A DNA stretch of 64,000 nt from a virus. The stretch lies in the IMG/VR virus record IMGVR_UViG_3300042463_000422, positions 1 through 64,000 of that record; one strand, written 5' to 3'. Position numbers and translations under genes: made by a program. How positions within the stretch are numbered: the first letter of the stretch is position 1; each line of letters starts with the position of its first letter. Positions 1-64,000 of the stretch are shown here, in pieces. The notes under the pieces are model-generated. The model was given only the letters and a program-made list of their open reading frames with translations, was not told where the DNA came from and made no database searches.

Positions 1-480
1 CCTTGAGAGGGCCGCCGTCTCCGACCTTACGGTTGAGCTTTGAAAGAACCGTCAGCACCGCCTCGCTTTCGCTTGGCACTACCGACACCACCCCTAGGAA
101 ACGCCTTCCTTTTCTCCGAATTGTGGGCTCCAATCCCGGACTCCCCCTACCGATAGAAAGAACGCGTGCGACGCGAGGAATACCGCGTGTGTGCGTGACG
201 TGCGCGTGCGTGCGTGCCCGCGTGTGCGCACACCCCGGGGGGTAACCGGGGGTTCGCGCGTTTTGGGCTTAGGGTTAGGGTGTACCCCCCTTCTCAACTC
301 CCAGCCAAATCACCCCGTTTGAACCCGGGCTCCCGCTGAGAGAATCACCCACGCGCCGCTGGAAGCGGCTAAGCGAACCGGTCACCTGGCATGCGGGGCA
401 GCAGTTGGGGATGTACTACCTCGACGTCTAGGGCCGTCGAGGATCGACATGACCGTTCACTGTCCTAAACGGTCGAGGGT
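1..480 (-). ncRNA. Candidate large structured RNA, running off the left edge
   Basis: No convincing gene is visible in the first 551 bases. Read leftward, the stretch folds into many local helices: 451-457 with 468-474 (7 bp), 419-426 with 435-442 (8 bp), 355-360 with 364-369 (6 bp), 335-342 with 298-305 (8 bp, one G-U), 283-290 with 237-244 (8 bp), 184-188 with 171-175, 137-140/131-134 with 115-118/120-123, and a long hairpin 86-51 closed by a GAAA tetraloop. The 298-342 helix and the 51-86 hairpin need G-U pairs that exist only on the leftward strand, where the other strand would have A-C mismatches. This orientation bias is the best evidence for an RNA. It is not matched to any known family, and its left end lies outside the window. 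Confidence 0.35.
181..244. repeat. Alternating purine-pyrimidine GT/GC tract
   Basis: Bases 184-233 are almost entirely alternating G/C/T steps (CGTGTGTGCGTGACG and similar) ending in the 12-base palindrome GTGTGCGCACAC (222-233) and CCCCGGGG (233-240). Such alternation favours left-handed Z-DNA and strong stems. Two TTAGGG units follow at about 269-280. It is unlike the coding DNA around it. Confidence 0.5.
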
Positions 481-491
481 TTCTGGGGGAT

Positions 492-522
492 ATCTTAAAG
501 GGGGTTTTCCCAAACCTGTCAA
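492..522 (-). promoter_or_regulatory. Possible promoter for the left-end RNA
   Basis: On the leftward strand a perfect -35 box TTGACA (517-522) is followed 17-19 bases later by T/A-rich hexamers (TTTAAG to TAAGAT, 492-499). The -10 match is weak. It lacks the GGTGTANTACACC palindrome found at the other promoters in this window, so it would be a different promoter class. It would start a transcript just in front of the hairpin-rich region. Confidence 0.25.
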
Positions 523-551
523 GCATTTTCACTTGAGAGCAATGCTGTGGG

Positions 552-851
552 ATGCTCTGTTTGGGAATGCCCTATCCTGTGAGAGTGAAGGTGGTTGAGA
601 AGGATCTCAGCAAGGACAAGGCGTTCGGGATTGCGTATGACGACCTGAGGTTGATCGAGATCCATGACAAGCAGTGCGAGAGCGAGAGGCTCGATACGCT
701 GATCCACGAGCTACTGCATCTGATGAGACCCTCCTGGAGGGAGAAGGAGGTGATCAGGGTGGCGAACTATCTGAAGAGGCACCTGTGGGCTCAGGGTTAT
801 CGCAGGAAGCCGCCTTCTGGCTCTTCTGGTAGCCGGGGAGGGTTTCTATAG
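552..851 (+). CDS. Small HExxH metallopeptidase-like protein
   Basis: A 99-residue protein with the zincin motif HELLH at residues 52-56, followed by a helical segment ending LWAQGYRR. Short phage proteins of this design, with one HExxH and a C-terminal Trp-rich helix, are common and usually annotated as putative metallopeptidases; no substrate is known. An ATG at 567 (MPYPVRVK) is an equally possible start, and neither has a strong ribosome-binding site. It is the only rightward gene in the left arm and converges on the next gene, overlapping its 3' end by 98 bases. Confidence 0.65.
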   Translation: MLCLGMPYPVRVKVVEKDLSKDKAFGIAYDDLRLIEIHDKQCESERLDTLIHELLHLMRPSWREKEVIRVANYLKRHLWAQGYRRKPPSGSSGSRGGFL

Positions 852-1302
852 GGTGGAGGGCTTCGGTGGGTATCACGTAGCCCTCTGAGCGATCCTTGCC
901 GTACTTCTGGAGGCGTTCCGGTGTCTTGGCCTCGTGGCCGTAGATCCAGCCTCTGATCCAGAAGTCTGGTGAGGTGCCGGTGATGAGAACCCAGATGGCT
1001 CGCTCTGAGTCCTGCTTGCGGAGGATCAGGTCGTGGTCGTGTCTGGTTCTGAGCCTGATCTGGAGGCCGGGGAGGTCGTCGTCCTTGAAGGTGTTGATTC
1101 CGCCTCCCCAGTAGACGTTCAGGTGTTTGGCCACTGCCATCTCGCCACTGGCCCCCTCGAGGTGGACGTTCCAGGATGCGCCCTCATGGCCGGCGCATTG
1201 CTGGAGTCCACGTTTGAGCGATGCAAGCTGGCGTAGCATTCCTACGTACGAGCCTATGGCAGCCTCGTACCATGACAGCTTGACTCTCGCTCCGGTATTC
1301 AT
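754..1302 (-). CDS. Conserved phage protein, possible PD-(D/E)XK-like fold
   Basis: A 182-residue protein. The segments GEMAVAK and DLPGLQIR, followed by a hydrophobic strand and RGWIYG, recall the E...D...QxR pattern of restriction-endonuclease-like folds, but the pattern is loose and I do not assign a function. The C-terminal ~30 residues are Ser/Pro-rich and probably disordered. It is the last gene of the long operon that begins at 6257. Its ATG overlaps the stop of the preceding gene by four bases (ATGA). Confidence 0.65.
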   Translation of the reverse strand: MNTGARVKLSWYEAAIGSYVGMLRQLASLKRGLQQCAGHEGASWNVHLEGASGEMAVAKHLNVYWGGGINTFKDDDLPGLQIRLRTRHDHDLILRKQDSERAIWVLITGTSPDFWIRGWIYGHEAKTPERLQKYGKDRSEGYVIPTEALHPIETLPGYQKSQKAASCDNPEPTGASSDSSPP

Positions 1303-1556
1303 TGCGCAACGAGCTTAACGTGGTCGAACTCGAACATCCATCTTGCTCCGCTTTCCATCAGCACCTCCACCCGGTCCGGGCGTGAGGCATCTGGTGGCAG
1401 GCATTCGCCGTAGCCTCGGTGACGCGTGTTGTCCACATGGACCTTGGTGCCGCTCTTGAAGTGCTGCTGCTTGTAGCGTTTGAGGTTGTCCCGGTGGGTG
1501 CGGTAGTCCCTGACCAGATCCATGATGCTGTACTCGGCTGGTTGCGCGCTGCTCAT
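1299..1556 (-). CDS. Hypothetical protein (85 aa)
   Basis: Not recognised. The N-terminal half is helical and rich in Arg, Lys and Gln. The C-terminal half (GTKVHV, RVEVLMESG, WMFEFDHVKLV) looks like short beta strands, as in a small SH3-like barrel. It is linked by ATGA overlaps to both neighbours, which supports it as a real, translationally coupled gene. Confidence 0.6.
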   Translation of the reverse strand: MSSAQPAEYSIMDLVRDYRTHRDNLKRYKQQHFKSGTKVHVDNTRHRGYGECLPPDASRPDRVEVLMESGARWMFEFDHVKLVAQ

Positions 1557-2839
1557 AGTGTGATGGTTTCGTTCCAGAGTTTGATAACCTGCTGGCTCTT
1601 CACTAGCTCGTCGGTAGTCAGATAAAATTCACCAGAGATCAAATTCAATCGCTCTGCCACTTTACTACCTACATTGATTATGGTTTGCTGATTCTTTACT
1701 AAGACATCCGCCTGCTTCTTGAGCGCCTCGATCTCAAGGATCTTTTTGTAGAGGATATCACGATCATCTTTGGTATACCCCTTCATGTTTTCGATCTGCT
1801 TACCAAGTATATCGATCTCCTTTTTTAGTGTATCGATTTTACTACTCTTATCTCCTAACTGCTTACGGAGATTGTCGATGATATCAATGCTCTTATCTAT
1901 GAATCCCTGACGGTTATCACAGATGTCCTTCAACTCCTTGATAATATTGTTCTTCTTGATCAGAAGCCCGGTATCAGTATTCGCTTCGGCTAAATCCTTT
2001 TTCAGCGCCTCGATCTCTTTTTTCAGCGACTCAACCATCTTTGTCCTGTTGTCCACCGACAACTTGAGCGATGCGATCTTTCCATCCTGAGAGGTGATCA
2101 CCTCTTTGAGAGACTTGATCTCGCTGATCTTGCGCTTGAGCCCCTCGCACAGAAGCTCTTTCTCGCTCTTCAGTTGGGAGATAATTGCACGCAGGGTGCC
2201 GCGATCGTCGCTTGGCTGCTGCTTCGCCATCACGTCGATAACCTTCTGCAGATCATCGATCTTCTTATCCTTCTGATCAGCCTGCTTCTCCATGAGGTCG
2301 ATCATGTCACTTCGCATCTTCGCCTCTCCTGCCCGTTGCTCGGCACGCTTCTCCAACAGGTTGTACCGCTCATTGAGGTCCACGATCTCCTTCCCCCGCT
2401 CCGCACACAGCTGGATGACCTGCTTGACGTTGTTGACCAGACTACACGGTTCCGTCTGCTCAAGCCCCCAGTGCCTCAGCGACTCGCAGATCTCGGCGTT
2501 CGCTGCCACCAGTTCGTTGTTGTGCTTGTCGCCGTACTCGATCCGCTTCTTGAGCTCCACAATGGTCTCGCGTTGATCAGCGATGATAACGATCTGCTCT
2601 TGTAGAGCCTCGATCCGACGATCCTTCCACCACTCCGATCCCAGAGGCTTCGGTGTGCTTGGCGGCACCGGCTCGGATTGGCTCGAGGTTGCCGTCACGG
2701 TCACACTCGGCTGCGGTGCTGCGGCGTCGGATTTCTGCTCTTCGCAGCTTGCCAGTAGTTCTTTGCGGGCTTCATGGAATGCTGCCGTGGTCTGGCTGCG
2801 GATCATGTTGCTGATCAGGTTCACTTGTTCTCTTGTCAT
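1553..2839 (-). CDS. Long coiled-coil protein (428 aa)
   Basis: Nearly the whole protein after residue 60 is heptad-rich helix (repeated blocks of K, E, L and I, such as ALKKEIEALKKDL-type stretches), with a Pro/Ser/Thr linker at about residues 40-65 separating a short N-terminal helix. No enzymatic motif is seen. It could be a structural scaffold, an SMC-like host-takeover factor or a binding partner of replication proteins; the sequence does not decide. It overlaps both neighbours by four bases. Confidence 0.65.
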   Translation of the reverse strand: MTREQVNLISNMIRSQTTAAFHEARKELLASCEEQKSDAAAPQPSVTVTATSSQSEPVPPSTPKPLGSEWWKDRRIEALQEQIVIIADQRETIVELKKRIEYGDKHNNELVAANAEICESLRHWGLEQTEPCSLVNNVKQVIQLCAERGKEIVDLNERYNLLEKRAEQRAGEAKMRSDMIDLMEKQADQKDKKIDDLQKVIDVMAKQQPSDDRGTLRAIISQLKSEKELLCEGLKRKISEIKSLKEVITSQDGKIASLKLSVDNRTKMVESLKKEIEALKKDLAEANTDTGLLIKKNNIIKELKDICDNRQGFIDKSIDIIDNLRKQLGDKSSKIDTLKKEIDILGKQIENMKGYTKDDRDILYKKILEIEALKKQADVLVKNQQTIINVGSKVAERLNLISGEFYLTTDELVKSQQVIKLWNETITL

Positions 2840-3003
2840 GTGGTCTTCTTTCGGTGTCTGCGGTTGTAGATGGTGATGTCGTTCTTGAGCTTGTATGCCT
2901 TGGCGGCGCGGTGTAATTCACCCGCCTCGGCTTTGGTCATAGGGCCGCTGTTGATACCGCCCTGTAGGTATCCGGTGACTCGCTTGCTGTTGAATACGTT
3001 CAC
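2836..3003 (-). CDS. Small basic protein, GTG start
   Basis: A 55-residue reading frame that exactly fills the gap between two genes. It starts with GTG overlapping the upstream stop (GTGA, 3000-3003), and its own TGA overlaps the next ATG. The product begins VNVFNSKRVTGYLQGG and ends NRRHRKKTT, strongly basic. Function unknown. The double overlap and absence of any other explanation for the gap argue that it is real. Confidence 0.6.
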   Translation of the reverse strand: MNVFNSKRVTGYLQGGINSGPMTKAEAGELHRAAKAYKLKNDITIYNRRHRKKTT

Positions 3004-3266
3004 GTTCCCCTCCTCAGCATCTCTTCGGCAAATTCGTAAGCTCTTTCAGCTTCTTCTTCTGCAGTTCCGTGCGCTGCCGGATGTGACAGCGACCCTTGCA
3101 GTGCAGCGGACGCGAACCTGTATCGGAGCGCCTTCTTGATCATGTCATCCAGCCACTGGTCCCCGCTGTCCGGCACGCAGAGGTGGATCGCCGCGTACTG
3201 CCGTCCGGTCAGGAGCATGCTGGCCTTGTCGCTCATGTCCTTGATTGATGGAGGCGTCTCGCTCAT
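3000..3266 (-). CDS. Hypothetical protein (88 aa)
   Basis: Not recognised. Mainly helical, with an acidic C-terminal segment (TAEEEAERAYEFAEEMLRR). It starts at ATG 3266, overlapping the preceding stop by four bases, and its TGA overlaps the GTG of the next gene. It is part of the 6257-754 operon. Confidence 0.6.
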   Translation of the reverse strand: MSETPPSIKDMSDKASMLLTGRQYAAIHLCVPDSGDQWLDDMIKKALRYRFASAALQGSLSHPAAHGTAEEEAERAYEFAEEMLRRGT

Positions 3267-3583
3267 CGCTCACCTCCCTGCAGGTCGTTCACGGCGTCGA
3301 GCGTCTCGTTTACCTTGTGAAGCCATTGCGCGACGTACCGTTCCCGGTTCTTGTCGCGCATCGCCTCGAAGATCGCATTGCGAACAATCGTCAGCAGGCT
3401 GGGAATCCACGACTCATTGCGGATTATGATGTTCGAGCCGTTCGTGTGCTCCGACTTGGTGTAGACCTTGAATGCGTCGTCTTTCTCCCAGCACTTGTCG
3501 AGATAGCTCAGCTTCTGGTTGAGCTCAGCGTCCGCCTTCTGGTGCAGGAGCGCAGTCAGCTTGTCGGTGGTCAGTTCGCTCAC
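3263..3583 (-). CDS. Hypothetical helical protein, GTG start (106 aa)
   Basis: A longer frame is open, but the upstream part reads as low-quality sequence and lies over the DHH gene. The GTG at 3583 overlaps the DHH stop (GTGA), the junction style used throughout this operon, giving a product that begins VSELTTDKLTALLHQ. It is predicted to be all helix, with no recognised motif. The C-terminus ends QGGER; these codons supply the Shine-Dalgarno of the next gene. Confidence 0.6.
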   Translation of the reverse strand: MSELTTDKLTALLHQKADAELNQKLSYLDKCWEKDDAFKVYTKSEHTNGSNIIIRNESWIPSLLTIVRNAIFEAMRDKNRERYVAQWLHKVNETLDAVNDLQGGER

Positions 3584-4626
3584 ACGACACCTCTGTTCAG
3601 GATTTTCTCCAGCTGGCCCAGCGATATGCGGAACCCACATGCCCCCTTGTGCCCACCGCCCTTGTACTTCACGGCGATCAGCGACAGGTCGTGGTGCGTC
3701 TTCCCCTCTATGTGGTAGAGGCTCACCAGCACTTGCTTGCCGTCGTAGCGCCACGCGAAGCAGGCGTCGTGTTCAGGCTTGATGCCGCCCTTGAGCAGGT
3801 CGCTGTTGCCGCGCTGCCCTATGTTCAGGGCGCAGAAGGTCAGGCCCTCCCACTTGAAGGTGTGGGCGTAGGCCGCGCTGTACTCGTCGGACTGCTTGTC
3901 CACATAGGACTTGATGGACTCCCCTGTTTCGATCACAGCTGCCAAATGATGGTCGTCCAAGCCCTCGAATTGAGCCCTTAAAAGCTCCCTGAACTCAGCC
4001 TCATCAATCGACCGAAGACCAAACTGGAGAAACTTCCCACTCGGATCGCGGTGGTCCCAGATGTCGTACTCACCGGCGAGGCGGATTAAAGCGGGCTCCT
4101 TCACCTTGCGGTCAACGAAGAGCCGCTTGGTCAGTGGCTCGACGCTGTCTTGCTTGGACGGCAGAACGCCCTTGGGGAGTTGCCCCCACGTGAACCACTG
4201 CCAGCACAGGCGGCAAGCGGCCACACCATCGATGCGGATGCCTCGGAACGCTCCAGGGTGCGGCTCAGCGTCACTGGGTGTGGCGTCCCACTTCTCAATG
4301 GCCGACTTGTGGTGGTCGATCCAGATGATCTTGTCGCGGAGTTCCGGCCGCGCCATGAGTTCGTCAACCGAGAGGTCAACGATGTAGATGGCGTCGTAGT
4401 CGGTCCAGTTTTCGACGGTTGGAAGCCGACCACCACCCCCTTCAAGACCGGGTTCGATTGGTGGCAGCACCCCAAGCAAGCTAGGGACTGGCACAGGCCG
4501 TCCGTAGTCCCAACCGTAGGAGTGGATGGTGGCGCTGGGATGCACTCGCTTCAGGTGGTAGCGGCAGACCTCGTTCGACAACTTTCCGTCGAAGTCGGCA
4601 TCGTGGTAGATGATTGCGAATTTCAT
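3580..4626 (-). CDS. DHH/DHHA1-family phosphoesterase
   Basis: A 348-residue protein with the DHH-family hallmarks: HDADFDG at residues 8-14, IVDLS at about 83-87, DHH at 104-106, and a C-terminal DHHA1 region ending KGGGHKGACGF. Family members are metal-dependent phosphoesterases that degrade short RNA or DNA (NrnA, RecJ) or cyclic dinucleotides. In a phage, nucleotide salvage or degradation of signalling nucleotides are both possible. A 36-residue N-terminal extension is open but crosses the strong hairpin at 4641-4668, so the ATG at 4626 (MKFAIIYHD) is preferred. Confidence 0.85.
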   Translation of the reverse strand: MKFAIIYHDADFDGKLSNEVCRYHLKRVHPSATIHSYGWDYGRPVPVPSLLGVLPPIEPGLEGGGGRLPTVENWTDYDAIYIVDLSVDELMARPELRDKIIWIDHHKSAIEKWDATPSDAEPHPGAFRGIRIDGVAACRLCWQWFTWGQLPKGVLPSKQDSVEPLTKRLFVDRKVKEPALIRLAGEYDIWDHRDPSGKFLQFGLRSIDEAEFRELLRAQFEGLDDHHLAAVIETGESIKSYVDKQSDEYSAAYAHTFKWEGLTFCALNIGQRGNSDLLKGGIKPEHDACFAWRYDGKQVLVSLYHIEGKTHHDLSLIAVKYKGGGHKGACGFRISLGQLEKILNRGVV

Positions 4627-4640
4627 GGTGCGAAATGGGG

Positions 4641-4668
4641 ATGATCCCGAAACGAATTTCGGGATCAT
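4641..4668 (-). terminator. Perfect 12-bp hairpin with TTCG loop
   Basis: Inverted repeat 4641-4652 / 4657-4668, twelve perfect base pairs with a four-base loop that reads TTCG on the leftward strand. It sits between the Tad2 stop (4673) and the DHH start (4626). There is no T-run after it, so it is not a classical intrinsic terminator. It may trim or stabilise the mRNA, partly terminate, or control DHH translation. Confidence 0.5.
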
Positions 4669-4672
4669 AATG

Positions 4673-4912
4673 TCAGGCGTTATAGGCCCAATCGTTGGCG
4701 AGGAGGTCGGTCTGCGATGCCAGCCACGGCACACGCGATCCGTTGGGGTAGGCCGGGTGGCCCTTGGGGTACTCGATGTAGATGTAGGGCAGCGTCATCT
4801 TGCTGTTGGCATCGGGCGTCTGCAGCTGCAGCCACATGCCCTTGCCGTTCCACCCTGATCGGTAGACGGCCTTGCCCTTCTTGAGCCACTCCAATGCTTG
4901 TCCGAAGTTCAT
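4673..4912 (-). CDS. tad2: Tad2-type (DUF2829) anti-Thoeris protein
   Basis: A 79-residue protein matching the DUF2829 pattern from end to end: MNFGQALEWLKKGKAV, then GWNGKGMWLQLQ, LPYIYIEYPKG, and VPWLASQTDLLANDW. Members of this family act as Thoeris anti-defence 2: they bind and sequester the cyclic ADP-ribose-type messenger made by the TIR protein ThsB, so the ThsA effector is not activated. It lies in the early-type operon directly after thyX (ATGA overlap), a position that would express it soon after infection. The family assignment is firm; activity and the exact ligand are inferred. Confidence 0.85.
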   Translation of the reverse strand: MNFGQALEWLKKGKAVYRSGWNGKGMWLQLQTPDANSKMTLPYIYIEYPKGHPAYPNGSRVPWLASQTDLLANDWAYNA

Positions 4913-5655
4913 TCTGCGGTTCCTTTCTTGAGGTTGTTCAGTTCCTGTTTCAGGCGTTCGATCTCGTTCTTGAGCGACTGGACCTCGCTCACCCGCAGGC
5001 CCATCGCCTCGTGGACCGTCGGGAAATGTTTAGCGAACTCAGCGCGGATCGCCTCGGCCACCTCGCGGTGCTCCTTCTGGGCGTGCGGTGACGTGCGCTG
5101 GTCGAGGTAGTGAATCCACGTCCTCGCGCTGCCCTTCATAAACATCCGCGTCTTGGTGGACAGCGGCAGGACGAAGCGGGCGCTCTCCGGTGCAACACCG
5201 CCCTCGATGAGGGTCTCGTAGGCACGCACCGAGTGCTCGACCGCGTGCTTGTAGACAAAGTGCAGGATGTCGTCAGTGGAGATCTCCTCACCGCTACCCT
5301 GCCGGTTGCCGCCAGCCGCCTTCATCCGCAACCGGACAGGCTCGATGATGGTCTCCAGCTTCCGCACGTCGGCGTACCGCTGGCTGAACTGCTGGAACCG
5401 CGCTGACCAGTGGCGCAGGATCTGCATCGAGATGGAGATGCTGGTCTCGATCTCGACGGTCAGGTCGGCCTGCTCGAACACCGACCAGTGGCCCTCGCGC
5501 ATGCAGAAGTGCAGCAGCTTCGGCCCGGTCTCGTGGTTGTGCTGGTTGTTCGGGTTTGAGACCCGAGCCTCGTAGACGATGAGCTCGTCTGGTGTGAGCT
5601 CGCGACCATTGTCGGTGACGAGCGATTTGGTGACGGCGACAGAGGAGACTTTCAT
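4909..5655 (-). CDS. thyX: Flavin-dependent thymidylate synthase
   Basis: ThyX methylates dUMP to dTMP using methylenetetrahydrofolate and FAD/NADPH, supporting phage DNA synthesis. The signature is at residues 81-94, RHWSARFQQFSQRY; the usual motif is RHRx7S, so the second Arg of RHR is replaced by Trp83 while Ser91 is kept. Later conserved blocks are present (ARFVLPLSTKT, GSARTWIHYLDQR). The last ~30 residues form a coiled-coil tail (SLKNEIERLKQELNNLKK) not typical of the family. The start at 5655 touches the preceding stop. Confidence 0.9.
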   Translation of the reverse strand: MKVSSVAVTKSLVTDNGRELTPDELIVYEARVSNPNNQHNHETGPKLLHFCMREGHWSVFEQADLTVEIETSISISMQILRHWSARFQQFSQRYADVRKLETIIEPVRLRMKAAGGNRQGSGEEISTDDILHFVYKHAVEHSVRAYETLIEGGVAPESARFVLPLSTKTRMFMKGSARTWIHYLDQRTSPHAQKEHREVAEAIRAEFAKHFPTVHEAMGLRVSEVQSLKNEIERLKQELNNLKKGTAE

Positions 5656-6257
5656 TAGGCGTTCAGGGTAATCTCTTCAGCGGTAGGCCACGCGGTTCCC
5701 TCGGCTTTAGCCCAGAAGTTCTTGGCGATCTCCTCGTTGCCACCAGCCAGACGCAGGTACTCGGCCTTGCGCTCAGCGCGAACCTTGGCGTTGTACGCTT
5801 GCTGACGCACCGCACTGAACTTCTCAAGACACTCTTCGCTCACCTTGTCGAACTCGGTGGTGTCGTCGAAGTATTCCATGAACTTCGCCACCTTGGTCTC
5901 GTGCTTGCTCACGCCGACGAAGACGGTCTCGACGTTCACTTCCGAATTAACGATCTTCAGGTTGTCGTCCTTGTAGCCGACCTTCTCGATCTTCACCAAA
6001 CCCTCCAAAGCAGCGATAGCCTTGGCCTCGTCGAGCCACGCGAAGTCGGTGGCGTACCACCCCTGACGCAGACGGAAGACTTTGACTGCCTCTGCTGGTT
6101 TTTGGTAGCCGCGCCACTCACTGCGACGTAGTGCTTCGGAGAGCGTGATTGGGGGTTTGATGCCTCGATCGATGGCCTCAAGACGGATCGCGTCGTTGAG
6201 CTCTTCGTTGGTCAGATCGAGTGTCTCGTTTCTGGTGAGTTGACTGAATGGTTTCAT
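5655..6257 (-). CDS. Conserved phage protein (200 aa), first gene of the operon
   Basis: The ATG at 6257 (MKPFSQLTRNE) is chosen because the promoter-like palindrome 6270-6282 lies just upstream and the longer frame would read through it. The N-terminal ~45 residues are helical; the middle has short strands (WYATDFAWLDEAKA, VETVFVGVSKHE); the C-terminal part is rich in Ala, Lys and Glu. No recognised domain. It is the promoter-proximal gene of a unit that includes thyX, tad2 and the DHH enzyme. Confidence 0.6.
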   Translation of the reverse strand: MKPFSQLTRNETLDLTNEELNDAIRLEAIDRGIKPPITLSEALRRSEWRGYQKPAEAVKVFRLRQGWYATDFAWLDEAKAIAALEGLVKIEKVGYKDDNLKIVNSEVNVETVFVGVSKHETKVAKFMEYFDDTTEFDKVSEECLEKFSAVRQQAYNAKVRAERKAEYLRLAGGNEEIAKNFWAKAEGTAWPTAEEITLNA

Positions 6258-6269
6258 GTTGCGGGAACA

Positions 6270-6298
6270 GGTGTAATACACCCGATATCCCGAGTCAA
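6270..6298 (-). promoter_or_regulatory. Promoter/operator of the 6257-754 operon
   Basis: TTGACT (6293-6298), ten bases, then the palindrome GGTGTATTACACC (6270-6282) on the leftward strand, ending 12 bases before the ATG at 6257. The same layout recurs at seven other places in this window. The palindrome covers the -10 region at 17-base spacing, so a bound regulator should block or control initiation. Confidence 0.75.
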
Positions 6299-6447
6299 GA
6301 GGCCTGATTGCGTTTTTTTCGGGGAATCGCAACGAACAGGACGCATACACCCAGCGAGAGGGCGATCGGCCACGTCGCGAGGATGAAGAGGCCGAGGCCG
6401 TAGGCCATGCACCAGAGCTCGAGGGCGATTTTCTTGATGAAATCCAT
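6295..6447 (-). CDS. 50-residue membrane microprotein
   Basis: ATG at 6447; the product begins MDFIKKIALELWCMAYG and continues through two adjoining hydrophobic stretches (about residues 7-24 and 26-42) to a basic tail (PRKKRNQAS). Its TGA stop lies inside the -35 box of the following promoter. The charge pattern suggests a small inner-membrane protein, possibly a host-takeover or superinfection-exclusion factor; function unknown. Confidence 0.5.
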   Translation of the reverse strand: MDFIKKIALELWCMAYGLGLFILATWPIALSLGVCVLFVAIPRKKRNQAS

Positions 6448-6467
6448 AGACTGAGAATCTCAAGCCG

Positions 6468-7010
6468 TCACTCGCAAGACCACACTTCGTTCGAGAGTTT
6501 GAGCCCTGTCGGCCACTGGGGCTCCACAAACGACTTCTCCATGAAGAGCACCTTGTCGGTCGGCTGGATCGTCAACCTCCCGTTGTAGAGCTTGATGAAC
6601 ATGAACTCCTTGGCCTGTGATGGGTGCCGAGAAAACCCGTCGTCGATGGGCGCTGCCGTGAAGATGTACTCACCGTCCAGCGTATTGACGCCGCATTTCG
6701 CTGAGCACTCAACCCCACGCAGGTAAGTGTACTCGATGGTGGAGAAATCTCGTCCGTAGCAGTCCCATCGCTGAGCTTGCTGCGGAGTCCAGATCGCATC
6801 TGGCTTCTCGTTGAAGGCCATCAGGTGCGGCGGGATCGATCTGTAGACCGCCCCGCATTCCAGCATGACCGTGCATCCCCACATTCGGCCCGGTATCGAG
6901 ACCAGACCGAACCAGACGCATGGCACGAACCCTTCACCGTTGCTGATGGCCGCTGCATCAACGTAGCAGTATTGGTGGTGCGGCAGTTGTCCTGACTGAT
7001 GGTAGCTCAA
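6468..7010 (-). CDS. Hypothetical protein with TTG start (180 aa)
   Basis: TTG at 7010 is preceded by a strong GGAGG seven bases upstream and is the most upstream start. The protein (SYHQSGQLPHHQYCYVDAAA...) is rich in aromatic residues, Cys and short strands and resembles none I recognise. The density of Cys (about eight) could indicate metal binding. It is expressed with the genes upstream at 7281-9142. Confidence 0.6.
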   Translation of the reverse strand: MSYHQSGQLPHHQYCYVDAAAISNGEGFVPCVWFGLVSIPGRMWGCTVMLECGAVYRSIPPHLMAFNEKPDAIWTPQQAQRWDCYGRDFSTIEYTYLRGVECSAKCGVNTLDGEYIFTAAPIDDGFSRHPSQAKEFMFIKLYNGRLTIQPTDKVLFMEKSFVEPQWPTGLKLSNEVWSCE

Positions 7011-7029
7011 TCGATGTCCTCCTTCTTGG

Positions 7030-7281
7030 TTAAACCCACTCGGGCATCGCTTTCTTCAGCGCGGCAAGGGTGCAGTCTGTGCCGTCAGCGAGGTTGCGGT
7101 GCTGGTTAAGGGTGCTGAGGATGGCGGTCTCCAGCGCCCTGTTCCTATCCAGCAGCCTGTTGAGCTCCTTCACGATGGAAGTCGGTTTGGTGTCAGAAAG
7201 GATGGACAACTCAGGGGTGCCAATCAGGAAGCCGTGTCTCGGAGGAATGTTTGGAAGTCGCTCGATGACATATCGCCTCAC
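7030..7281 (-). CDS. Hypothetical protein, GTG start (83 aa)
   Basis: The GTG at 7281 overlaps the preceding stop (GTGA) and is served by AAGGAGG located in the last codons of that gene. The product begins VRRYVIERLPNIPPRHG; residues 38-70 form a Leu-rich helix (VKELNRLLDRNRALETAIL). A longer in-frame extension reads over the upstream gene and is rejected. Function unknown. Confidence 0.6.
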   Translation of the reverse strand: MRRYVIERLPNIPPRHGFLIGTPELSILSDTKPTSIVKELNRLLDRNRALETAILSTLNQHRNLADGTDCTLAALKKAMPEWV

Positions 7282-7469
7282 AGCTTGGCCTCCTTGACTC
7301 CCATGTAGGTCTTCCATTTCTTTGTGCGGATGCAGGCCAAACAATCTGTGTCTCTGGCATCATACCCTGCAATGGCAGTAGAACTGACCAGACCACATGC
7401 AATGCGTCCGCTGTTAACGCGAAAGTGGGTTGGTCTGCCCAATCTGATGTCATATCTCACATATTTCAC
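7278..7469 (-). CDS. Small hypothetical protein, GTG start (63 aa)
   Basis: GTG at 7469, overlapping the preceding TGA. The product begins VKYVRYDIRLGRPTHF and contains DTDCLACIRTKKW, a CxxC that could be half of a metal site. It ends VKEAKL, exactly as the preceding protein does, because both 3' ends carry the same 22-base junction (7278-7299 and 7466-7487). Confidence 0.6.
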   Translation of the reverse strand: MKYVRYDIRLGRPTHFRVNSGRIACGLVSSTAIAGYDARDTDCLACIRTKKWKTYMGVKEAKL

Positions 7470-7726
7470 AGCTTGGCCTCCTTGACTTTGAACCAGTTCT
7501 CGGATGCGCTTTGGCAAGCCCGACAAGGCCCACCGCATCCACACCCACATCCCAGTCGTTCTTCGACTGCATCCCCAGCCTCCTCCAGCCGCTTGATGCG
7601 TTCTTGCTGTTCCTCCAGACGCTGCGCTGCCTCAGCAATCGCAGCGTTAGCAACGCCGTCCTCTGACTCGATGTCGTTGGCGAGCGTACGTATCGCCGCT
7701 ACCAGTGTTTCGATGGGGGTTGTCAT
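7466..7726 (-). CDS. Phage protein with helical N-terminus and Cys cluster (86 aa)
   Basis: Residues 1-55 form an amphipathic helix (AAQRLEEQQERIKRLEEAG). Residues 58-70 hold a dense cysteine motif (CGCGCGGPCRAC), which could bind zinc. Proteins of this form, a coiled coil plus short Cys cluster, are frequent as small unassigned genes in phages. It is coupled by ATGA to the upstream RHH gene. Confidence 0.6.
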   Translation of the reverse strand: MTTPIETLVAAIRTLANDIESEDGVANAAIAEAAQRLEEQQERIKRLEEAGDAVEERLGCGCGCGGPCRACQSASENWFKVKEAKL

Positions 7727-7923
7727 TTCACCTCCTGCCGCTTGATGAACTCATCCAGAGCTACATCTGCTATGTACTGGAGCTTGTAGCCGGTCTTCTG
7801 AGCGAACGCCTTGAAACGTGCGTGAGTCTCAGGTGAGACAAGCAACACCTTGTACGGGTCTCGCTCCCTGAGCGTCTTGACGGTGGCCTTCTTCGGTTCT
7901 GGAGGCTTGGTTTTGATTGGCAT
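7723..7923 (-). CDS. Ribbon-helix-helix-like regulator (66 aa)
   Basis: After a basic, Pro-rich N-terminus, residues 25-62 (KVLLVSPETHARFKAFAQ, then TGYKLQYIADVALDEFI) follow the strand-helix-helix pattern of MetJ/Arc-type DNA-binding proteins. It is a candidate for binding one of the palindromic sites in this window, but nothing links it directly. Confidence 0.6.
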   Translation of the reverse strand: MPIKTKPPEPKKATVKTLRERDPYKVLLVSPETHARFKAFAQKTGYKLQYIADVALDEFIKRQEVK

Positions 7924-7925
7924 GG

Positions 7926-8162
7926 TTATCCCCCGTAGCTCTTGATCTCGTCATTCATCGAGGAGATCTGCGACTTCAGTTCTTCGATCTCGCCTTCAAG
8001 GTCTTTGGTCTTGTCTTTCAGCGCCTCGATCTCCTTGTCCTTCTCGTCGATGACATCATCGAGTCTGGTGACAACCTCGATGAGGGACTGGATCTTCCCG
8101 ATGATGACGCTCTCTGCGTCGTTAATGACGCGGTCCTCGTGTGCGGTGGTGTTGGTTGGCAT
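7926..8162 (-). CDS. Small coiled-coil protein (78 aa)
   Basis: Residues 20-70 are a continuous acidic coiled coil (DEKDKEIEALKDKTKDLE and onward). No other motif. It lies between the RNA ligase and the RHH gene with gaps of two bases on each side, so all three are probably co-transcribed. Confidence 0.6.
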   Translation of the reverse strand: MPTNTTAHEDRVINDAESVIIGKIQSLIEVVTRLDDVIDEKDKEIEALKDKTKDLEGEIEELKSQISSMNDEIKSYGG

Positions 8163-8164
8163 GG

Positions 8165-9142
8165 TTACTGGTCCTTGTAGTTGCGGTTGATGATCTTGAA
8201 TCCGAGTGGTCGTCCGATGCCCATGGCTTCTCCATCGATCGGGCGAACAACGATTCCCTCGGCAGGCTTGCCGTCAGGCAGCGTCACGATGTCGGCGACG
8301 CTTTGCAGGTGCTCAATGGTTTCATCGAGAGTAACGGTAACTACAGGAACCCATTTGCACTGGAACTTGTCTCGGCACACCTGAGCCATATCGATGTATC
8401 GAAGCCATTTGCCATTGGTGAGATCACGGATCTGGTAGACGACGAGCGTAGGCTCAGTGAGCTTCAACTGGTTCCCCTGCACACCCGGCCCCATCAACTC
8501 GCCTTGGATGACGCAGTTGGCACCCGGCGGGATGGTCAGCTTCCTCGCAGCAATCCAAAACCCGTTCGAGGCTGATTCCTTGAGCGACAGGTTGCGGCTA
8601 CAGACGTGCGTGATGTTACCATCGACAACCACGATGGTGCATGAAGAACCGTCCAGCTTCAGCGTGGCGACGCACGGCTTCGACAGCGTGTGCTTCACGA
8701 TATCAGGATGGCTCAGGCCATTGTCCTCGTCGGTCTTCGGGGCGTAGGAGGTTGGGAAAGCTCCAGCCACCTCACCGGACAGGCACGCCGGGATCTCCTT
8801 CTCGTACTTCTTGATACCCAGTTCGCCGCCCACGTCAGCGCCCTCCTGCCAGCCACGGACGTGCTCAGGAAGTATCGAGAGCGGCTGGACAAGTCCCTGA
8901 CTGTACTCACCGCGCAGGCGGATCGTGTTGAGCCGAATCGGCTTGTCGCCCTTCTTCAGGAACGCCGACCACTCGGCATCGGGCAAGATGGTGTCGATGG
9001 GGATGAAAACGACGGACTCACCGGCCTTGAACTCGCCCTTGCGGACGATGATCTGCCACCCGAGAACCTTGGCGATTTCGAGCGAGTCTGCGTTGCTGTG
9101 AGGAACGATGTCCTTGATGACTTCGATGCTGGCTAGTTTCAT
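8165..9142 (-). CDS. RNA ligase, Rnl5/DraRnl type
   Basis: A 325-residue nucleotidyltransferase. The adenylated lysine is K162 in KLDGSS; later motifs include VIQGELMGPGVQGNQL (motif IV region), AEGIVVRP and GFKIINRNYK (motif V). The N-terminal ~110 residues form an OB-like module (MKLASIEVIKDIVPHSNADS), as in the Deinococcus Rnl5 family, which seals nicks having an RNA 3'-OH end. In a phage it may repair host or phage RNAs cut by defence nucleases, or act in DNA/RNA processing; the role is inferred. Confidence 0.85.
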   Translation of the reverse strand: MKLASIEVIKDIVPHSNADSLEIAKVLGWQIIVRKGEFKAGESVVFIPIDTILPDAEWSAFLKKGDKPIRLNTIRLRGEYSQGLVQPLSILPEHVRGWQEGADVGGELGIKKYEKEIPACLSGEVAGAFPTSYAPKTDEDNGLSHPDIVKHTLSKPCVATLKLDGSSCTIVVVDGNITHVCSRNLSLKESASNGFWIAARKLTIPPGANCVIQGELMGPGVQGNQLKLTEPTLVVYQIRDLTNGKWLRYIDMAQVCRDKFQCKWVPVVTVTLDETIEHLQSVADIVTLPDGKPAEGIVVRPIDGEAMGIGRPLGFKIINRNYKDQ

Positions 9143-9169
9143 GTGGTTTCTTGGTGTGTTTCGATGCTG

Positions 9170-9430
9170 TTAGTTCTGACCGAACTCAGCGTTTTCTGAT
9201 CCGGCAATCTGTTTGGCCTTTTCCCTGACGATCTCTTTCTGCATTCGCACCCATTCATCAATCTGACCAATGCGGGCATAGAAGTTCCCTGTGCCCATTG
9301 CGATGTGGGTCGTCTCTCCAGTGTCTGGATTGTGCGAATTGGTAAACACCTGGATGGTATCGAACCTATCCGAGATGCTCTCGATCAGGCTCTGAATCAG
9401 TTCCGACTCTTCTTGGTATTTCTCGTCCAT
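9170..9430 (-). CDS. Hypothetical protein (86 aa)
   Basis: ATG at 9430 follows AGGGAG at a suitable distance; longer frames lie over the HTH gene and are rejected. The product begins MDEKYQEESELIQSLIES and contains FTNSHNPDTGETTHIAMG in the middle, followed by a helix. Function unknown. It overlaps the end of the upstream HTH gene by 34 bases. Confidence 0.6.
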   Translation of the reverse strand: MDEKYQEESELIQSLIESISDRFDTIQVFTNSHNPDTGETTHIAMGTGNFYARIGQIDEWVRMQKEIVREKAKQIAGSENAEFGQN

Positions 9431-9765
9431 TTTGTTTGCTCCCTTTTGTGACCGTTCATAATGCTGCTGATGTAGCTCTGTGCGACTCCGTACTTGGCTG
9501 ATAGATCCTTGAGCAACACACCCTTCTTGCGCTCTGCAACGATTGCCCGGATTTTCTCCTCGCTGTGAACACATGGCCAATGCGAGTCCCCGCGTGTGTA
9601 GATGTCCTTGGTTGGCAGCTTCTCGAGATACTTGATCCTGTAGAATGTTCTCGTTGAGATGTGCCACTTGCTCGTGATCTCGGCCACGGTGCAGCCCCTC
9701 TTCAAATCGTTGATGACACCCTTGATGTCATCCAACGGTAGACGAATCGGCTTACTGCTTATCAT
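9397..9765 (-). CDS. Tandem helix-turn-helix protein (122 aa)
   Basis: Two HTH-like segments: TVAEITSKWHISTRTFYRI at about residues 25-43 and LLKDLSAKYGVAQSYISSI at about 85-103. The C-terminus is basic. This suggests a DNA-binding regulator. The ATG at 9765 overlaps the stop of the upstream gene by 14 bases; the open extension upstream is shadow sequence. The gene at 60850-61431 has a similar two-HTH arrangement. Confidence 0.65.
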   Translation of the reverse strand: MISSKPIRLPLDDIKGVINDLKRGCTVAEITSKWHISTRTFYRIKYLEKLPTKDIYTRGDSHWPCVHSEEKIRAIVAERKKGVLLKDLSAKYGVAQSYISSIMNGHKREQTKWTRNTKKSRN

Positions 9766-9943
9766 CGTCTTTGAATGTAAAGTACTCAGTGAGCTCCCGC
9801 ATGACTGCCATGTGGATGTTCTCAGTGAGGTTCTCAACAGTTCTCGGCTGGACTGACGGCGCAGCACTCTCGGTGTTGCGGATTCCTTGACCAACTCCGT
9901 CAAGGACTAGGCGACTGATAATTGCGTACAGGTTTGGTTTCAT
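9752..9943 (-). CDS. Small hypothetical protein (63 aa)
   Basis: ATG at 9943 (MKPNLYAIISRLVLDG) is preferred over an upstream start that would read through a strong hairpin. The C-terminal half (TVENLTENIHMAVMRELTEYF) is amphipathic helix. It is the first gene after a 143-base gene-free leader. No motif recognised. Confidence 0.55.
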   Translation of the reverse strand: MKPNLYAIISRLVLDGVGQGIRNTESAAPSVQPRTVENLTENIHMAVMRELTEYFTFKDDDKQ

Positions 9944-9967
9944 GGTGTTGATGGTGTTAGGAGGAGA

Positions 9968-9997
9968 GCCCCCCAGTGCCATCGCGCACCAGGGGGC
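9968..9997 (-). promoter_or_regulatory. Leader hairpin upstream of the 9943 gene
   Basis: A 12-bp stem (9986-9997 with 9968-9979) with a six-base loop. Two of its pairs are G-U only on the leftward strand and A-C mismatches on the other, so it is probably an RNA element of the leftward leader. It is followed by a pyrimidine-rich stretch and then the ATG at 9943. The surrounding gap 9944-10086 also holds a 6-bp GC hairpin (10066-10083), and no gene. Confidence 0.45.
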
Positions 9998-10086
9998 ATA
10001 GACCACACGGGCCGGATTGATTCGATCATCCCACTCGGGAGTCGATCCGAACTCGCGACTTTCGGGCGGGGCAAACCGCCCAAAAA

Positions 10087-10329
10087 CTATTTCTCGATGC
10101 GAACCCCTTGTCCGTTGCCGTCGATCACCTCGACTGCTCGGATGTTTTTGAGGTTCGTGAAAATTGTATCTGCCAGTTTATGGATTGGCAGACCGGTTGA
10201 CATGATCGCGTGACCGACCACGTCATTGTATTCGTACTCCTTGAGGAGCCCCGTCTCCGACCGCCAAACCGTCACGGTGCGACCACCTGTAAGGGAAAGA
10301 CGGGTCACGCTGGAGATTGTCTTGCTCAT
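10087..10329 (-). CDS. Hypothetical beta-rich protein (80 aa)
   Basis: Not recognised. Strand-like blocks (VTRLSLTGGRTVTVWR, YEYNDVVGHAI, IRAVEVIDGNGQGVRI) suggest a compact beta fold. The ATG at 10329 overlaps the stop of the upstream small gene by four bases. It is the last gene of the unit started by the promoter at 10655-10683. Confidence 0.6.
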   Translation of the reverse strand: MSKTISSVTRLSLTGGRTVTVWRSETGLLKEYEYNDVVGHAIMSTGLPIHKLADTIFTNLKNIRAVEVIDGNGQGVRIEK

Positions 10330-10427
10330 TTCAGGCGCATCTCCAACTGGCCGATGGCATGATGCCAGGTCTCATCAAGGCTGATACGCTCAACCTTGCG
10401 GCTGTACTTCTGCCTGAAGCAGATCAT
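10326..10427 (-). CDS. 33-residue gene between two coupled neighbours
   Basis: ATG at 10427 overlaps the stop of the RHH gene (ATGA), and its own stop overlaps the next ATG. The product begins MICFRQKYSRKVERISLDE. The frame is open upstream to 10601, and the residues just before (VGGLRVTAWVEKG) also look protein-like, so a longer protein starting inside the RHH gene is possible. The coupled short form is preferred. Confidence 0.45.
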   Translation of the reverse strand: MICFRQKYSRKVERISLDETWHHAIGQLEMRLK

Positions 10428-10642
10428 GCCTTTTTCGACCCACGCCGTAACGCGGAGACCACCGACTTGGAGCGTGCCGATTTGACGCTTTGCTGCGACT
10501 CGTCGGCTTGGAACAGGCGATGCCTGACGTACTGGGATCGAGTCATCTGCTTGGAGGCGGAAGACTTGTCCAGTTCCTTCAATTGAGGCTTGGAGATCCA
10601 TACTGCTAGTAGTGCTTGAGATTTTCCCCGTTGGTTAGGCAT
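10424..10642 (-). CDS. Ribbon-helix-helix-like DNA-binding protein (72 aa)
   Basis: ATG at 10642 lies 12 bases after a copy of the shared palindrome. Residues 11-45 (LLAVWISKPQLKELDKSS, then KQMTRSQYVRHRLF) follow the strand-helix-helix pattern of RHH proteins; the C-terminus is basic (ALRRGSKKA). As the first gene behind its own operator-like site it is a natural candidate for an autoregulated regulator of the GGTGTANTACACC family, but this is inference. Confidence 0.65.
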   Translation of the reverse strand: MPNQRGKSQALLAVWISKPQLKELDKSSASKQMTRSQYVRHRLFQADESQQSVKSARSKSVVSALRRGSKKA

Positions 10643-10654
10643 CTTCGTTTCGGA

Positions 10655-10683
10655 AGGTGTCTTACACCGAGGCGTGATTGTCA
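10655..10683 (-). promoter_or_regulatory. Promoter/operator of the RHH gene
   Basis: TTGACA (10678-10683), ten bases, then GGTGTAAGACACC (10655-10667) on the leftward strand. The palindrome has one degenerate centre-right base compared with the consensus. It sits between the stop of the gene at 10696 and the ATG at 10642. Confidence 0.7.
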
Positions 10684-10695
10684 AATCTGAATTGG

Positions 10696-10887
10696 TCATT
10701 GGCTCGGCTGGAGCGGCTTAAATTTCGCGAGAAACTCAGCCTCAGTGCGCACATAAAACCGCAGTCTCTTGGTGTAGATGACGCATGGCTGACGAACCTC
10801 GCCAATCCTAAACTCCGCATCCGGACACACGACTTCGACCACGGTGTTTTGGTTGTGGACACTCTGGTACTTGTCTCCTGGATTCAT
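10696..10887 (-). CDS. Small hypothetical protein (63 aa)
   Basis: ATG at 10887 overlaps the preceding stop (ATGA). The product (MNPGDKYQSVHNQNTVVEVV, then PDAEFRIGEVRQPCVIYT) resembles a short beta-barrel of the type seen in many phage proteins that begin 'MKPGDKY'. Function unknown. It ends just upstream of the next promoter. Confidence 0.6.
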   Translation of the reverse strand: MNPGDKYQSVHNQNTVVEVVCPDAEFRIGEVRQPCVIYTKRLRFYVRTEAEFLAKFKPLQPSQ

Positions 10888-11090
10888 ACGATGCACTTCT
10901 GGACTCCGAGTTTCTCGAGCGCCTTGATGATGCACACTCCGCACCACTTGCCGGCGATTCCGTGAAGGTCGACCCCGTTGTTCGGCGTCGTGTTGATGAC
11001 CGGCATTGAACCTCCGTGAATCGGGCAGTGCGGAGGATCGAACTGCTCCAGCTTGGAAACATCGATTTTCTTCTCTGGTTGGTTAGCCAT
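10884..11090 (-). CDS. Small Cys/His protein, possible zinc ribbon (68 aa)
   Basis: ATG at 11090 stands eight bases after a copy of the palindrome. Residues CPIHGG (about 22-27) and WCGVC (about 49-53) could provide four metal ligands. N-terminus MANQPEKKIDVSKLEQ. Function unknown; first gene of a two-gene unit. Confidence 0.6.
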   Translation of the reverse strand: MANQPEKKIDVSKLEQFDPPHCPIHGGSMPVINTTPNNGVDLHGIAGKWCGVCIIKALEKLGVQKCIV

Positions 11091-11098
11091 GTGGAAAA

Positions 11099-11127
11099 GG
11101 TGTAATACACCCAAAGCGTCATGTCAA
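11099..11127 (-). promoter_or_regulatory. Promoter/operator of the 11090-10696 unit
   Basis: TTGACA (11122-11127), ten bases, then the perfect palindrome GGTGTATTACACC (11099-11111). The -35 box lies in the last codons of the upstream gene (its Leu-Thr codons), showing how tightly signals and genes are packed. Confidence 0.75.
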
Positions 11128-11835
11128 GGACACGAATTGCATCAGGGCAGATCGGAGGTCAGGCCCGGTGTAGGACGGGCTTTTCATCAGCTTCCCGTCC
11201 TGATTCTTGATGCGGTAGCACCGGTCACTGGTCACGCCTGCTACCTTGGTCTCGGTCCACTTCAAGCTCTCGATTTTCAACTGGTTGTCATGCACCTCGG
11301 GCAGCGTCCACAGTTTGGTGTCGTTGCTGGTACACACAGCGCCTAGCGCATCCCAGAAGCGCACGGAGTAGTAGGTGGAGAGCGCGATCAGATCCAGCAA
11401 CACCGCCTTGGCGTCAGAGGCCTGCAGCCTGTCCGTGTCCTCCACCCCTTTAATGAACAGGCCGATACGCCCCTCCAGAGCGAGCACGTTCATGTCGGTT
11501 GACCTCGAGAACGAGATGTTGTCGAGCATGACGCCGTAGGCGTTAAGAAGACCCAGAATCGTGAAAGCCACGTCACCGATATCATCGGCGACATTTTCTC
11601 GGATGTTGTCGATCTTCTTGGTGATACCCTCCTCGAATAGTGCTGGAACCGAACTGAGCAGTTCGTTGTAGGTGGCGGCGTGGATGATGTACTCGTCATA
11701 CCACTCGGACTTTACGAACCCCAGCTGCCTCTTGCAGAACTCGGGATCACGTTGCGTTGGTGTCTTCGTAACGGGCTGGGCTGCGACATCGCGCTGCCAG
11801 TTGAAGACGCGCTCTTGGTAGGATCTGATTTTCAT
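11119..11835 (-). CDS. MazG-like nucleotide pyrophosphohydrolase
   Basis: A 238-residue, mostly helical protein. The core resembles the all-alpha NTP pyrophosphohydrolase superfamily: an acidic helix (GFVKSEWYDEYI) and, ~40 residues on, ENVADDIGDVAFTILGL, matching the ExxE...DxxD metal-binding pattern. Such phage enzymes hydrolyse non-canonical dNTPs or lower (p)ppGpp-type stress signals. About 90 further C-terminal residues are unassigned. The start at 11835 overlaps the helicase stop by four bases. Confidence 0.65.
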   Translation of the reverse strand: MKIRSYQERVFNWQRDVAAQPVTKTPTQRDPEFCKRQLGFVKSEWYDEYIIHAATYNELLSSVPALFEEGITKKIDNIRENVADDIGDVAFTILGLLNAYGVMLDNISFSRSTDMNVLALEGRIGLFIKGVEDTDRLQASDAKAVLLDLIALSTYYSVRFWDALGAVCTSNDTKLWTLPEVHDNQLKIESLKWTETKVAGVTSDRCYRIKNQDGKLMKSPSYTGPDLRSALMQFVSLT

Positions 11836-13154
11836 TCGTCGAATAGTGATGTTGGATCGAATCGTGTGAGCTCTGGCCTGAAGCTGAACGGGATATCCAC
11901 CCCTGCCTGACCCGCCCGTTGCTTGGCGATGAACAGGTTGATTCTCCTCGGTCCAGATTGGGCAGCCTCTGAGTCTTGTTGCTCAGCGGGGTAGAGCATT
12001 CCGACAAGGTCGGCATCTTGCTCAATGGCACCTGACTCGCGCAGATCGCTGAGCCGGGGTTTTCGGTTTCCATCACGCTCAATGGCGCGGTTCAGCTGGG
12101 CCAGAAGAACGATCGGTATCTTAAGTTCTTTGGCCAGCAGCTTCATGTTGCGGCTGATCGCATCGATCTGCTCGCGTCTTTCCTTGCCCTCAGAGGCCGT
12201 GATCAACTGCAGGTAGTCGATGGCAAGCACCTTCAATCCTGAAGATCGAACCCAACGACGCGCCTTGGCAGCGATGCTCTGAGCGGTCTGATTGGGCTTG
12301 TCGTTGACCATGATCTTGTGCTTGGCCAGTCGGGCAGTAGCTGTTGTCAACTTCCTGAGCTCACCCTCATTCGGTTGATTGCGTTGATCGTACTTGCCGA
12401 CATCCACCTGAGACTCAATTGCAAGCATGCGCATGCCGACCTCTTCGGCGCTCATCTCCAGGCTCACGAAACCAGTCTGCACACCACTGGAGCAGAGTGA
12501 GGTCAAAAGACTCAAGGTGAACGCCGTCTTGCCGGCACCCGGGCGACCAGCAACCACGAACACCTGACCCGGACGCAATCCTCCCCTGAGGATTCTGTCC
12601 ATGAAGGTCCACCCAGTTGGGATGGCGTCGCTCTTGCCGGCACAACGCTCCTGAATGAGGTCGATGGCCGAAGTGGCTATCTGCTTGGCGGTGAAGTCGC
12701 TGTCAACGGAGTGCTCATTCCTGATCCCCATCAGTTTGGCTTCAAAACTGTCCAGCACCATGTCCACCTTGGCAGCCCCGGAATAGGCCGTGTTGATGGC
12801 CTCTTGCGAGATCTCAATGAGCTTTCTGGCCCGCTGTTTGTCCCGTGCAATGTCCAGATAGTAGGGGAGGTTTGATGCGCTCGGGACAGCGTCCATCGCC
12901 TCGGACACGAACGCAATCCCGCCGACACGGTTGAACGAGTCGCCCTTGAGCCGGTTCGCGATCGTGACCATATCGATCGGAATGCGGTCGTCCCGCATCT
13001 TGATGATGATCTCCCACAGGTCATGGCATCGAACATCGTAGAACCAGTCCGCCTTGATGCCGCCGTTTATCGCGTCATCGATGGCGTTGTTGTTCAGCAA
13101 ACAACACCCTATCACGCCAACTTCGGCTTCTTGTGAGAAAGGAGGCTCCCTCAC
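11832..13154 (-). CDS. DnaB-type replicative helicase
   Basis: A 440-residue DnaB-family protein: N-terminal helical domain (residues ~5-130), then the RecA-like ATPase with Walker A GRPGAGKT at 203-210, LKVLAIDYLQLI (Walker B) and QDADLVGMLY. It unwinds the fork ahead of the polymerase. It starts with GTG overlapping the upstream stop (GTGA). The upstream winged-helix protein is probably its loader or the origin binder. No primase or polymerase lies in the window. Confidence 0.92.
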   Translation of the reverse strand: MREPPFSQEAEVGVIGCCLLNNNAIDDAINGGIKADWFYDVRCHDLWEIIIKMRDDRIPIDMVTIANRLKGDSFNRVGGIAFVSEAMDAVPSASNLPYYLDIARDKQRARKLIEISQEAINTAYSGAAKVDMVLDSFEAKLMGIRNEHSVDSDFTAKQIATSAIDLIQERCAGKSDAIPTGWTFMDRILRGGLRPGQVFVVAGRPGAGKTAFTLSLLTSLCSSGVQTGFVSLEMSAEEVGMRMLAIESQVDVGKYDQRNQPNEGELRKLTTATARLAKHKIMVNDKPNQTAQSIAAKARRWVRSSGLKVLAIDYLQLITASEGKERREQIDAISRNMKLLAKELKIPIVLLAQLNRAIERDGNRKPRLSDLRESGAIEQDADLVGMLYPAEQQDSEAAQSGPRRINLFIAKQRAGQAGVDIPFSFRPELTRFDPTSLFDE

Positions 13155-14020
13155 TTGGCACCCCCGACCGCGGCCTTGAGCTCGAAGTACCGCTTCTTCA
13201 TGGCTTCAAACTCCTGCTTCTGCGCTTCGGTCACCAGATCTCCGAACATCGCCTCGTGCCGTGGGTTCGCTACGTGCGCAGAAAGCCGCTCCACGAGGTT
13301 TTTAAGCTCATCTGGGGTGGAGACAGCGGACTTGCCATCAGGACGCGCTGTAGGGGCTGTAGCGCCCCAATGGTTCATCAAGGCCATCGGAGTCAGCACA
13401 GCATCGCGGAAGACGCGCCGATAGCCAGCGACGTGAGCATCGATCATCTCCTTGGTCAGGCTAGGCTCAGCCTTCTTGATTCCAGCCAGAGCAACCCCAA
13501 CCCGCTTCCACTCGCCCTCGGTCATGCGTGTCACGTCCGATCCGCAAGCCTTGGCCAGATGGTCCGCAAGCTCGTTCCTTGGGCGCTCTTTCGCGGCACC
13601 GCCGCTCTCTTTCTTATGGTCTTCTTCTATAGTATTATTAGGTGACGGCTTTCCAGTTACTGGAAACCCGCACTGGTTTTCCGCGCATAAAGGGGTGTTT
13701 TGAGCGGATTTCCAGTCAACGGATGGAGTGTCAGTGAATGTCCAAATCCTCTTGGAAAACCTCCCGTCAGCGGCCGTGTCTGTTTCCTCAAGGGATGCGT
13801 ACCCAAGCTCTTTGAGCTCATTGAACACGGCCGCGATGGCATCACGCCCCTCGCAGCAATGCTCAGTTACCCACGCTTTGGTAACGACCCATTCGTCCAT
13901 ATTCGACAGGATCATGCACAGAAGCCCCTTGGCGCGAAGTGACATCTTGGAGCGCAGCAGCGAGTTGGGGATGATGGTGAAGCCGCCCTCCCGGCGCTGC
14001 ACCCTGATGATTGTTTTCAT
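13151..14020 (-). CDS. Winged-helix replication protein (DnaD/O-like)
   Basis: A 289-residue protein. Residues 14-80 (FTIIPNSLLRSKMSLRAKG, then WVVTKAWVTEHC, and FNELKELGYASLEE) are a winged helix-turn-helix of the type found in phage replication initiators and helicase loaders. A Lys/Glu-rich linker follows (~115-150), then a helical C-terminal region (SPDELKNLVERLSAH-like). The position directly before the DnaB helicase supports a role in initiation. The last codons (GGAK) contain the Shine-Dalgarno for the helicase. Its leader carries a structured, terminator-like element. Confidence 0.75.
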   Translation of the reverse strand: MKTIIRVQRREGGFTIIPNSLLRSKMSLRAKGLLCMILSNMDEWVVTKAWVTEHCCEGRDAIAAVFNELKELGYASLEETDTAADGRFSKRIWTFTDTPSVDWKSAQNTPLCAENQCGFPVTGKPSPNNTIEEDHKKESGGAAKERPRNELADHLAKACGSDVTRMTEGEWKRVGVALAGIKKAEPSLTKEMIDAHVAGYRRVFRDAVLTPMALMNHWGATAPTARPDGKSAVSTPDELKNLVERLSAHVANPRHEAMFGDLVTEAQKQEFEAMKKRYFELKAAVGGAK

Positions 14021-14041
14021 CGGTCGGTGAAAAAGCCCGTT

Positions 14042-14161
14042 TCAGTAAACTGGAAAAAAGAACCCCACGTAGTCCAAGGGGGAGAGATCGCTGGGGCGGA
14101 TCAGCGAAACCTCGGAAAACGTGGGGCAAAAAACTGTGATTGAACCGCGCCTACTAAACAT
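14042..14161 (-). CDS. Possible 39-residue leader frame
   Basis: ATG at 14161 follows GGAGAG at a good distance and opens 39 codons (MFSRRGSITVFCPTFSEV...) to TGA at 14042. The codons run through the structured element at 14063-14126, so it could be a translated leader peptide that alters that structure, or a chance frame. Sequence alone does not decide. Confidence 0.25.
   Translation of the reverse strand: MFSRRGSITVFCPTFSEVSLIRPSDLSPLDYVGFFFPVY
14063..14126 (-). promoter_or_regulatory. Structured leader element, terminator-like
   Basis: On the leftward strand three nested helices form: 14119-14126 with 14063-14070 (8 perfect bp), 14110-14115 with 14074-14079 (6 bp, one G-U that would be a mismatch on the other strand), and 14102-14106 with 14089-14093 (5 bp). 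The outer stem is followed by TTCTTTTTT (14054-14062). It lies between a promoter-like palindrome (14200-14212) and the start of the replication gene at 14020, so it looks like an attenuator or a partial terminator in that leader. Confidence 0.5.
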
Positions 14162-14199
14162 CCTCGACTCTCCTCTCACCGATCGCCGAGGACGCTGAA

Positions 14200-14228
14200 C
14201 TTGTAATACACCGCAGACAACCTGTCAA
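14200..14228 (-). promoter_or_regulatory. Promoter/operator of the replication operon
   Basis: TTGACA (14223-14228), ten bases, then GGTGTATTACAAG (14200-14212), with the distal half-site degenerate. The TGA inside the -35 box is the stop codon of the upstream resolvase gene. The predicted transcript has a ~185-base leader before the ATG at 14020. Confidence 0.7.
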
Positions 14229-14707
14229 CAGTGTCTTCGGCCGTACTCCCAGATCAGGAGGGAGTCGGATGTCTTGAGCGTGATCGGAATGCCTGGAAAT
14301 AGCTCCTGGGCGCGGCCCTTGAGCTTGTTCTTCCACTCTGTCTTCGAGAGCCCCTTGGAGTTTCCAAGGCCGAGTTCCTTCTGCCACGTTTGCGGAGGGA
14401 CGCGCTCGATGCGGTAGCCCAGAGCCATGGCGGCACCAAGGACGATACCGAAATTCTCAAACATCACTGCAGCCATTGAGCCGGGGATTCCCTTCCCGCC
14501 GCCCATTGGAACAAACCGCGGAAGCTGCTCGATGTGAAGAACAGTGTATCCCTTCAGCACCAGATCGCTCAAGAGCTTGACCGTATCAGTCGGCTCCTGA
14601 GGCATTGGCACTGCGGTCATCGGTCCATCGCCGTTTTTCCATGCAATGCCTCCTGAGGCACCCGGGTCGATGGCAATGTGCCAGTAGTCACTTGGTGGGT
14701 TGATCAT
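14225..14707 (-). CDS. RuvC-like Holliday junction resolvase
   Basis: A 160-residue RNase H-fold nuclease: IAIDPGASGGIAW carries the first catalytic Asp (D14), HIEQLPRF the Glu (E60), and KTSDSLLIWEYG the C-terminal Asp (D148), with the spacing of RuvC-type resolvases. It should cut branched DNA before packaging or after recombination. It sits in one unit with the exonuclease and Sak4-like ATPase. Its start overlaps the upstream gene by 20 bases. Confidence 0.8.
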   Translation of the reverse strand: MINPPSDYWHIAIDPGASGGIAWKNGDGPMTAVPMPQEPTDTVKLLSDLVLKGYTVLHIEQLPRFVPMGGGKGIPGSMAAVMFENFGIVLGAAMALGYRIERVPPQTWQKELGLGNSKGLSKTEWKNKLKGRAQELFPGIPITLKTSDSLLIWEYGRRHC

Positions 14708-14927
14708 CGGAGAATGCTTCGGGTGGATAGCTGATGAGACCTAATTTCACCATGCGCTGCATCATGGGCCAGTTTGGACCACGGCGCGGATCGGCGTTGC
14801 ACTTGGGTGCGTACCAAAGTTTACGGGCGCACTCAACGCAGGTTGGCCTGCCCGACCAGAAGTTCTTGGTCGGCTGAGTGCGCCCGCATCTGATGCAGGT
14901 TTTCGTTAACTCTTCTTTTTGGCCCAT
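14688..14927 (-). CDS. Small zinc-ribbon protein (79 aa)
   Basis: Residues 11-33 contain CIRCGRTQPTKNFW and CVECARKLWY, a CxxC...CxxC ribbon. The rest is basic. Proteins of this form near phage recombination genes have no assigned role; nucleic-acid binding is likely. It overlaps both the exonuclease gene (22 bases) and the resolvase gene (20 bases). Confidence 0.65.
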   Translation of the reverse strand: MGQKEELTKTCIRCGRTQPTKNFWSGRPTCVECARKLWYAPKCNADPRRGPNWPMMQRMVKLGLISYPPEAFSDDQPTK

Positions 14928-15868
14928 TCAGGAATGGATACACGACCGCGCACGCCATTTAGAGGACGCTCCCAGACATCAGTCTTGAAGCACTCTGCGA
15001 GAGTTTCTAGGTGTCGCTTGTTGATGTCGCGTCCGGCCTCGATCGAGTCCTCATCGAGCTCGAGTGTAATGCACACGTATGGCGGCAACTTCTCCGCCAC
15101 AACGAAGACCCACCGACTCTTCTTCACATCAGCGGTGAACGGATCGTCGGTCGCCGTCAGCATGTTGTACAGATCGATGTACCACGCAGCCTGTTGAGCG
15201 TAGCCCCACTTCTTGATGGAGTAGGAGAAGTCGTCAGGATTTGCGTAGCCTCGATCTACGGTCTTGAGGTCGGCGATCACCTCGGCATTTTTGCTCTTCG
15301 GGTCACAGATGATATCGGCCTTGCCCTTGATGCGAATCTTGCGCCCGTTGACCATAATGGTCTTGAACATGGCAACCTCTTTCATCGCGCCACTCATCAG
15401 CTGCATGGCGTCAGGATTCAACTGAACACCACCAGTGATGCCACTGATCTGAGCGGCCTCATCCTGAGAGAGCATGGTTTTGTGTCCGTGCTCCTTGTTC
15501 CAGTCTTCCCACCACTTGATTGCAGCGATCGTTTCGTCGCTTGGCTTCTTGGCGTTGATCTGCGCCGACGTTGGTTTCCTTGGAGCATCGACTGGCTCAA
15601 GAACTATCCGTTTGGCGTATTCTTCCGCCTCAAGAACCGACAGGTGAGTCAGAGTTCCAATGTACTGAGCGCCCGTCTGCTCAGCACGGTATCCTCCGAA
15701 CTTCTTGGAGTAGAAGTGGGCAGGCGAAATGGACATCTCCTTTAGGTCAGAGATGGCGATTGCTGGGTCGCGCCGGTACACCGTTTCATCTAGCAGATGA
15801 TGGATTCCATCTGGGACAAGAGTCGGCTCCGGAAACGGAACAACAGCTTCGGTAGATTGAGTTTCCAT
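14906..15868 (-). CDS. PD-(D/E)XK exonuclease, RecE-like
   Basis: A 320-residue protein resembling the C-terminal nuclease of RecE and related phage exonucleases. Visible blocks: GTLTHLSVLE (H75, E80), GKADIICD (D185) and VIADLKTVD (D200, K202), then a helical segment with YAQQAAWYIDLY containing the usual Gln. It should resect double-strand ends 5' to 3' to give 3' tails for annealing or strand exchange by the neighbouring ATPase. Confidence 0.82.
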   Translation of the reverse strand: METQSTEAVVPFPEPTLVPDGIHHLLDETVYRRDPAIAISDLKEMSISPAHFYSKKFGGYRAEQTGAQYIGTLTHLSVLEAEEYAKRIVLEPVDAPRKPTSAQINAKKPSDETIAAIKWWEDWNKEHGHKTMLSQDEAAQISGITGGVQLNPDAMQLMSGAMKEVAMFKTIMVNGRKIRIKGKADIICDPKSKNAEVIADLKTVDRGYANPDDFSYSIKKWGYAQQAAWYIDLYNMLTATDDPFTADVKKSRWVFVVAEKLPPYVCITLELDEDSIEAGRDINKRHLETLAECFKTDVWERPLNGVRGRVSIPEWAKKKS

Positions 15869-15888
15869 GGTTCAGTTCAATCAACGTG

Positions 15889-16755
15889 TCAGGCCGTGGC
15901 CTTGGCGAGGAATGCGGCCGTGTTTGACAGGATCTTCTCGGCGTTGGTTACAGACAGATCCCGGAATGTTTGACCTTCTTTGATCCACCCAAGCGTGACG
16001 AGGAACGTGTTGGCCTTGGGTTCATTAGCGCCGATGACAGCGGTCAACTGCGTCTTCCATAACGGCTCACCACCAGACAGACGCCACGCTTCAAGCTGCG
16101 CACCGGTCTCCTCGGTAATCTGGAAGATCTTGTCGACGAAGAGGCCAGAGCGGTCCTTGCTGACAGCGGCTTGATGATTCAGAGCCACGTCGAACACGGT
16201 GGTGAACTCGTATTCGATTCCGTCGCGCATAATCGGGGCGAGGCCGACCTTCTTGATCTGTGTCTTGCCGCGATCGTCCTTCTCCTGAACGTAGTCCATC
16301 TTGGAGCGCATGCAGCAGATGACGTGGGCAGGAGACTGCAGCACGGCCTTGACGATTCCGCCGAACTTGTCGCCGGCAATCTTCCAGTTGGTGTAGGAGT
16401 TTCCTCCGCGCTGATCGAGCTTGTCTTTGTAGTCGAGGATCCCCTCCCAGAAGTGCGACGCGCTATCGATGACGATGGCACCGTACCCAGCTTCGACAGC
16501 CGCGTTGACCCCATCGACGAACTTCTCGTTGTCGAACGGAGGAGCAATATCGAGCGTGTCAAAATCGAAGCGGTCAGCGTACAGGGACGCAGAACGATTC
16601 TCGGTATCGATGAGCGCGATCTTGCCGCTGGGTCCAACAAGACCCCGAGCGAGTCGCAGCGACGAGTAGGTTTTTCCGGAGCCGGACGGACCAGTGACCG
16701 CGAGTTTTAGGAAGACCTTCTCGCGGGTTGCTTTGCGAAACAGTGGTGTAGACAT
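15889..16755 (-). CDS. Sak4-like RecA-fold ATPase
   Basis: A 288-residue AAA/RecA-type protein: Walker A GPSGSGKT at residues 22-29, Walker B-like YGAIVIDSASHFW, and later IMRDGIEYEFTTVFDVAL, which are typical of phage Sak4-type single-strand annealing ATPases. With the exonuclease and SSB it forms a complete recombination set. It is the first gene of its unit, 38 bases after the palindrome at 16794-16806; a 6-bp hairpin (16769-16785) lies between. Confidence 0.82.
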   Translation of the reverse strand: MSTPLFRKATREKVFLKLAVTGPSGSGKTYSSLRLARGLVGPSGKIALIDTENRSASLYADRFDFDTLDIAPPFDNEKFVDGVNAAVEAGYGAIVIDSASHFWEGILDYKDKLDQRGGNSYTNWKIAGDKFGGIVKAVLQSPAHVICCMRSKMDYVQEKDDRGKTQIKKVGLAPIMRDGIEYEFTTVFDVALNHQAAVSKDRSGLFVDKIFQITEETGAQLEAWRLSGGEPLWKTQLTAVIGANEPKANTFLVTLGWIKEGQTFRDLSVTNAEKILSNTAAFLAKATA

Positions 16756-16793
16756 GGTTTTGAATGACTTGGCTTAATGCCAAGCCGAGAGTA

Positions 16794-16812
16794 GGTGTAA
16801 AACACCATGAGT
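16794..16812 (-). promoter_or_regulatory. Variant copy of the palindromic operator
   Basis: GGTGTTTTACACC (16794-16806) on the leftward strand. TTGACT is present (16807-16812) but directly adjacent, one base... three bases fewer than a promoter needs, instead of the ten-base gap seen elsewhere; it is part of a second GGTGTT half-site. The site may act mainly as an operator, with the promoter placed differently. Confidence 0.5.
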
Positions 16813-16818
16813 CAACAC

Positions 16819-17331
16819 CTATCGGGTCTGGAGATACGCGTCGCCAGCGGCAGCGAATCGGCCGACCCGATCCCACAGCACATCAAGCGACGAGTCGTTG
16901 ATGATGGTGTCGTGGATCGCGCCTCCGTCGTAGAGCTCCTGGAGTCGGGTTCTCTCCCAGTCGGTTGCGGGCTCCACTCCGGGGCGTCGGATTCTCAGGA
17001 TAATGCCGCCTCGCTTAATCCATTCTTTGGCCTCACGCAGGCGAACCAGCCGGGTGTTCACGGCGTAGTTTGGAAGAGAGTCGAAGAACTCCTTCATCAC
17101 CCCGTCGTAGTTTACCTCGCCCCACTGTTCCAAGATCGGGCGGATCTGCTTCTTTTGGGTGTCGTTCTCAGTGAATGCCGAGAACCCAAGATGCTGCTGC
17201 ACCAGCGAGTCGATCTGGTGCTTGATGATGTCACCGAACGCAATGCGCTTCCATCCGAGGTTGATGAGCCTCGTCGCGGCGGCGTCCTTACCTTCACGGG
17301 CGTAACCCGCGAACGCAATCAGGTTAGCCAT
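16819..17331 (-). CDS. Deoxynucleoside monophosphate kinase-like protein
   Basis: A 170-residue P-loop protein: GYAREGKDAAA (residues 9-19) is the nucleotide-binding loop in the form seen in phage dNMP kinases, followed by GWKRIAFGDIIK and NTRLVRLREAKEWI. It should phosphorylate dNMPs for phage DNA synthesis. It is the last gene of the unit that starts with the terminase, which is an odd place for a metabolic enzyme. No Shine-Dalgarno is evident. Confidence 0.75.
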   Translation of the reverse strand: MANLIAFAGYAREGKDAAATRLINLGWKRIAFGDIIKHQIDSLVQQHLGFSAFTENDTQKKQIRPILEQWGEVNYDGVMKEFFDSLPNYAVNTRLVRLREAKEWIKRGGIILRIRRPGVEPATDWERTRLQELYDGGAIHDTIINDSSLDVLWDRVGRFAAAGDAYLQTR

Positions 17332-17338
17332 GTGATGT

Positions 17339-17806
17339 TCAGTTCTGGAACTTCAGGGGAGTCTGGAAGTCGATGGTGAACACCGACGCATTGGAGGAAA
17401 CGGTGCCGTCGAAGTTGATGTACGCCAGCAACGAGCTTGTGGCCGGATTGCCAGTGGGGAGATAGATGATCGCGCCTTTAGCCGTGATAGTCGAACCGCC
17501 AGCGCCAAGACCCCACTGCACGTCGTTGATTTCGACCTGCACAAAATTCCCAACCTGATTGGTGGTGGTCGTAATGTTTCCGAGAGTCTTGCCACCAGTG
17601 TCATATCCGGACCCAGAGGCTTCCACAGCGCCAGCCGCAATTGCATCGCTCAGATATACGTGAGCCTTGGAGTGCGTGTAGCTCGAGCCCGATCCGAGAA
17701 GAAGCACCTTGTAAGGAGGTGTTGACCCGGAGGGAGTGGTGGCGAGAGTCATGGTCCCGGAGATGATCTGCTCCAGAGCCTTGTTGTAGATGGTGGTCGT
17801 AGCCAT
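17339..17806 (-). CDS. Probable virion-associated protein (155 aa)
   Basis: Ser/Thr/Gly/Ala-rich with repeated beta-strand patterns (YKVLLLGSGSSYTHSK, FVQVEINDVQWG, TITAKGAIIYLP, FTIDFQTPLKF). This composition is that of capsid decoration or tail proteins; I do not recognise the family. It lies in the terminase-led leftward unit. Confidence 0.6.
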   Translation of the reverse strand: MATTTIYNKALEQIISGTMTLATTPSGSTPPYKVLLLGSGSSYTHSKAHVYLSDAIAAGAVEASGSGYDTGGKTLGNITTTTNQVGNFVQVEINDVQWGLGAGGSTITAKGAIIYLPTGNPATSSLLAYINFDGTVSSNASVFTIDFQTPLKFQN

Positions 17807-17819
17807 AAATCGTTTGGTG

Positions 17820-17841
17820 CCTACACGGTTTCCGTGTGAGG
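17820..17841 (-). promoter_or_regulatory. Hairpin in front of the 17806 gene
   Basis: ACACGG/CCGTGT with a three-base loop, extended by three more pairs past a one-base bulge, 14 bases before the ATG at 17806 on the leftward strand. No T-run follows. It may influence translation or processing. Confidence 0.4.
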
Positions 17842-17857
17842 CGAAAGTCGGAGTCGT

Positions 17858-18262
17858 TTAGTCGCGGTACTTCGAGGTCTTGCTTGCGATCGATCTTGGT
17901 TGGCGGACGAACTGTTTTCCAGCCCTCATGCCAGCACGCTTCTTGGCGCTCGTCGCAGAATACTCCGAGTCGCTCAACGCCTCTCGAGCTTTTCTTGGCA
18001 GGTATCGCTCTCCTGTGGCACCACGGCCGACGACGGAGTTTTTGCCGCTCTTGGTCCCCCAATCTTCACGGGTCCATTTGGACAGGCTGTTCGACGGAGA
18101 CTTGGAACCCTTGTATGAGCCGCCGCGATCCTTGTAACGGCTCACTGCAATCTGAGCCTTGCGGGCGCTCCACTGTCCGGACCTGCCGCCTTTCGACGAC
18201 GCCTTCACCTCGCGGACAATCCGGTTCCAGAGAGACGGGTTGGACTTGGATGCAACTTTCAC
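17858..18262 (-). CDS. DUF5872-type basic protein (134 aa)
   Basis: Strongly basic. The blocks WNRIVREVKASSKGG, GQWSARKAQIAVSRYKDRGG and SKWTREDWGTKSGK are those of the DUF5872 family found in phages and large DNA viruses; the C-terminal half (ATGERYLPRKAREALSDSEY) also fits. Function unknown; the charge suggests DNA or capsid contact. Its ATG overlaps the stop of the preceding gene. Confidence 0.7.
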   Translation of the reverse strand: MKVASKSNPSLWNRIVREVKASSKGGRSGQWSARKAQIAVSRYKDRGGSYKGSKSPSNSLSKWTREDWGTKSGKNSVVGRGATGERYLPRKAREALSDSEYSATSAKKRAGMRAGKQFVRQPRSIASKTSKYRD

Positions 18263-18576
18263 CAGAGAATCCTTCTCGCCCAGTAGTTCGCGGAGAACTT
18301 GTCGTTCTTGGTCAACTCGCCGCTCTTGTTGCGGATACCCCCTGATCGAGCGAGATAGTTGGCCCTGCGCTTGGGATTCTTGTGCTTTGTGAAGTCGCTG
18401 TATCCACGGTGGCCAAACGGGACGACCTTGACCTTGTTACCCTTTTTGGCGAGCACTCGTTTCTTGTTGGTGTCTCCAGCAGGGGCGGCCTTGGGCTTGT
18501 TGAAGCCGGGGAACCGCTCGCCACGATAGATGACGCCACCGGACGGAAGACGTTTGACACCCTTGATTGCTGGCAT
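18259..18576 (-). CDS. Basic conserved phage protein (105 aa)
   Basis: The C-terminal half (HKNPKRRANYLARSGGIRNK, then NYWARRILW) belongs to a motif that recurs in phage and giant-virus proteins, often paired with DUF5872 proteins as here. No known activity. Like its neighbour it is highly basic and could bind nucleic acid. Confidence 0.65.
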   Translation of the reverse strand: MPAIKGVKRLPSGGVIYRGERFPGFNKPKAAPAGDTNKKRVLAKKGNKVKVVPFGHRGYSDFTKHKNPKRRANYLARSGGIRNKSGELTKNDKFSANYWARRILW

Positions 18577-18579
18577 GGT

Positions 18580-19098
18580 TCAGTTCTCCTTGATTTCAAC
18601 AGTATCGGCCCCGCCGTTGCCGGCGTTAACCATCACGTTGACCTGTGTTGGGCCAACCTGAGCACGCGGAGCGAATCCTGGCAATACAACCATGGCCTCA
18701 GCTTTGGCGGTCTCAGCCGCCTGCTGGGCCGACTTGATCAGAAGTTCGGCCGCCTTGTTGGATTCGCTGATCAGTGATGCGTGGACCTTCATTACCCCAA
18801 TCATCGATTCTGGATGAGGGAACTCACGGTTCTCGATCGCAGACTCACAGAAGTCCATCGCCCTGTCAGTGCGCGCCAGATTCATGGCGAGGCGCGATCT
18901 TCCAAGATGGATTGCGCCAACCTGAGATACGAACTCACCAAAGATTCCAGCGGCCTTCAGCTGCTTGGCGTCAATGATATTGAACCCCGCCTCGCGCGCG
19001 GCCTTCTCGGCAACCGCCATAGAGATCGGAGGCTTGCCGCCCACTGGGCGTGCTGGCTGAGTAGCGGAATCGTTTTGTTCAGCTGGGATTGGTGTCAT
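18580..19098 (-). CDS. Helical phage protein (172 aa), possible small terminase
   Basis: Not recognised. The N-terminal 35 residues are Pro-rich; then a short helical region (SMAVAEKAAREAGFNIIDAK) and a long helix with Ala/Lys repeats (NKAAELLIKSAQQAAETAK). Size and location near the large terminase would suit a small terminase subunit, but no clear HTH is visible. Other roles are equally possible. Confidence 0.55.
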   Translation of the reverse strand: MTPIPAEQNDSATQPARPVGGKPPISMAVAEKAAREAGFNIIDAKQLKAAGIFGEFVSQVGAIHLGRSRLAMNLARTDRAMDFCESAIENREFPHPESMIGVMKVHASLISESNKAAELLIKSAQQAAETAKAEAMVVLPGFAPRAQVGPTQVNVMVNAGNGGADTVEIKEN

Positions 19099-19336
19099 TG
19101 ATCCAGGTTTTCTTGAGATTCATTTCCACAAGCCAGCACTCCTTGTCCTGTAACTTGGCAGCGAGGGGTATGTAACACCAGCACCCCACTGTCGTGCGCC
19201 CCCCATCCAGTTGTTTGATCGTTTCCCCGTGGTGTCCGCACGTCATCATCCGCTTGTTGTAAATCGGACATTTTGAACAGGCGCGCAGCCTTTTCCTCCA
19301 AGTACCCAGCGGAGTCCTCGATCCCGAGGAAATCAT
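19079..19336 (-). CDS. Cys-rich zinc-binding protein overlapping a larger gene (85 aa)
   Basis: ATG at 19336. RACSKCPIYNKRMMTCG followed by GCWCYIPLAAKLQDKECW gives CxxC, Cys, CxC and Cys, a pattern common in small phage zinc-ribbon proteins, so this frame is very probably translated. It lies for 242 bases inside the 3' end of the 409-residue gene, in the +1 frame, and overlaps the next gene by 20 bases. Confidence 0.6.
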   Translation of the reverse strand: MISSGSRTPLGTWRKRLRACSKCPIYNKRMMTCGHHGETIKQLDGGRTTVGCWCYIPLAAKLQDKECWLVEMNLKKTWINDTNPS

Positions 19337-20324
19337 CAACGCTGCTGTCGCTGCCCTCGTCGCATTCAAGAACCGGGGCAGTGCCAAGGATAGTGGGAGA
19401 TGCTTGAACAAACTGCATACCCCGCTGACCACGACGCCAGAGTACTCGGCAAGTCGGTGCAGTTTCTTTTTGAATGTGAGCAGAGAGGATCTCATAAACT
19501 GTCTCTTCAATCTGTGAAACACGGTTCGCCCAGCGTTTGACGTATGGTATTGGGCCAAGTTTGGCAGCCGCCTTCCCTTCTACATCGTCGCATGTCTTTT
19601 CCCAGTCTGAGTCGTGCAACACTTCAACAGTCCAGGAGAAAAGGGGGTTTCCACGACGTATGTGACACTCAGTTAATTCAGACAATCTCACGATCCTCGA
19701 TGCGGCCGTGAATGCCATAGACAGCAACCGTTTGGGTTCTCGGACCATGAGAGCCTTACGGAGCGTAGGATAACGTGCGAGCACGATCTCCTTCCAGTTG
19801 CGCCGGTAAGGAACCGCAGCCAACCGGATTGACCCAAGATTCAGCGTGTTGCCAGCAAGCAGCCATCCCGGAACCGATTGAACAATTGCTAAATATGAGA
19901 CGATTAGTAGTTCCTTACTAACACCAGAAGTTGACGCAACGTGATCAATAAACAGGTCGGATGAATGGGTCTTCTTCGGCTGCTTCGGTTGCTTGACCTG
20001 CTCAGGTTCAAGCGTCGGCCGCTTTGCCTGGCACCCGTCCCAGATGTAGTAAAATTCTGGCGTGATGCCCCCAGCTTTGGAGGCAACATGAGTGAACGAG
20101 CTAACCTCGAGGAGCCAGCCAGACTTCAGAGCGGTCGCGCCCCTGTGCGTCAGAACCCGCTCCAGTTCACCAGACTGAGCAAAACCAAGCGGCACTGCCG
20201 GGATGACGTGGACGTAACCAGCATCGTCCATAACGCAGTGATGGCACTTGACGGGTATGGACCAGCCAGAGTCGCCGACCACCCACAGTTCAATGTCTCG
20301 ATCGTTGCAGTAGGTGAGCTTCAT
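19095..20324 (-). CDS. Hypothetical protein downstream of terminase (409 aa)
   Basis: Not recognised. N-terminal strands (IELWVVGDSGWSIPVK, YVHVIPAVPLGF), a Lys/Pro linker (VKQPKQPKKTHSSD) at about residue 135, and helical middle parts. The last ~75 residues overlap the Cys-rich gene in another frame and read less like natural protein, so the functional product may end earlier or join the other frame. The ATG at 20324 overlaps the terminase stop. Confidence 0.55.
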   Translation of the reverse strand: MKLTYCNDRDIELWVVGDSGWSIPVKCHHCVMDDAGYVHVIPAVPLGFAQSGELERVLTHRGATALKSGWLLEVSSFTHVASKAGGITPEFYYIWDGCQAKRPTLEPEQVKQPKQPKKTHSSDLFIDHVASTSGVSKELLIVSYLAIVQSVPGWLLAGNTLNLGSIRLAAVPYRRNWKEIVLARYPTLRKALMVREPKRLLSMAFTAASRIVRLSELTECHIRRGNPLFSWTVEVLHDSDWEKTCDDVEGKAAAKLGPIPYVKRWANRVSQIEETVYEILSAHIQKETAPTCRVLWRRGQRGMQFVQASPTILGTAPVLECDEGSDSSVDDFLGIEDSAGYLEEKAARLFKMSDLQQADDDVRTPRGNDQTTGWGAHDSGVLVLHTPRCQVTGQGVLACGNESQENLDQ

Positions 20325-21796
20325 TGGGTGAAAACAACTGTCGGCTTCTTGGACACTGTAATGGCCCGTCGTTCTACATCCATGGGCGTCTCGCTGATGA
20401 GCATGTAGGTGAGAGCATCGAAGATGTGCTTGTTCTTGTCTCCATCGCGAATTGGCTCAGCCCGGTTTGGACCTGGCTTCATTTCTCGAACCATCTTGAT
20501 CGTGTTGTGAAGCTGGGCCGATATGAATACGCGCCTATCGAAGAGCAGCTTCTTCAGAAGTCCGATGCGCTGTTTCACGCTGCCAGAGCCTTTCGTAACG
20601 GCGTGCAGGACAATCTTGCCTTGTGACACCTGTCGAACCACAAGCTCGTCGTACACGTCGGAAGCGGCTCGATATCTCCACGCAGAGTTGTCGGACCAAT
20701 GACGCCACAGGACATTGGTTGTTCCGTGGGTGTCCTTGAGGTAGTCCTCCCACCACTGCATCTTCTCCATGACCAACTCGGTGAAGTCAGCGATCGACAC
20801 CTTGCGGTCGATAACAACCGCCTCGTCCAAAACATCGAAGATCGAGTTTCCGTCGTCTCCAGTACGCTTGCAGCAGATTGAGCATGCGTGATTTACGTCA
20901 CCCAAGTCCCAACCGGTAAAGAGCTCAAAGCAGTTCTTGGGAGGCACAATGATCTCGTGATCGTCCTCGGTGGCGCTGGTCACATTCCCAACGATGTGGG
21001 TGCCCGGAACAAAGACATCCGCAAAGTGGCCATCGCTGACATCCTCAACCCATTCACCCATGACATAGCGAGCGTACAGCTGCTTGTCGTACATGTACTT
21101 GTTGATGAGGTCTTGCTTCTCCCGCGGATCTAGGAACGTGTTGTCGTTGAGGCTGAATTGGATGCGCTGGAACTGTGACTCAAACTGCTCGTTGTCGCTC
21201 GGTTTGCGTGTGAGCCAGATTCCGGCCAACCAGTGGTTCACTCCGTTCTCAGGCGGATTGAGGTCAGCGATGATCTGGTGGTTCTCGTATGGAATCTCAA
21301 CGACACGCAGCTGGTCGGTCAGAACGTCGAACACGATTCGGTCCTCGAACTGGTCAGCTTCCGATAGCCACAGCAGCGAGAATCGCGTCCCCTTGAACTT
21401 GGCTGATGCCTCCCAGACGTTCTCCAGTGAATGCAACTGAACCTCAGACTCGCCACCGTAAGCGTTGCGGACGCGGGCGTAAGACATCTTGGTCGCTACG
21501 TCCATCGTGGGCTCCTTGGTCCACTTCATGCCGATCTTGGCATCCATCCATTGAGGCAAGATGGTCTTCGTGAGGTCTGACCATACGCCGACCTTCCCGT
21601 TTTTCAGGGTCTTAGCAATGATGCCAACGGTGGCGTTGTTGTTCTCGAAAAGGTGGCGTGCAACACGATGTGCAATCGCAAGCGATTTACCCGCTTTACG
21701 AGGGCCGTCCACCATGAGGTATCTGGCATACGAGTTGAATACCTCGAACCCTCGTGGTGAAAGATCGGGCAACCACCGCCCTTGAGTGTCTTGCAT
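20321..21796 (-). CDS. terL: Terminase large subunit
   Basis: A 491-residue packaging motor. ATPase: Walker A GPRKAGKS (31-38), Walker B LLWLSEAD (141-148). Nuclease: GWDLGDVNHA (D297) and, near the C-terminus, HIFDALTYML. It moves DNA into the prohead through the portal and cuts it. It is transcribed away from the portal gene, which is unusual; the two units diverge from 21797-21865. Confidence 0.92.
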   Translation of the reverse strand: MQDTQGRWLPDLSPRGFEVFNSYARYLMVDGPRKAGKSLAIAHRVARHLFENNNATVGIIAKTLKNGKVGVWSDLTKTILPQWMDAKIGMKWTKEPTMDVATKMSYARVRNAYGGESEVQLHSLENVWEASAKFKGTRFSLLWLSEADQFEDRIVFDVLTDQLRVVEIPYENHQIIADLNPPENGVNHWLAGIWLTRKPSDNEQFESQFQRIQFSLNDNTFLDPREKQDLINKYMYDKQLYARYVMGEWVEDVSDGHFADVFVPGTHIVGNVTSATEDDHEIIVPPKNCFELFTGWDLGDVNHACSICCKRTGDDGNSIFDVLDEAVVIDRKVSIADFTELVMEKMQWWEDYLKDTHGTTNVLWRHWSDNSAWRYRAASDVYDELVVRQVSQGKIVLHAVTKGSGSVKQRIGLLKKLLFDRRVFISAQLHNTIKMVREMKPGPNRAEPIRDGDKNKHIFDALTYMLISETPMDVERRAITVSKKPTVVFTQ

Positions 21797-21805
21797 AAGG
21801 TCGGT

Positions 21806-21860
21806 GCGACTTTCAGTTGTAAAAGAGCAGGATCACGGGAAATCCTCCATCGAAAGTCGC
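21806..21860. promoter_or_regulatory. Inverted repeat between divergent terminase and portal units
   Basis: A perfect 9-bp inverted repeat (21806-21814 and 21852-21860) encloses a second 5-bp one (AGGAT...ATCCT, about 21829-21846). It fills nearly the whole 69-base space between the divergent starts at 21796 and 21866 and probably contains the control region for both. No GGTGTANTACACC site is present here. Confidence 0.45.
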
Positions 21861-21865
21861 CATCT

Positions 21866-22174
21866 ATGGAATCGATCACACTCAAGCGGGACGGCCTCGA
21901 CGAATCGATCAACTCGCTCGAAGAGGGGGAAGCCATGGAGATCCACGGTACTTTTACCGTCATCTCAAAGTCCGACACTGAGATCGTTGGCGAACTCACC
22001 GACGTGAAGAAGTGCGGGCACATGGGCGAGGATGAATACGAGCTCGACGACGAGGAAGGAGAAGACGAGGGTGGTGAGTACGAGGGCGAGTCGAAAGGCA
22101 AACCCATGATGCACGGCAAGAAGGGCAAGGGCATGGGCATCCTCATTATGATCGGTGGCCCTAAGAAGAAGTAA
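21866..22174 (+). CDS. Acidic protein at the start of the late block (102 aa)
   Basis: ATG at 21866 (MESITLKRDGLDES); an upstream in-frame start would read through the inverted repeat. Middle acidic stretch (EYELDDEEGEDEGGEYE) followed by a basic, Gly/Met-rich C-terminus (KGKGMGILIMIGGPKKK). Small head-associated proteins with such bipolar charge occur before portal genes; the role is unknown. Confidence 0.6.
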   Translation: MESITLKRDGLDESINSLEEGEAMEIHGTFTVISKSDTEIVGELTDVKKCGHMGEDEYELDDEEGEDEGGEYEGESKGKPMMHGKKGKGMGILIMIGGPKKK

Positions 22175-22185
22175 CCTCCTGACAC

Positions 22186-24645
22186 ATGGTCGATCTCGAA
22201 GTCCTCAAGAAGCGCGGCGGAACGGTCGAAGAACTCAAGAAGAAGTTCACGGCCGAGAAGCTCGACGACAAGATCAAGGCGTTGATCGACATGAACTCGT
22301 CGCGTATCGACGAGGGCATCCAGCGCAACTTGAACGAGGCCAGGACTTGGTACGCGATCGACCAGGCGTTTGATGCTTCGCAGCGGCAGATTACCTACAC
22401 CCTCGTTGAGGGCCTGCTTTCCAAGGGCACCTCTACGGAGAAGGTGATGGACGCCATGAAGTCGATGGGCCTCACGTCGAGGCTGTCGAACATGCTGCTC
22501 CCGCTGTGTAATTCGGACGGCACCAAGAAGTGTGGGCCAGACGGCAAGCCGCTGATGAAGCTGGACATGCCGACGTTCTTCCACATTTTCGTTCCGCTGG
22601 TTCAGGCGTACACGAAGATGCGCTGGGCCAAGCTGTTCAGTGATCGAGACATCTACCCGCTCTACAAGTATGAGCCGGTGTCCACCACGATGCAGAACCG
22701 TGTGCGCTGTGAGATCATCACCAGCCGCATTCAGCGCATGGTTCAGGAAATGGGCTATCGCGAGGACGAGCGTCAATCGATTCTGCAGATGCTCAAGTAC
22801 GGCGTCTGCCTAAACTTCCCTGCTGAGGACTTCTACCGCGAGAAGCAGATCTATCTCGAGGACAAGAAGGAGGTTGAGCGCACTATCAAGGAGGGCGTCC
22901 GCTTCGAGATACCTCACCCAAGCCGCATGTTCTACGACCTCAACAGTCGTTTGAGCACTGCCAACACCGATACCGGGATCGAGTATGCTGGCTTCTGGAA
23001 CGTGCTTCGGTACAAGGACGTAAAGAACAACAAGCAGTTCTGGAACACGGAGAACATCCAGTTCAAATACGGAAGCTGGGTTGAGTCGAAGTACAACTTC
23101 TATCGCGAAATCAACCCTTGCATGCTCAAGTTTCCGGACCCGACGGCGTTCAGCCCGGGAGCCGGTGACTCTGATCGTGTTCGCGAGGCGTACCGGTACA
23201 CGACCAATCACCAAGACGAGGGTGTCACAGTGGTCAGCTACTTCCAGAAGCTCATTCCGTCTGAGTGGAACCTGTTTGACTACGATCACCCCGTGTGGAT
23301 GCGATTCATCCATACTGGATCTCATACTGTCAGTCATGCTGTACCGCTGGCCTATAACCCGCTGGTTGCCTACCTCTATGACGCGGACATGGGCAACGCC
23401 AGAAACTCCTCACTCGCGTTGGAGATTCTTCCGTTCCAGGACCATCTGTCCAACATGCTCACCCAGTACATTCTGACGGTGAAGCAGAACCTAGAGCGCA
23501 TCGTTTTCTGGAACTCGGATGTCGTTGACCAGAAGTACATCGACATCATCAACAACCTCGGTGAGAAGAAGTACCGCGGCGTCACTTTCGTTCCGTACTC
23601 CAAGCGGGAGTTGTCGTGGCAGCAGCAGTCTGAGCGTGATGCGTTTACGCCCGTCCAGTTGCCTCAAGGCTCTTCTGGCGAGATCGCAAGCGGCGTGAAC
23701 CAGTTGCTCTCCATGATGGAGCGCGTACTTGGTTTCTCACCTCAGGAGGTTGGTCTTCCTGCCTCTCACGAGCAAACAGCCCAAGAGGTTCAGATCATTG
23801 CCAGCAACACGAGCAACCGACTGGAACTTACCGGCAGTTTCATCGACGCCGCCATCAAGGCCCGCAAGAAGCTCCTTTACGAGGCATTCTTGGCGTACTC
23901 AGACGATGAGGTGCTGGCTGATGTCGCTGAGGTTGACGATGTGAAGAAGCAGACCCTTGACAAGATGGGTTTTGAAGTGGATGAGCCAGAGGGTCGCAAC
24001 ACGACTGCTGGTATTCGCGGCAGCAAGGACGCCCTCCGAGTCGACGGCTTCTCGAGTGATCGTGAGGGCGCTGACCGTATCGTGGATTCCAAGTTGGCCG
24101 GAACGATGATCCAGACGTTCCAGTCGATCTTCGCGAACCCGGTACTCGCCCAAGCGGCTGGTCTCGATCAGCTGGTCGACCTCTTCAATCAGGTGCTCGT
24201 CTACAGCGGTGCGCCCAAAGATTTCCGCCTGCGTGTTCAGCCTCAACAGGAACAACCATCGCCCGAGGAGGCTCAGCAACAGCAGGCGGCCCAAGAGCAG
24301 CAACAGGCTGCTCAGCAGCAGCAGATACAAGAGCAGTTGGCCCAAATGGCCAGCCAGATTGTGGACGGGAAGCTGATGGAACTCAGCGAGGGTCTTCGGA
24401 CCAATCTGGTGGAGCCAATGCAGGTTCAGTCGCAACAGACCACACAGGCAATTCAACAGCTTGCCCAGCAGCAGGATCAACAGAGTCAGGCGCTGGTCAG
24501 GCTGTTTCAGATAATCCAGTCGGCACAGCAAGATCCCAATGTTGGAAGTCCAAGTCAGGTCGCTGGAGGCTACCCAGTCGGGCAAGCTCCAGAAGTGGCT
24601 CCTGTCCCCGGAGTACTACCTCCTCAGGCAGGCGTTGTTGGCTGA
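22186..24645 (+). CDS. Portal protein
   Basis: 819 residues, in the size range of the large podovirus-type portals. The order after terminase and before scaffold and capsid, the long helical and mixed body, and the C-terminal Gln-rich coiled region (about residues 684-770) fit a portal. It forms the dodecameric channel at the capsid vertex that docks the terminase and the tail. The assignment rests mainly on size, position and general pattern. Confidence 0.78.
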   Translation: MVDLEVLKKRGGTVEELKKKFTAEKLDDKIKALIDMNSSRIDEGIQRNLNEARTWYAIDQAFDASQRQITYTLVEGLLSKGTSTEKVMDAMKSMGLTSRLSNMLLPLCNSDGTKKCGPDGKPLMKLDMPTFFHIFVPLVQAYTKMRWAKLFSDRDIYPLYKYEPVSTTMQNRVRCEIITSRIQRMVQEMGYREDERQSILQMLKYGVCLNFPAEDFYREKQIYLEDKKEVERTIKEGVRFEIPHPSRMFYDLNSRLSTANTDTGIEYAGFWNVLRYKDVKNNKQFWNTENIQFKYGSWVESKYNFYREINPCMLKFPDPTAFSPGAGDSDRVREAYRYTTNHQDEGVTVVSYFQKLIPSEWNLFDYDHPVWMRFIHTGSHTVSHAVPLAYNPLVAYLYDADMGNARNSSLALEILPFQDHLSNMLTQYILTVKQNLERIVFWNSDVVDQKYIDIINNLGEKKYRGVTFVPYSKRELSWQQQSERDAFTPVQLPQGSSGEIASGVNQLLSMMERVLGFSPQEVGLPASHEQTAQEVQIIASNTSNRLELTGSFIDAAIKARKKLLYEAFLAYSDDEVLADVAEVDDVKKQTLDKMGFEVDEPEGRNTTAGIRGSKDALRVDGFSSDREGADRIVDSKLAGTMIQTFQSIFANPVLAQAAGLDQLVDLFNQVLVYSGAPKDFRLRVQPQQEQPSPEEAQQQQAAQEQQQAAQQQQIQEQLAQMASQIVDGKLMELSEGLRTNLVEPMQVQSQQTTQAIQQLAQQQDQQSQALVRLFQIIQSAQQDPNVGSPSQVAGGYPVGQAPEVAPVPGVLPPQAGVVG

Positions 24646-24856
24646 GGTCACTGTTCTGCAGGCAACTGCATCGAACGTCATCACGAGAAATGCTGATGCA
24701 ATCCGCGTTCAAGCGGGGTTGGACACTCGTGCGTCTCAGTCGCTCACCCAAGCAGCGCGTCTTCAGACGTGCCTAGACATTCTCGCAACGGTGTCCTCAG
24801 AGGGATACCAGTTCAAAACCGCAGAAGTGCATATCACGGACAAGCATGACAACTGA
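24539..24856 (+). CDS. Small helical protein overlapping the portal end (105 aa)
   Basis: ATG at 24539 lies inside the portal gene (107-base overlap), and the frame continues for 211 bases past the portal stop to overlap the scaffold start. The segment KLQKWLLSPEYYLLRQAL followed by a helical stretch looks like real protein, and without it there would be a 200-base hole in a gap-free block. Function unknown. Confidence 0.6.
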   Translation: MLEVQVRSLEATQSGKLQKWLLSPEYYLLRQALLAEVTVLQATASNVITRNADAIRVQAGLDTRASQSLTQAARLQTCLDILATVSSEGYQFKTAEVHITDKHDN

Positions 24857-26393
24857 ACAACAGCAGTCGCAAGACGCAGACCAGACAGGACTCGGGCAGA
24901 TGAATGCTGCCCGCAGCGCACCGGCAGAAAAGTCGCCGGCAGAAACTGCAGCCATGAACGAAGCCGCCAAAGAGGCGAGCATGATGCTGCTGGACAAGCT
25001 GCTTGGTGAGGAGAACCAGCAACAGTCCGAAGATGATCGGAAGGCCGCTGAGGAGCCTGGAAATGAGGAGTCTCCCGCGAAGAAGCCTGAGGAGAAAAGG
25101 CCCGTAAAGAAGACCGAAAAGAAGGCTGAACCGAAAGCGGAGCAGAAGGTCGTTGAGAAGCCCGCCCCCAAGGCAAGCGAGGAGGAATCCGAAGATCTTC
25201 CTGAAGATCCGAAACCTCGCCGAAGAATCACGGCCGAAAAGATCACGGAGATGGCCAGCAAGGCAGCCGCGGAGGCTACCGCTGAGACATTGCGTCAAAT
25301 GGAGGAGCGCCGCCTCGAGACTGAGTACGCTCGGAAGCAGGAGGCGGCCCGCCGCGAGGAAGAGGTCGAGGTTCCTGAAGAGTTCCGTGATGAGGTTGAC
25401 CGTCTTCGCGAGGTCCAGAAGCTGCACCCGAACGACTACAAGGGGCGCGATCTCGCCAAGGAGTTCCTCGAGAGTTCCAAGAAAGAACGGGACTACGAGA
25501 AGAAGTGGCGCAAGGAGAACCCGGGTGTCGAGTTCGACTGGGAAGACGAGGAGCACTCCAACTTCGTTGATCAAAACGCCGTCGAGGTTGACGAACGCCA
25601 CCTGAAAAACGCTGAGCGTTCCATCATCAAAGAGCAGGCGATCAGGGAAGCTGAGGAGCGTTTCGCCAAGAAGTACGGCCAAGACATCGAAGAGGTCCGC
25701 CGATCACGTGCTGAGGCCCAGCTTGCGCCGTTGCGGCAGCAGGTTGACCAGATGGCGTCTCAGAGCCTCCTGGAGGTTCTGCGGCCTGACTTGGTAGACA
25801 CGTTCGCCACTGACAGAGCCAAGGTGGTTGACGAGATTAAGAACGACCCCATTACAATGGAGGCTGTCTCTACGGTCGAGCAGTGGAGTCTTCCTGCACT
25901 CGATGCCGCTGTGCGCGTCATCAACAACCCGGATGGGTACAGCAACAAGTCGCCCGAGGTTCAGCGATTGGTCAACACGGCGCTGCACGTCGAGAAGGTG
26001 CTTTCGTCAGTCCCGCGTGAAGAGCGTCCTGTGGCGGAAGACGGCCGCAAGTTCGCCACGATGCGCGACTACGCCAACATGCCCGCCGCTCAGCGTTCCA
26101 AGTACTACACAGTGCGAGATGAGGAGTTGGTTCCCCAGCTGATCATCAAGACCGCGCAATATGAGGCCGGCCGCATAAAGTCCGACCTCGAAAATAAGGC
26201 CGAGGCATTCGCGAAACGCATGGGCTACACGAAAACGGAGAGCAAGCCCTCACAAAAGACGGAGCAAAAACAGGCTCGAGAGGCGAGTGCTCCCAGTGTC
26301 AGGGCTCAGGTGGCACAGCCTGATGCTGGCAATGATGACAACGGAAATGTCAACGGTCTCCCTAAAGCGTTTTGGCAGAGCATCGGACTGTGA
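24846..26393 (+). CDS. Scaffolding/capsid assembly protein
   Basis: 515 residues, very rich in Glu, Lys, Ala and Gln, with long predicted coiled coils (EMASKAAAEATAETLRQMEE, later EAEERFAKKYGQDIEEVRRS). Charged, helical proteins directly before the major capsid gene are typically scaffolds that template prohead assembly. The N-terminal ~130 residues are low complexity. It starts in the overlap with the preceding gene. Confidence 0.75.
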   Translation: MTTEQQQSQDADQTGLGQMNAARSAPAEKSPAETAAMNEAAKEASMMLLDKLLGEENQQQSEDDRKAAEEPGNEESPAKKPEEKRPVKKTEKKAEPKAEQKVVEKPAPKASEEESEDLPEDPKPRRRITAEKITEMASKAAAEATAETLRQMEERRLETEYARKQEAARREEEVEVPEEFRDEVDRLREVQKLHPNDYKGRDLAKEFLESSKKERDYEKKWRKENPGVEFDWEDEEHSNFVDQNAVEVDERHLKNAERSIIKEQAIREAEERFAKKYGQDIEEVRRSRAEAQLAPLRQQVDQMASQSLLEVLRPDLVDTFATDRAKVVDEIKNDPITMEAVSTVEQWSLPALDAAVRVINNPDGYSNKSPEVQRLVNTALHVEKVLSSVPREERPVAEDGRKFATMRDYANMPAAQRSKYYTVRDEELVPQLIIKTAQYEAGRIKSDLENKAEAFAKRMGYTKTESKPSQKTEQKQAREASAPSVRAQVAQPDAGNDDNGNVNGLPKAFWQSIGL

Positions 26394-26440
26394 TGGCGTT
26401 CTGCGCAAATTAGAGCAGCACAGATTGTAAAACAGAAAAT

Positions 26441-26470
26441 GAGCGGGCCTATTCACAAACTGGCCCGTTT
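26441..26470 (+). terminator. Possible weak terminator before the capsid gene
   Basis: CGGGCC (26444-26449) pairs with GGCCCG (26462-26467) and can extend by three weak pairs; TTT follows. The gap 26394-26505 otherwise holds only the Shine-Dalgarno AAGGA of the capsid gene. It may reduce read-through or, alternatively, mark a processing site upstream of the most highly expressed gene. Confidence 0.35.
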
Positions 26471-26505
26471 AGTGAAAAGATAAGCAGCGAAAGGAATAAC
26501 TGAAT

Positions 26506-28275
26506 ATGCCTATTGCAACCCCAACCGACAACCTGTTCAGCAGGTGTCTTCCGGCCATCGGGACCAACATTGAGTCCTGTGGCGCTGTGACCGCGTGCGA
26601 CGCCAAGGTCGTCACGTCCGGTGATCTCGCGTCGATCTACGGATCGAACGACACCAACTACCGCATTCTCGGCAACTTGATTGCCGCGGACTTCGTGGGA
26701 AAGGCTGTCGGCGTCCGTCAGAACGGTCTCTATGACTTCCTCCAGGCCAACAAGCGCGTGATGGGCGGCAAGCGCCTGAGCGTGCAGCAGGTGGCTGGCG
26801 GCGTCTGGGAGCTCTCGCCCTTCATCAAGATGGGTCGGAAGCGTCAGGTCAACAGTGAGTACTGGACCGCTCGCGTGGTCGCTGCCACTGGTGCTACCCC
26901 GTCTCAGACCGCTGATCTCGACCTGAAGATCTACTCGCAGAGCTCCATCCCTGCGGACTCTCGCTGGTTCCCGAATGGTCTTCGGATCTTCGTGTCCGGC
27001 AAGAATGTTGCCTCCGGCAGCCCTGCCGTTGGTGACACCACCTACCGCCTTGCGTTCGTTGTGAAGGCGTATGTTAGCGCCGGTTCCGATGCTAACGGAG
27101 CGTTCGTTCGCATCACCGTCACCCCGCAGAATGCTGGTTCCGTGTTTGCGGCTTCCGGTAATGCTGCTGCGGTTCAGGCCAAGGCGAAGATCCCGGCCAA
27201 CCTCGCTGCGGACGCCGTCATCGGTCTTGTGGTGCGCGGAACTCCCAACGTCTCCGACTACGAGAGTCACTGTGCTGAGATCCCTGGCATCAACAACAAC
27301 CAGCTGCTTCCGTTCTGGATCGAGACCACCCGGTACTCGATCTGCGAAGACGAGCTCACCCAGAAGTACCTCACGGCGCTTCGGGACTCGAACCCGTTCT
27401 TCAAGCAGTTTGGCGATGTTGAGACCGTTGAGCTCAACCGCCAGATCATTGAGGATTTCCAGCGCCGTCACGCCAACAGCTTCTTCTTCAACAAGCCGCT
27501 GAACACGAACCAGACGCTGGCGAACTACAACAACCTCCCTGCGATCAATGTGCCCACCGGCTCTTTGAACCTCGCTGTGGACGGTCGCTGCATTGGTCGC
27601 AAGGCCAACGCCACCGGCATCTACGAGCAGCTGGGCGAGTGCGGTCGCGTGCACGACATGGAGGCTGAAACCCTCGACCTGAACAAGCTGTTCAACACGC
27701 TGTACCGCCTCCAACGGGAGCGCGAAGCGGCTGGCACCAAGGCCGACATCATCGAGCTCTTCACCGACTCGTTCTACGCCAACCAGTTCATCATCGGCAT
27801 GGTGAACTACTTCAAGGCGAAGTACGGCTCCGACGTGTTCCGCTTGACCATGCAGTTGAACCAGGGTGGCGAGCAGGGGCCGTTCGGCTTCCGCTTCTAC
27901 CGCTTCACCCTCGACTACCCGCAGGTCGAGCTCCGCATCGTCACCCACCGCATGTTCGACGACATGCTCGCTGCCCACAAGGCTGCTGGGTTCGAGACCG
28001 CTGGCCGTATGATGTGGGCCATCGACTGGCAGAACGTCTATCAGGGAATCATCGATTCCAACTCCGTCACCAACAAAACTGGCGACCTGAAGCAGCTTGC
28101 CGCTGTGGATGACTCGTACAGCTGCGTGATGAAGGTGCCGAGCCGGACCACCAAGCTGACCAGCACCACCTACACGGCGGTTCTGGAAGCTGAGACCACC
28201 AGCTTCGTGCTGGAGAATCTGGCTGCCACTGCGCCGATTGGAAACAGCACGAACGACGGCAGTTTCTACGTCTAA
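26506..28275 (+). CDS. Major capsid protein
   Basis: 589 residues, directly after the scaffold gene and followed by a strong terminator, as expected for the most abundant virion protein. Codon use is strongly biased toward C-ending codons. Features of the HK97-like fold cannot be proven by eye; a Gly/Ser-rich strand region and a long helix (EQLGECGRVHDMEAETLDLN) are visible. AAGGA precedes the ATG at a suitable distance. Confidence 0.8.
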   Translation: MPIATPTDNLFSRCLPAIGTNIESCGAVTACDAKVVTSGDLASIYGSNDTNYRILGNLIAADFVGKAVGVRQNGLYDFLQANKRVMGGKRLSVQQVAGGVWELSPFIKMGRKRQVNSEYWTARVVAATGATPSQTADLDLKIYSQSSIPADSRWFPNGLRIFVSGKNVASGSPAVGDTTYRLAFVVKAYVSAGSDANGAFVRITVTPQNAGSVFAASGNAAAVQAKAKIPANLAADAVIGLVVRGTPNVSDYESHCAEIPGINNNQLLPFWIETTRYSICEDELTQKYLTALRDSNPFFKQFGDVETVELNRQIIEDFQRRHANSFFFNKPLNTNQTLANYNNLPAINVPTGSLNLAVDGRCIGRKANATGIYEQLGECGRVHDMEAETLDLNKLFNTLYRLQREREAAGTKADIIELFTDSFYANQFIIGMVNYFKAKYGSDVFRLTMQLNQGGEQGPFGFRFYRFTLDYPQVELRIVTHRMFDDMLAAHKAAGFETAGRMMWAIDWQNVYQGIIDSNSVTNKTGDLKQLAAVDDSYSCVMKVPSRTTKLTSTTYTAVLEAETTSFVLENLAATAPIGNSTNDGSFYV

Positions 28276-28289
28276 TCCGTGAATGCACC

Positions 28290-28324
28290 GGGCGGGTGGG
28301 TCTAACGGCTCACCCGCCCTTTTT
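28290..28324 (+). terminator. Rho-independent terminator after the capsid gene
   Basis: GGGCGGGTG (28290-28298) pairs perfectly with CACCCGCCC (28311-28319), 12-base loop, followed by TTTTT (28320-28324). It is 15 bases after the capsid stop and should separate capsid mRNA from the following genes. Confidence 0.9.
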
Positions 28325-28329
28325 GTTGG

Positions 28330-28791
28330 ATGACTTTCAGTTGCGACCCTCAACACCCTGATCAAAATCTCGCCATGCGGTACTTTGGAAAATCTCTCGT
28401 TTACAACACCATTCAGGCGGCCGACGGACGCACCGTCCCGTTCATCGAGGGCGCTGCCGGCATCGGTCTTCTGGCCACTGAGGACGCGGTCTTTATCGCA
28501 GAACTCGAGCTCCGAATCCGCGAAAAGCGCGGCGGAATCTGGGAGATGACCCAAGAGGTTTACGACGAGGAGTTAAAAAAAAAGAACGCCTCGCAATCGC
28601 TGCAGCCGTCGTTAACCAGACAGGGTCTAACTCTGGCGGTGGTTCAAGCTCAGGCACAACTCCAGTCAGGCGATCCTGCTGCGGCCGCGGCTCCCGCGTC
28701 TGAAAAACCGAATCAGGCTGATCAAACGCCGCCCACCTCACCAGACGAAGTCAAGGTTTCAAAGCCGACAGTTGGCAAATTGAAACGCTAA
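28330..28791 (+). CDS. Head-module protein with a -1 frameshift site
   Basis: 153 residues from ATG 28330; the ATG at 28375 (MRYFGKSLVYNTIQAADG) gives the part that looks conserved. The first ~75 residues are folded, the rest is low-complexity Ala/Pro/Ser. After codon EEL the gene contains nine A's (28575-28583) ending in the canonical slippery heptamer A_AAA_AAG, with GAGGAG five bases upstream. A -1 shift would give a different 39-residue tail (ERLAIAAAVVNQTGSN...) ending at 28703. Function unknown. Confidence 0.6.
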   Translation: MTFSCDPQHPDQNLAMRYFGKSLVYNTIQAADGRTVPFIEGAAGIGLLATEDAVFIAELELRIREKRGGIWEMTQEVYDEELKKKNASQSLQPSLTRQGLTLAVVQAQAQLQSGDPAAAAAPASEKPNQADQTPPTSPDEVKVSKPTVGKLKR

Positions 28792-28806
28792 ACCAGGCCA
28801 CATCCC

Positions 28807-29058
28807 ATGAGCGACATTCAAGCCAACCACATTGTTGCAGCCAAGTCTGGTGCCATGTCCATTGGCGGGATGGTCGCCATGGCTGTTTCTCACATTTTCA
28901 GCCTGCCTAGCTGGGTTCAGATGGCCGCAGCGGTGGCTACAATGTGCGCGAGCTTCTATGCCATCCGTTTGAGCCGGGTGAACATCAAGAAGATTGAGGC
29001 TGAGCTCAAGATACTACGAGCCAAGGCTAACCAGCTTGGGGTATCAATAGACGACTGA
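28807..29058 (+). CDS. Holin-like small membrane protein (83 aa)
   Basis: Two predicted membrane helices (about residues 17-33 and 36-54) separated by a short Pro-containing turn, then a charged C-terminal helix (KKIEAELKILRAKANQLG). This is the layout of class II holins, which permeabilise the inner membrane to trigger lysis. It is directly coupled to the spanin-like gene, which supports a lysis role. No holin family is matched by eye. Confidence 0.5.
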   Translation: MSDIQANHIVAAKSGAMSIGGMVAMAVSHIFSLPSWVQMAAAVATMCASFYAIRLSRVNIKKIEAELKILRAKANQLGVSIDD

Positions 29059-29714
29059 TGAAAACATTCCTGATCACGCTGATTCTCTTCATCGCTGGGT
29101 GCGGCGCTTTGGTGCCAAGCACCGCAAAGCGAACATCGGCCACATCGGAGGCTGCTACCTCTACGCTCAAGGGGTCTGAGCAGTTCTCGAAAATCGTTAC
29201 AGGGCATAAGACTGAACCCAAAACTGCTGCAGAGTTCCATGTCGGAGGTCTTGGAAACAAGGTGAGCGTGACGATCCCCAAGGTGCCTGACCAGATCTCG
29301 GCACCTCCTCAGGTAACGGTTGTCGCAGTTCCGTCGGTTCCTAAAGAGGTGACTCAAGCTGCTCAAACTCAGGCGCAGCAACCGTACCGCGAGGAGGTTC
29401 ACTACTCGTCAAACGTGGACGCAACCGACAAGGAAAAGACCACTGAGTCTACATCCAAGTCAGTTTCGATCCCGCTTGGCGTGAACCTGATCCTATTGGC
29501 GATCGGAATGTTGGCTGTCATATTTGCAATCAATAGGGTCAGGAAATCCAGCCTTGCCGTGAACGCTGCATACCAAGCGTTCGACTCTGCGCTTGCAGGG
29601 CAGATCAGGAGTGTTCGTGAGCGCGCCATTCTCTCGACGGATAACCAGACCATCAGCATGCTGAATGCCCAGATCGCCGATCTTGAGGCACAACGTGGAA
29701 GACTCGCCCGATGA
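29058..29714 (+). CDS. Lipoprotein with second membrane segment, u-spanin-like
   Basis: N-terminal signal peptide with lipobox FIAGC (Cys15), a Pro/Gln-rich periplasmic stretch (~20-135), a membrane helix at 138-159 and a ~58-residue coiled tail. An outer-membrane lipid anchor plus an inner-membrane helix in one protein is the arrangement of unimolecular spanins, which fuse the two membranes at lysis. The long C-terminal tail is not typical. Start and the preceding stop overlap by one base. A structural role is the alternative. Confidence 0.5.
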   Translation: MKTFLITLILFIAGCGALVPSTAKRTSATSEAATSTLKGSEQFSKIVTGHKTEPKTAAEFHVGGLGNKVSVTIPKVPDQISAPPQVTVVAVPSVPKEVTQAAQTQAQQPYREEVHYSSNVDATDKEKTTESTSKSVSIPLGVNLILLAIGMLAVIFAINRVRKSSLAVNAAYQAFDSALAGQIRSVRERAILSTDNQTISMLNAQIADLEAQRGRLAR

Positions 29715-30478
29715 ACTTCTCTCAATATTACGCCGAGATTAGCGCCGCCGTCTTTCCTGAGGGTGAGGCTGAAAACCTTGTCCACGTCCACAAGCTGGCT
29801 GTGAAGGATGCGCTCATCGACATCCAGACCAAAATCCCATGCCTGCGGACCAACCACGCTGATTACGTTGGTCAGTCATCCACGCTGTTCCATTGCGGTG
29901 CGAGCACGTTCGATACAGTGGACGGTAACATTGAGCGCATCTACACGTCGGCGCTGGACGGTGGTTGCGATCCTGTTGAGGCCATGTTTGTGGACCATGA
30001 GCGCATGCTCGACATGATCCACAGCTATCGTTGCTGTCTTGCTGGCGATGCTTACGGGATGACCCCTCACGCGCCAAATGACGCTGTCGGTGCCCCGATC
30101 TACGCGCCTGGTAGTGCAAGTACCGACAAGGGGTTTCGCACCGGACCAGGAGCCCTCTACTGGTCCATCAATCGCGGCACCGTCTACGTGTTTCCGTCCA
30201 TCGACAGCACTGAGCAGATCGTGGTTGAGTGGAACGGTATTCAGCGGACGTTCATCGACACGACCGTGATACCGGTGACGTTTGAGAGCCGCGACGTCAT
30301 GCAGGCGGTTGAAGTCTACTTGGACGCACAAGTGGCTCGGCGCGAGACCAAGGATATGAGCGACTACCAGACCGCAAACTCGCTGTACACGAGCGCAATT
30401 TCACAGTTGGCATACGACTGCCGTAAAGCTCAACAGGCAGTTCGTAGCCCCAAGGTGATGCCTCCCGATGTATGCTGA
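29711..30478 (+). CDS. Putative head-tail connector protein (255 aa)
   Basis: Not assigned to a family by eye. The content (N-terminal helices, YYAEISAAVFPEGEAENLVH; a beta-rich middle; C-terminal helix with YDCRKAQQAVRSP) and position between the capsid genes and the fibres suggest an adaptor or tail-completion protein, comparable in place to the T7-type tail tube gene. Overlaps both neighbours by 4 and 7 bases. Confidence 0.55.
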   Translation: MNFSQYYAEISAAVFPEGEAENLVHVHKLAVKDALIDIQTKIPCLRTNHADYVGQSSTLFHCGASTFDTVDGNIERIYTSALDGGCDPVEAMFVDHERMLDMIHSYRCCLAGDAYGMTPHAPNDAVGAPIYAPGSASTDKGFRTGPGALYWSINRGTVYVFPSIDSTEQIVVEWNGIQRTFIDTTVIPVTFESRDVMQAVEVYLDAQVARRETKDMSDYQTANSLYTSAISQLAYDCRKAQQAVRSPKVMPPDVC

Positions 30479-31458
30479 CGGTCAATGTTCGCCCCCCTCT
30501 CGCATCCCATGCACGCCTCTCCGGTAGACCGCTGAGGTTCTACACGCAAGCGACAGATCCATCCACTGGTTATGGTCGCCTTGCTGAGGCCTGCATGCAG
30601 GCGCTCAACATGGTCCACGTCTCGCCGCTCGATTACCCGGACTTCATACTTTCCGATCCGAGTGCCGTGGCAATCTCCCCTATTCGGTTCACGATGTGGG
30701 AGCCAACTCAGCTTCCGCCAAGCTGCGCTGGTTTTATGACAGCCAAGGCGATCATCGTGCCGTGCAAGATGAACGTGCGTGTATTTAGGTCCAGTGGCTA
30801 TCGCGGACTGATCCATTCGGTTCCGTTGTGGGGCGAAGCGCCATGGGCACCGATGCCGCCTGATGACGTGTTCAAGTTCGTGTCCATTGGCCGAGACAAC
30901 GGTGTCAGGTCTCGCAAGGGGATCGATGATCTGATTGAGTTGTTTGGATTGGCGTTCCCAACCGAGAAGGACGTGCGATTGACTGTTAAGAGTAGTCCTC
31001 ATTGCCCGCGCAGAGATCCTTCAGATAAGCGTATAACTGTAATCCAAGAGGATTTCACTCGATCAAAGTACGAGGAAATGATCGCTGCTCATCACTGCGG
31101 CGTATTCCTGTCCGGCCTAGAGGGGTGGAACTTTCCAGCTTGTGAACTTATGGCGGCTGGCCGCCCGTCAATCCTAGTGCCGTGGGGAGGACCTGCTGAT
31201 TTCACCACGCCAGAAACATCGTGGCATCTTCCGTACACAATGGTTCAGGCACCTGATGGCCATCCATACCACGGTGTTGGTCAGGGAGCGAAGCCAACTA
31301 GGGAGGGCGTCATCGAAGCGTTGCGAGAAGCCTACCAGAATCGCGCCCTACTGAACGAGAAGGCGACAAGGTCTTACGAGATGTCGTTCAAGTTCACCAA
31401 GTCCAAGTTCATGGAACGACTCCGTGTTGTCGCACTAGACATTCTCAGTAGTGTTTGA
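30472..31458 (+). CDS. GT-B family glycosyltransferase
   Basis: 328 residues. The C-terminal domain has the retaining GT4 signature EGWNFPACE (E217 and E225, EX7E) followed by MAAGRPSILVPWGGP, and SRKGIDDLI at ~148 is the loop found in such enzymes; the N-terminal domain starts at LRFYTQATDPSTGYGR. It transfers a sugar from an activated donor; here the target may be the phage capsid or fibre, since it is embedded in the virion gene block, or host surface glycans. Which is not shown. Confidence 0.8.
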   Translation: MLTVNVRPPLASHARLSGRPLRFYTQATDPSTGYGRLAEACMQALNMVHVSPLDYPDFILSDPSAVAISPIRFTMWEPTQLPPSCAGFMTAKAIIVPCKMNVRVFRSSGYRGLIHSVPLWGEAPWAPMPPDDVFKFVSIGRDNGVRSRKGIDDLIELFGLAFPTEKDVRLTVKSSPHCPRRDPSDKRITVIQEDFTRSKYEEMIAAHHCGVFLSGLEGWNFPACELMAAGRPSILVPWGGPADFTTPETSWHLPYTMVQAPDGHPYHGVGQGAKPTREGVIEALREAYQNRALLNEKATRSYEMSFKFTKSKFMERLRVVALDILSSV

Positions 31459-31461
31459 TCC

Positions 31462-32079
31462 ATGGCATCCAACGCCAAGGCAACCCTGATCAAGCGGTTG
31501 GCATCAACCCCTGGCAGGGGTAATGGTGCCAATACCGGCTTGGGTACTGCCGACGTTGTAATACCTGACTTTCCGCAGCTTCCTCAGAAGCTCAATGATG
31601 CCACTGTCAGGGAGTTTTCAGATGCCGTAAACCGGTGGCGGATCAGCCTTCAGGCTCAGTTCCCGATTCCGACTCAGCAGGCGGCTGTGGTTACCGAGGC
31701 TCAGGCTGCTGACGTTTCTGATCAGATCTCCGGAGCGATTCAGTCTGCAGTCGCCAGCATCAATTCTCAGATCGATTCGCTGAATCAGCTGATCGTGTCG
31801 AACACGACCAACCTTCAGAACCAGATCGACTCAATCAGCACTGACGGCGGTGTTACGGTTGACGAGGTTGAGTCGCTCATTCAGTCGGCAAGGTACATCC
31901 ACACTCAGGGTGTTGCATCGGCTTCATGGACAATCAATCACGGGCTGGGGTGGTTCCCATCAGTCACCGTGGTTGATCAGTCCAAGAACGTCTTTTATGG
32001 AGACGTTCGATACATTGACTCGAACTCTCTCGTGGTCACGTTTTACGCAGAAGTGTCGGGAACCGCGTATCTAAATTAG
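31462..32079 (+). CDS. Tail fibre protein with collagen-like C-terminal domain type
   Basis: 205 residues: a basic N-terminus, an extended helical shaft (VASINSQIDSLNQLIVSN) and a C-terminal domain (WTINHGLGWFPSVTVVDQS, ending YAEVSGTAYLN) that recurs at the end of many phage fibre and tail proteins. It probably forms a small trimeric fibre or a baseplate attachment piece for the larger fibres downstream. Confidence 0.65.
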   Translation: MASNAKATLIKRLASTPGRGNGANTGLGTADVVIPDFPQLPQKLNDATVREFSDAVNRWRISLQAQFPIPTQQAAVVTEAQAADVSDQISGAIQSAVASINSQIDSLNQLIVSNTTNLQNQIDSISTDGGVTVDEVESLIQSARYIHTQGVASASWTINHGLGWFPSVTVVDQSKNVFYGDVRYIDSNSLVVTFYAEVSGTAYLN

Positions 32080-32086
32080 GACTGCC

Positions 32087-34216
32087 ATGCCCAAGTTTCT
32101 CTCAATCCTAGACATGTCGAACCTGCAGATTGTTAATCTGCAGATCCACAACAGCCCGACGGTCCCGTATGCAGCGAGCACTGGGAAAGGCTCGATGTGG
32201 ATGGACACGTCGAACAACCGTCTCAACTGGAGCGACGGCGTTAACTGGCGAGCCATCTACCCGATGGACACCCAAGCGACCGCTAACACCGCGGTGCTTC
32301 GTGATAGCTCTGGCGGGTTCTCAGCCGGAACTATTACCGCGACGCTTTTTGATGGCACGGCAACTCAAGCAAACAAGCTCACCAATGCTCGTAACATCGC
32401 CATCAGCGGAAAGGCTACGGCCGCTGGTGTTGGGTTCGATGGGACGGCGGCGATCAGCCTCAACGTCACGGCGCTTTCAGTTGTTCCCGGGGAAATCACG
32501 CTCGCGAACAACCAGATCATCGTCGGCAACGGAAGTGGTGTTGGTGCTGCGGTAGCTAAGAGCACTTTCCTGCTGTCCGAATTAGGTGCTCCGACTGGCC
32601 CTGTTTCTTTCAACGGCCAGCTGATCACTAACGTCGCCGATCCTGTTTCTGGAACTGACGCAGCCAACCGCCAGTTCGTCGAGAGTTTCGCTCAAGGTCT
32701 TGACCCCAAGGCGTCTTGTCGTGTTGCCACCACCGCTGATCTCGGCGGCACCTACAACAACATTACCAAGACGATGACGGGCGGACTGACTCCGCTCATC
32801 ATTGATGGTGTTACGCTTGCTGCTGGTAACCGGGTGCTTGTCAAAAACGAAACCAGCGGGAGCGGTGCGAGCGAAAACGGTATCTACACGGTCACCAATG
32901 CTGGCAGTTACAGCGTGGCCTGGGTGCTGACCCGCGCCACTGATTTCGACACCAGTGCCAAAGCAAGCCCGGGATCGTTCACCTTCATCGAAGAGGGCAC
33001 TGTCAACAAGGACACCGGCTGGGTGATGACTGCCGATGCCCCGGTGGCTCTCGACACCACGGCGCTCAACTGGACCCAGTTCTCCGGTGCAGGCTCGTAC
33101 ACGGCTGGTCGAGGTATTGTCCTCAACGGAACCCAGTTCCACTTCGCGCAGAACTCAGACTACACGGCGAACACGATCCCGTACGCCACTGGCGCGACCA
33201 CGATCGGGTTTATCGGAGCAGGCTCAGCAAACCAAGTGCTCCGTATTCCGTCCGGTGGAGGGGCTCCAGCGTTTGGTGCTATCGACATCAGTCAGGCCGC
33301 TGCCGTCACCGGAACGCTTGCGGCAGCCAACGGCGGCACGGGCCAGTCTTCGTACACGATTGGCGACATCCTTTATGCCAGTGCCTCCAACGCGCTTTCC
33401 AAGCTGGCGGGGGTGGCTGTTGGCAACGCGCTGATCTCTGGCGGCGTTGGCGCTGCTCCTAGCTGGGGTAAGATCACACTTACCAGCCACGTCAGTGGAA
33501 TCCTGCCGATTGGTAACGGCGGCACGGGCCTTTCGACGTGGACCACTAACGGGGTGTTCTACGGCGGTGCGAGCGCGATGGGTCAGACGCTTGCGCCAAC
33601 ATCTGGCCAACTTCTTGTTGGTAGCGTTGGAGGTGTTCCGACGTTCGTTGGCATGTCGGGCGATGCCACGCTGTCTGCGGCAGGTGGGCTCACAATCTCT
33701 GCGAATGCGGTCACATACGCCAAGTTCCAGCAGATCGCTGGCTTGTCTGTGTTTGGCAATTCGAGCCCTTCTGCGGCGAACGGAGGAGCGATCTCGGGAA
33801 CAGCCAATCAGGTTCTCCGGGTTGACCCGACTGGCACCGCGCTTGGTTTCGGTGCGATCAACCTTGCGAGCGGCAGTGCTGTCACCGGAATCCTTCCCGG
33901 CGCGAACGGCGGCACTGGAACCCAGTACGCTCAGTTCACGACTGGCGGGTCCACGCTGCGCACCTATTCGCTGCCGAATCTGAACGTCCAGTTGGCGGCT
34001 CAGGTGTCTGGTACGATCACCGGAAACAACAGCACCACGGTCTTCAGCGCCACCCACAACCTGAACACCAAGAACGTCGTCGTCTCAGTGTTCGACTCCA
34101 GTGACGACAGAGTGTATGTGGACACCAAGACATTCGACGTGAACACCGTTCGCTTCACTTTCGCTGTCGCTCCCGCATCGGGAATCACATATCGCTGGGT
34201 CGTCGTCGGCTACTAA
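32087..34216 (+). CDS. Tail fibre protein (709 aa)
   Basis: Extended, Gly/Ser/Thr-rich beta-structured fibre with several copies of an ANGGTGQSSYTIGD-like unit (for example around residues 410-430 and 470-490), typical of trimeric beta-helical shafts. The C-terminal domain (SATHNLNTKNVVVSVFD, ending ITYRWVVVGY) resembles fibre tips. It should contribute to adsorption. Close spacing to both neighbours indicates one operon. Confidence 0.8.
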   Translation: MPKFLSILDMSNLQIVNLQIHNSPTVPYAASTGKGSMWMDTSNNRLNWSDGVNWRAIYPMDTQATANTAVLRDSSGGFSAGTITATLFDGTATQANKLTNARNIAISGKATAAGVGFDGTAAISLNVTALSVVPGEITLANNQIIVGNGSGVGAAVAKSTFLLSELGAPTGPVSFNGQLITNVADPVSGTDAANRQFVESFAQGLDPKASCRVATTADLGGTYNNITKTMTGGLTPLIIDGVTLAAGNRVLVKNETSGSGASENGIYTVTNAGSYSVAWVLTRATDFDTSAKASPGSFTFIEEGTVNKDTGWVMTADAPVALDTTALNWTQFSGAGSYTAGRGIVLNGTQFHFAQNSDYTANTIPYATGATTIGFIGAGSANQVLRIPSGGGAPAFGAIDISQAAAVTGTLAAANGGTGQSSYTIGDILYASASNALSKLAGVAVGNALISGGVGAAPSWGKITLTSHVSGILPIGNGGTGLSTWTTNGVFYGGASAMGQTLAPTSGQLLVGSVGGVPTFVGMSGDATLSAAGGLTISANAVTYAKFQQIAGLSVFGNSSPSAANGGAISGTANQVLRVDPTGTALGFGAINLASGSAVTGILPGANGGTGTQYAQFTTGGSTLRTYSLPNLNVQLAAQVSGTITGNNSTTVFSATHNLNTKNVVVSVFDSSDDRVYVDTKTFDVNTVRFTFAVAPASGITYRWVVVGY

Positions 34217-34228
34217 CCAATCTCCAGA

Positions 34229-37200
34229 ATGAAGTTCGAGAGCCAACTGCAGATCGTCACGGCAGCGGGGGTTCCCCCGTTCACGGTCAATCAGACCGCG
34301 CTGGTGATCAACCTCAACGCCGACCTGTTGGACGGGCAGCACGGGTCGTACTACGCGGCGGCATCGTCGCTTGGTAACTACCTTCCGCTGACTGGTGGAA
34401 CACTCACCGGAACGCTGACTGGAACGGTTGGCATCTTCACAACGCTCAGAGCGACTGAGCTCACCAGCCTGCTCGGGTCGAATGGTCCGATCACGATCAC
34501 TCCTGACGGCACCGGACACGTCCACATCAACTCGACGGACATCCGTATTGGCACGAACAACACGAACGCCACGCTCGCAACTCGAGGCACTGGCGACCTG
34601 ATACTCAGAACCCACGAGGGTTCCGCGAACGAGGGTTTCATCCGAATCTACGATGGCGCGAACGGCAACATCGAGATCACCCCCAACGGAACCGGCACGG
34701 TTGTTGTTGGGAGGCTGTCAGGAAGCACCGCGTCGTTCAGTGGTGCGTTGTCGATAACTGGACTGGGCACGTTCGCCAACAGTGCTGGCAACAGCTACAA
34801 CGAGAATCTGAGGCTCCCTCGCGGCGGAAGCAGTTACGTCTCGGTTGCGCTTGCTTGCGACACTTCCGGGTCTGGAAGCATTGCTGGCCAGTTCAACCTC
34901 ATCGTCTACCCGACCACCGTCAATCAGGGGGCATTTGCGATTCGTGCCAACGGCACTGATGCGCTGACAATGACGACAGGGGGTGCCGTCAACATCCCGA
35001 CACTGTCTGGAACCACCGCCACATTCTCTGGCGTGGTAAGCGGAGCGAGCTTCAGTGGAGCAGGAACTGGCCTCACTGGCACCGCCGCGTCACTGAACAT
35101 TGGGGGCAACGCTGCGACTGCTACCTCGGCAGCACTGCTTGGTACAAACACTGGAACTAACCCCAGTTCACTCCAGTATTGGCAGTTGACAGGAAACTCA
35201 ACCCTCAACCCAAACACCAGCTATTGGTACGCATTACGAATGGGTCATGGTGATGCTGACACCTACTACTCAGCTACTATCGCGGTTGATTTCTTCAACG
35301 ACGACATTCAGTTCCGACGGAAGACAAACGGCACCAACCAAAGCTGGAGATCCCTTCTCCACGCAGGGAACTTCTCATCCTACGCTCTCCCGCTTACTGG
35401 CGGAACCATCACCGGACAGCTGTCCATCAACGGCTCAACAGCTTCAGACATCCTGCGGCTTTACATCACTGGATCAACCGTCTGGAAGCTCGGTGTAACC
35501 GACGCCAGCGGTAGCCTGTTCAACATCACGGCTGACTTCGGGAACTTCACGATCAACAAGAGCAACGGCAACGTCGCCACACCGGGAGCGTTCGTATCGA
35601 CTGTAGCCACTGGCACCGCTCCTCTGTCAGTCACGAGTACCACGGTCGTCAGCAACCTGAACTCCGACCTGCTCGATGGGCAGCACGGGTCATACTTCGA
35701 GGGCAGGGACACAACTGCCATCGGGTTCTCGGGCGGATCACTCACCCTGACACGAACTGCGGGCAATCTTAGTGTCAGCCTTGACGGGCGCTACCTGCCA
35801 CTCACTGGTGGTGTGCTTACAGGTGCGCTCACGGGCACGACTGCTGCATTCGGTGGCGACGTGTCGCTGAACGCTAAAGTCTCGTTCGGAAACCGTGCTG
35901 CGAGCTACAGCCTGTTTCATGGCGGCGCTCAAGATCTCGCGTGGAAGAAGATCGCGGACATCACGTTCGGCACCTCACTCTACTCGGGAGCGACATTCAA
36001 GGTTGAGGTCATCGACGCCAACACCAACTTCGGCGCGAACGCAGACTGCAAGCCGATGACGTTCTTTGTGTCGTGTCGTCGGAGCGGTGGTGTGCTGAAC
36101 GATCTCGATAGCGCACTTGTGTTCGGCCCGGTCGCGGACTACGTGCGGGCGGTAAAGACGGCAACAGGAGTGTACGAGCTTCAGATCCGGCAGATAGCCG
36201 ACTGGATGGTACACACCTTCATCGTCGAGGTCATTAGCCAAGGGGCTGGCACGGTCACTTACGTCACTGGAACACCTCCGAACGGATCTACCACTGGAAC
36301 CATCTATCTGCCAACCACAGGTGGCTACACTCAGCGGTTCACGAATCTTGCTGTCACTGGTGCTACTACGTTTGGAGGTGTCGCTGCGTTTAGTGCTGCC
36401 TCTGGAACGTACATCAACACAGGCGGAGGAAATGATGCGTTCGGTTACAACGCCACGGCAGGCCTAGGTCACTACATCAAGGGCACCGGAAACACATACA
36501 TCTACGGCGGTGGCGCTTTCTTCGATGGAAGCACGACGCGCACGTTGTTGCATGCAGGCAACTTCAACTCCTACGCCCTCCCGCTGACGGGCGGCGCAAT
36601 GACAGGAAGCTCGACGATCAGTGGCGACAACCACATGACGTTCGGGCCAAACTCTACGTGGAGTAACTCGATCCGAATCGGTGGAAATGGGTACACAGCC
36701 ACTGGGACGCAGATGGCTTCCGTTGCAACGACCAACGGAAACCTGCACCTCGATTCAGCGAAGCTAACGGCGAGAGGTATTTACCTTAATTGGTACGGTG
36801 GAGATGCTGGAACGTATTTCGGAAACGGGTCCAGTGGTCAGGTTGGCCGTGTTGATGGGTCTGGAAATGCGTCGTTCATTGGCACTGTCACATCTAACTA
36901 CGGCACATTTTCCGCACCCGGATTGATCGTTGGTGACGCTCAGTACGGTCTGTACGCATCTGCTGGAAGCCTCTTCTACAAGAGCGCGTCCACGGGGAAT
37001 CACGTCTGGCGCAACATCGCCAACTCGGCGAACACGATGACGCTGGACAACAGCGGCAACCTCACGATTACCGGCACACTGACCGAGGGTGGATACCTCG
37101 CGTTCCCTGAGCGCGTCTACACGATCAACCTGAACGCGCAGTCAGCTGCGAACTTCTACCCGATCGTCATCAACGGGAGCCCCGGCAATGATCCGTGGCA

Positions 37201-40200
37201 TCATCGGTTCTCTCTTGAGATGCCATCACTGGGTGGTGCGTCGGCGTACAACATGGACCACATCCATGGTGAGGCTCGTGGTCAGGGGTGGTCCGACCAG
37301 ACCGGCTTCTACCGCATCTTCCACAACTGCTACGAAAACAACGAGCGTTCTGTTCTTGGCTTGTGGAGAGGGACTCAGGATTGGTACGGCATCGTTCTCT
37401 ACGTCCGAGGTGGGCAGACCTACTACGTGCGGACCACCTCGCGCTCTGTGGCAGGCTTCACCGCTGCAACCACTCAGGGTAATGCGACGTTCGCGATTAA
37501 GAATGCTGCTGGCGCTGACGTGTCTGGAACGTCTACCGCGATCGGGGAGCTCTTCAACCTGATCAATACGCCTCAGGGGTTCCACAGCAGCTACAACAAT
37601 TACATCGGCGGCACGCAGGTCGTCACGAACACGGGCACTTGGGGTATCAGCATTAGCGGCACCGCTGCGACTGCAACCACTGCCAATGGCCTGAACGCGG
37701 CCAACAACTATCAGGTCAACTCGATCGGCGTCGGAATAGCCGCGAGCGGAACGGCTGGATCCATCGGCTTAAATCAGGCGGGCACTCGGTCTTGGTCGAT
37801 TACCCCAAGCGGAGGAAACCTCAACTTCGCCTCAGGGGATGGAAGTGGTGCTGCAAACTTCTCTGTTGCACTGCAACAAGGAGGCCAACAAGTCCTACAC
37901 GCTGGCAACTACACTTCCTACGCGGCTGGTCTCGGGACGTACAACGTGTTGACCAACGTCAACCAGTTCCGGTCAAACATCGGAAACGGTTTTTACCTCG
38001 GTACGGCTAACAATCCTCCACTACAAGCATTCTCTAGCGACGGAGGTGCGGCGTTCATGTCGTTCCATCGATCCGGTTTCTACGCTGTCAACATGGGTCT
38101 GGACCCAGACAACGTCCTGCGAATCGGCGGATGGTCTGCTGCTGCCAATCGGTGGCAGCTAGACATGTCCGGCAACGAGACCATCGCCGGAAGCCTGACT
38201 GCTGTTGGTGGAATCTTTAGTGGCCCAATCACTCAAGGCCCCTACTCGCGCAGACAGATCGACTTCACGTCGCCCGCTGCCAACTTTGGAAATTTCAAAC
38301 AGTTCCTACGTTTGTGGGCAGCGAGCGGAAGTGGCTCAAATCTGTTTACGCTGCGAGTGTCTGTTAGATCTACTTGGAACTGGGCAACCGCATACGGCGG
38401 GATCGAAGCGGTGTACTCATTGTACATTCCGGGAGACGGAAGCATAAGCTCGATTCGAGATTTCAGAATCACTCATGTGTCCGGGCCTGCAACAGACACC
38501 ATGCGTCTTGGGGATGCGGTGATTGAAAACGGCTTCGTCTCGATCCCGGTCTGGTGCGCTAACACGAACCCGATTTGCGCCACCGTTGAGCAGTGGAACG
38601 GGACCGCAATCCTAGGAACCACAACCGCCGCTGTCTCCGAGGCGCTTCCAGCGTTCATTGCGCCCAGCTTCCGTGGAGGTCTCACCTCTAACGGTCCAAC
38701 GACCATCACCGACTCGAACAGCGGCGTGTTGTTGTCGGCCGCAAACGACGCACGGTTCTACATTCGCTCGGGCACTGCTGGTGCTTGGCTCGACATCCGC
38801 TCAGAGACGAACGGGTACGCTGCAGTGAACCTGTATGGCGGCGGTGCGACCACAGGCCGTTGGTCGGCAGGCATGACCGGCGGCAACTCGAACTACCGAA
38901 TCACGTCTGGTGCCCAAGGCGCTGGCACCGTGCTGCTGGAGATCAACGGTTCGACAAACGTCTCCAACTTCCCGAACGCGCTTCAGCAGGGTGGAAACCC
39001 GGTCCTCTCTGAGGCTGTCGTCACGTTCACTCCGACAGCCGTCGGCTGGTATCGCATTGCTATAGCTGGCGGCATTTCATCTGGAACGATCAGGATTACT
39101 GGCGTCTACGACAATCGCTCTGCAGCGATGGAGTTCGACTACACCGTCAACGGGTGGAATCAGAATTGCAGTATCAACGTCAGGAACGTAAATAACTATG
39201 TTGGATCACTGATTACGCAGATTCGTGCGAGCAACGATGTCAGCACTGCGAACGGTTATCTCGACATCTACATTGCTACCGCGACCACTCCAGCTCCGCT
39301 GACGATTTACAACTTCGGACCATCCAGAGCAGGTCTTGTTGCATCGCCAGTTGTCGGCGCGGTCGTTGGAACAAACGTAGTCAGGATCGCCACCGTCATT
39401 AACGCCATGGGGTTTGTCACAACAGGTGTGCTCAATGGCGACACGCTTGGTATCGCTGGAAACGGGACTGTTGGAGGGACTCTGTCCGTCACAGGTGCCA
39501 TCACCCAAGGCGGTAACCAAGTCCTGCATGCTGGAAATGTGTCCACCTACGCGCTCCCCATCAGTGGCGGCACACTGACGGGTGCAGTCAGTTTCCTTGG
39601 CACAGTCTACAACAACGTCGGGGGTGCAAGGTTCTTCGCAGGAAGTGGCGGATTCAACTACCTGTACACGAACACCAGTGGCATGGTTTGGAGGAACCAA
39701 GCCGACAGCGCAACGGTCGCCACACTGACGGACGCAGGGGCTTTCAACGCTGCGGGTGCCATCACCCAAGCAGGCAACCAAGTTGTCCACGCCGGAAACG
39801 TTTCGACGTACACGATCCCGTACCTTTCGGCAGTTGCAGAAGCGAGCCTAGACACGGCCACTGGAACTGGGTTGCGAGTCATAAACAAGACTGGCTACAG
39901 CAGCACGCTGCTCACGCTCAACGTCGCAGGATCGACAGGTCCATTCCAACTGGACGCCAATTACACCGGAGTCCTCAGGTGGCGCAACCAAACCGACAGC
40001 ACGACGTGGACGGCTTGGAAGACGCTGATCCACGACGCAAACGTCTCCTCCTACGCACTCCCGATCTCCGGCGGCACACTGACTGGAAATCTGGCTCTCA
40101 ACACAGGGGTCATTTTCAATCGCGGCTCTGCTCCGAGCATCACCAACATCCAGTGCTCGATCTTCAACGAGCTCAACGGAATCGCGAGTTCAGAGTCGTT

Positions 40201-42181
40201 GAACTTCAGGGCGTACGGTGGATTCAAATGGCAGTACTGGGATGGATCTGCGACGTGGATGCAGTTGACCTCTGCAGGCCTGTCGATCACGGGAACACTG
40301 AACGCCACTGGAGCCATCACACAAGGCGGCAATCAAGTCCTGCACGCAGGCAACTACACCGGGTACTTCAATAACTTCGTTCAGGGCGCGGGTTCGAGAG
40401 GTCGCTCAAGCGGCCGCACAAACGGTAGCGCAAACAACCTGACCGATCCATCTGGGTTCTACTTCGGAAACACTGTGACAGGAATGCCGTCCACGGACTG
40501 GTGGAACTGGCTGAACTGCATCGGCAACGACTGGTCCTCCCCGGACGGCTATGGCTACCAGTTGGCCTACTCGTTCTGGAGTGACGACATCAGGATGCGT
40601 CGGCTGACTTCTGGAACTTGGAATAGCTGGGTGTCGTTGATTCACAGCGGCAACTACACCAACTATCCGCCTGCACGCTGGGCCACCGGCCGAACAATCG
40701 CCCTGACCGGAGATGTCACCGGAACCAGCGGTTTGTTCGACGGCACGGCCAATCTCTCGTTTGCTGCGACGATCGCAAACTCATCGGTAACCTACGCAAA
40801 GATCCAGAACGTCGCGGTGTCGAGCGTTCTTGGGAACAGCAGCGCATCAGTGGCTCAGGCTCCGCAGGCGCTCTCGATGGCCACACTGGCTGGCATGCTT
40901 AGCGGGCAGACGATGAACATCGTTGGAAGCTCAACCAGCGTGTCGGCAGCGGCGGATCAGGCGATCGTCAATCAGCACAACGGAAGCGGCTCAGCATGGT
41001 ACGGACGCATTCTCTCCAAGAACTCGACCAACGATAGGTCGGCGTTCCTTGGGACATACGGAAGCGTTGCGGGCGTCTTCGCTCACAACAACGCCTTAAC
41101 CGCATGGGCTGACCTTTACATCAACACGGTGGATGGAAGCACTGGCGGCACCGTCCGAATGCCGTCATCCGTTCTGATCAACGGCAATCAGGCGCTCCAC
41201 GCTGGAACAACAAGTGCCCCGAGTTTGAGTATTGGTGGCAATGCCGCGACAGCAACCAATCTCAGCACCAACAGAACCAACTGGTCCACGAATGGTGTGA
41301 TCTCAGCTGTGGTCGGTCAGTTGGCTTGGAAGCACTACAACAACAACCACACGATCTTCGACGCTTCCAACTCTACGTCCCCAGCCGGAGGCGCGATCAG
41401 CAACACCAACGCGCAGGTCGCTTGGTCTTCAACCTACCCGACCCTGATGGGTTGGAATGGAGTCAACACGTATGGCGTTCGAGTGGACTCGGCTAGGGTT
41501 GCTGATTCCTGCTCCGGTTCTGCGGCGCAGCTGAACGGTCAGGCCGCAAGCTACTACGAGAACCGCGACATCACTGCGGTCGGATTCGCGTCAGGAACAC
41601 TGACTCTCACTCGCGCTGCGGGGAATCTCTCCGTCAGCCTCGACGGACGATACCTGACTGGAAACCAGACGATCTCACTGACGGGGGCTGTAACAGGATC
41701 TGGCACCACGTCCATCGCGACTACGCTCGCGAACTCGACTGTCACCTACGCGAAGATTCAGAACGTGGGCGCGTCAAGCGTGCTGGGTAACAGTAGCGCG
41801 TCTGTCTCGCAAGCTCCGCAGGAGATCACGTTCGCCAACCTGAACAACCTCCTGTCTGGTGCAGCCAAGGCGTGGGTCACGTTCAACGAGAACCCGACCA
41901 CCGGAGCGATCACGATCAACGCCAGCTTCAACGTCTCCAGTATAACGCGCATCAACTACGGGCAGTATCGGGTCAACTTCTCAACAGCGTTTGGCGATGC
42001 CAACTATGCTATTTCTGGAACTATTGGATTTGAGTCGAACGGAGGATACCTCTACGGCGGATTTCTAAACGTAGCCCGTAGTGCAACCCCGAAAACCACC
42101 ACCTACTGTGAGGTCACCGCCAGTTACGGCGACGGCAACACATACAACGCACGCTATGTCCACGTCGTTATCGACCGATAA
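34229..42181 (+). CDS. Giant tail fibre protein (2650 aa)
   Basis: One continuous 7.95-kb frame. It contains about ten copies of an LHAGNYTSYALPLTGG-like motif (near 35,360, 36,560, 37,905, 39,525, 39,790, 40,030, 40,340, 40,640 and 41,205 bases) and two copies of a block with QHGSY/ASYYENRD...SLDGRYL. The N-terminus begins MKFESQLQIVTAAGVPP. Repeats and size suggest a long trimeric fibre with several receptor-binding modules; some C-terminal regions may be intramolecular chaperones. Very few Cys. Confidence 0.85.
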   Translation: MKFESQLQIVTAAGVPPFTVNQTALVINLNADLLDGQHGSYYAAASSLGNYLPLTGGTLTGTLTGTVGIFTTLRATELTSLLGSNGPITITPDGTGHVHINSTDIRIGTNNTNATLATRGTGDLILRTHEGSANEGFIRIYDGANGNIEITPNGTGTVVVGRLSGSTASFSGALSITGLGTFANSAGNSYNENLRLPRGGSSYVSVALACDTSGSGSIAGQFNLIVYPTTVNQGAFAIRANGTDALTMTTGGAVNIPTLSGTTATFSGVVSGASFSGAGTGLTGTAASLNIGGNAATATSAALLGTNTGTNPSSLQYWQLTGNSTLNPNTSYWYALRMGHGDADTYYSATIAVDFFNDDIQFRRKTNGTNQSWRSLLHAGNFSSYALPLTGGTITGQLSINGSTASDILRLYITGSTVWKLGVTDASGSLFNITADFGNFTINKSNGNVATPGAFVSTVATGTAPLSVTSTTVVSNLNSDLLDGQHGSYFEGRDTTAIGFSGGSLTLTRTAGNLSVSLDGRYLPLTGGVLTGALTGTTAAFGGDVSLNAKVSFGNRAASYSLFHGGAQDLAWKKIADITFGTSLYSGATFKVEVIDANTNFGANADCKPMTFFVSCRRSGGVLNDLDSALVFGPVADYVRAVKTATGVYELQIRQIADWMVHTFIVEVISQGAGTVTYVTGTPPNGSTTGTIYLPTTGGYTQRFTNLAVTGATTFGGVAAFSAASGTYINTGGGNDAFGYNATAGLGHYIKGTGNTYIYGGGAFFDGSTTRTLLHAGNFNSYALPLTGGAMTGSSTISGDNHMTFGPNSTWSNSIRIGGNGYTATGTQMASVATTNGNLHLDSAKLTARGIYLNWYGGDAGTYFGNGSSGQVGRVDGSGNASFIGTVTSNYGTFSAPGLIVGDAQYGLYASAGSLFYKSASTGNHVWRNIANSANTMTLDNSGNLTITGTLTEGGYLAFPERVYTINLNAQSAANFYPIVINGSPGNDPWHHRFSLEMPSLGGASAYNMDHIHGEARGQGWSDQTGFYRIFHNCYENNERSVLGLWRGTQDWYGIVLYVRGGQTYYVRTTSRSVAGFTAATTQGNATFAIKNAAGADVSGTSTAIGELFNLINTPQGFHSSYNNYIGGTQVVTNTGTWGISISGTAATATTANGLNAANNYQVNSIGVGIAASGTAGSIGLNQAGTRSWSITPSGGNLNFASGDGSGAANFSVALQQGGQQVLHAGNYTSYAAGLGTYNVLTNVNQFRSNIGNGFYLGTANNPPLQAFSSDGGAAFMSFHRSGFYAVNMGLDPDNVLRIGGWSAAANRWQLDMSGNETIAGSLTAVGGIFSGPITQGPYSRRQIDFTSPAANFGNFKQFLRLWAASGSGSNLFTLRVSVRSTWNWATAYGGIEAVYSLYIPGDGSISSIRDFRITHVSGPATDTMRLGDAVIENGFVSIPVWCANTNPICATVEQWNGTAILGTTTAAVSEALPAFIAPSFRGGLTSNGPTTITDSNSGVLLSAANDARFYIRSGTAGAWLDIRSETNGYAAVNLYGGGATTGRWSAGMTGGNSNYRITSGAQGAGTVLLEINGSTNVSNFPNALQQGGNPVLSEAVVTFTPTAVGWYRIAIAGGISSGTIRITGVYDNRSAAMEFDYTVNGWNQNCSINVRNVNNYVGSLITQIRASNDVSTANGYLDIYIATATTPAPLTIYNFGPSRAGLVASPVVGAVVGTNVVRIATVINAMGFVTTGVLNGDTLGIAGNGTVGGTLSVTGAITQGGNQVLHAGNVSTYALPISGGTLTGAVSFLGTVYNNVGGARFFAGSGGFNYLYTNTSGMVWRNQADSATVATLTDAGAFNAAGAITQAGNQVVHAGNVSTYTIPYLSAVAEASLDTATGTGLRVINKTGYSSTLLTLNVAGSTGPFQLDANYTGVLRWRNQTDSTTWTAWKTLIHDANVSSYALPISGGTLTGNLALNTGVIFNRGSAPSITNIQCSIFNELNGIASSESLNFRAYGGFKWQYWDGSATWMQLTSAGLSITGTLNATGAITQGGNQVLHAGNYTGYFNNFVQGAGSRGRSSGRTNGSANNLTDPSGFYFGNTVTGMPSTDWWNWLNCIGNDWSSPDGYGYQLAYSFWSDDIRMRRLTSGTWNSWVSLIHSGNYTNYPPARWATGRTIALTGDVTGTSGLFDGTANLSFAATIANSSVTYAKIQNVAVSSVLGNSSASVAQAPQALSMATLAGMLSGQTMNIVGSSTSVSAAADQAIVNQHNGSGSAWYGRILSKNSTNDRSAFLGTYGSVAGVFAHNNALTAWADLYINTVDGSTGGTVRMPSSVLINGNQALHAGTTSAPSLSIGGNAATATNLSTNRTNWSTNGVISAVVGQLAWKHYNNNHTIFDASNSTSPAGGAISNTNAQVAWSSTYPTLMGWNGVNTYGVRVDSARVADSCSGSAAQLNGQAASYYENRDITAVGFASGTLTLTRAAGNLSVSLDGRYLTGNQTISLTGAVTGSGTTSIATTLANSTVTYAKIQNVGASSVLGNSSASVSQAPQEITFANLNNLLSGAAKAWVTFNENPTTGAITINASFNVSSITRINYGQYRVNFSTAFGDANYAISGTIGFESNGGYLYGGFLNVARSATPKTTTYCEVTASYGDGNTYNARYVHVVIDR

Positions 42182-42184
42182 GCC

Positions 42185-42667
42185 ATGAAAGTCATTGTGT
42201 TCAACGGCGATTCTGGGAGTGCTCAGATACTCACGCCAAACTATCCAAAAAGCATAACCCCTGAAGAGGAGGCGCAGTTATTGAGTCGTCTTCAGGTTAC
42301 CGATGTGATGCCGCTTCCAGATGGCAGCCAGCGTCCGTCGTTCGTCAAGGAGGTTGATTCTCCTGAGATCACTCGCATGTCGATGCTGTACTCGTCTTGG
42401 AAGGTGTCAGATTCTGGAGACGTCTACTGGAATGCTGATGCTGGGCGAGAGATCAAGAGAGGTGTGTTCCGCGCCCTACGGAAGCCGCTGCTCGAAAAGC
42501 TCGACGTGCATTTCATGCGGGCTCTGGAAGACGGGGACACCGCGACCATTGCTGCGATCGCCGCCAAGAAGAAGGCTCTCCGCGATGTTACGTTGATCGA
42601 TCTCTCGCAGTACGATACACCGGAGACACTGAACGCCTTCACACCCGAAGTGCTGAAAGAAAACTGA
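42185..42667 (+). CDS. Tail-fibre-associated protein, possible assembly chaperone (160 aa)
   Basis: Immediately follows the giant fibre (three-base gap). N-terminus MKVIVFNGDSGSAQIL; a middle part (YWNADAGREIKRGVFRALRK, then KLDVHFMRALEDGD) resembles small phage proteins found after fibre genes that help them fold or attach. That resemblance is general, so the role is inferred from position. Confidence 0.55.
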   Translation: MKVIVFNGDSGSAQILTPNYPKSITPEEEAQLLSRLQVTDVMPLPDGSQRPSFVKEVDSPEITRMSMLYSSWKVSDSGDVYWNADAGREIKRGVFRALRKPLLEKLDVHFMRALEDGDTATIAAIAAKKKALRDVTLIDLSQYDTPETLNAFTPEVLKEN

Positions 42668-42668
42668 T

Positions 42669-42980
42669 ATGCAACAGAACTACCGCCAGATCCAACCGGC
42701 CCCCGTGCTGGACAAAACCGCCAACGCCATCGCCATCCCGTACGTCAATGTGCAGCTGTTCCAGTCCTGCACGGCCCAGTACGAGGTGCGCCAGATCACC
42801 GAGATCCCACCCCTCCCAGACGGTCAGGTGCTACCTCCGATGTGGGGTCCGGTCCTGATGAACGGCAGCATCACCCTATCCGGCGATGACTACACGTCAT
42901 GGGGCACTGACGACAACTTCCTGTATGAGAAGGTGGCCGAGAAGTTGGGTCTGACGCTGATCCCGCTGCCAACCGCTTGA
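42669..42980 (+). CDS. Hypothetical fibre-region protein (103 aa)
   Basis: Not recognised. Pro- and aromatic-rich with strand-like segments (VQLFQSCTAQYEVRQITEIP, NGSITLSGDDYTSWG). It ends with the TGA that forms part of the TTGACA box of the next promoter. Possibly a minor virion protein. Confidence 0.55.
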   Translation: MQQNYRQIQPAPVLDKTANAIAIPYVNVQLFQSCTAQYEVRQITEIPPLPDGQVLPPMWGPVLMNGSITLSGDDYTSWGTDDNFLYEKVAEKLGLTLIPLPTA

Positions 42981-43005
42981 CACATCGAATCCGGTGTTGT
43001 ACACC
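42977..43005 (+). promoter_or_regulatory. Promoter/operator inside the late block
   Basis: TTGACA (42977-42982), ten bases, then GGTGTTGTACACC (42993-43005). This is the only rightward copy of the signal otherwise found in front of leftward early-type genes. The ATG of the downstream gene is ten bases after it. Confidence 0.7.
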
Positions 43006-43014
43006 TAAATCCGC

Positions 43015-43260
43015 ATGGCTGACACCACCGATATCGTCTCGAAGATCAACACTGAGCGGGAGCTTGTTCTGAGCAACATTCAGCAGCTTGAGCAGAACAT
43101 CAACATCCTGACCCAGCAGTTGAATCAAGCGCAACAGAACCTCGTCGCCTCCAAGGGCGCTGTCATCGGTTTCGACCGCCTTCTCGCTACATTCGCTCCC
43201 CCGGTCCCCGTTGGGACCGAGCCCGTCCTCAGTGAACCCACTGACCCGGCTACCAACTAA
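43015..43260 (+). CDS. Independently transcribed coiled-coil protein (81 aa)
   Basis: MADTTDIVSKINTERELV followed by a coiled coil (IQQLEQNINILTQQLNQAQQ) to about residue 58, then a Pro-rich C-terminus. It is enclosed by its own promoter (42977-43005) and terminator (43282-43311), unlike all surrounding virion genes, so it may be expressed at a different time: a moron-like cassette. A fibre-related role is the alternative. Confidence 0.6.
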   Translation: MADTTDIVSKINTERELVLSNIQQLEQNINILTQQLNQAQQNLVASKGAVIGFDRLLATFAPPVPVGTEPVLSEPTDPATN

Positions 43261-43281
43261 CAGGGAACAACCCTGACACAC

Positions 43282-43311
43282 GGCCCATCCTCGAAAGGGG
43301 GTGGGCCTTTT
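43282..43311 (+). terminator. Rho-independent terminator after the 81-residue gene
   Basis: GGCCCATCC (43282-43290) pairs with GGGTGGGCC (43299-43307), nine pairs including one G-U, followed by TTTT and CATTT. It lies 22 bases after the stop at 43260. Confidence 0.85.
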
Positions 43312-43358
43312 CATTTAGCGACTCCCGCTTGCTGCTGGAGTGTGCGCGGAGTACCACC

Positions 43359-44081
43359 GTGAGCATGAGTTCGCCGATCACAGGCAGCAGTTTTACTATA
43401 GCGACGCTTGGAGAGAGCTTTTGCAACCGGATCACCAATCTTCTGGCGCTGTCGTCCAAGATGAAGCTGTGGTTCGACTGGGCTTTTGACAGTGCTGGAA
43501 ACGCTACATCTGACTTCAAATCGATGTTTCTTCCTCCTCCCAACGTCATCATGCCGTTTTACATGTCGGACACGGAGGCTGCTGTTAAAACCGCTGTCGA
43601 GGCGCTCAACAAACCGACCGGAGACACTGGGCTTGCGTTCTGGAGGCTCTGCGACGGAACCAATGGCACTCCCGATCTGCGTGGCCGCGTGATTTCTGGT
43701 GCTGGTGCTGGGGTTTCGCTGACACAGCGCAACAACGGAGACATTTTTGGCTCAGAAAAAGTCACCCTCGCCTCAAATCAAGTGCCTGTTCAGCCTCATT
43801 TTCACGGTGTTGGACGACGTGCCGCGGGTGGCTCGATCGATGCTGGCAACAACGACTTCGACTTCATCATGCGCCAGTGGACACTTCCTGGAAATTACCA
43901 CTACAACGAGCTTCAGGGTGACGGAAGTCTATCTGGCAACGGAAACTTCTCAAATACCGGCAATGCGGCCACCACTGGTCTCATCGCTGACGGTGAGGCT
44001 GCGGCCCCTGCTGCTGGTGTTTCTGTGTTTCAGCCCTCGATGGCCATCTGGTTCATCATGCGAACCACTCGAACTGTATGA
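43359..44081 (+). CDS. Tail collar/short fibre protein
   Basis: 240 residues from GTG 43359, which has GGAG at good distance; the ATG at 43365 is the alternative and the frame is open further upstream. FWRLCDGTNGTPDLRGRVIS is the phage tail-collar domain signature, followed by VPVQPHFHGVG and, at the end, QPSMAIWFIMRTTR. Such proteins form short fibres or microcollars at the tail. It ends with an ATGA overlap to the nozzle gene. Confidence 0.8.
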   Translation: MSMSSPITGSSFTIATLGESFCNRITNLLALSSKMKLWFDWAFDSAGNATSDFKSMFLPPPNVIMPFYMSDTEAAVKTAVEALNKPTGDTGLAFWRLCDGTNGTPDLRGRVISGAGAGVSLTQRNNGDIFGSEKVTLASNQVPVQPHFHGVGRRAAGGSIDAGNNDFDFIMRQWTLPGNYHYNELQGDGSLSGNGNFSNTGNAATTGLIADGEAAAPAAGVSVFQPSMAIWFIMRTTRTV

Positions 44082-44800
44082 AGAGACTTGGAGGCGTTAG
44101 AGAGACCGGTATTCAGCTGAATGCTGTATCACTGGATCTGCGATCCCCTGCTGGAAAGACCAGCGAGGGGTACTTTCGCCTTGTCGTCAACGCTATCAGC
44201 GACCGGGAGGGGCGGATGAGGCGTCTCGGTGGCTGGAGGCCGCTTGCGCTAGGGGCTCTTCCTGCAGGAAACGAGGATCTTCACGACCAGCTTCTGACCA
44301 ACACGGTGTCTCCGAGCGTGATCAGCGGTACGGCGGTGATCTCGGTTGTTGGTGCTACCGTTGCGGTTCAAAACCCGGGATCAGTAGTGGCTCCGACAGT
44401 TACGGTTTCATTCACTGGAGGAACCGTTTTTGCCTACATCCCGATCATCTCCAACTTCCCGACGATTTCGATCGTCCCTCCGGATGTTCATTCGTTCGTT
44501 CCGTGGACTGGCTATCTGTGGCGCGTGTCTACACGTACCACAGCTGCTGTAACAACCAGTTCTCCAGGATACGTTGATCTCCAGTACAACTCTATCCAGG
44601 CTGGAGGTAATCAGACCGTCCGAATGTACTCAAACACGAACGCTGCAGCGGGCCAGAACGTGTTTGCGTACGGGTGTGCGCCATCTGACGCGATCAATTT
44701 CACCGACGCTGGTGTTTCAGACAAGCTGATGGTCTGGAACTTAACAGCCCAAGACAGTAGCCTGCTTCCGCCCACCAACACTCAAATCGTTTGTGAATGA
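44078..44800 (+). CDS. N-terminal part of a split tail nozzle
   Basis: 240 residues. The start (TGIQLNAVSLDLRS, then AISDREGRMRRLGGWRPL) resembles the N-terminus of T7 gp12-like nozzle proteins, where a stretch about the genome-wide 'N-terminal strand plus Gly-Trp-Arg-Pro' begins the fold. Beta-rich to the end. It stops with TGA overlapping the ATG of the next gene (44797), so the nozzle seems to be made from two coupled polypeptides. Confidence 0.55.
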   Translation: MKRLGGVRETGIQLNAVSLDLRSPAGKTSEGYFRLVVNAISDREGRMRRLGGWRPLALGALPAGNEDLHDQLLTNTVSPSVISGTAVISVVGATVAVQNPGSVVAPTVTVSFTGGTVFAYIPIISNFPTISIVPPDVHSFVPWTGYLWRVSTRTTAAVTTSSPGYVDLQYNSIQAGGNQTVRMYSNTNAAAGQNVFAYGCAPSDAINFTDAGVSDKLMVWNLTAQDSSLLPPTNTQIVCE

Positions 44801-46593
44801 GCGCACCTGAGTACATTACTTTTCTAGCCCACATGCGTGGCGAAAGCGGAGACACTCGTCTCTTGGCTGGAACGCGCTCTCGCCTCTACTCAAACACCGG
44901 TCTTGACGGAAACTGGCGTCTGCTGATTGGTGGTTTGGGCGGTGAAGTGCCGGCTGCTGGTGTTCCAGAGACGCGGTGGAAGCACGCCCAGATGGGTGGC
45001 ATCACGATTTTCACCAACGGTATGGATCAGCCATACTGGTGGTCATGGGAGAAGCCTGCAGACTCAAACACTGGCTACTCCGCAGAGCTTTTGGACGACT
45101 TCGTGGCCATGGATATCACCACGGTGCGGTCCATTGGCGCTTGGCGCGGGTTTGTCTTCGTTGGAAACGTCATCAGCGAGGGCGCTGTCTACCAGAACCG
45201 CGTATTCTGGTCTGACTTCAATGATCCGCTGAGTTTTGTGCCCGGACCTGAGTCTTTGGCTGGCTACATCGACCTCGGTGAGGACGAGCGTGTGCTTGCA
45301 ATGGCTCCTCTTGGAGCGCAGTTCCGCGTCTACACCGACAAGGCCATCTACAACGTGGACTTGGTGGGCGGGGATGAGGTTTTCAATTTCCGCGAGGTTT
45401 ATCGAGGCCCTCAAGTACTGCGGTTCGAGAACAGCTTGGTGAATCTGGGTGAACTGCACGTCTACGGAGGAGAAGACACGATCTACGTCATCGGCGAGTT
45501 TGATCGCAGCCCGAGAATCCTCGACTGGCTGTACCGTGCGTGCGGTGCGATCTACAACGGCGTCAGTGCCGACTATCTTGGCGGCGTCACCACCTCTTCG
45601 TTCCCTGCTTTCGGCCCAATCAACCGCGGCGCATGTCACTTGCTGGTTGGTGGCTACGATGAGGCCGAGCGGATGGTGTGGTTCTCGTGGGCTCCTGACG
45701 CTGAGACGGTTCCTTCCAAGTCGCTGGTCCTTCAGATGGACATTGGCAAGGCCTGCTTGGTTGAGTCTGGTTTCACCTCGTTCGTTTCGCACCTGCCCAG
45801 CTATCAAGCCAATGTGAGGCGGTGGTTGGCTGACATCGGGGCGTGCCTTCCAGAACCGCTGCCGGGTGAGGGCAACCCGCTTCCGATCACGTTCGTTCCG
45901 GACACCAGCCTGACCTGCATTCGCAACACCACCGAGGACTACACGCTTCCGCCAAGCCCAACCGGTTCTCTGTGCGCCAAGATGGACGCGAATCCCAGCT
46001 TGGAGCCGGACTGCACCCCCTGTGGCAACGGCTACAAGTTCATCATGGCCTCCTCTCAGGACAAGTGCCTGAAAGAGTACACGCCTGATGTCTATGCCAG
46101 AACCTATTGCACCACTGATCCCAACAATCGGTCTGGTCTGGCGTGGACTACTACGAACCATCCGACAACCGTGGTGAGCTACGCGGACTATGGCTACACC
46201 ACTCTTCTCCAGACAGACTCTCAGGACATGGGGACGCCGAATAACAAGACGATCTCACGCATCGCTGTTGAGTATGACGCCCCAGACGTGCCTGACATCA
46301 ACGCTGCGTTACTGCATGTAGACATTGGGTATGGCTCCCAGCCTCACCGGCTGATCTGGCAGACCTCAAACCCTCGAAAGATCGACCGCTTGTCTTCGCA
46401 AACTGAGAGCCAGATGGCGACCAACAACATTCGGCCGAATCGCATCGCGACGTACCAGTTCTTCAGGACTGGGTCTCAGATTGGGTTCCGGTTGATGATC
46501 GCAAACTCCAGTCGCAATCCGGTGATCGGCGGTTCGTCTTCTCTCAATGAGATGAGTGTCTCAATGAGGTCGTCGCACGGAGACTATTTCTAG
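44797..46593 (+). CDS. Tail nozzle protein, gp12-like main part
   Basis: 598 residues. Beta-propeller-like composition with repeated blocks (RWKHAQMGGITIFTNGMDQP, AWRGFVFVGNVI, NRVFWSDFNDPLSFVPG, APLGAQFRVYTDKAIYNVD) characteristic of the T7 gp12-type tail nozzle, which is the end of the short tail below the portal. A Cys-rich insertion (CTPCGNGYKF and others, ~residues 385-440) is unusual. It supports a podovirus-like virion. Confidence 0.72.
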   Translation: MSAPEYITFLAHMRGESGDTRLLAGTRSRLYSNTGLDGNWRLLIGGLGGEVPAAGVPETRWKHAQMGGITIFTNGMDQPYWWSWEKPADSNTGYSAELLDDFVAMDITTVRSIGAWRGFVFVGNVISEGAVYQNRVFWSDFNDPLSFVPGPESLAGYIDLGEDERVLAMAPLGAQFRVYTDKAIYNVDLVGGDEVFNFREVYRGPQVLRFENSLVNLGELHVYGGEDTIYVIGEFDRSPRILDWLYRACGAIYNGVSADYLGGVTTSSFPAFGPINRGACHLLVGGYDEAERMVWFSWAPDAETVPSKSLVLQMDIGKACLVESGFTSFVSHLPSYQANVRRWLADIGACLPEPLPGEGNPLPITFVPDTSLTCIRNTTEDYTLPPSPTGSLCAKMDANPSLEPDCTPCGNGYKFIMASSQDKCLKEYTPDVYARTYCTTDPNNRSGLAWTTTNHPTTVVSYADYGYTTLLQTDSQDMGTPNNKTISRIAVEYDAPDVPDINAALLHVDIGYGSQPHRLIWQTSNPRKIDRLSSQTESQMATNNIRPNRIATYQFFRTGSQIGFRLMIANSSRNPVIGGSSSLNEMSVSMRSSHGDYF

Positions 46594-46600
46594 CATCAAC

Positions 46601-46614
46601 ACCGCTTCGGCGGT
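46601..46614 (+). promoter_or_regulatory. UUCG-tetraloop hairpin
   Basis: ACCGC-TTCG-GCGGT, five pairs closed by a C(UUCG)G tetraloop, eight bases after the nozzle stop. Such hairpins are exceptionally stable. There is no T-run, so it may protect mRNA ends or be part of a processing site. Confidence 0.45.
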
Positions 46615-46641
46615 TCACTAACTCAAAGAACAGGACACGCT

Positions 46642-47580
46642 ATGGCTATTTCAAATCTCGGTGGAATCATCGGGGCATTCACTGGCTCCAAGATGGAGCG
46701 GATGAACAAGAATCAGGGTCTCCAGAGCCAGATCGACACGTCTGTTGGCGGCATGGACAAGTATCGTCAAGAGGCGGACACCGCTCTTGGCAATTACACT
46801 GCCGCGAACCGAACCGCGATTGGCGAGGTCGGCCGACTCAACAAGCAGACCGAGGGTGAAACCAACCAGATGCTTGGCGGTCTTCGTCAGGCCAGCTTCA
46901 TGGGTGACCGCGAGCGTGCCCGAGAAGGCGACCTCGGTGCGCTTCAAGGATTTCTTGGTCAGCTGGGTGGTGGAATGTCCAAGGCCGACAAGATGGCCGC
47001 TTCCCGATTGGGCTATGCTGGCAAGGCTTCTGGCACCTACATGGACAAGCAGCGTGCCGGCTATGTTGGAGCGTTTGGTGCGCCTATCGCCCAGCAGATC
47101 TTTGGTGGCCTCAATCAGGCTGCCTCTGGTGCGGGCGCTGAGCGTGGCGCGAACGTCGGCCAGCAGATGGGTCTGATGCAGTACCGCAACCAGCTGCCGA
47201 TGAACGTGGCCCAGATGGAGCTCAACCCACTGCAGGCTCGTCAGCAGGCTCGTCAGTCCGAGATCGGACAGCTGGGTGGTCTGTCTGACGTGAACAACTC
47301 GAACTTCGCTGGCTTCCAGGAGAAGCAGAACAAGTGGGCCAAGCTGGGTAGTGCTCTTGATTCGAGTGTCAACAGCGCCATCGACACCGGCATGAGCCTG
47401 TACAGCGGCGGAATGCTCGGCAGTGGCGGCATGCTTGGCGGCCTGATGGGTGGTCTCGGTGTACAGGGTCGCCAGCAGCAGGCTCCCACTCCGATGCCAG
47501 CTTATGGCTACCCGCAGCCGGCCTATGGTTACGGCAATCCGATGATGTACGGAATGCCGATGTACGGCCGCCCCTACTGA
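46642..47580 (+). CDS. Internal virion (ejection) protein, Gly-rich (312 aa)
   Basis: N-terminal hydrophobic Gly segment (MAISNLGGIIGAFTGS), a helical middle with Gln/Asn/Gly, and a C-terminus of Gly-Met-Tyr-Pro repeats (GYPQPAYGYGNPMMYGMPMY). Position after the nozzle and before two larger proteins matches the ejection-protein set that follows the nozzle in T7-like phages. Sequence similarity to those is not evident. Confidence 0.6.
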   Translation: MAISNLGGIIGAFTGSKMERMNKNQGLQSQIDTSVGGMDKYRQEADTALGNYTAANRTAIGEVGRLNKQTEGETNQMLGGLRQASFMGDRERAREGDLGALQGFLGQLGGGMSKADKMAASRLGYAGKASGTYMDKQRAGYVGAFGAPIAQQIFGGLNQAASGAGAERGANVGQQMGLMQYRNQLPMNVAQMELNPLQARQQARQSEIGQLGGLSDVNNSNFAGFQEKQNKWAKLGSALDSSVNSAIDTGMSLYSGGMLGSGGMLGGLMGGLGVQGRQQQAPTPMPAYGYPQPAYGYGNPMMYGMPMYGRPY

Positions 47581-47614
47581 TCAACCCTGAACAACAATCA
47601 GACCTAATAAATTT

Positions 47615-48739
47615 ATGGCAGACGCTTATGGATCGACGCTGGACTCGCTGATGGCCAACAAGGCGGCTCAGCAGTCCGCTCAGCAGGCCGAGGCAAACTC
47701 GTACCGCAACTTCCTCAATCAGGTGTCCAACACCAATCTGCGCCGCCGTGAGGGCGAGGCCCTCGACCGCCGTGGCATGGAAGAGTTGGGTATCAACCGC
47801 ATGAACGTGTCCGGCCTGAACGATTATCGTCGTGGTCAGGTGGACATCGGCATGGAAGACGCCCGTACTCGCCGGTACGAGGGCGAGACCGGCCGTGAAA
47901 ACGTCGGCGGTTTGAACCGGCTCCGTGAGGGTCAGGTTGAAATCGGTAGGACCGATGCCGGAAGCCGTCGACTCGACACCGAGAGCATGGGTCAGTACCG
48001 AACTGGTTTGACCCAGAATGAGGCTGACCGCATCGCTTCTGGTGAACGTCTTGGGATGCGCGGTTTCGACACGTCTGAGCGTAATGTTGGCCGGCAGGCT
48101 CAGGCTATTGAATTCGGCGCTGAGGCTGGTGTTCGCAGCACCGGAATCCAAGCTGGTGCCAGCATGGCCGACTCTGCCAACCGGCTTAAGGCGGCTCAGC
48201 TGCAGTACGATCGACTCCCGCGTGCCGAACAGCTTGCGTTCGATCAAGGCGGTGTTGAGGGGCTGCAGCAGTTTCGTGCTGCTACCAACCCTGCCGGCGA
48301 GAATGCGCGTCTCATGCGGATGTCCTATCAGCAGGAGCAGGACGCCCAGCGTCGCAATGCGTACCAGTCCACGATGGACAAGTTGAACAGCGACTTCCAA
48401 GGAGACCAAGGATGGTTTGGAGGTTTCGACGAACCGCGCACCAAAGATATCCGAGCAGAGCAAGCACGTATTAGGGCTTCGCGACCTGACCTCAAATTGA
48501 CGGATGATCAGGTCTATGACGAGGCTCTCGGAAACGTCTCTCGCCGGATTGTTGATGCTCGCTTCGGTTCTCGCCCGAGCATTGATGAGATTATGCGAGA
48601 AGATCGGTACGACGCTGGTCAGCCGCCTCTTCCGGGCCGCCCCCCTGGCGTTCCTGGAGCCCCCGGGCTTTCTGAGCCTGGCCTTGCCCCGACCAACACC
48701 GTCCCTGGTCGTGTATTCATTCCGCGTGGGCGTCGCTAA
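47615..48739 (+). CDS. Internal virion (ejection) protein, Arg/Gly-rich (374 aa)
   Basis: Built from repeated short Arg/Glu/Gly segments (RRREGEALDRRGMEELG, then RYEGETGRENVGGLNRLREG, then SRRLDTESMGQYRTG), spaced roughly 25-30 residues apart from about residue 40 to 150, followed by a Pro-rich C-terminus. It probably forms part of the ejectosome or internal core; no family is recognised. Confidence 0.6.
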   Translation: MADAYGSTLDSLMANKAAQQSAQQAEANSYRNFLNQVSNTNLRRREGEALDRRGMEELGINRMNVSGLNDYRRGQVDIGMEDARTRRYEGETGRENVGGLNRLREGQVEIGRTDAGSRRLDTESMGQYRTGLTQNEADRIASGERLGMRGFDTSERNVGRQAQAIEFGAEAGVRSTGIQAGASMADSANRLKAAQLQYDRLPRAEQLAFDQGGVEGLQQFRAATNPAGENARLMRMSYQQEQDAQRRNAYQSTMDKLNSDFQGDQGWFGGFDEPRTKDIRAEQARIRASRPDLKLTDDQVYDEALGNVSRRIVDARFGSRPSIDEIMREDRYDAGQPPLPGRPPGVPGAPGLSEPGLAPTNTVPGRVFIPRGRR

Positions 48740-48818
48740 ACGTCTTAACGAGTAACTTCAGAGGCTGAAGAACAGCTTATAGTCACCCATCAATCAGTCC
48801 GGTAAAGACCACACACTC

Positions 48819-51800
48819 ATGCCCAAGATCATTGCAGTTGAAGGACAGGGAAACCTTCAGTTTGGCGACGATTGGTCCGACGAGCAGATCGATCAGTACA
48901 TCGAAGACAAGTACTTCGGTGGCCAGTCGTCTGCACAGTCGCAAGCGATACCAGCTGCAGAGAAGCAGGGTGTGTGGGACTCGTTCACCAGCGGTTTCGG
49001 CCGCGGATTCGAGGCTGGCGGCATTCCGTTCTACAGCGGTGGTAAGGAGGCGGTGAAGTCGGTCGGTGTGCTGAGTGCGGCGCTCGCTGCTCGGGAAGGC
49101 ACAGCATCTGACGAGCAGATGCAGAGGCTGCGTGAGTACAAGGCCGAGGAGGACAAGGCTGCTGCCGAGGCTGAAGGACGTGGATCGCTCGAGCGGATTG
49201 CATACGGTGTCGGCCGAGTTCTCGGTGAGGCCCCTGGCTTCGCTGGTGAACTGGCTCTGACCGGTGGTATTGCCACCGCTGGTGAGAAGGCCGCAGTCAA
49301 GGCTGCTGCAACTGCCGTCAAGGCGCTTGGCAAGGAGACCGCCTACACAGCAACCCGCAAAGCTGCAGACTGGGCTGCCGACAAGGTCAGTGGTCGGATC
49401 GTTCGCGGTGCTGCAGGCGCTGCTGCTCAGACCATCCCGTCTGGTGCGGCTCGCATTGTGTCTGGAACTGCTGAGCGGATGACTCCCGGATTCGAGCTCG
49501 AGGAGGCTCCCGGTGGAACCTACTTCACCGAGACCAAGCAGGCTGACCCGTTCGTTACTGCAGCCTACAAGGCGCTCGGAGATCAGTTCATTGAGGTGCT
49601 GAGTGAGCGGTCTGGTGGGTTCCTCACCGACATGCTCGGTACCGGTGCCCGCAAGGCTGGTCTCGGCAGCACAATCGACTGGGCCTCTGGCCTCAAAAAG
49701 GCAGTGGCAGGTCGAGTGGCTCAGAAGTACCCCGGGATGTTTGAGGGCAATAACTTCATCGATGCCATCGGCAAAACCACCAAGTGGGACGGCGTCTTCG
49801 GTGAGATGCTTGAGGAGCGTGCCGGTGAAGTTGGACGAGCCGCTCTTGGTGTGCAGGATTACCAAGCTCCGTCGATGGAGCAGCTGGCCACCGAGGCTCT
49901 TGGCTTCGGTTTGATCGATGCTGGTTTCAATGGCGCTCGATTGGCTGCGGCCCTGAGCAAGAAGAACCTGTCCAAGGATCAACGCGCACGGACACAGCAG
50001 GCTCTCGATGCGGTCACTGCTGCTGAGATAATCACTCCGCAAACCGATCTTGTTGAGAATCAAGAGCCCATTTCTGGCGATGTTGCAGGTAGCACTGTAG
50101 CAATAACTCCTTCCGGTCGAATCATCAGAACCAACAGCGCCAAGCGCCGCGCTGAGCTAGAGGCAGGGCTTTTTCTCCAGCAAGATAGCGGGCAGGTTAT
50201 TGACGATCAGGAGGTGGCCGATGAGCAGCGTGTTGGACAGTACCCTCCCGAGGGTTTTGGAACTGGCGTCATTCCTTCTGCGGAAGAGCAGCAGCGTCGA
50301 GCCGCTGTTCGAGCTCGTGTCGCAAGTAGGAACCGAGAAGCAGCAAACGCCGCACGCTTGCAGGCCATGGCCGCAGAAGAGCAGGCGCAGCGTGAGGCTG
50401 ATGCCGCTGCCGCTGTGCCTCAGAGCAGAGAGTCCGCTGCTGACCAGTTAAACGCTGTCACGTCGCTGCTGGCTGATCAGGAGGCGCTCGTCAACCAGCC
50501 TCAGTCCCGGTTCGGCCCAGGTGCTCGCGGCGAGGTTCCCCAGACCATCCGCGACGCCGGTACGGACGTGATGGCAAAGCTCCGAGCACTCCAACAGCGT
50601 GACCGCGAATTAAACGCCCAGATCGAAGCCGAGATTGCTGCACGCGCTGAGGCTAAGCGTCTTGCTGCCGAGAAGGCTGCACAAGAGCAAGCCGCTCGTG
50701 AGCAAGCTGCGGCCCAAGCCCGTGCTGCCGCCGAGAAGGCTGCTCAAGAGAAGGCTGCCGCTGAGGCTGCTGCCGCTAACACCCCGACTTCCCCGCCGAC
50801 TGATATTTCGCTACCGGTGGGAACCGGGGCTGCTCCTGTGGGTGGTGTCCCAGTTGCAGCCCCGGTCGTTGCCTCCAATGGTACACAAATCCAAGCGCCT
50901 CCAGCGGCGGCTGTGGCCACGGTCCAGCCCGCCAAAACCGAAACGCCTAGTGGGCCAGCAGGTTCGCAAACAACCCAAGCCCAAAACCAGCTAACGCCTC
51001 CTGCATCTAGGGTTGCAGAAGTAAACGCGGAGGTGATCAGCGCAAAGCCGGATCACTATTACCGCTCCATTCAGACCCCAGAGGATCTTGATGGAACGCG
51101 CCACATGGATCTTGGGCGTATCTGGCCAGACACGTTCGTGATCGAAATGAGCCCTGAGCAGAAGGCTACAAATACAGGGGCTAACGACACGTTCCGTGGA
51201 AAGGTAAACCCCAACAACGTCACTCGGATTATCTACGATAATCGCTCCTACAGTGAATACCCTGCAGACTACGTTCAGGCTCTTCGCAGTCGATTCCCTA
51301 ATGCAGAGTTCGTTGACGCCGTTCTAAATGACAAGGAAGACGGTTACGTTGTTCTCCGCAAAACCCCATCGATCAATGCCAATCAAGTCCAAGGACCAGT
51401 AGCCGCGCCCAAGTACAGTGATGGCACCGAGGTTAAGGCTGGCGACACCATTCGCTGGCGCACCGCTGCCGGTAAGAACGAGGTGCTTGGCACCATCGAC
51501 TCCATCAAGGACGGGGTGCCGCAGGTTCGCGTCACGCAGCTGTCCAAGAAGGCTCCGAACACCCAGAAGATCGGCAACATCGAGCTCAGTGGTGTGTACC
51601 CGGTGATCAACTCCAACCTGCTCGAGAAGCGTGAGCCGGTGAAGGAGGAGGAGAAGAAGAAGATCGGCCGCCCGTCGAAGATCACCCAGACCGACGACGA
51701 GAATGTGGCAGCGATCTTGGAGGAGGGTGTGAACCATCCCATGTGGCCCAGGTTCTCTGAGCTCATGAGGGGCGCTCTCAATGAGAACGAGGCTGACGAG

Positions 51801-54800
51801 GAGGCGTTGGATGCTCTTCGTGAGCAGGTTGGCACACGGGCGTCCGTGGCCATGGAGGCCGCGTTCAACCAGCAGACTGCATTCGACTTCATCGATGGCC
51901 AGCAAAGTGTAGTCAACGTCGAGATAGACGATGTATTAACAAACTACGATCGCGGCCTGAAGAAGTGGGTGCTCAAGAACATCGACAGTAAATCGCCTGT
52001 TGGGTTCTCACCCAAGAAGAACTTGGTCATCGCGGTTCGCAACTCCCGCAAGAAGTCGCTCGTCGAGAAGAAAACAACCGCGATGAGCTCGTCCGTCAAC
52101 GAAGACGGCGAGGAGAGCTCACCGATCGAGCAGTTTGCTCAGCCTGTTAATAAAGAGAGTGCTGCTTCGCTGGCGTCCATCTTCAGGAATGTCGAGGCGC
52201 TTGCTGATGCCGTGGTCTCTGCAATCCAGAAGGCCGAGGCTGCTGTGCGTGGGCGTCAGCTGACCCCTGATGAGTTCACCAAGGCTGTCGTCAGTGGATT
52301 CAAATCACTGATTCCAAACGCCCCTGCAAACGTAGCCGCAACTCTTGAGAGTATCGGTCTCACTGCATCTGGAAACCTTCAAGACATCTACGACGAGAAG
52401 GGTATCGATGGCGTTGATAATGCCATCGCTGAAGGTGAAGCCCTCCTAGCCAACGCTGCCGCTCAGGACACTGGCAACCAGTCTCTCCAGCAGGGCGAGA
52501 TAACCCTGGCCGACGCAATCAACACCGTGCTTGCTGGCAACACTGCTAGTAGCTGGATGCGCGGCATCGCTGAGAAGCTACTCAAGGCCAAGCTCCGTGC
52601 CCGTGTGGTTGTGCTGTCCGACGCTGAGTTCGATCGCATCGCCCCGCGCCCCGGACAGGCCGCGTTCTACGACTCCAACCCTCAGTCCGACACGATCTAC
52701 ATCCGCCAGTCTGCTGCGTCGCACGACTACTTGGTCATGCACGAGGCGGTCCACGCGGCCACGGTGTACGCGCTGCGGACCAACGTGAGCTTCCGTAACG
52801 AGGTTCGCCGGTTGCGCGACGCTGCCGTCAACGCTCTTGGAGCGAACAGCTTCTACGGCCTGCAGGAGCACGGCTCCAACTTCAACAACCTGGCCGAGTT
52901 CGTCGGCGAGTCGATGTCCAGCCAGGAGTTCCGCGATGCGCTGAACGGTGTGGTCGACAAGGATGGTCAGTCGCTGTGGACCAAGTTCCTCAACCTGATC
53001 GGCCGCCTGTTCGGGTTCAAGGGTGAGCAGAAGACCCTGCTCGATCAGATCGTCAACCTGAGCACCGAGCAGTTCGCGCCTAACATCGCCATCAGCGAGG
53101 GTGATCAGGGTGTTGGTGAGCTCATGTCTGCACCGCAGATTGAGAGCGCCGAGCAGCTGAACGATCTAACATCTGTACCCGGACTCAACGCGGCGAACAT
53201 CGCTGCGATCGAGAACCTGGCGGCGACGCAGGCCCAGATGGTTCCGGGTTCAATCGTTTCCCAGATTGCAACGCTTCCTACCACGGTGCGTCGTAGCTTG
53301 AATTGGCTTGTTGAGCAGGCTGCTGCATCTCCATCACCTAAAGCCCTGTCCTCGATGCCAACCGTTACCGAGGAGGATGTGCAGGCCAAGCATGAGGCGG
53401 CGCACGCTGTCGACAAGCTGGCTCGAGATGTTGAGAACGAACGCAGCAAGGTGCTCGAAAGCCTTGAAGAGCAACGGAATCAGTACGCCGCTTTGATCAA
53501 CGGCCTGAAGGCTAACCTTGCATCGGCCAACGCTGAAGTGGCTGCAACCACTGGTGTCGTTGACAACCTTGTCGAAGACTACAAGGACTACGTTGAAGAC
53601 GTGAAGTCGGTCAGCGGTGTGTTGAGCATGGCTCAAAAAACAGCCATCGAGAAAGAGGCTGAGATTGTGCGCCGCACGCACAAGGAGTCCGACCAGATGC
53701 GCAAGGCGATCTCGGCGATTGCTGAAGGTGTCACTGACGCTGAGCTCAACAACGCTCAGACCAACGACGACATCGTCAACATCATCGCCACTCGCAAGAT
53801 GTTGGACGGAAAGGTTCTACCCGAGACGATCAACACGCTCTTCACTGTTGGCTCATCAGGCAAGACCCCGCTTCAGTCCATGCGCCGGTTGATCCCCGCG
53901 TTGAAGATGATCAAGAAGATCAACTCCAACATCGCCGGGGTAAGGGCTTCAGTCGATGCGTTCGAGAAGGCTGTGTCTGGAATGACCGGCAACAAGCAGC
54001 GCAAGGTGAACCCTCGCGCATTCGCTCGCCTCTATCGCCGAGTCCTCCAGAAACAGTCTAAAGCCATTGAGGAGGCGCGGCTGCTTGATAACACCATCAA
54101 CCGGATGGAGCGCAAGATTCTCCGGTTGGTTCAGGAGCTCGACGTTTACGACAACTTGGTCGCGTCGCCTGAGTTCTCATCTCAGTACGAGGAGGCGATC
54201 CGAAACCTGAACATTCTATCCAGCAACGCTGGAGATTATGGTGGCGCAGAGGGTGCCAAGAGCGACCGCAAGGTTACCTACAAAATTGGATCTCAACTGT
54301 ACACCATTGAGTACAGCGCAGACCCAGTAACCAACGCGAACAACAACGCTGTTGTGATGAGCGCGCTTACTGCGATTGAGGCAGAGCTTAAGAAGCCGCT
54401 GAGCCCGATCGATCGCTACAAGCTGAAGTGGATGCGCACCAAGCTGACGTTGTTCTCAAATCCGATGGGGGACGCCGCTCTTGCGATCAACAGTTTCGAC
54501 ATCATCAACCGGCTGCGTGTTGCAATCCCGATCCTCACGCCGCTGATCGATCGCGCTTACGTCTTATCTTTGATGCCGGGCACTGTCGGCAAGGAGCTCC
54601 GAATCCTGCTCAAGGTTTCCATGTCGGTTGCGTCTGGTATTGAGGCGGCCCGCATGAATCCGCGGTACGGTGAGTACGCGATCAACCTTGCCGTCGACAA
54701 CGCTATCAAGAGCCATCCCGGTCTCGACGCTCGCACTTGGGACAAGGAGGTTCTGAACGAGTTCCTCGGCAGCAATCAGGAGCGCACCGGTCGCAACCTC

Positions 54801-57800
54801 AAGGTTGGCGACACCACCGCATTCGGCCACGTCATCACCAAGGAGGATGTGAAAGCGGCTGAGCTTCAGGCCCGGTTCGCTGACGCGATCTATAAGGCGG
54901 CTCGCGGTTCTGAGAGCGGCGGCATCGCCATGTACTATCCGACTCTGGTTCAGGAGTCGTTCATTCAGAATGGCGAGAAGCGCACCCGATACCGTTACGC
55001 TTATGCGGGCGGCGCGTTCACGACCCCGATGATTCTGGATCGAAGCGAGCTTCCCGGAAGCGTGCTCGACATGGCGAAGCAGTGGTACAATTACGGTACT
55101 AGCCCATCAACAGCCTACTCCAACCGACTCGCGCTTCTGCAGGGTCGCAAGTGGTTGGTCAACTTCGCACTCAAGCACGTCATGGAGACAAGCCCTCTCT
55201 ACAAGAGGAAGTCTCCGTACGCGAAGATCTATCAATCCCTCGCCGATCGCTATGCGTCTACAGGCAAGCTGCCCGGAACCCTAGATGATCTGGTCAATGA
55301 CATCGACGCGATGACTCCGGCTCTCGGAGACGAGGTTGCGCGCAAGGCTGAGATAACCCAGCGACTGGTCGAAGAGATCAATCAGTTCGTTGAATCGTAC
55401 CTGACTCAGGTTCAGGGTTCTGATCGCGATGAAGAGACTGCTGCTCTGAAGACCGATGCGCTGTCGGCCAACTCTTTTAACTCGATCATCAGCGGGTCAA
55501 ATAACTTCACCAAGCCTCGTGGTGAAATGGTTGCTCCGTCCAACTTCTACAACTTCACACTGTCGAGCGATAGCGCCAAGGGTGTGATCGCGCACTCGGC
55601 CATGATGCCGATTCGCATGCGCCAGTTGACGCTGATGGGAGATGCCAAGAAGGCGTTCGAGGTTGAGCTCGCAAAGATCAACGATGAGATCAAGAACCGA
55701 AAGGGGTCAGCAGGATATCTTAATCGCGAATGGACTGAGCCGAAGCGGAACGTGCTCTCTGGTAAAGCGTATCTGAATCAAGGCCAGTTGATTGATCTCG
55801 TTACGATGATCAACAACAGCCTCGATGTTCTTAAGCAGACGCTTGAGAAGCCTGCTGTTGGACGCCTTCAGACCACCGTTATCGAGGATATGCTGCAAGT
55901 TCGCCGAGTGATGCTGGTTGCTCAGCTGACATCGGCGATTATGAACTTCACTCAGGCCGTGACCGCGGGGCAGTTCACTCCGAGCATCTATCTTCAGGGC
56001 TACAAGCCGAAGAGCCTGGTCAAACAGAGCCTGCTGCAGATTGTCAGAGGCGCTTGGGATACCGCTGCCGCGCTGTCTTCCGAGAACAAGGCGGTGTCTG
56101 GATGGCTCAAGGCCAACAAGTCCAAGTCCATGTTCCTGATGCGCAAGTTCGCTGAGCGCACCGAGGAGTTCCAGAAGATGCAGGCTCGTTCCAATTTCGA
56201 GGGATTCGCTGCTCCCAGATTGGGTGTGTTTGAACGTGCTAGGATCATTCGACAACTCGGAGGGTATGGATCTCAAGTTGAGGGTTTTGCTGACTCCAAG
56301 GGCTCCACGTCGCAGGCGCTTGAGAGCGTCTTCTCGAAGTGGTTTCTTCCGCACGTTGTGCTGGCAGTTCAGAACATCCCGGCATCGGTTGATCGAGTGG
56401 CAAACATGATCAACCTCATGTCCATTCAGGACTCGCTGAATCTTGTGATGCGTTCCGGCACATCAATCATGGAGAAGCGAGCGGCGTCTGGCGCTGCCGG
56501 ATGGGACAACTGGTCTGACCCGAAGAACCTGATCAGCGAGGCTGAGGCCGAGGCCGCTGGTTGGCAGCGTGAGACTCTGGTCAACATGCGTCAGGCGTTC
56601 TCTGGGCTTGGTGGCTTGGAGCGCGTGCTGCACGACTACTGGTTGCGGGTGCAGGCTGCCAAGGTTGCAGGCACTAGCATCGATGACGTCCCACCGATTG
56701 CTGATGAGGGATTCAACCGCGACATATCACGCGAGCTTCTCGGCATGACCAATGCCGCGATGGAGGGCATGCGTCCTGAGGCTATTCAGGGCCGCACCGT
56801 GTTGGGTCGCATCTACAACTTCCTGTTCACGTTCTCCAGCTGGGTGAACCGATACTTCAGCACGCTTGGAAACCTGACTGCTGTTGACCCGAAGCGTGGC
56901 TACATCAATTTCGCTGCTTACTCAGCGGTCTCGATGGCGCTTCTTCTGACTGTGCTTGCCATCTCTGGGGCATGGAACAACGAGATCCGTGGGTTCTTCT
57001 ACGAATTCGTGAAGGGTCGGCCGTACGCAGTGACCCGCGTTGGTGATGTGCTCCGAGATACCACCCCCGGAAGCATTGCGAAGCTGGCAGCTGCGTCGAT
57101 TGGCTTGATGGTCCCCTACGCTGGCGAGTCGATAGCCAATCTGGTGGGCGGTCAGAACTACCGGAACTCTCCGACCGATATCGCCAGCTTCTCGCAGAGT
57201 GTGCAGCTGGCCAAGACGTTCTCATCCGCCATCGAGAGCGGCATGAAGACTGGTGACTGGACTGGAACACTGGTCAACACGTTGCGTCAGACGGTGCCAG
57301 GAACCGATGCTGTGCTTAACCGATTGCCGGGTGTGCGTGCTGCAGATGCATCGGCTGATGCAGGACGTGCCGCCCGTGTCGCTGCTGGCCCGCTGGAGCT
57401 CTCCGACAAGGGTGGGCAGGGTGGAACACCCACCAAGTTCAGCAACCTCGTCAGAAGGGCAGAGGCTGCCGCCGCTGGTGGCAACCTTGAGGAAGCCAGA
57501 AGCCTGCTTGAGCAAGCCGCTGAGGAGAAGAAGAAGACTGGAGGCACCGATCCGTACGGTGCTGTGAAGTCTGCGATCGCCGGCCGATCTGTTGATCGGA
57601 AGACGTTCGGCCGAAAGCTGACGGACGACGAGCGTGAGGGGCTGCTCTCTCGCATGAGCGATGGTCAGCGTGCTGCCTATCAGAAGGCGGAAGACGCCAA
57701 CAATGCACTTGCCGGCCTAGTTCCTGAATCGGGAAGCCGAGGCGAGTACGAGCGGGTTGGCGGAAAGCCGAAGACTGCGATCGATCGAATGAACACGAAG

Positions 57801-57980
57801 CTCAGGAAGATCCGCCGCTCCGCTACACCCAAGGCGTTGAGGGCGATCAACAAGAAGATCAAGTCCCTCAAGCCGAAGAAGCTGAAGATCTCGAAGCCGA
57901 AGAACGTGTCCGGCTCAAGGCTGCTGCGACCAAAAGCTCGGGGGGCGGGGGCTTCTGTGCTGCGCCCCGCCTCGATGTGA
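48819..57980 (+). CDS. Giant internal virion protein with metallopeptidase motif (3053 aa)
   Basis: N-terminus IIAVEGQGNLQFGDDWSDEQ, as in many phage 'polyvalent' proteins. Gly/Ala-rich, amphipathic region to ~300; long Ala/Lys/Glu coiled coil at ~600-655; zincin motif HEAVH at 1308-1312 with a possible third ligand E1360 in LAEFVGE; further helical regions at ~1480-1850; C-terminal part with a membrane-like helix (SAVSMALLLTVLAISGAW, ~2705). Giant multi-domain proteins at this place are injected with the DNA and may act on the cell envelope or host proteins. The peptidase and C-terminal similarity to LPD38-type regions are inferred. Confidence 0.75.
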   Translation: MPKIIAVEGQGNLQFGDDWSDEQIDQYIEDKYFGGQSSAQSQAIPAAEKQGVWDSFTSGFGRGFEAGGIPFYSGGKEAVKSVGVLSAALAAREGTASDEQMQRLREYKAEEDKAAAEAEGRGSLERIAYGVGRVLGEAPGFAGELALTGGIATAGEKAAVKAAATAVKALGKETAYTATRKAADWAADKVSGRIVRGAAGAAAQTIPSGAARIVSGTAERMTPGFELEEAPGGTYFTETKQADPFVTAAYKALGDQFIEVLSERSGGFLTDMLGTGARKAGLGSTIDWASGLKKAVAGRVAQKYPGMFEGNNFIDAIGKTTKWDGVFGEMLEERAGEVGRAALGVQDYQAPSMEQLATEALGFGLIDAGFNGARLAAALSKKNLSKDQRARTQQALDAVTAAEIITPQTDLVENQEPISGDVAGSTVAITPSGRIIRTNSAKRRAELEAGLFLQQDSGQVIDDQEVADEQRVGQYPPEGFGTGVIPSAEEQQRRAAVRARVASRNREAANAARLQAMAAEEQAQREADAAAAVPQSRESAADQLNAVTSLLADQEALVNQPQSRFGPGARGEVPQTIRDAGTDVMAKLRALQQRDRELNAQIEAEIAARAEAKRLAAEKAAQEQAAREQAAAQARAAAEKAAQEKAAAEAAAANTPTSPPTDISLPVGTGAAPVGGVPVAAPVVASNGTQIQAPPAAAVATVQPAKTETPSGPAGSQTTQAQNQLTPPASRVAEVNAEVISAKPDHYYRSIQTPEDLDGTRHMDLGRIWPDTFVIEMSPEQKATNTGANDTFRGKVNPNNVTRIIYDNRSYSEYPADYVQALRSRFPNAEFVDAVLNDKEDGYVVLRKTPSINANQVQGPVAAPKYSDGTEVKAGDTIRWRTAAGKNEVLGTIDSIKDGVPQVRVTQLSKKAPNTQKIGNIELSGVYPVINSNLLEKREPVKEEEKKKIGRPSKITQTDDENVAAILEEGVNHPMWPRFSELMRGALNENEADEEALDALREQVGTRASVAMEAAFNQQTAFDFIDGQQSVVNVEIDDVLTNYDRGLKKWVLKNIDSKSPVGFSPKKNLVIAVRNSRKKSLVEKKTTAMSSSVNEDGEESSPIEQFAQPVNKESAASLASIFRNVEALADAVVSAIQKAEAAVRGRQLTPDEFTKAVVSGFKSLIPNAPANVAATLESIGLTASGNLQDIYDEKGIDGVDNAIAEGEALLANAAAQDTGNQSLQQGEITLADAINTVLAGNTASSWMRGIAEKLLKAKLRARVVVLSDAEFDRIAPRPGQAAFYDSNPQSDTIYIRQSAASHDYLVMHEAVHAATVYALRTNVSFRNEVRRLRDAAVNALGANSFYGLQEHGSNFNNLAEFVGESMSSQEFRDALNGVVDKDGQSLWTKFLNLIGRLFGFKGEQKTLLDQIVNLSTEQFAPNIAISEGDQGVGELMSAPQIESAEQLNDLTSVPGLNAANIAAIENLAATQAQMVPGSIVSQIATLPTTVRRSLNWLVEQAAASPSPKALSSMPTVTEEDVQAKHEAAHAVDKLARDVENERSKVLESLEEQRNQYAALINGLKANLASANAEVAATTGVVDNLVEDYKDYVEDVKSVSGVLSMAQKTAIEKEAEIVRRTHKESDQMRKAISAIAEGVTDAELNNAQTNDDIVNIIATRKMLDGKVLPETINTLFTVGSSGKTPLQSMRRLIPALKMIKKINSNIAGVRASVDAFEKAVSGMTGNKQRKVNPRAFARLYRRVLQKQSKAIEEARLLDNTINRMERKILRLVQELDVYDNLVASPEFSSQYEEAIRNLNILSSNAGDYGGAEGAKSDRKVTYKIGSQLYTIEYSADPVTNANNNAVVMSALTAIEAELKKPLSPIDRYKLKWMRTKLTLFSNPMGDAALAINSFDIINRLRVAIPILTPLIDRAYVLSLMPGTVGKELRILLKVSMSVASGIEAARMNPRYGEYAINLAVDNAIKSHPGLDARTWDKEVLNEFLGSNQERTGRNLKVGDTTAFGHVITKEDVKAAELQARFADAIYKAARGSESGGIAMYYPTLVQESFIQNGEKRTRYRYAYAGGAFTTPMILDRSELPGSVLDMAKQWYNYGTSPSTAYSNRLALLQGRKWLVNFALKHVMETSPLYKRKSPYAKIYQSLADRYASTGKLPGTLDDLVNDIDAMTPALGDEVARKAEITQRLVEEINQFVESYLTQVQGSDRDEETAALKTDALSANSFNSIISGSNNFTKPRGEMVAPSNFYNFTLSSDSAKGVIAHSAMMPIRMRQLTLMGDAKKAFEVELAKINDEIKNRKGSAGYLNREWTEPKRNVLSGKAYLNQGQLIDLVTMINNSLDVLKQTLEKPAVGRLQTTVIEDMLQVRRVMLVAQLTSAIMNFTQAVTAGQFTPSIYLQGYKPKSLVKQSLLQIVRGAWDTAAALSSENKAVSGWLKANKSKSMFLMRKFAERTEEFQKMQARSNFEGFAAPRLGVFERARIIRQLGGYGSQVEGFADSKGSTSQALESVFSKWFLPHVVLAVQNIPASVDRVANMINLMSIQDSLNLVMRSGTSIMEKRAASGAAGWDNWSDPKNLISEAEAEAAGWQRETLVNMRQAFSGLGGLERVLHDYWLRVQAAKVAGTSIDDVPPIADEGFNRDISRELLGMTNAAMEGMRPEAIQGRTVLGRIYNFLFTFSSWVNRYFSTLGNLTAVDPKRGYINFAAYSAVSMALLLTVLAISGAWNNEIRGFFYEFVKGRPYAVTRVGDVLRDTTPGSIAKLAAASIGLMVPYAGESIANLVGGQNYRNSPTDIASFSQSVQLAKTFSSAIESGMKTGDWTGTLVNTLRQTVPGTDAVLNRLPGVRAADASADAGRAARVAAGPLELSDKGGQGGTPTKFSNLVRRAEAAAAGGNLEEARSLLEQAAEEKKKTGGTDPYGAVKSAIAGRSVDRKTFGRKLTDDEREGLLSRMSDGQRAAYQKAEDANNALAGLVPESGSRGEYERVGGKPKTAIDRMNTKLRKIRRSATPKALRAINKKIKSLKPKKLKISKPKNVSGSRLLRPKARGAGASVLRPASM

Positions 57981-58281
57981 ACGACAGGGGGCTGACGGTC
58001 TTCCGCGGGTCGAGAGACCTGCGGAGGAAGTATCGGTGACGCCAGAGGTTGCGGAGTGTGACGCCGCAGCCTCGCATGAATGCGTCAGCATCTCCGATGG
58101 AGACCTTGTCCCACGACTTCATCAGCGACAGGTCGCGCACCTTTTCATAGGAGAGTCCGCTACGCTTGGCGATGTCGTGATGTGTGAGGCGCTTGGCCCC
58201 TCGACCTTTACCCTCCCGCGCCAAGAGCCGGATGATCTGGGGAGGGAATGCACTGAGCATTTGGGAGATCGTGTCTTTCAT
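57868..58281 (-). CDS. HTH DNA-binding protein (137 aa)
   Basis: Residues 32-57 (LTHHDIAKRSGLSYEKVR and following) are a helix-turn-helix, followed by NLWRHRYFLRRS. The C-terminal ~37 residues are read from the strand opposite the end of the giant virion gene (113-base convergent overlap) and are low complexity, so only the first ~100 residues may matter. It is the last gene of the transcript starting at 58761 and is a regulator candidate. Confidence 0.55.
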   Translation of the reverse strand: MKDTISQMLSAFPPQIIRLLAREGKGRGAKRLTHHDIAKRSGLSYEKVRDLSLMKSWDKVSIGDADAFMRGCGVTLRNLWRHRYFLRRSLDPRKTVSPLSFTSRRGAAQKPPPPELLVAAALSRTRSSASRSSASSA

Positions 58282-58376
58282 CTGCAGCTGACTGTAAATG
58301 GATGACCCATCGGATTGAACGGCTGGATTTCAACAAGGTTCCAGTGAGTAGGTTTGCATCCACCCCACCGTCTCTC

Positions 58377-58433
58377 AGCCAAAGTACCCGAACCTCTGGA
58401 CCCTAGGCCCAGCGTGTCTTATGCCCGTCGGCT
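58377..58433 (-). other. tRNA-like folded element
   Basis: On the leftward strand AGCCGA (58433-58428) pairs with TTGGCT (58382-58377) with one G-U, and within it CTGGG...TCCAG forms a five-pair arm with a seven-base loop; both need G-U pairs that do not exist on the other strand. At 57 bases it is too short for a normal tRNA and lacks a T-arm. It may be a degraded tRNA or a separate small fold. The rest of 58282-58456 shows nothing. Confidence 0.25.
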
Positions 58434-58456
58434 TTCTCTACACCATGGATCAAAAT

Positions 58457-58531
58457 TGGTAGCGGGGGGTGGACTCGAACCACCGACCGTCTGCTTATGA
58501 GGCAGCCTAGCTACCACTGCTACACCCCGCC
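58457..58531 (-). tRNA. tRNA with CAU anticodon (Met or Ile2)
   Basis: A complete 75-base tRNA including an encoded CCA (58457-58459). Acceptor GGCGGGG/CCCCGCT with a G-U first pair, D-arm TAGC/GCTA, anticodon loop CTCATAA (CAT at 58499-58497), T-arm GGTGG-TTCGAGT-CCACC. The anticodon stem lacks the three G-C pairs of initiator tRNA, so it is an elongator Met tRNA or, if the C is modified to lysidine, an Ile tRNA for AUA. Confidence 0.9.
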
Positions 58532-58540
58532 ACGAAAGCA

Positions 58541-58628
58541 ACTGGGGCGCTCCGTTTTATGCGGTTACGGAGCAGGGATACCATGTGACCAGCGAACCAC
58601 CACCGCCGCAATCCCTGCTTGCCCCAGT
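58541..58628 (-). ncRNA. Compact three-way-junction RNA
   Basis: Closing stem 58621-58628/58541-58548 (8 perfect pairs), arm 1 58611-58616/58574-58579 (6 pairs, 31-base loop), arm 2 58567-58573/58549-58555 (7 pairs, 11-base loop). The two loops contain complementary pentamers (58606-58610 and 58560-58564), so a loop-loop interaction is possible. Nearly every base is paired or in a named loop; there is no open frame. It lies nine bases upstream of the tRNA in the same transcript. No known family is recognised. Confidence 0.6.
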
Positions 58629-58760
58629 AGAAAATGTGCCCGTTGTTGTCTCAGTGTGAGGAGGCTAGAAGATCCTTCCCCCTCGGGCGCACTGCGGATG
58701 CCGGTCTTTCCCGACTGTCACTGCTTGTCATCGCAGACTTGAGTCAACCAGTGCTCACTA

Positions 58761-58789
58761 GGTGTAGTACACCATGTGGGCGGTGTCAA
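58761..58789 (-). promoter_or_regulatory. Promoter/operator of the RNA-tRNA-HTH unit
   Basis: TTGACA (58784-58789), ten bases, then GGTGTACTACACC (58761-58773). It stands directly after the SSB stop. Between it and the three-way-junction RNA (58629-58760) a further imperfect stem (CTGCG-ATG with CATC-CGCAG, 58691-58735) is visible, but no gene. Confidence 0.7.
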
Positions 58790-58797
58790 CGAGTGCT

Positions 58798-59265
58798 TTA
58801 GAAAGGCACGTCGTCGTCCATACTGACAGGACCATCGTTGGAAACACCCGCAGCAGCCTGCCGCTGGCTGACAGGGGCCTGCTGTTGATTGAAGCGTTGG
58901 ACATTGGAACCGCCACCAGTCGGAGGAGTGGACGGCCGAGACAGCAGCTGGAGGTTCTCACCAAAGATGCCGAGCTTGCTCCGCTTCTCGCCCGTCTTCT
59001 TATCCTCCCACTGGTCGAGCTTGAGGCGTCCGTCGATCAGGATGGGGTCACCCTTCTTGACGTACTTACTGACCACGTCGGAAACCTTCCCGATGAAGTC
59101 AACGTCGACGAACGTGGTTTCCTCCTTCTTCTCACCACTCTCAGTGGAGAACTTGCGGGAGACTGCCAGTCCGATCTTTGCGATAGAGGTGCCCTTGGGG
59201 GTGACCCTGACTTCGGGATCACGGGTGACGTTGCCCATGAGGACGACCTTGTTGTACGATGCCAT
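58798..59265 (-). CDS. ssb: Single-stranded DNA-binding protein
   Basis: 155 residues with the OB-fold start of bacterial-type SSB (MASYNKVVLMGNVTRDPEVR, then TSIAKIGLAVSRKF), a Gln/Pro-rich linker and the acidic C-terminal tip DDDVPF that recruits partner proteins. It coats single-stranded DNA in replication and recombination. AAGGA precedes the ATG. It follows the recombinase gene by 39 bases; a hairpin (about 59282-59309) lies in that gap. Confidence 0.92.
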   Translation of the reverse strand: MASYNKVVLMGNVTRDPEVRVTPKGTSIAKIGLAVSRKFSTESGEKKEETTFVDVDFIGKVSDVVSKYVKKGDPILIDGRLKLDQWEDKKTGEKRSKLGIFGENLQLLSRPSTPPTGGGSNVQRFNQQQAPVSQRQAAAGVSNDGPVSMDDDVPF

Positions 59266-59304
59266 GTTATTCCTTTTGGTTAGTGATAGCGCACGAAGCG
59301 CGTG

Positions 59305-60486
59305 CTAACTAAAGATGCTCACGTCCCTGATGTCAACGACCAGTCTGAACCCACAGGTGGGCTCGCCGCGTTCGTCGCATGGGATGGTGACTGCTCGCTT
59401 TCCTTCAGCGTTTACAAGGGTCTTCACGAACTGCACCGGCTCTCCGTCCGGCAGGTTGATCCGCCCCTTCTTCACGATGTAGATGCGCTCAGGTTTGAAC
59501 GTGAACGCGCTGGATTGGGAGACGCGCTGGCCGTTGGTGACCACTGTGATCTCCTGCATGTTGCCTGCTTTGACGCGAGCCTCGGACACGCCTTGTCTTA
59601 TGGCGTCGGTATCAACGTGAACGTACTGGGAGAAGATCCGCGGATCGAGGTGACCCGAGACCTTGGTTGCCAGAATGGTGCTCATGCCGCTGTTGGCCAG
59701 CATTGAGACGAATGAGTGGCGGAGGCTGTGGAACCGCTTGCTGCGATCGATGCCCGCCTTGTCTGCGATGTACCTGAATGCGTCACTGCCACTGCTGGCA
59801 ATGACGTGTCGGTCCATGTTGACCCTGCTGCCTGCTTGATCCGACACGAAGTCGGTTGGGCTGGCAGTGGGGGATTCAGCACGCAGGGCCTGCAACGCCC
59901 TGCCAAGCTCGTCTGTTGGGTTGAATGGTATGATCGACTCGGTTCCTGTCTTCACACGCCTGATGCGGATGAAGCATTTGTCCATGTCGATGTCACCCCA
60001 CCGCAGCATCATGCAGTCCGCGATGGACATGCCGGTGTTCCATCCAAGAAGTATGACCCAGTCCATCCAGTGGCCGGCCGCTGTGTGTCGCAGCTTGATG
60101 TACTCTTCGTGAGTGATGGCGTTGACGCTCCGCTCGTCGCGGATGGTTGGAGTTCGCACGGCGTGGTGCGGACTGGTATTTACTCGACCAGTGGTCTCAA
60201 GCCACCTCAGGAACCGACGCACCGAGTTCCAGTACTCCTGAGCAGTGCGCGGCTTGTGGTTCTCGAAGAGCCGGGTGCAGTAGGTCTGCAGGTTCTCCGA
60301 CGTGATGGTGTCGTGATGGCACGCCTTCATCCAAGATATCCACTTATTGATCCAAAGTTTCGAGAAGTGGATTGTAGCTGGGCGGCGACCCGGGAAGTCG
60401 CTGTTGTGATATGTCACAGCAAGATGCGCAAGCTGTGATGGGTTCATGTAGATCACATGTCCTTGGTACGTAGTTTCTGTGGTCAT
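59305..60486 (-). CDS. int: Tyrosine recombinase/integrase with altered active site
   Basis: 393 residues: N-terminal SAM-like domain (KLWINKWISWMKACHHD...) and C-terminal catalytic domain with K179, HSLRH (H253, R256), SGH (H279) and the nucleophile Y288 in SQYVHV. The first catalytic Arg, expected in TGLR-type sequence, is Ser154 (TGMSIADC). This may reduce or change activity, or another Arg may substitute. The nearby tRNA would be a natural attachment site, but no duplicated att core is visible. The start overlaps a 30-residue upstream gene. Confidence 0.85.
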   Translation of the reverse strand: MTTETTYQGHVIYMNPSQLAHLAVTYHNSDFPGRRPATIHFSKLWINKWISWMKACHHDTITSENLQTYCTRLFENHKPRTAQEYWNSVRRFLRWLETTGRVNTSPHHAVRTPTIRDERSVNAITHEEYIKLRHTAAGHWMDWVILLGWNTGMSIADCMMLRWGDIDMDKCFIRIRRVKTGTESIIPFNPTDELGRALQALRAESPTASPTDFVSDQAGSRVNMDRHVIASSGSDAFRYIADKAGIDRSKRFHSLRHSFVSMLANSGMSTILATKVSGHLDPRIFSQYVHVDTDAIRQGVSEARVKAGNMQEITVVTNGQRVSQSSAFTFKPERIYIVKKGRINLPDGEPVQFVKTLVNAEGKRAVTIPCDERGEPTCGFRLVVDIRDVSIFS

Positions 60487-60575
60487 TGTATTAGTATTCT
60501 AAGTATTGTGATAACGATGTAGATCTCAGCTATCCACATCACGAGTATCCCGAAGAGCTTAAGCGAGCCCTTCAT
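60483..60575 (-). CDS. 30-residue hydrophobic peptide coupled to the recombinase
   Basis: ATG at 60575 has GAGGA seven bases upstream. The product MKGSLKLFGILVMWIAEIYI plus a further ten residues is nearly one membrane helix. Its TGA overlaps the recombinase ATG (ATGA), so translation is coupled. Either a leader peptide controlling the recombinase or a membrane microprotein. Confidence 0.45.
   Translation of the reverse strand: MKGSLKLFGILVMWIAEIYIVITILRILIQ
60517..60539 (-). promoter_or_regulatory. Imperfect palindrome before the recombinase
   Basis: ATGTAGAT (60517-60524) and ATCCACAT (60532-60539) form an inverted repeat with seven of eight positions matching, 31 bases upstream of the recombinase ATG, inside the small upstream gene. 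Candidate operator or recombinase-binding site. Confidence 0.35.
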
Positions 60576-60837
60576 CGAATGTCCTCGATACTCTAGGCTT
60601 TAGATCCTTGTAGTAGGACCAGACACCACGCATAAACTGAAGGCGTGATCGACACCCGACTGAGGAGTCAACGATCGCCTTGAGGTGTAGGTTCATCTTG
60701 TCCATAGACTGCATCGTTGTCGCTGCCTTCAACTCCTTGATCTCCGATTCCATCTTATCGATGGCGGACATTATGATCTGCGCATTGTAGTCGAGCTTAC
60801 CTTTAGTGAGTTTGAACAAGTCTTCGTCTGAAATCAT
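60559..60837 (-). CDS. Hypothetical helical protein (92 aa)
   Basis: Not recognised. Residues 20-60 are coiled-coil-like (SAIDKMESEIKELKAATT); the C-terminal part is basic with Tyr/Trp (FMRGVWSYYKDLKPRV). It overlaps the 30-residue gene by 17 bases and follows the next gene by 12. Confidence 0.55.
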   Translation of the reverse strand: MISDEDLFKLTKGKLDYNAQIIMSAIDKMESEIKELKAATTMQSMDKMNLHLKAIVDSSVGCRSRLQFMRGVWSYYKDLKPRVSRTFDEGLA

Positions 60838-60849
60838 GGCGGTGTCGTG

Positions 60850-61431
60850 TTACTTGTTTGCTTCCTTCTCGACCGATACGCACAGGTTGAAGAGCCAGTC
60901 GCGGATCGCGATCAGCTTCCGCTTCACCCATGAGGGCTGAGCAGTCTTCGGAGCGTCAGGCTTGCGGACAGTTGTGACGCTAGGGTTGATCAGTGACGAT
61001 GCCGTGTAAGCCTTCTGTCTCGCGAGCTCTTGATCTTGCATCATCGACTGTGAGATCAGGTCAGCAGTGTAGATCACAGCAGCGTTGCGCATTGCAGCCG
61101 CCTCTTTGGCAGCACGCTCGAGGTCCAGCTTGCGCTGGTAACGCTTGAGCCCTTGAGGGCTGGGGCTCGCATGCCTGAGGTGTTCAGGAGCAAAGCGGCG
61201 GCGAGCCGTGCAAACGGGAGGGCAGGTTACACTGTTCTCTTTGGCGATCTGGTGGTCAGGCTTGGTCCAGTCAACCTTGGTCCAGTCGATGCGGTACTTC
61301 TCGCGCTTGAACTTGCGGAGGTGTGTCTGCTTTCGGTAGTAGGCGATCAAGGACGGAGTCACCCCGAGGGATTCTGAAATCTCTCGGTTGGTTAGATCCC
61401 AGTTGATGGATTGAATATCGATGCGGTTCAT
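60850..61431 (-). CDS. Tandem HTH protein (193 aa)
   Basis: ATG at 61431 is preferred (MNRIDIQSINWDLTNREI). Two HTH-like segments, DLTNREISESLGVTPSLIAY and DWTKPDHQIAKENSVTCPPV, then a basic region and a Gln/Ala-rich middle; the C-terminus is helical (VKRKLIAIRDWLFNLCVSVE). Similar two-HTH layout to the gene at 9397-9765. Probably a regulator; target unknown. Confidence 0.6.
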   Translation of the reverse strand: MNRIDIQSINWDLTNREISESLGVTPSLIAYYRKQTHLRKFKREKYRIDWTKVDWTKPDHQIAKENSVTCPPVCTARRRFAPEHLRHASPSPQGLKRYQRKLDLERAAKEAAAMRNAAVIYTADLISQSMMQDQELARQKAYTASSLINPSVTTVRKPDAPKTAQPSWVKRKLIAIRDWLFNLCVSVEKEANK

Positions 61432-61509
61432 GTGTATTGTGTGTTCAGTTTTTTGCTCGGCGTCATTGCCGACAGAACCCAACAGCTGCGACTGATGGGT
61501 CTATGTCGA

Positions 61510-62226
61510 TCATGCTGCGACCATCTGCTCGATCTGGTGTCTGACCACGAACCCAGTGGTGTCCTTCTTGGCCTCGCCCTTGGGCTTGAGTCCAACGACT
61601 GTTCCGCGAGGATCAATGAACCTCAGGTCATGCTGGTCGCCGTCGATGACAGGCCAGCTGTTCCAGCGAGAGGGTCTCTCACCCTCGAAGATGACGGCCA
61701 CGTTCCCGCCACGGGCAAGGATGTCGAGGCAGTCCTCGTTGTTGCTCCCGCTGTAGGAGAACGTGAGCTTGTAGTTGGGCGGCAGGTCGCCCTTGAGCAT
61801 CTTGCCAACGCGATACGCCGACTTGGTGTAGTCGTAGAACTGTACGTGTGGGTGCTTCTTTATGACGCTGTGCTGACCAAGTTCCCAAGCGATGTCACTC
61901 GTCCCATTGAGGCGGACGCAGGGCTTGAGGCCGTCGCGCTCAGCATCGAGCTTCAGCTGCTTGATGTCGTAGTTCAGTGCGTTCATGAAGTCGTCGCGCT
62001 GAGAGAAGAACCAGCGCGTCTTGCGAATGCGGGCCAGCTGGACGTTGGCGAACTTGCCGCGACCGGACGTGTTGAGACACGCCTCGGTGCAGCCAGCATT
62101 GCGCCATGGGCAGACCTCAAACCCAGACAGGTTGCCCGGTGCGAGGTAGAGGATTCCAGTGAGGTAGCCAAGGGCTGTTCCCTTGGGTGTCTTGGCGTCA
62201 GTGTTGACGCCCAGCAGTTGGTACAT
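61510..62226 (-). CDS. GP88-family protein (238 aa)
   Basis: The start MYQLLGVNTDAKTPKG and the blocks GILYLAPGNLSG, CPWRNAGCTEACLNTSGRGK and RLNGTSDIAWE match the phage 'gene 88' family, whose function is unknown. The three Cys in the first 70 residues are conserved in the family and could bind a metal or Fe-S centre. It is the first gene behind the promoter at 62242-62270; AAGGA precedes the ATG. Confidence 0.8.
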   Translation of the reverse strand: MYQLLGVNTDAKTPKGTALGYLTGILYLAPGNLSGFEVCPWRNAGCTEACLNTSGRGKFANVQLARIRKTRWFFSQRDDFMNALNYDIKQLKLDAERDGLKPCVRLNGTSDIAWELGQHSVIKKHPHVQFYDYTKSAYRVGKMLKGDLPPNYKLTFSYSGSNNEDCLDILARGGNVAVIFEGERPSRWNSWPVIDGDQHDLRFIDPRGTVVGLKPKGEAKKDTTGFVVRHQIEQMVAA

Positions 62227-62241
62227 AGTTCCTTGTGAGTA

Positions 62242-62270
62242 GGTGTAATACACCTGTTGAGGTTACGCAA
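62242..62270 (-). promoter_or_regulatory. Promoter/operator of the GP88 unit
   Basis: GGTGTATTACACC (62242-62254), perfect palindrome, 15 bases before the ATG at 62226. The -35 position ten bases upstream reads TTGCGT (62265-62270), weaker than at the other sites. The gap 62255-62331 holds nothing else. Confidence 0.65.
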
Positions 62271-62331
62271 GTCCGTTGTTGGCCTTGCCTACAACCCGTC
62301 ACCCTTTCGAGTCACGGGCTGTGTGGCAGGG

Positions 62332-62538
62332 TCAGAAGACGAAGAAGTCCTCAGCCTTGTAGCTCGACGTGACACCGTCAGCCCAGAAGAGCGAGGCCCA
62401 GTCGTCGTTGATGATGCAGTGGACGAACCACTTGCCGTTCTTGTCCTGCTTCAACTGGTAGGCACCAGTCTTCCAGCAGACACGCATACCGTTCTTCACT
62501 GCCGAGATGGCCTCGGCGATGGTGTGGAAGTGGTTCAC
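62332..62538 (-). CDS. Small hypothetical protein, GTG start (68 aa)
   Basis: GTG at 62538 overlaps the preceding stop (GTGA). MNHFHTIAEAISAVKNGMRV then WKTGAYQLKQDKNGKWFVHC, a layout common in small phage proteins that begin with an 'EA...AVKxGxxV' helix and two strands. No known activity. Confidence 0.6.
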   Translation of the reverse strand: MNHFHTIAEAISAVKNGMRVCWKTGAYQLKQDKNGKWFVHCIINDDWASLFWADGVTSSYKAEDFFVF

Positions 62539-62825
62539 TTCACACCCCCCGCCTCACGGGTGATCTTCTCTGCATCTTGGCGCACGTCTTCAAGGCCAGA
62601 GTCAGACGTGATCAGTCGATCCTTGATCATGCGTGCAACCGAATCGCACACCGAATCAAAATTAGCCTGACACCAGTCGATGCCTTTAGCCTCGGCGTCA
62701 GCTATGCCGATCGCCCCGGCTGCGATCTTCTCGGAGGTGCTGATCTGGCCAGACGATTCGATGCGCGCTGCCAGCTGTGCCGCTGCGAATGCTACGTTGA
62801 AGACGTGGGTGTGGACGATGCTCAC
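62535..62825 (-). CDS. Helical protein, GTG start (96 aa)
   Basis: GTG at 62825 overlaps the upstream stop. All-helical, Ala-rich (FAAAQLAARIESSGQISTSE and onward), ending REAGGVK; its last codons supply the Shine-Dalgarno of the next gene. Function unknown. Confidence 0.6.
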   Translation of the reverse strand: MSIVHTHVFNVAFAAAQLAARIESSGQISTSEKIAAGAIGIADAEAKGIDWCQANFDSVCDSVARMIKDRLITSDSGLEDVRQDAEKITREAGGVK

Positions 62826-63247
62826 AGCGCACCTCCCTTGGCCTTGGAGATGGCGGCTGAATCCAGCCTGAGCGTCAGCTTGTATTCAGGTTGGTCAGAC
62901 CGCAGCGGCTTTGATGAATCCCGATCTTGGAACCCAAGCCTCCTGTGAAAGTCGGCTGGTAGACGAGTGCTGAGCTCAAACGAGCCAATGAACGTGCATG
63001 GAGTAGACGGCATCGCTATCACCACAAGCCTCCTCCCATCACCCAACCCCCATTCCAGACGGAACTCACCCGTGTCTAGGTCCTTGAGTATTTTGGCTGG
63101 GATTATGGCTCGATCGAGAACATTCACTGCCACTTTTCCCGGCAGAATCCCACGCCTTTCCCAAGGGCGATTGCTCCATAGGTTTCCCGGTAACCCTCCG
63201 TCCCAGTATTCCTGAAGCGTCAGCTTGTCACCTTTATTAAGGCTCAC
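62822..63247 (-). CDS. Hypothetical protein with beta-rich C-half, GTG start (141 aa)
   Basis: GTG at 63247 overlaps the preceding TGA. The product begins VSLNKGDKLTLQEYWDGG; the middle is strand-rich (EFRLEWGLGDGRRLVVIAM, then TFIGSFELSTRLPAD); the end AISKAKGGAL nearly repeats that of the next gene upstream. Function unknown. Confidence 0.6.
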   Translation of the reverse strand: MSLNKGDKLTLQEYWDGGLPGNLWSNRPWERRGILPGKVAVNVLDRAIIPAKILKDLDTGEFRLEWGLGDGRRLVVIAMPSTPCTFIGSFELSTRLPADFHRRLGFQDRDSSKPLRSDQPEYKLTLRLDSAAISKAKGGAL

Positions 63248-63561
63248 TTGGCACCTCCCTTGGCCTTGGCGATGGCTTCCCTGCACTTCTGCTGCGTTGC
63301 CATGCTTAGCGTGATGCGGCTTCTCGGGTGGATATCTGCTTTCGGATTCGTAATGTCCTCAAGGCATTGCTCAAGCGCAGCGAGCATATCAGGCGCGGCG
63401 TCACGCAACGGCTCAGCGATGGACACCAGCGCCTCGCACTCAGGGCACTCACCGTTTGGGAAAGTGTCTCCGGGTTCAATCCTCTGGAAGACCTCGATAC
63501 CAACCGAGTCGAGTTCACTGGTGTCGCCTGACCAGTCGCAGTTTGGGCAGCTGCATTTCAC
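63244..63561 (-). CDS. Zinc-ribbon protein, GTG start (105 aa)
   Basis: GTG at 63561 overlaps the stop of the preceding gene. CSCPNCDW at residues 3-10 and CPECEA at about 38-43 form a CxxC...CxxC ribbon. The C-terminal half is helical and ends AIAKAKGGAK. Similar phage proteins are unassigned. Confidence 0.65.
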   Translation of the reverse strand: MKCSCPNCDWSGDTSELDSVGIEVFQRIEPGDTFPNGECPECEALVSIAEPLRDAAPDMLAALEQCLEDITNPKADIHPRSRITLSMATQQKCREAIAKAKGGAK

Positions 63562-63752
63562 AGCGCACCTCCAGTGTTGGTGATCGCGTTGGTTGCTATC
63601 GCGCTGATCATGGTCAGCAGCTTCGCGAAGTCGGGTGCTTCGTGCCGCTGCCATGGCAGTGTGTTTGCTGGAGTGGCCAGCACCCTGATTCGCTGCATTG
63701 CCTCGACCAGTTGACGGTCGGGCTTGGTTTGGTCTTTGTGTATGGTGATCAT
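63558..63752 (-). CDS. Small hypothetical protein (64 aa)
   Basis: ATG at 63752 overlaps the upstream stop. N-terminal basic part (MITIHKDQTKPDRQLVEAMQ), central Pro/Trp segment and C-terminal helix ending NTGGAL, whose codons (GGAGGTGC) serve the next gene as ribosome-binding site. Confidence 0.6.
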   Translation of the reverse strand: MITIHKDQTKPDRQLVEAMQRIRVLATPANTLPWQRHEAPDFAKLLTMISAIATNAITNTGGAL

Positions 63753-64000
63753 TTGTTCATGTGGTTGTTGAGCTTCTCCTGTAGTGCCTTGAGCTCGTCG
63801 TCGTGGATGTCGAGCGACTCAGCGATACCAACGAACAGGTCGGCATCACCAAGTGTCATACGCGCTGCCTCCAGTAGGGTGACTAGCTCCTCGTCGGTGA
63901 ATGGGTGAACGTGGACAACATCGCTCCCTGTTACCATCGTCTTGAAGAAGCCATTGTCGTCGGACGTACCCAGTTTCAGTTCCGTCGCACCGGAATAGAT
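63749..64000 (-). CDS. Hypothetical protein, 5' end outside the window
   Basis: The frame ends at 63749 and stays open to the window edge, with protein-like sequence (TELKLGTSDDNGFFKTMVTG) upstream of the internal ATG at 63937. The C-terminal part (FTDEELVTLLEAARMTLGDA) is helical. Not recognised; partial. Confidence 0.6.
   Translation of the reverse strand: MYSGATELKLGTSDDNGFFKTMVTGSDVVHVHPFTDEELVTLLEAARMTLGDADLFVGIAESLDIHDDELKALQEKLNNHMNK

Follow-up and report, generated by a model that had tools for sequence, protein, structure and literature searches.

Organization of the locus

The window analyzed here is a stretch of 64,000 nucleotides that forms part of a 69,965-base IMG/VR virus record. 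The phage encodes a terminase large subunit, and no close named phage was found by means of the terminase or of an 819-aa protein. Elsewhere, the window holds an RNA ligase gene (8165-9142, minus strand; PF09414 with a PHA02142 OB-fold), possibly for RNA repair, and the genes of two giant proteins of 3053 aa (48819-57980, plus strand) and 2650 aa (34229-42181, plus strand). Relatives of the locus were traced through its neighboring single-stranded DNA-binding protein (SSB) gene, which led to four related phage contigs carrying RNA 1 and the tRNA described below, namely L002 (IMGVR 3300032214_000356), L003 (IMGVR 3300043448_000474), L004 (IMGVR 3300007171_000140) and L005 (IMGVR 3300042341_000289). 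The features of the locus, in the direction of the minus strand, are as follows:

59305-60486, tyrosine recombinase (Phage_integrase) gene, 0.7 kb upstream of RNA 1
58761-58789, minus strand, promoter-like site TTGACA-N17-TACACC overlapping the palindrome GGTGTACTACACC, conserved in L002-L005
58697-58721, minus strand, conserved leader hairpin GUGACAGUCGGGAAAGACCGGCAUC with a GUGACNGYYGGGARAGACC-like motif
58541-58628, minus strand, RNA 1, a three-way-junction RNA (covariance model R1, 80-115 bits in the window and L002-L005)
58457-58531, minus strand, tRNA-Met(CAU) with encoded CCA (ARAGORN; Rfam RF00005, 58.8 bits)
58291-58456, minus strand, RNA 2, a multibranched structured RNA of about 166 nt located 3' of the tRNA (covariance model R2)
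57868-58281, minus strand, downstream gene for a small HTH-like protein of 137 aa, conserved at 55-98% in 5 relatives

The order promoter, leader hairpin, RNA 1, tRNA and RNA 2 is fixed in the five phages, and AU-rich stretches (AUUUU, AUUUAC) lie ahead of RNA 1, RNA 2 and the downstream gene. L004 (~3475-4150) and L005 (~3466-4170) carry one more gene, located between the promoter and SSB, which the window, L002 and L003 lack. The promoter-like site at 58761-58789 was not picked by a generic sigma-70 scan. The palindrome GGTGTNNNACACC occurs in eight exact copies in the window (at 6270, 10656, 11099, 16794, 42993, 47722, 58761 and 62242), against approximately 0.06 expected, and several of them lie 10 bases after TTGAC(A/T); this arrangement suggests a putative phage-wide class of promoters/operators, the cassette's own among them. 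As the 137-aa downstream protein had no match in Pfam, its HTH-like character is read from its sequence, and it may be regarded as a candidate binder of the palindrome.

RNA 1 is conserved as a folded RNA

We then focused our attention on RNA 1, which an earlier note had described, with no strand given, as three perfect stems of 8, 6 and 7 pairs at a tight junction, with complementary pentamers in its two loops. The stems proved exact, and comparison with homologues assigned RNA 1 to the minus strand, where it has the following elements:

58621-58628 with 58541-58548, minus strand, P1, 8 bp, all Watson-Crick
58611-58616 with 58574-58579, minus strand, P2, 6 bp, all Watson-Crick
58567-58573 with 58549-58555, minus strand, P3, 7 bp, all Watson-Crick
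58601-58605 with 58590-58594, minus strand, P4, conserved hairpin CGGYG/CGCUG in the large P2 loop
58606-58610, minus strand, UGCGG, 5' half of the loop-loop (pseudoknot or kissing) pairing, complementary to CCGCA
58560-58564, minus strand, CCGCA in the P3 loop, 3' half of the same pairing, complementary to UGCGG

Read from 58628 to 58541, the sequence is ACUGGGGC AAGC AGGGAU UGCGG CGGUG GUGGUU CGCUG GUCACAUGGU AUCCCU GCUCCGU AACCGCAUAAA ACGGAGC GCCCCAGU, with P1 and P3 contiguous. The layout of two loops and three stems thus holds for the stems and the junction, but not for the supposed P2 loop, which contains P4. Further points of the earlier description also stood: no conserved reading frame crosses RNA 1, as the lengths of its homologues differ by 6 and 8 nt; the tRNA nine bases away is the tRNA-Met(CAU) on the same strand, at 9 nt; and a shared transcript is likely, because RNA 1 always stops 4 or 9 nt ahead of the same tRNA, on its strand.

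In an exhaustive scan of the window, RNA 1 was the sole perfect three-way junction with stems of 8, 6 and 7 bp, and the same layout was found 0 times in 20 dinucleotide-shuffled windows (1.28 Mb). Its folding energy was better than that of shuffled sequences on both the plus strand (-38.3, z -3.75) and the minus strand (-40.2, z -2.3). Minimum-energy folding did not recover the comparative fold in L003 and L004, so that the proposed structure is based on comparison and not on energy. In the minimum-energy fold of L004, the pentamer helix is nested and displaces P3; therefore, the pentamer pairing could be an alternative state instead of one formed together with P3, and it is possible that RNA 1 would switch between two folds.

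The comparison of homologues carries the case for the structure. In all five phages, RNA 1 immediately precedes the same tRNA on a shared strand, with 4-9 nt between its end and the tRNA 5' end, and the R1 model had no match beyond these five carriers in 39 related records. On the minus strand, 149 of the 152 pair cells (98%) are paired, as compared to 38-44% with the partner shifted 1-3 columns, and to 132/152 when RNA 1 is read on the plus strand, where G-U becomes C-A. The G-U pairs thus favor the minus strand, that of the tRNA, as the functional one. Two-sided changes were detected in 4 of the 31 pairs, with changes in P1 (G-C to A-U), P2 (G-C to U-G), P3 (C-G to A-U) and the loop-loop pairing (U-A to C-G, in L005), in an alignment of five sequences that was fitted to the model before counting. 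As three of the five members are near-identical, these changes represent perhaps 2-3 independent events, in effect 2-3 lineages. Moreover, L003 and L004 have one extra P3 pair, and the loop nucleotides that lie outside the stems (GGUUCGCUGGU, AACCGC) vary little or not at all. Of the checks proposed earlier, the covariance-model search, run on related phages, and the co-occurrence with the tRNA came out positively: the stems are retained together with the loop-loop pairing in L002-L005, and RNA 1 stands beside the same tRNA in each carrier.

Outside this group, candidates were rejected. L150 and L153, loose DNA pattern matches outside the phage group, are attributed to chance, as they lack the tRNA and matching surroundings and read as protein-coding; L217, the best of nine GTDB pattern matches, scored 21.7 bits, at chance level, over a protein-gene junction without a tRNA. 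A pattern that was too short matched 119 stretches, known relatives among them. A chance structure for RNA 1 itself is ruled out by the covariation counts together with the empty scan of shuffled windows. Judged by sequence comparison, a lineage of uncultured phages conserves RNA 1 as a genuine folded RNA.

One cassette of two structured RNAs and a tRNA

The earlier note had overlooked RNA 2, P4, the promoter/operator, and the joint presence or absence of three modules. In a whole-locus alignment of the five phages, RNA 2 is more conserved than RNA 1, and the R2 model gave 176-207 bits in the window and L002-L005 only. Its fold consists of a closing stem around several hairpins, with an A-U to G-C change and other compensating changes in the closing stem; altogether, 97.3% of its pair cells are paired and five pairs show two-sided changes. 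Support for RNA 2 is likewise comparative, as its folding energy was no better than that of shuffles (z -0.76). It ends approximately 10 nt before the start codon of the downstream gene.

The closest cellular relatives of the phage tRNA-Met(CAU), in a sample of 200 genomes, are initiator tRNAs, at 84% identity, and the initiator feature purine11-pyrimidine24 is present as A11-U24 in the tRNAs of the window and of L004. However, two initiator hallmarks are missing: the anticodon stem is GCUGC/GCAGA instead of containing three G-C pairs (GGG/CCC), and position 1 is not unpaired from 72, with a G1-U72 wobble instead. The tRNA is therefore best described as initiator-derived without these two hallmarks, and it may be an elongator, an altered initiator or a resistant substitute. 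In phage BLAST searches, the best matches fell on the tRNA, and the plasmid matches among those listed cover the tRNA part only.

More distant relatives were found through searches with the terminase and the downstream gene. The cassette is present in the five related phages and absent from five others at the same locus, L225-L229 (3300042924_004102, 3300025889_000004, 3300006802_000134, 3300047457_000875 and 3300005805_000084, respectively). These contigs retain SSB, the promoter (conserved as TTGACA with GGTGTTAAACACC), the palindrome, the leader hairpin and the downstream gene side by side, with the leader hairpin directly before the gene, but RNA 1, the tRNA and RNA 2 are jointly missing. 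As they are missing together in five relatives, the three modules act as a single cassette placed between leader hairpin and gene, of which RNA 1 is the first third.

Among the 4227 models of Rfam 15, the tRNA was the sole match at the gathering score, and over the region the tRNA was again the only one at E<=10, with the other rows at chance level; the statement that the layout was undescribed is in line with this absence from Rfam 15, and a literature search found no description of RNA 1. The phi29 pRNA is a phage RNA of approximately 100 nt that is built on a three-way junction and has complementary bases in its two loops; it binds the connector and the packaging ATPase, and its loops pair between molecules. 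RNA 1 shares the junction and the complementary loops, but it adjoins a tRNA and has the extra hairpin P4; the pRNA model (RF00044) had no match at E<=10, although the control genomes were silent with it too. Junctions of the purine riboswitch type combine three stems with loop-loop kissing, as does RNA 1, whose junction differs in having hardly any unpaired bases on two of its sides and which has no Rfam match at E<=10. The T4 RNAs C and D are small stable RNAs that are cut from the transcript of a phage tRNA cluster and have no known function. The cassette RNAs would resemble them in being small RNAs excised from a phage tRNA transcript, but no Rfam or sequence match to them was found. Finally, GOLLD and ROOL are structured RNAs of phages and prophages, located near tRNA genes and of unknown function (PMC12286853). 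In GOLLD, tRNAs can sit in the linker that joins a variable 5' domain to a conserved 3' domain, and chains join by kissing loops (PMC12286853). The cassette is likewise phage-encoded, with the tRNA between a less conserved 5' part and a conserved 3' part, and with complementary loops. Overall, the cassette is comparable to GOLLD/ROOL or to the T4 tRNA-cluster RNAs without being a member, and RNA 1 and RNA 2 are two families outside Rfam 15, of the known kind of phage structured RNA linked to a tRNA.

Possible roles of the cassette

The earlier note had suggested a partner in tRNA processing, a decoy for a defense nuclease or a regulatory RNA, all of them speculative roles. From the conservation, the paired changes, the strand and the all-or-none occurrence of the modules, we infer, with a probability of roughly 0.5, that a leftward non-coding transcript holding RNA 1, the initiator-derived tRNA-Met(CAU) and RNA 2 is cut at the tRNA ends, which would free a compact, stable phage RNA acting in trans with RNA 2. 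All three modules would be transcribed leftward from the promoter at 58761-58789. Maturation of a tRNA requires cleavage by RNase P at its 5' end; in the cassette, this cut would release RNA 1 with a 3' tail of 4-9 nt. An endonuclease such as RNase E would find suitable sites in the AU-rich stretches ahead of RNA 1 and of RNA 2, and its cuts, together with trimming at the encoded CCA, would free the remaining modules. Stacking of P1 on P3, with the third arm locked by the UGCGG/CCGCA pairing, could then yield a compact nuclease-resistant particle, so that RNA 1 would accumulate as a stable phage RNA of approximately 100 nt and work in trans together with RNA 2.

A possible, though less probable, explanation is that RNA 1, and perhaps RNA 2, work in cis within the precursor only and are then degraded, with roles in 5'-end protection, presentation of the tRNA to RNase P, shielding from misfolding, or control of the downstream gene. 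The positions fit such a leader: the cassette sits inside the leader of the downstream gene, the RNase P cut site follows RNA 1 at 4-9 nt, and about 10 nt separate the end of RNA 2 from the start codon. However, this gene also occurs in relatives that lack the cassette, and most tRNA genes do not need a leader of this kind; moreover, the near-invariant loop nucleotides outside the stems suggest that RNA 1 is more than a simple shield.

RNA 1 and RNA 2 could also belong to a single RNA, as its 5' and its 3' domain, with the tRNA in the linker between them; this RNA would assemble through intermolecular pentamer pairing as a small version of the homo-oligomeric GOLLD cage, whose layout, including kissing loops between chains, is similar (PMC12286853). 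We consider this improbable: a search of the full record with the GOLLD model (RF02032, 416 positions) gave nothing at E<=10 and no match appeared in the Rfam scans, the cassette measures approximately 350 nt including the tRNA (RNA 2 about 166 nt), as compared to GOLLD members of often >800 nt, and its modules are closed by separate stems, with no pairing between modules in the consensus fold.

Even less support can be given to a role in defense evasion, in which the altered initiator-type tRNA would replace a cleaved host tRNA and RNA 1 or RNA 2 would act as decoy or guard toward a nuclease that targets tRNAs. Defenses that cleave tRNAs can be evaded by means of phage tRNAs (PMC10264068), the tRNA of the cassette is unlike cellular initiators at its anticodon stem, its 1-72 pair and further positions, and an RNA ligase is encoded at 8165-9142; however, RNA 1 is unlike a tRNA anticodon arm. 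The weakest explanation is a DNA-level site, either a replication element or an attachment or recombination site for the tyrosine recombinase at 59305-60486: tRNA genes are common attachment sites and the recombinase gene lies 0.7 kb upstream, but the G-U pairs and the strand bias indicate RNA, and the attachment-site reading ranks low because a sister phage (L209) has an integrase-like gene of full length at the corresponding position and no cassette.

Returning to the release of RNA 1 as a stable RNA acting in trans, a bolder extension, which we put forward with considerable doubt, is that two independent structured RNAs flanking an altered initiator-type tRNA travel as one cassette and jointly act in trans on host translation or on tRNA-directed defense, as an undescribed class. 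Altogether, the analysis adds two families new to Rfam 15, RNA 1 and RNA 2, with alignments, covariance models and a contrast of presence and absence between sister phages. Structured RNAs beside phage tRNA genes have so far been studied on very large RNAs, e.g., GOLLD and ROOL; if RNA 1 and RNA 2 are stable in infected cells, they would offer a small, tractable case (~90 and 166 nt) for understanding why phages retain such RNAs at these sites.
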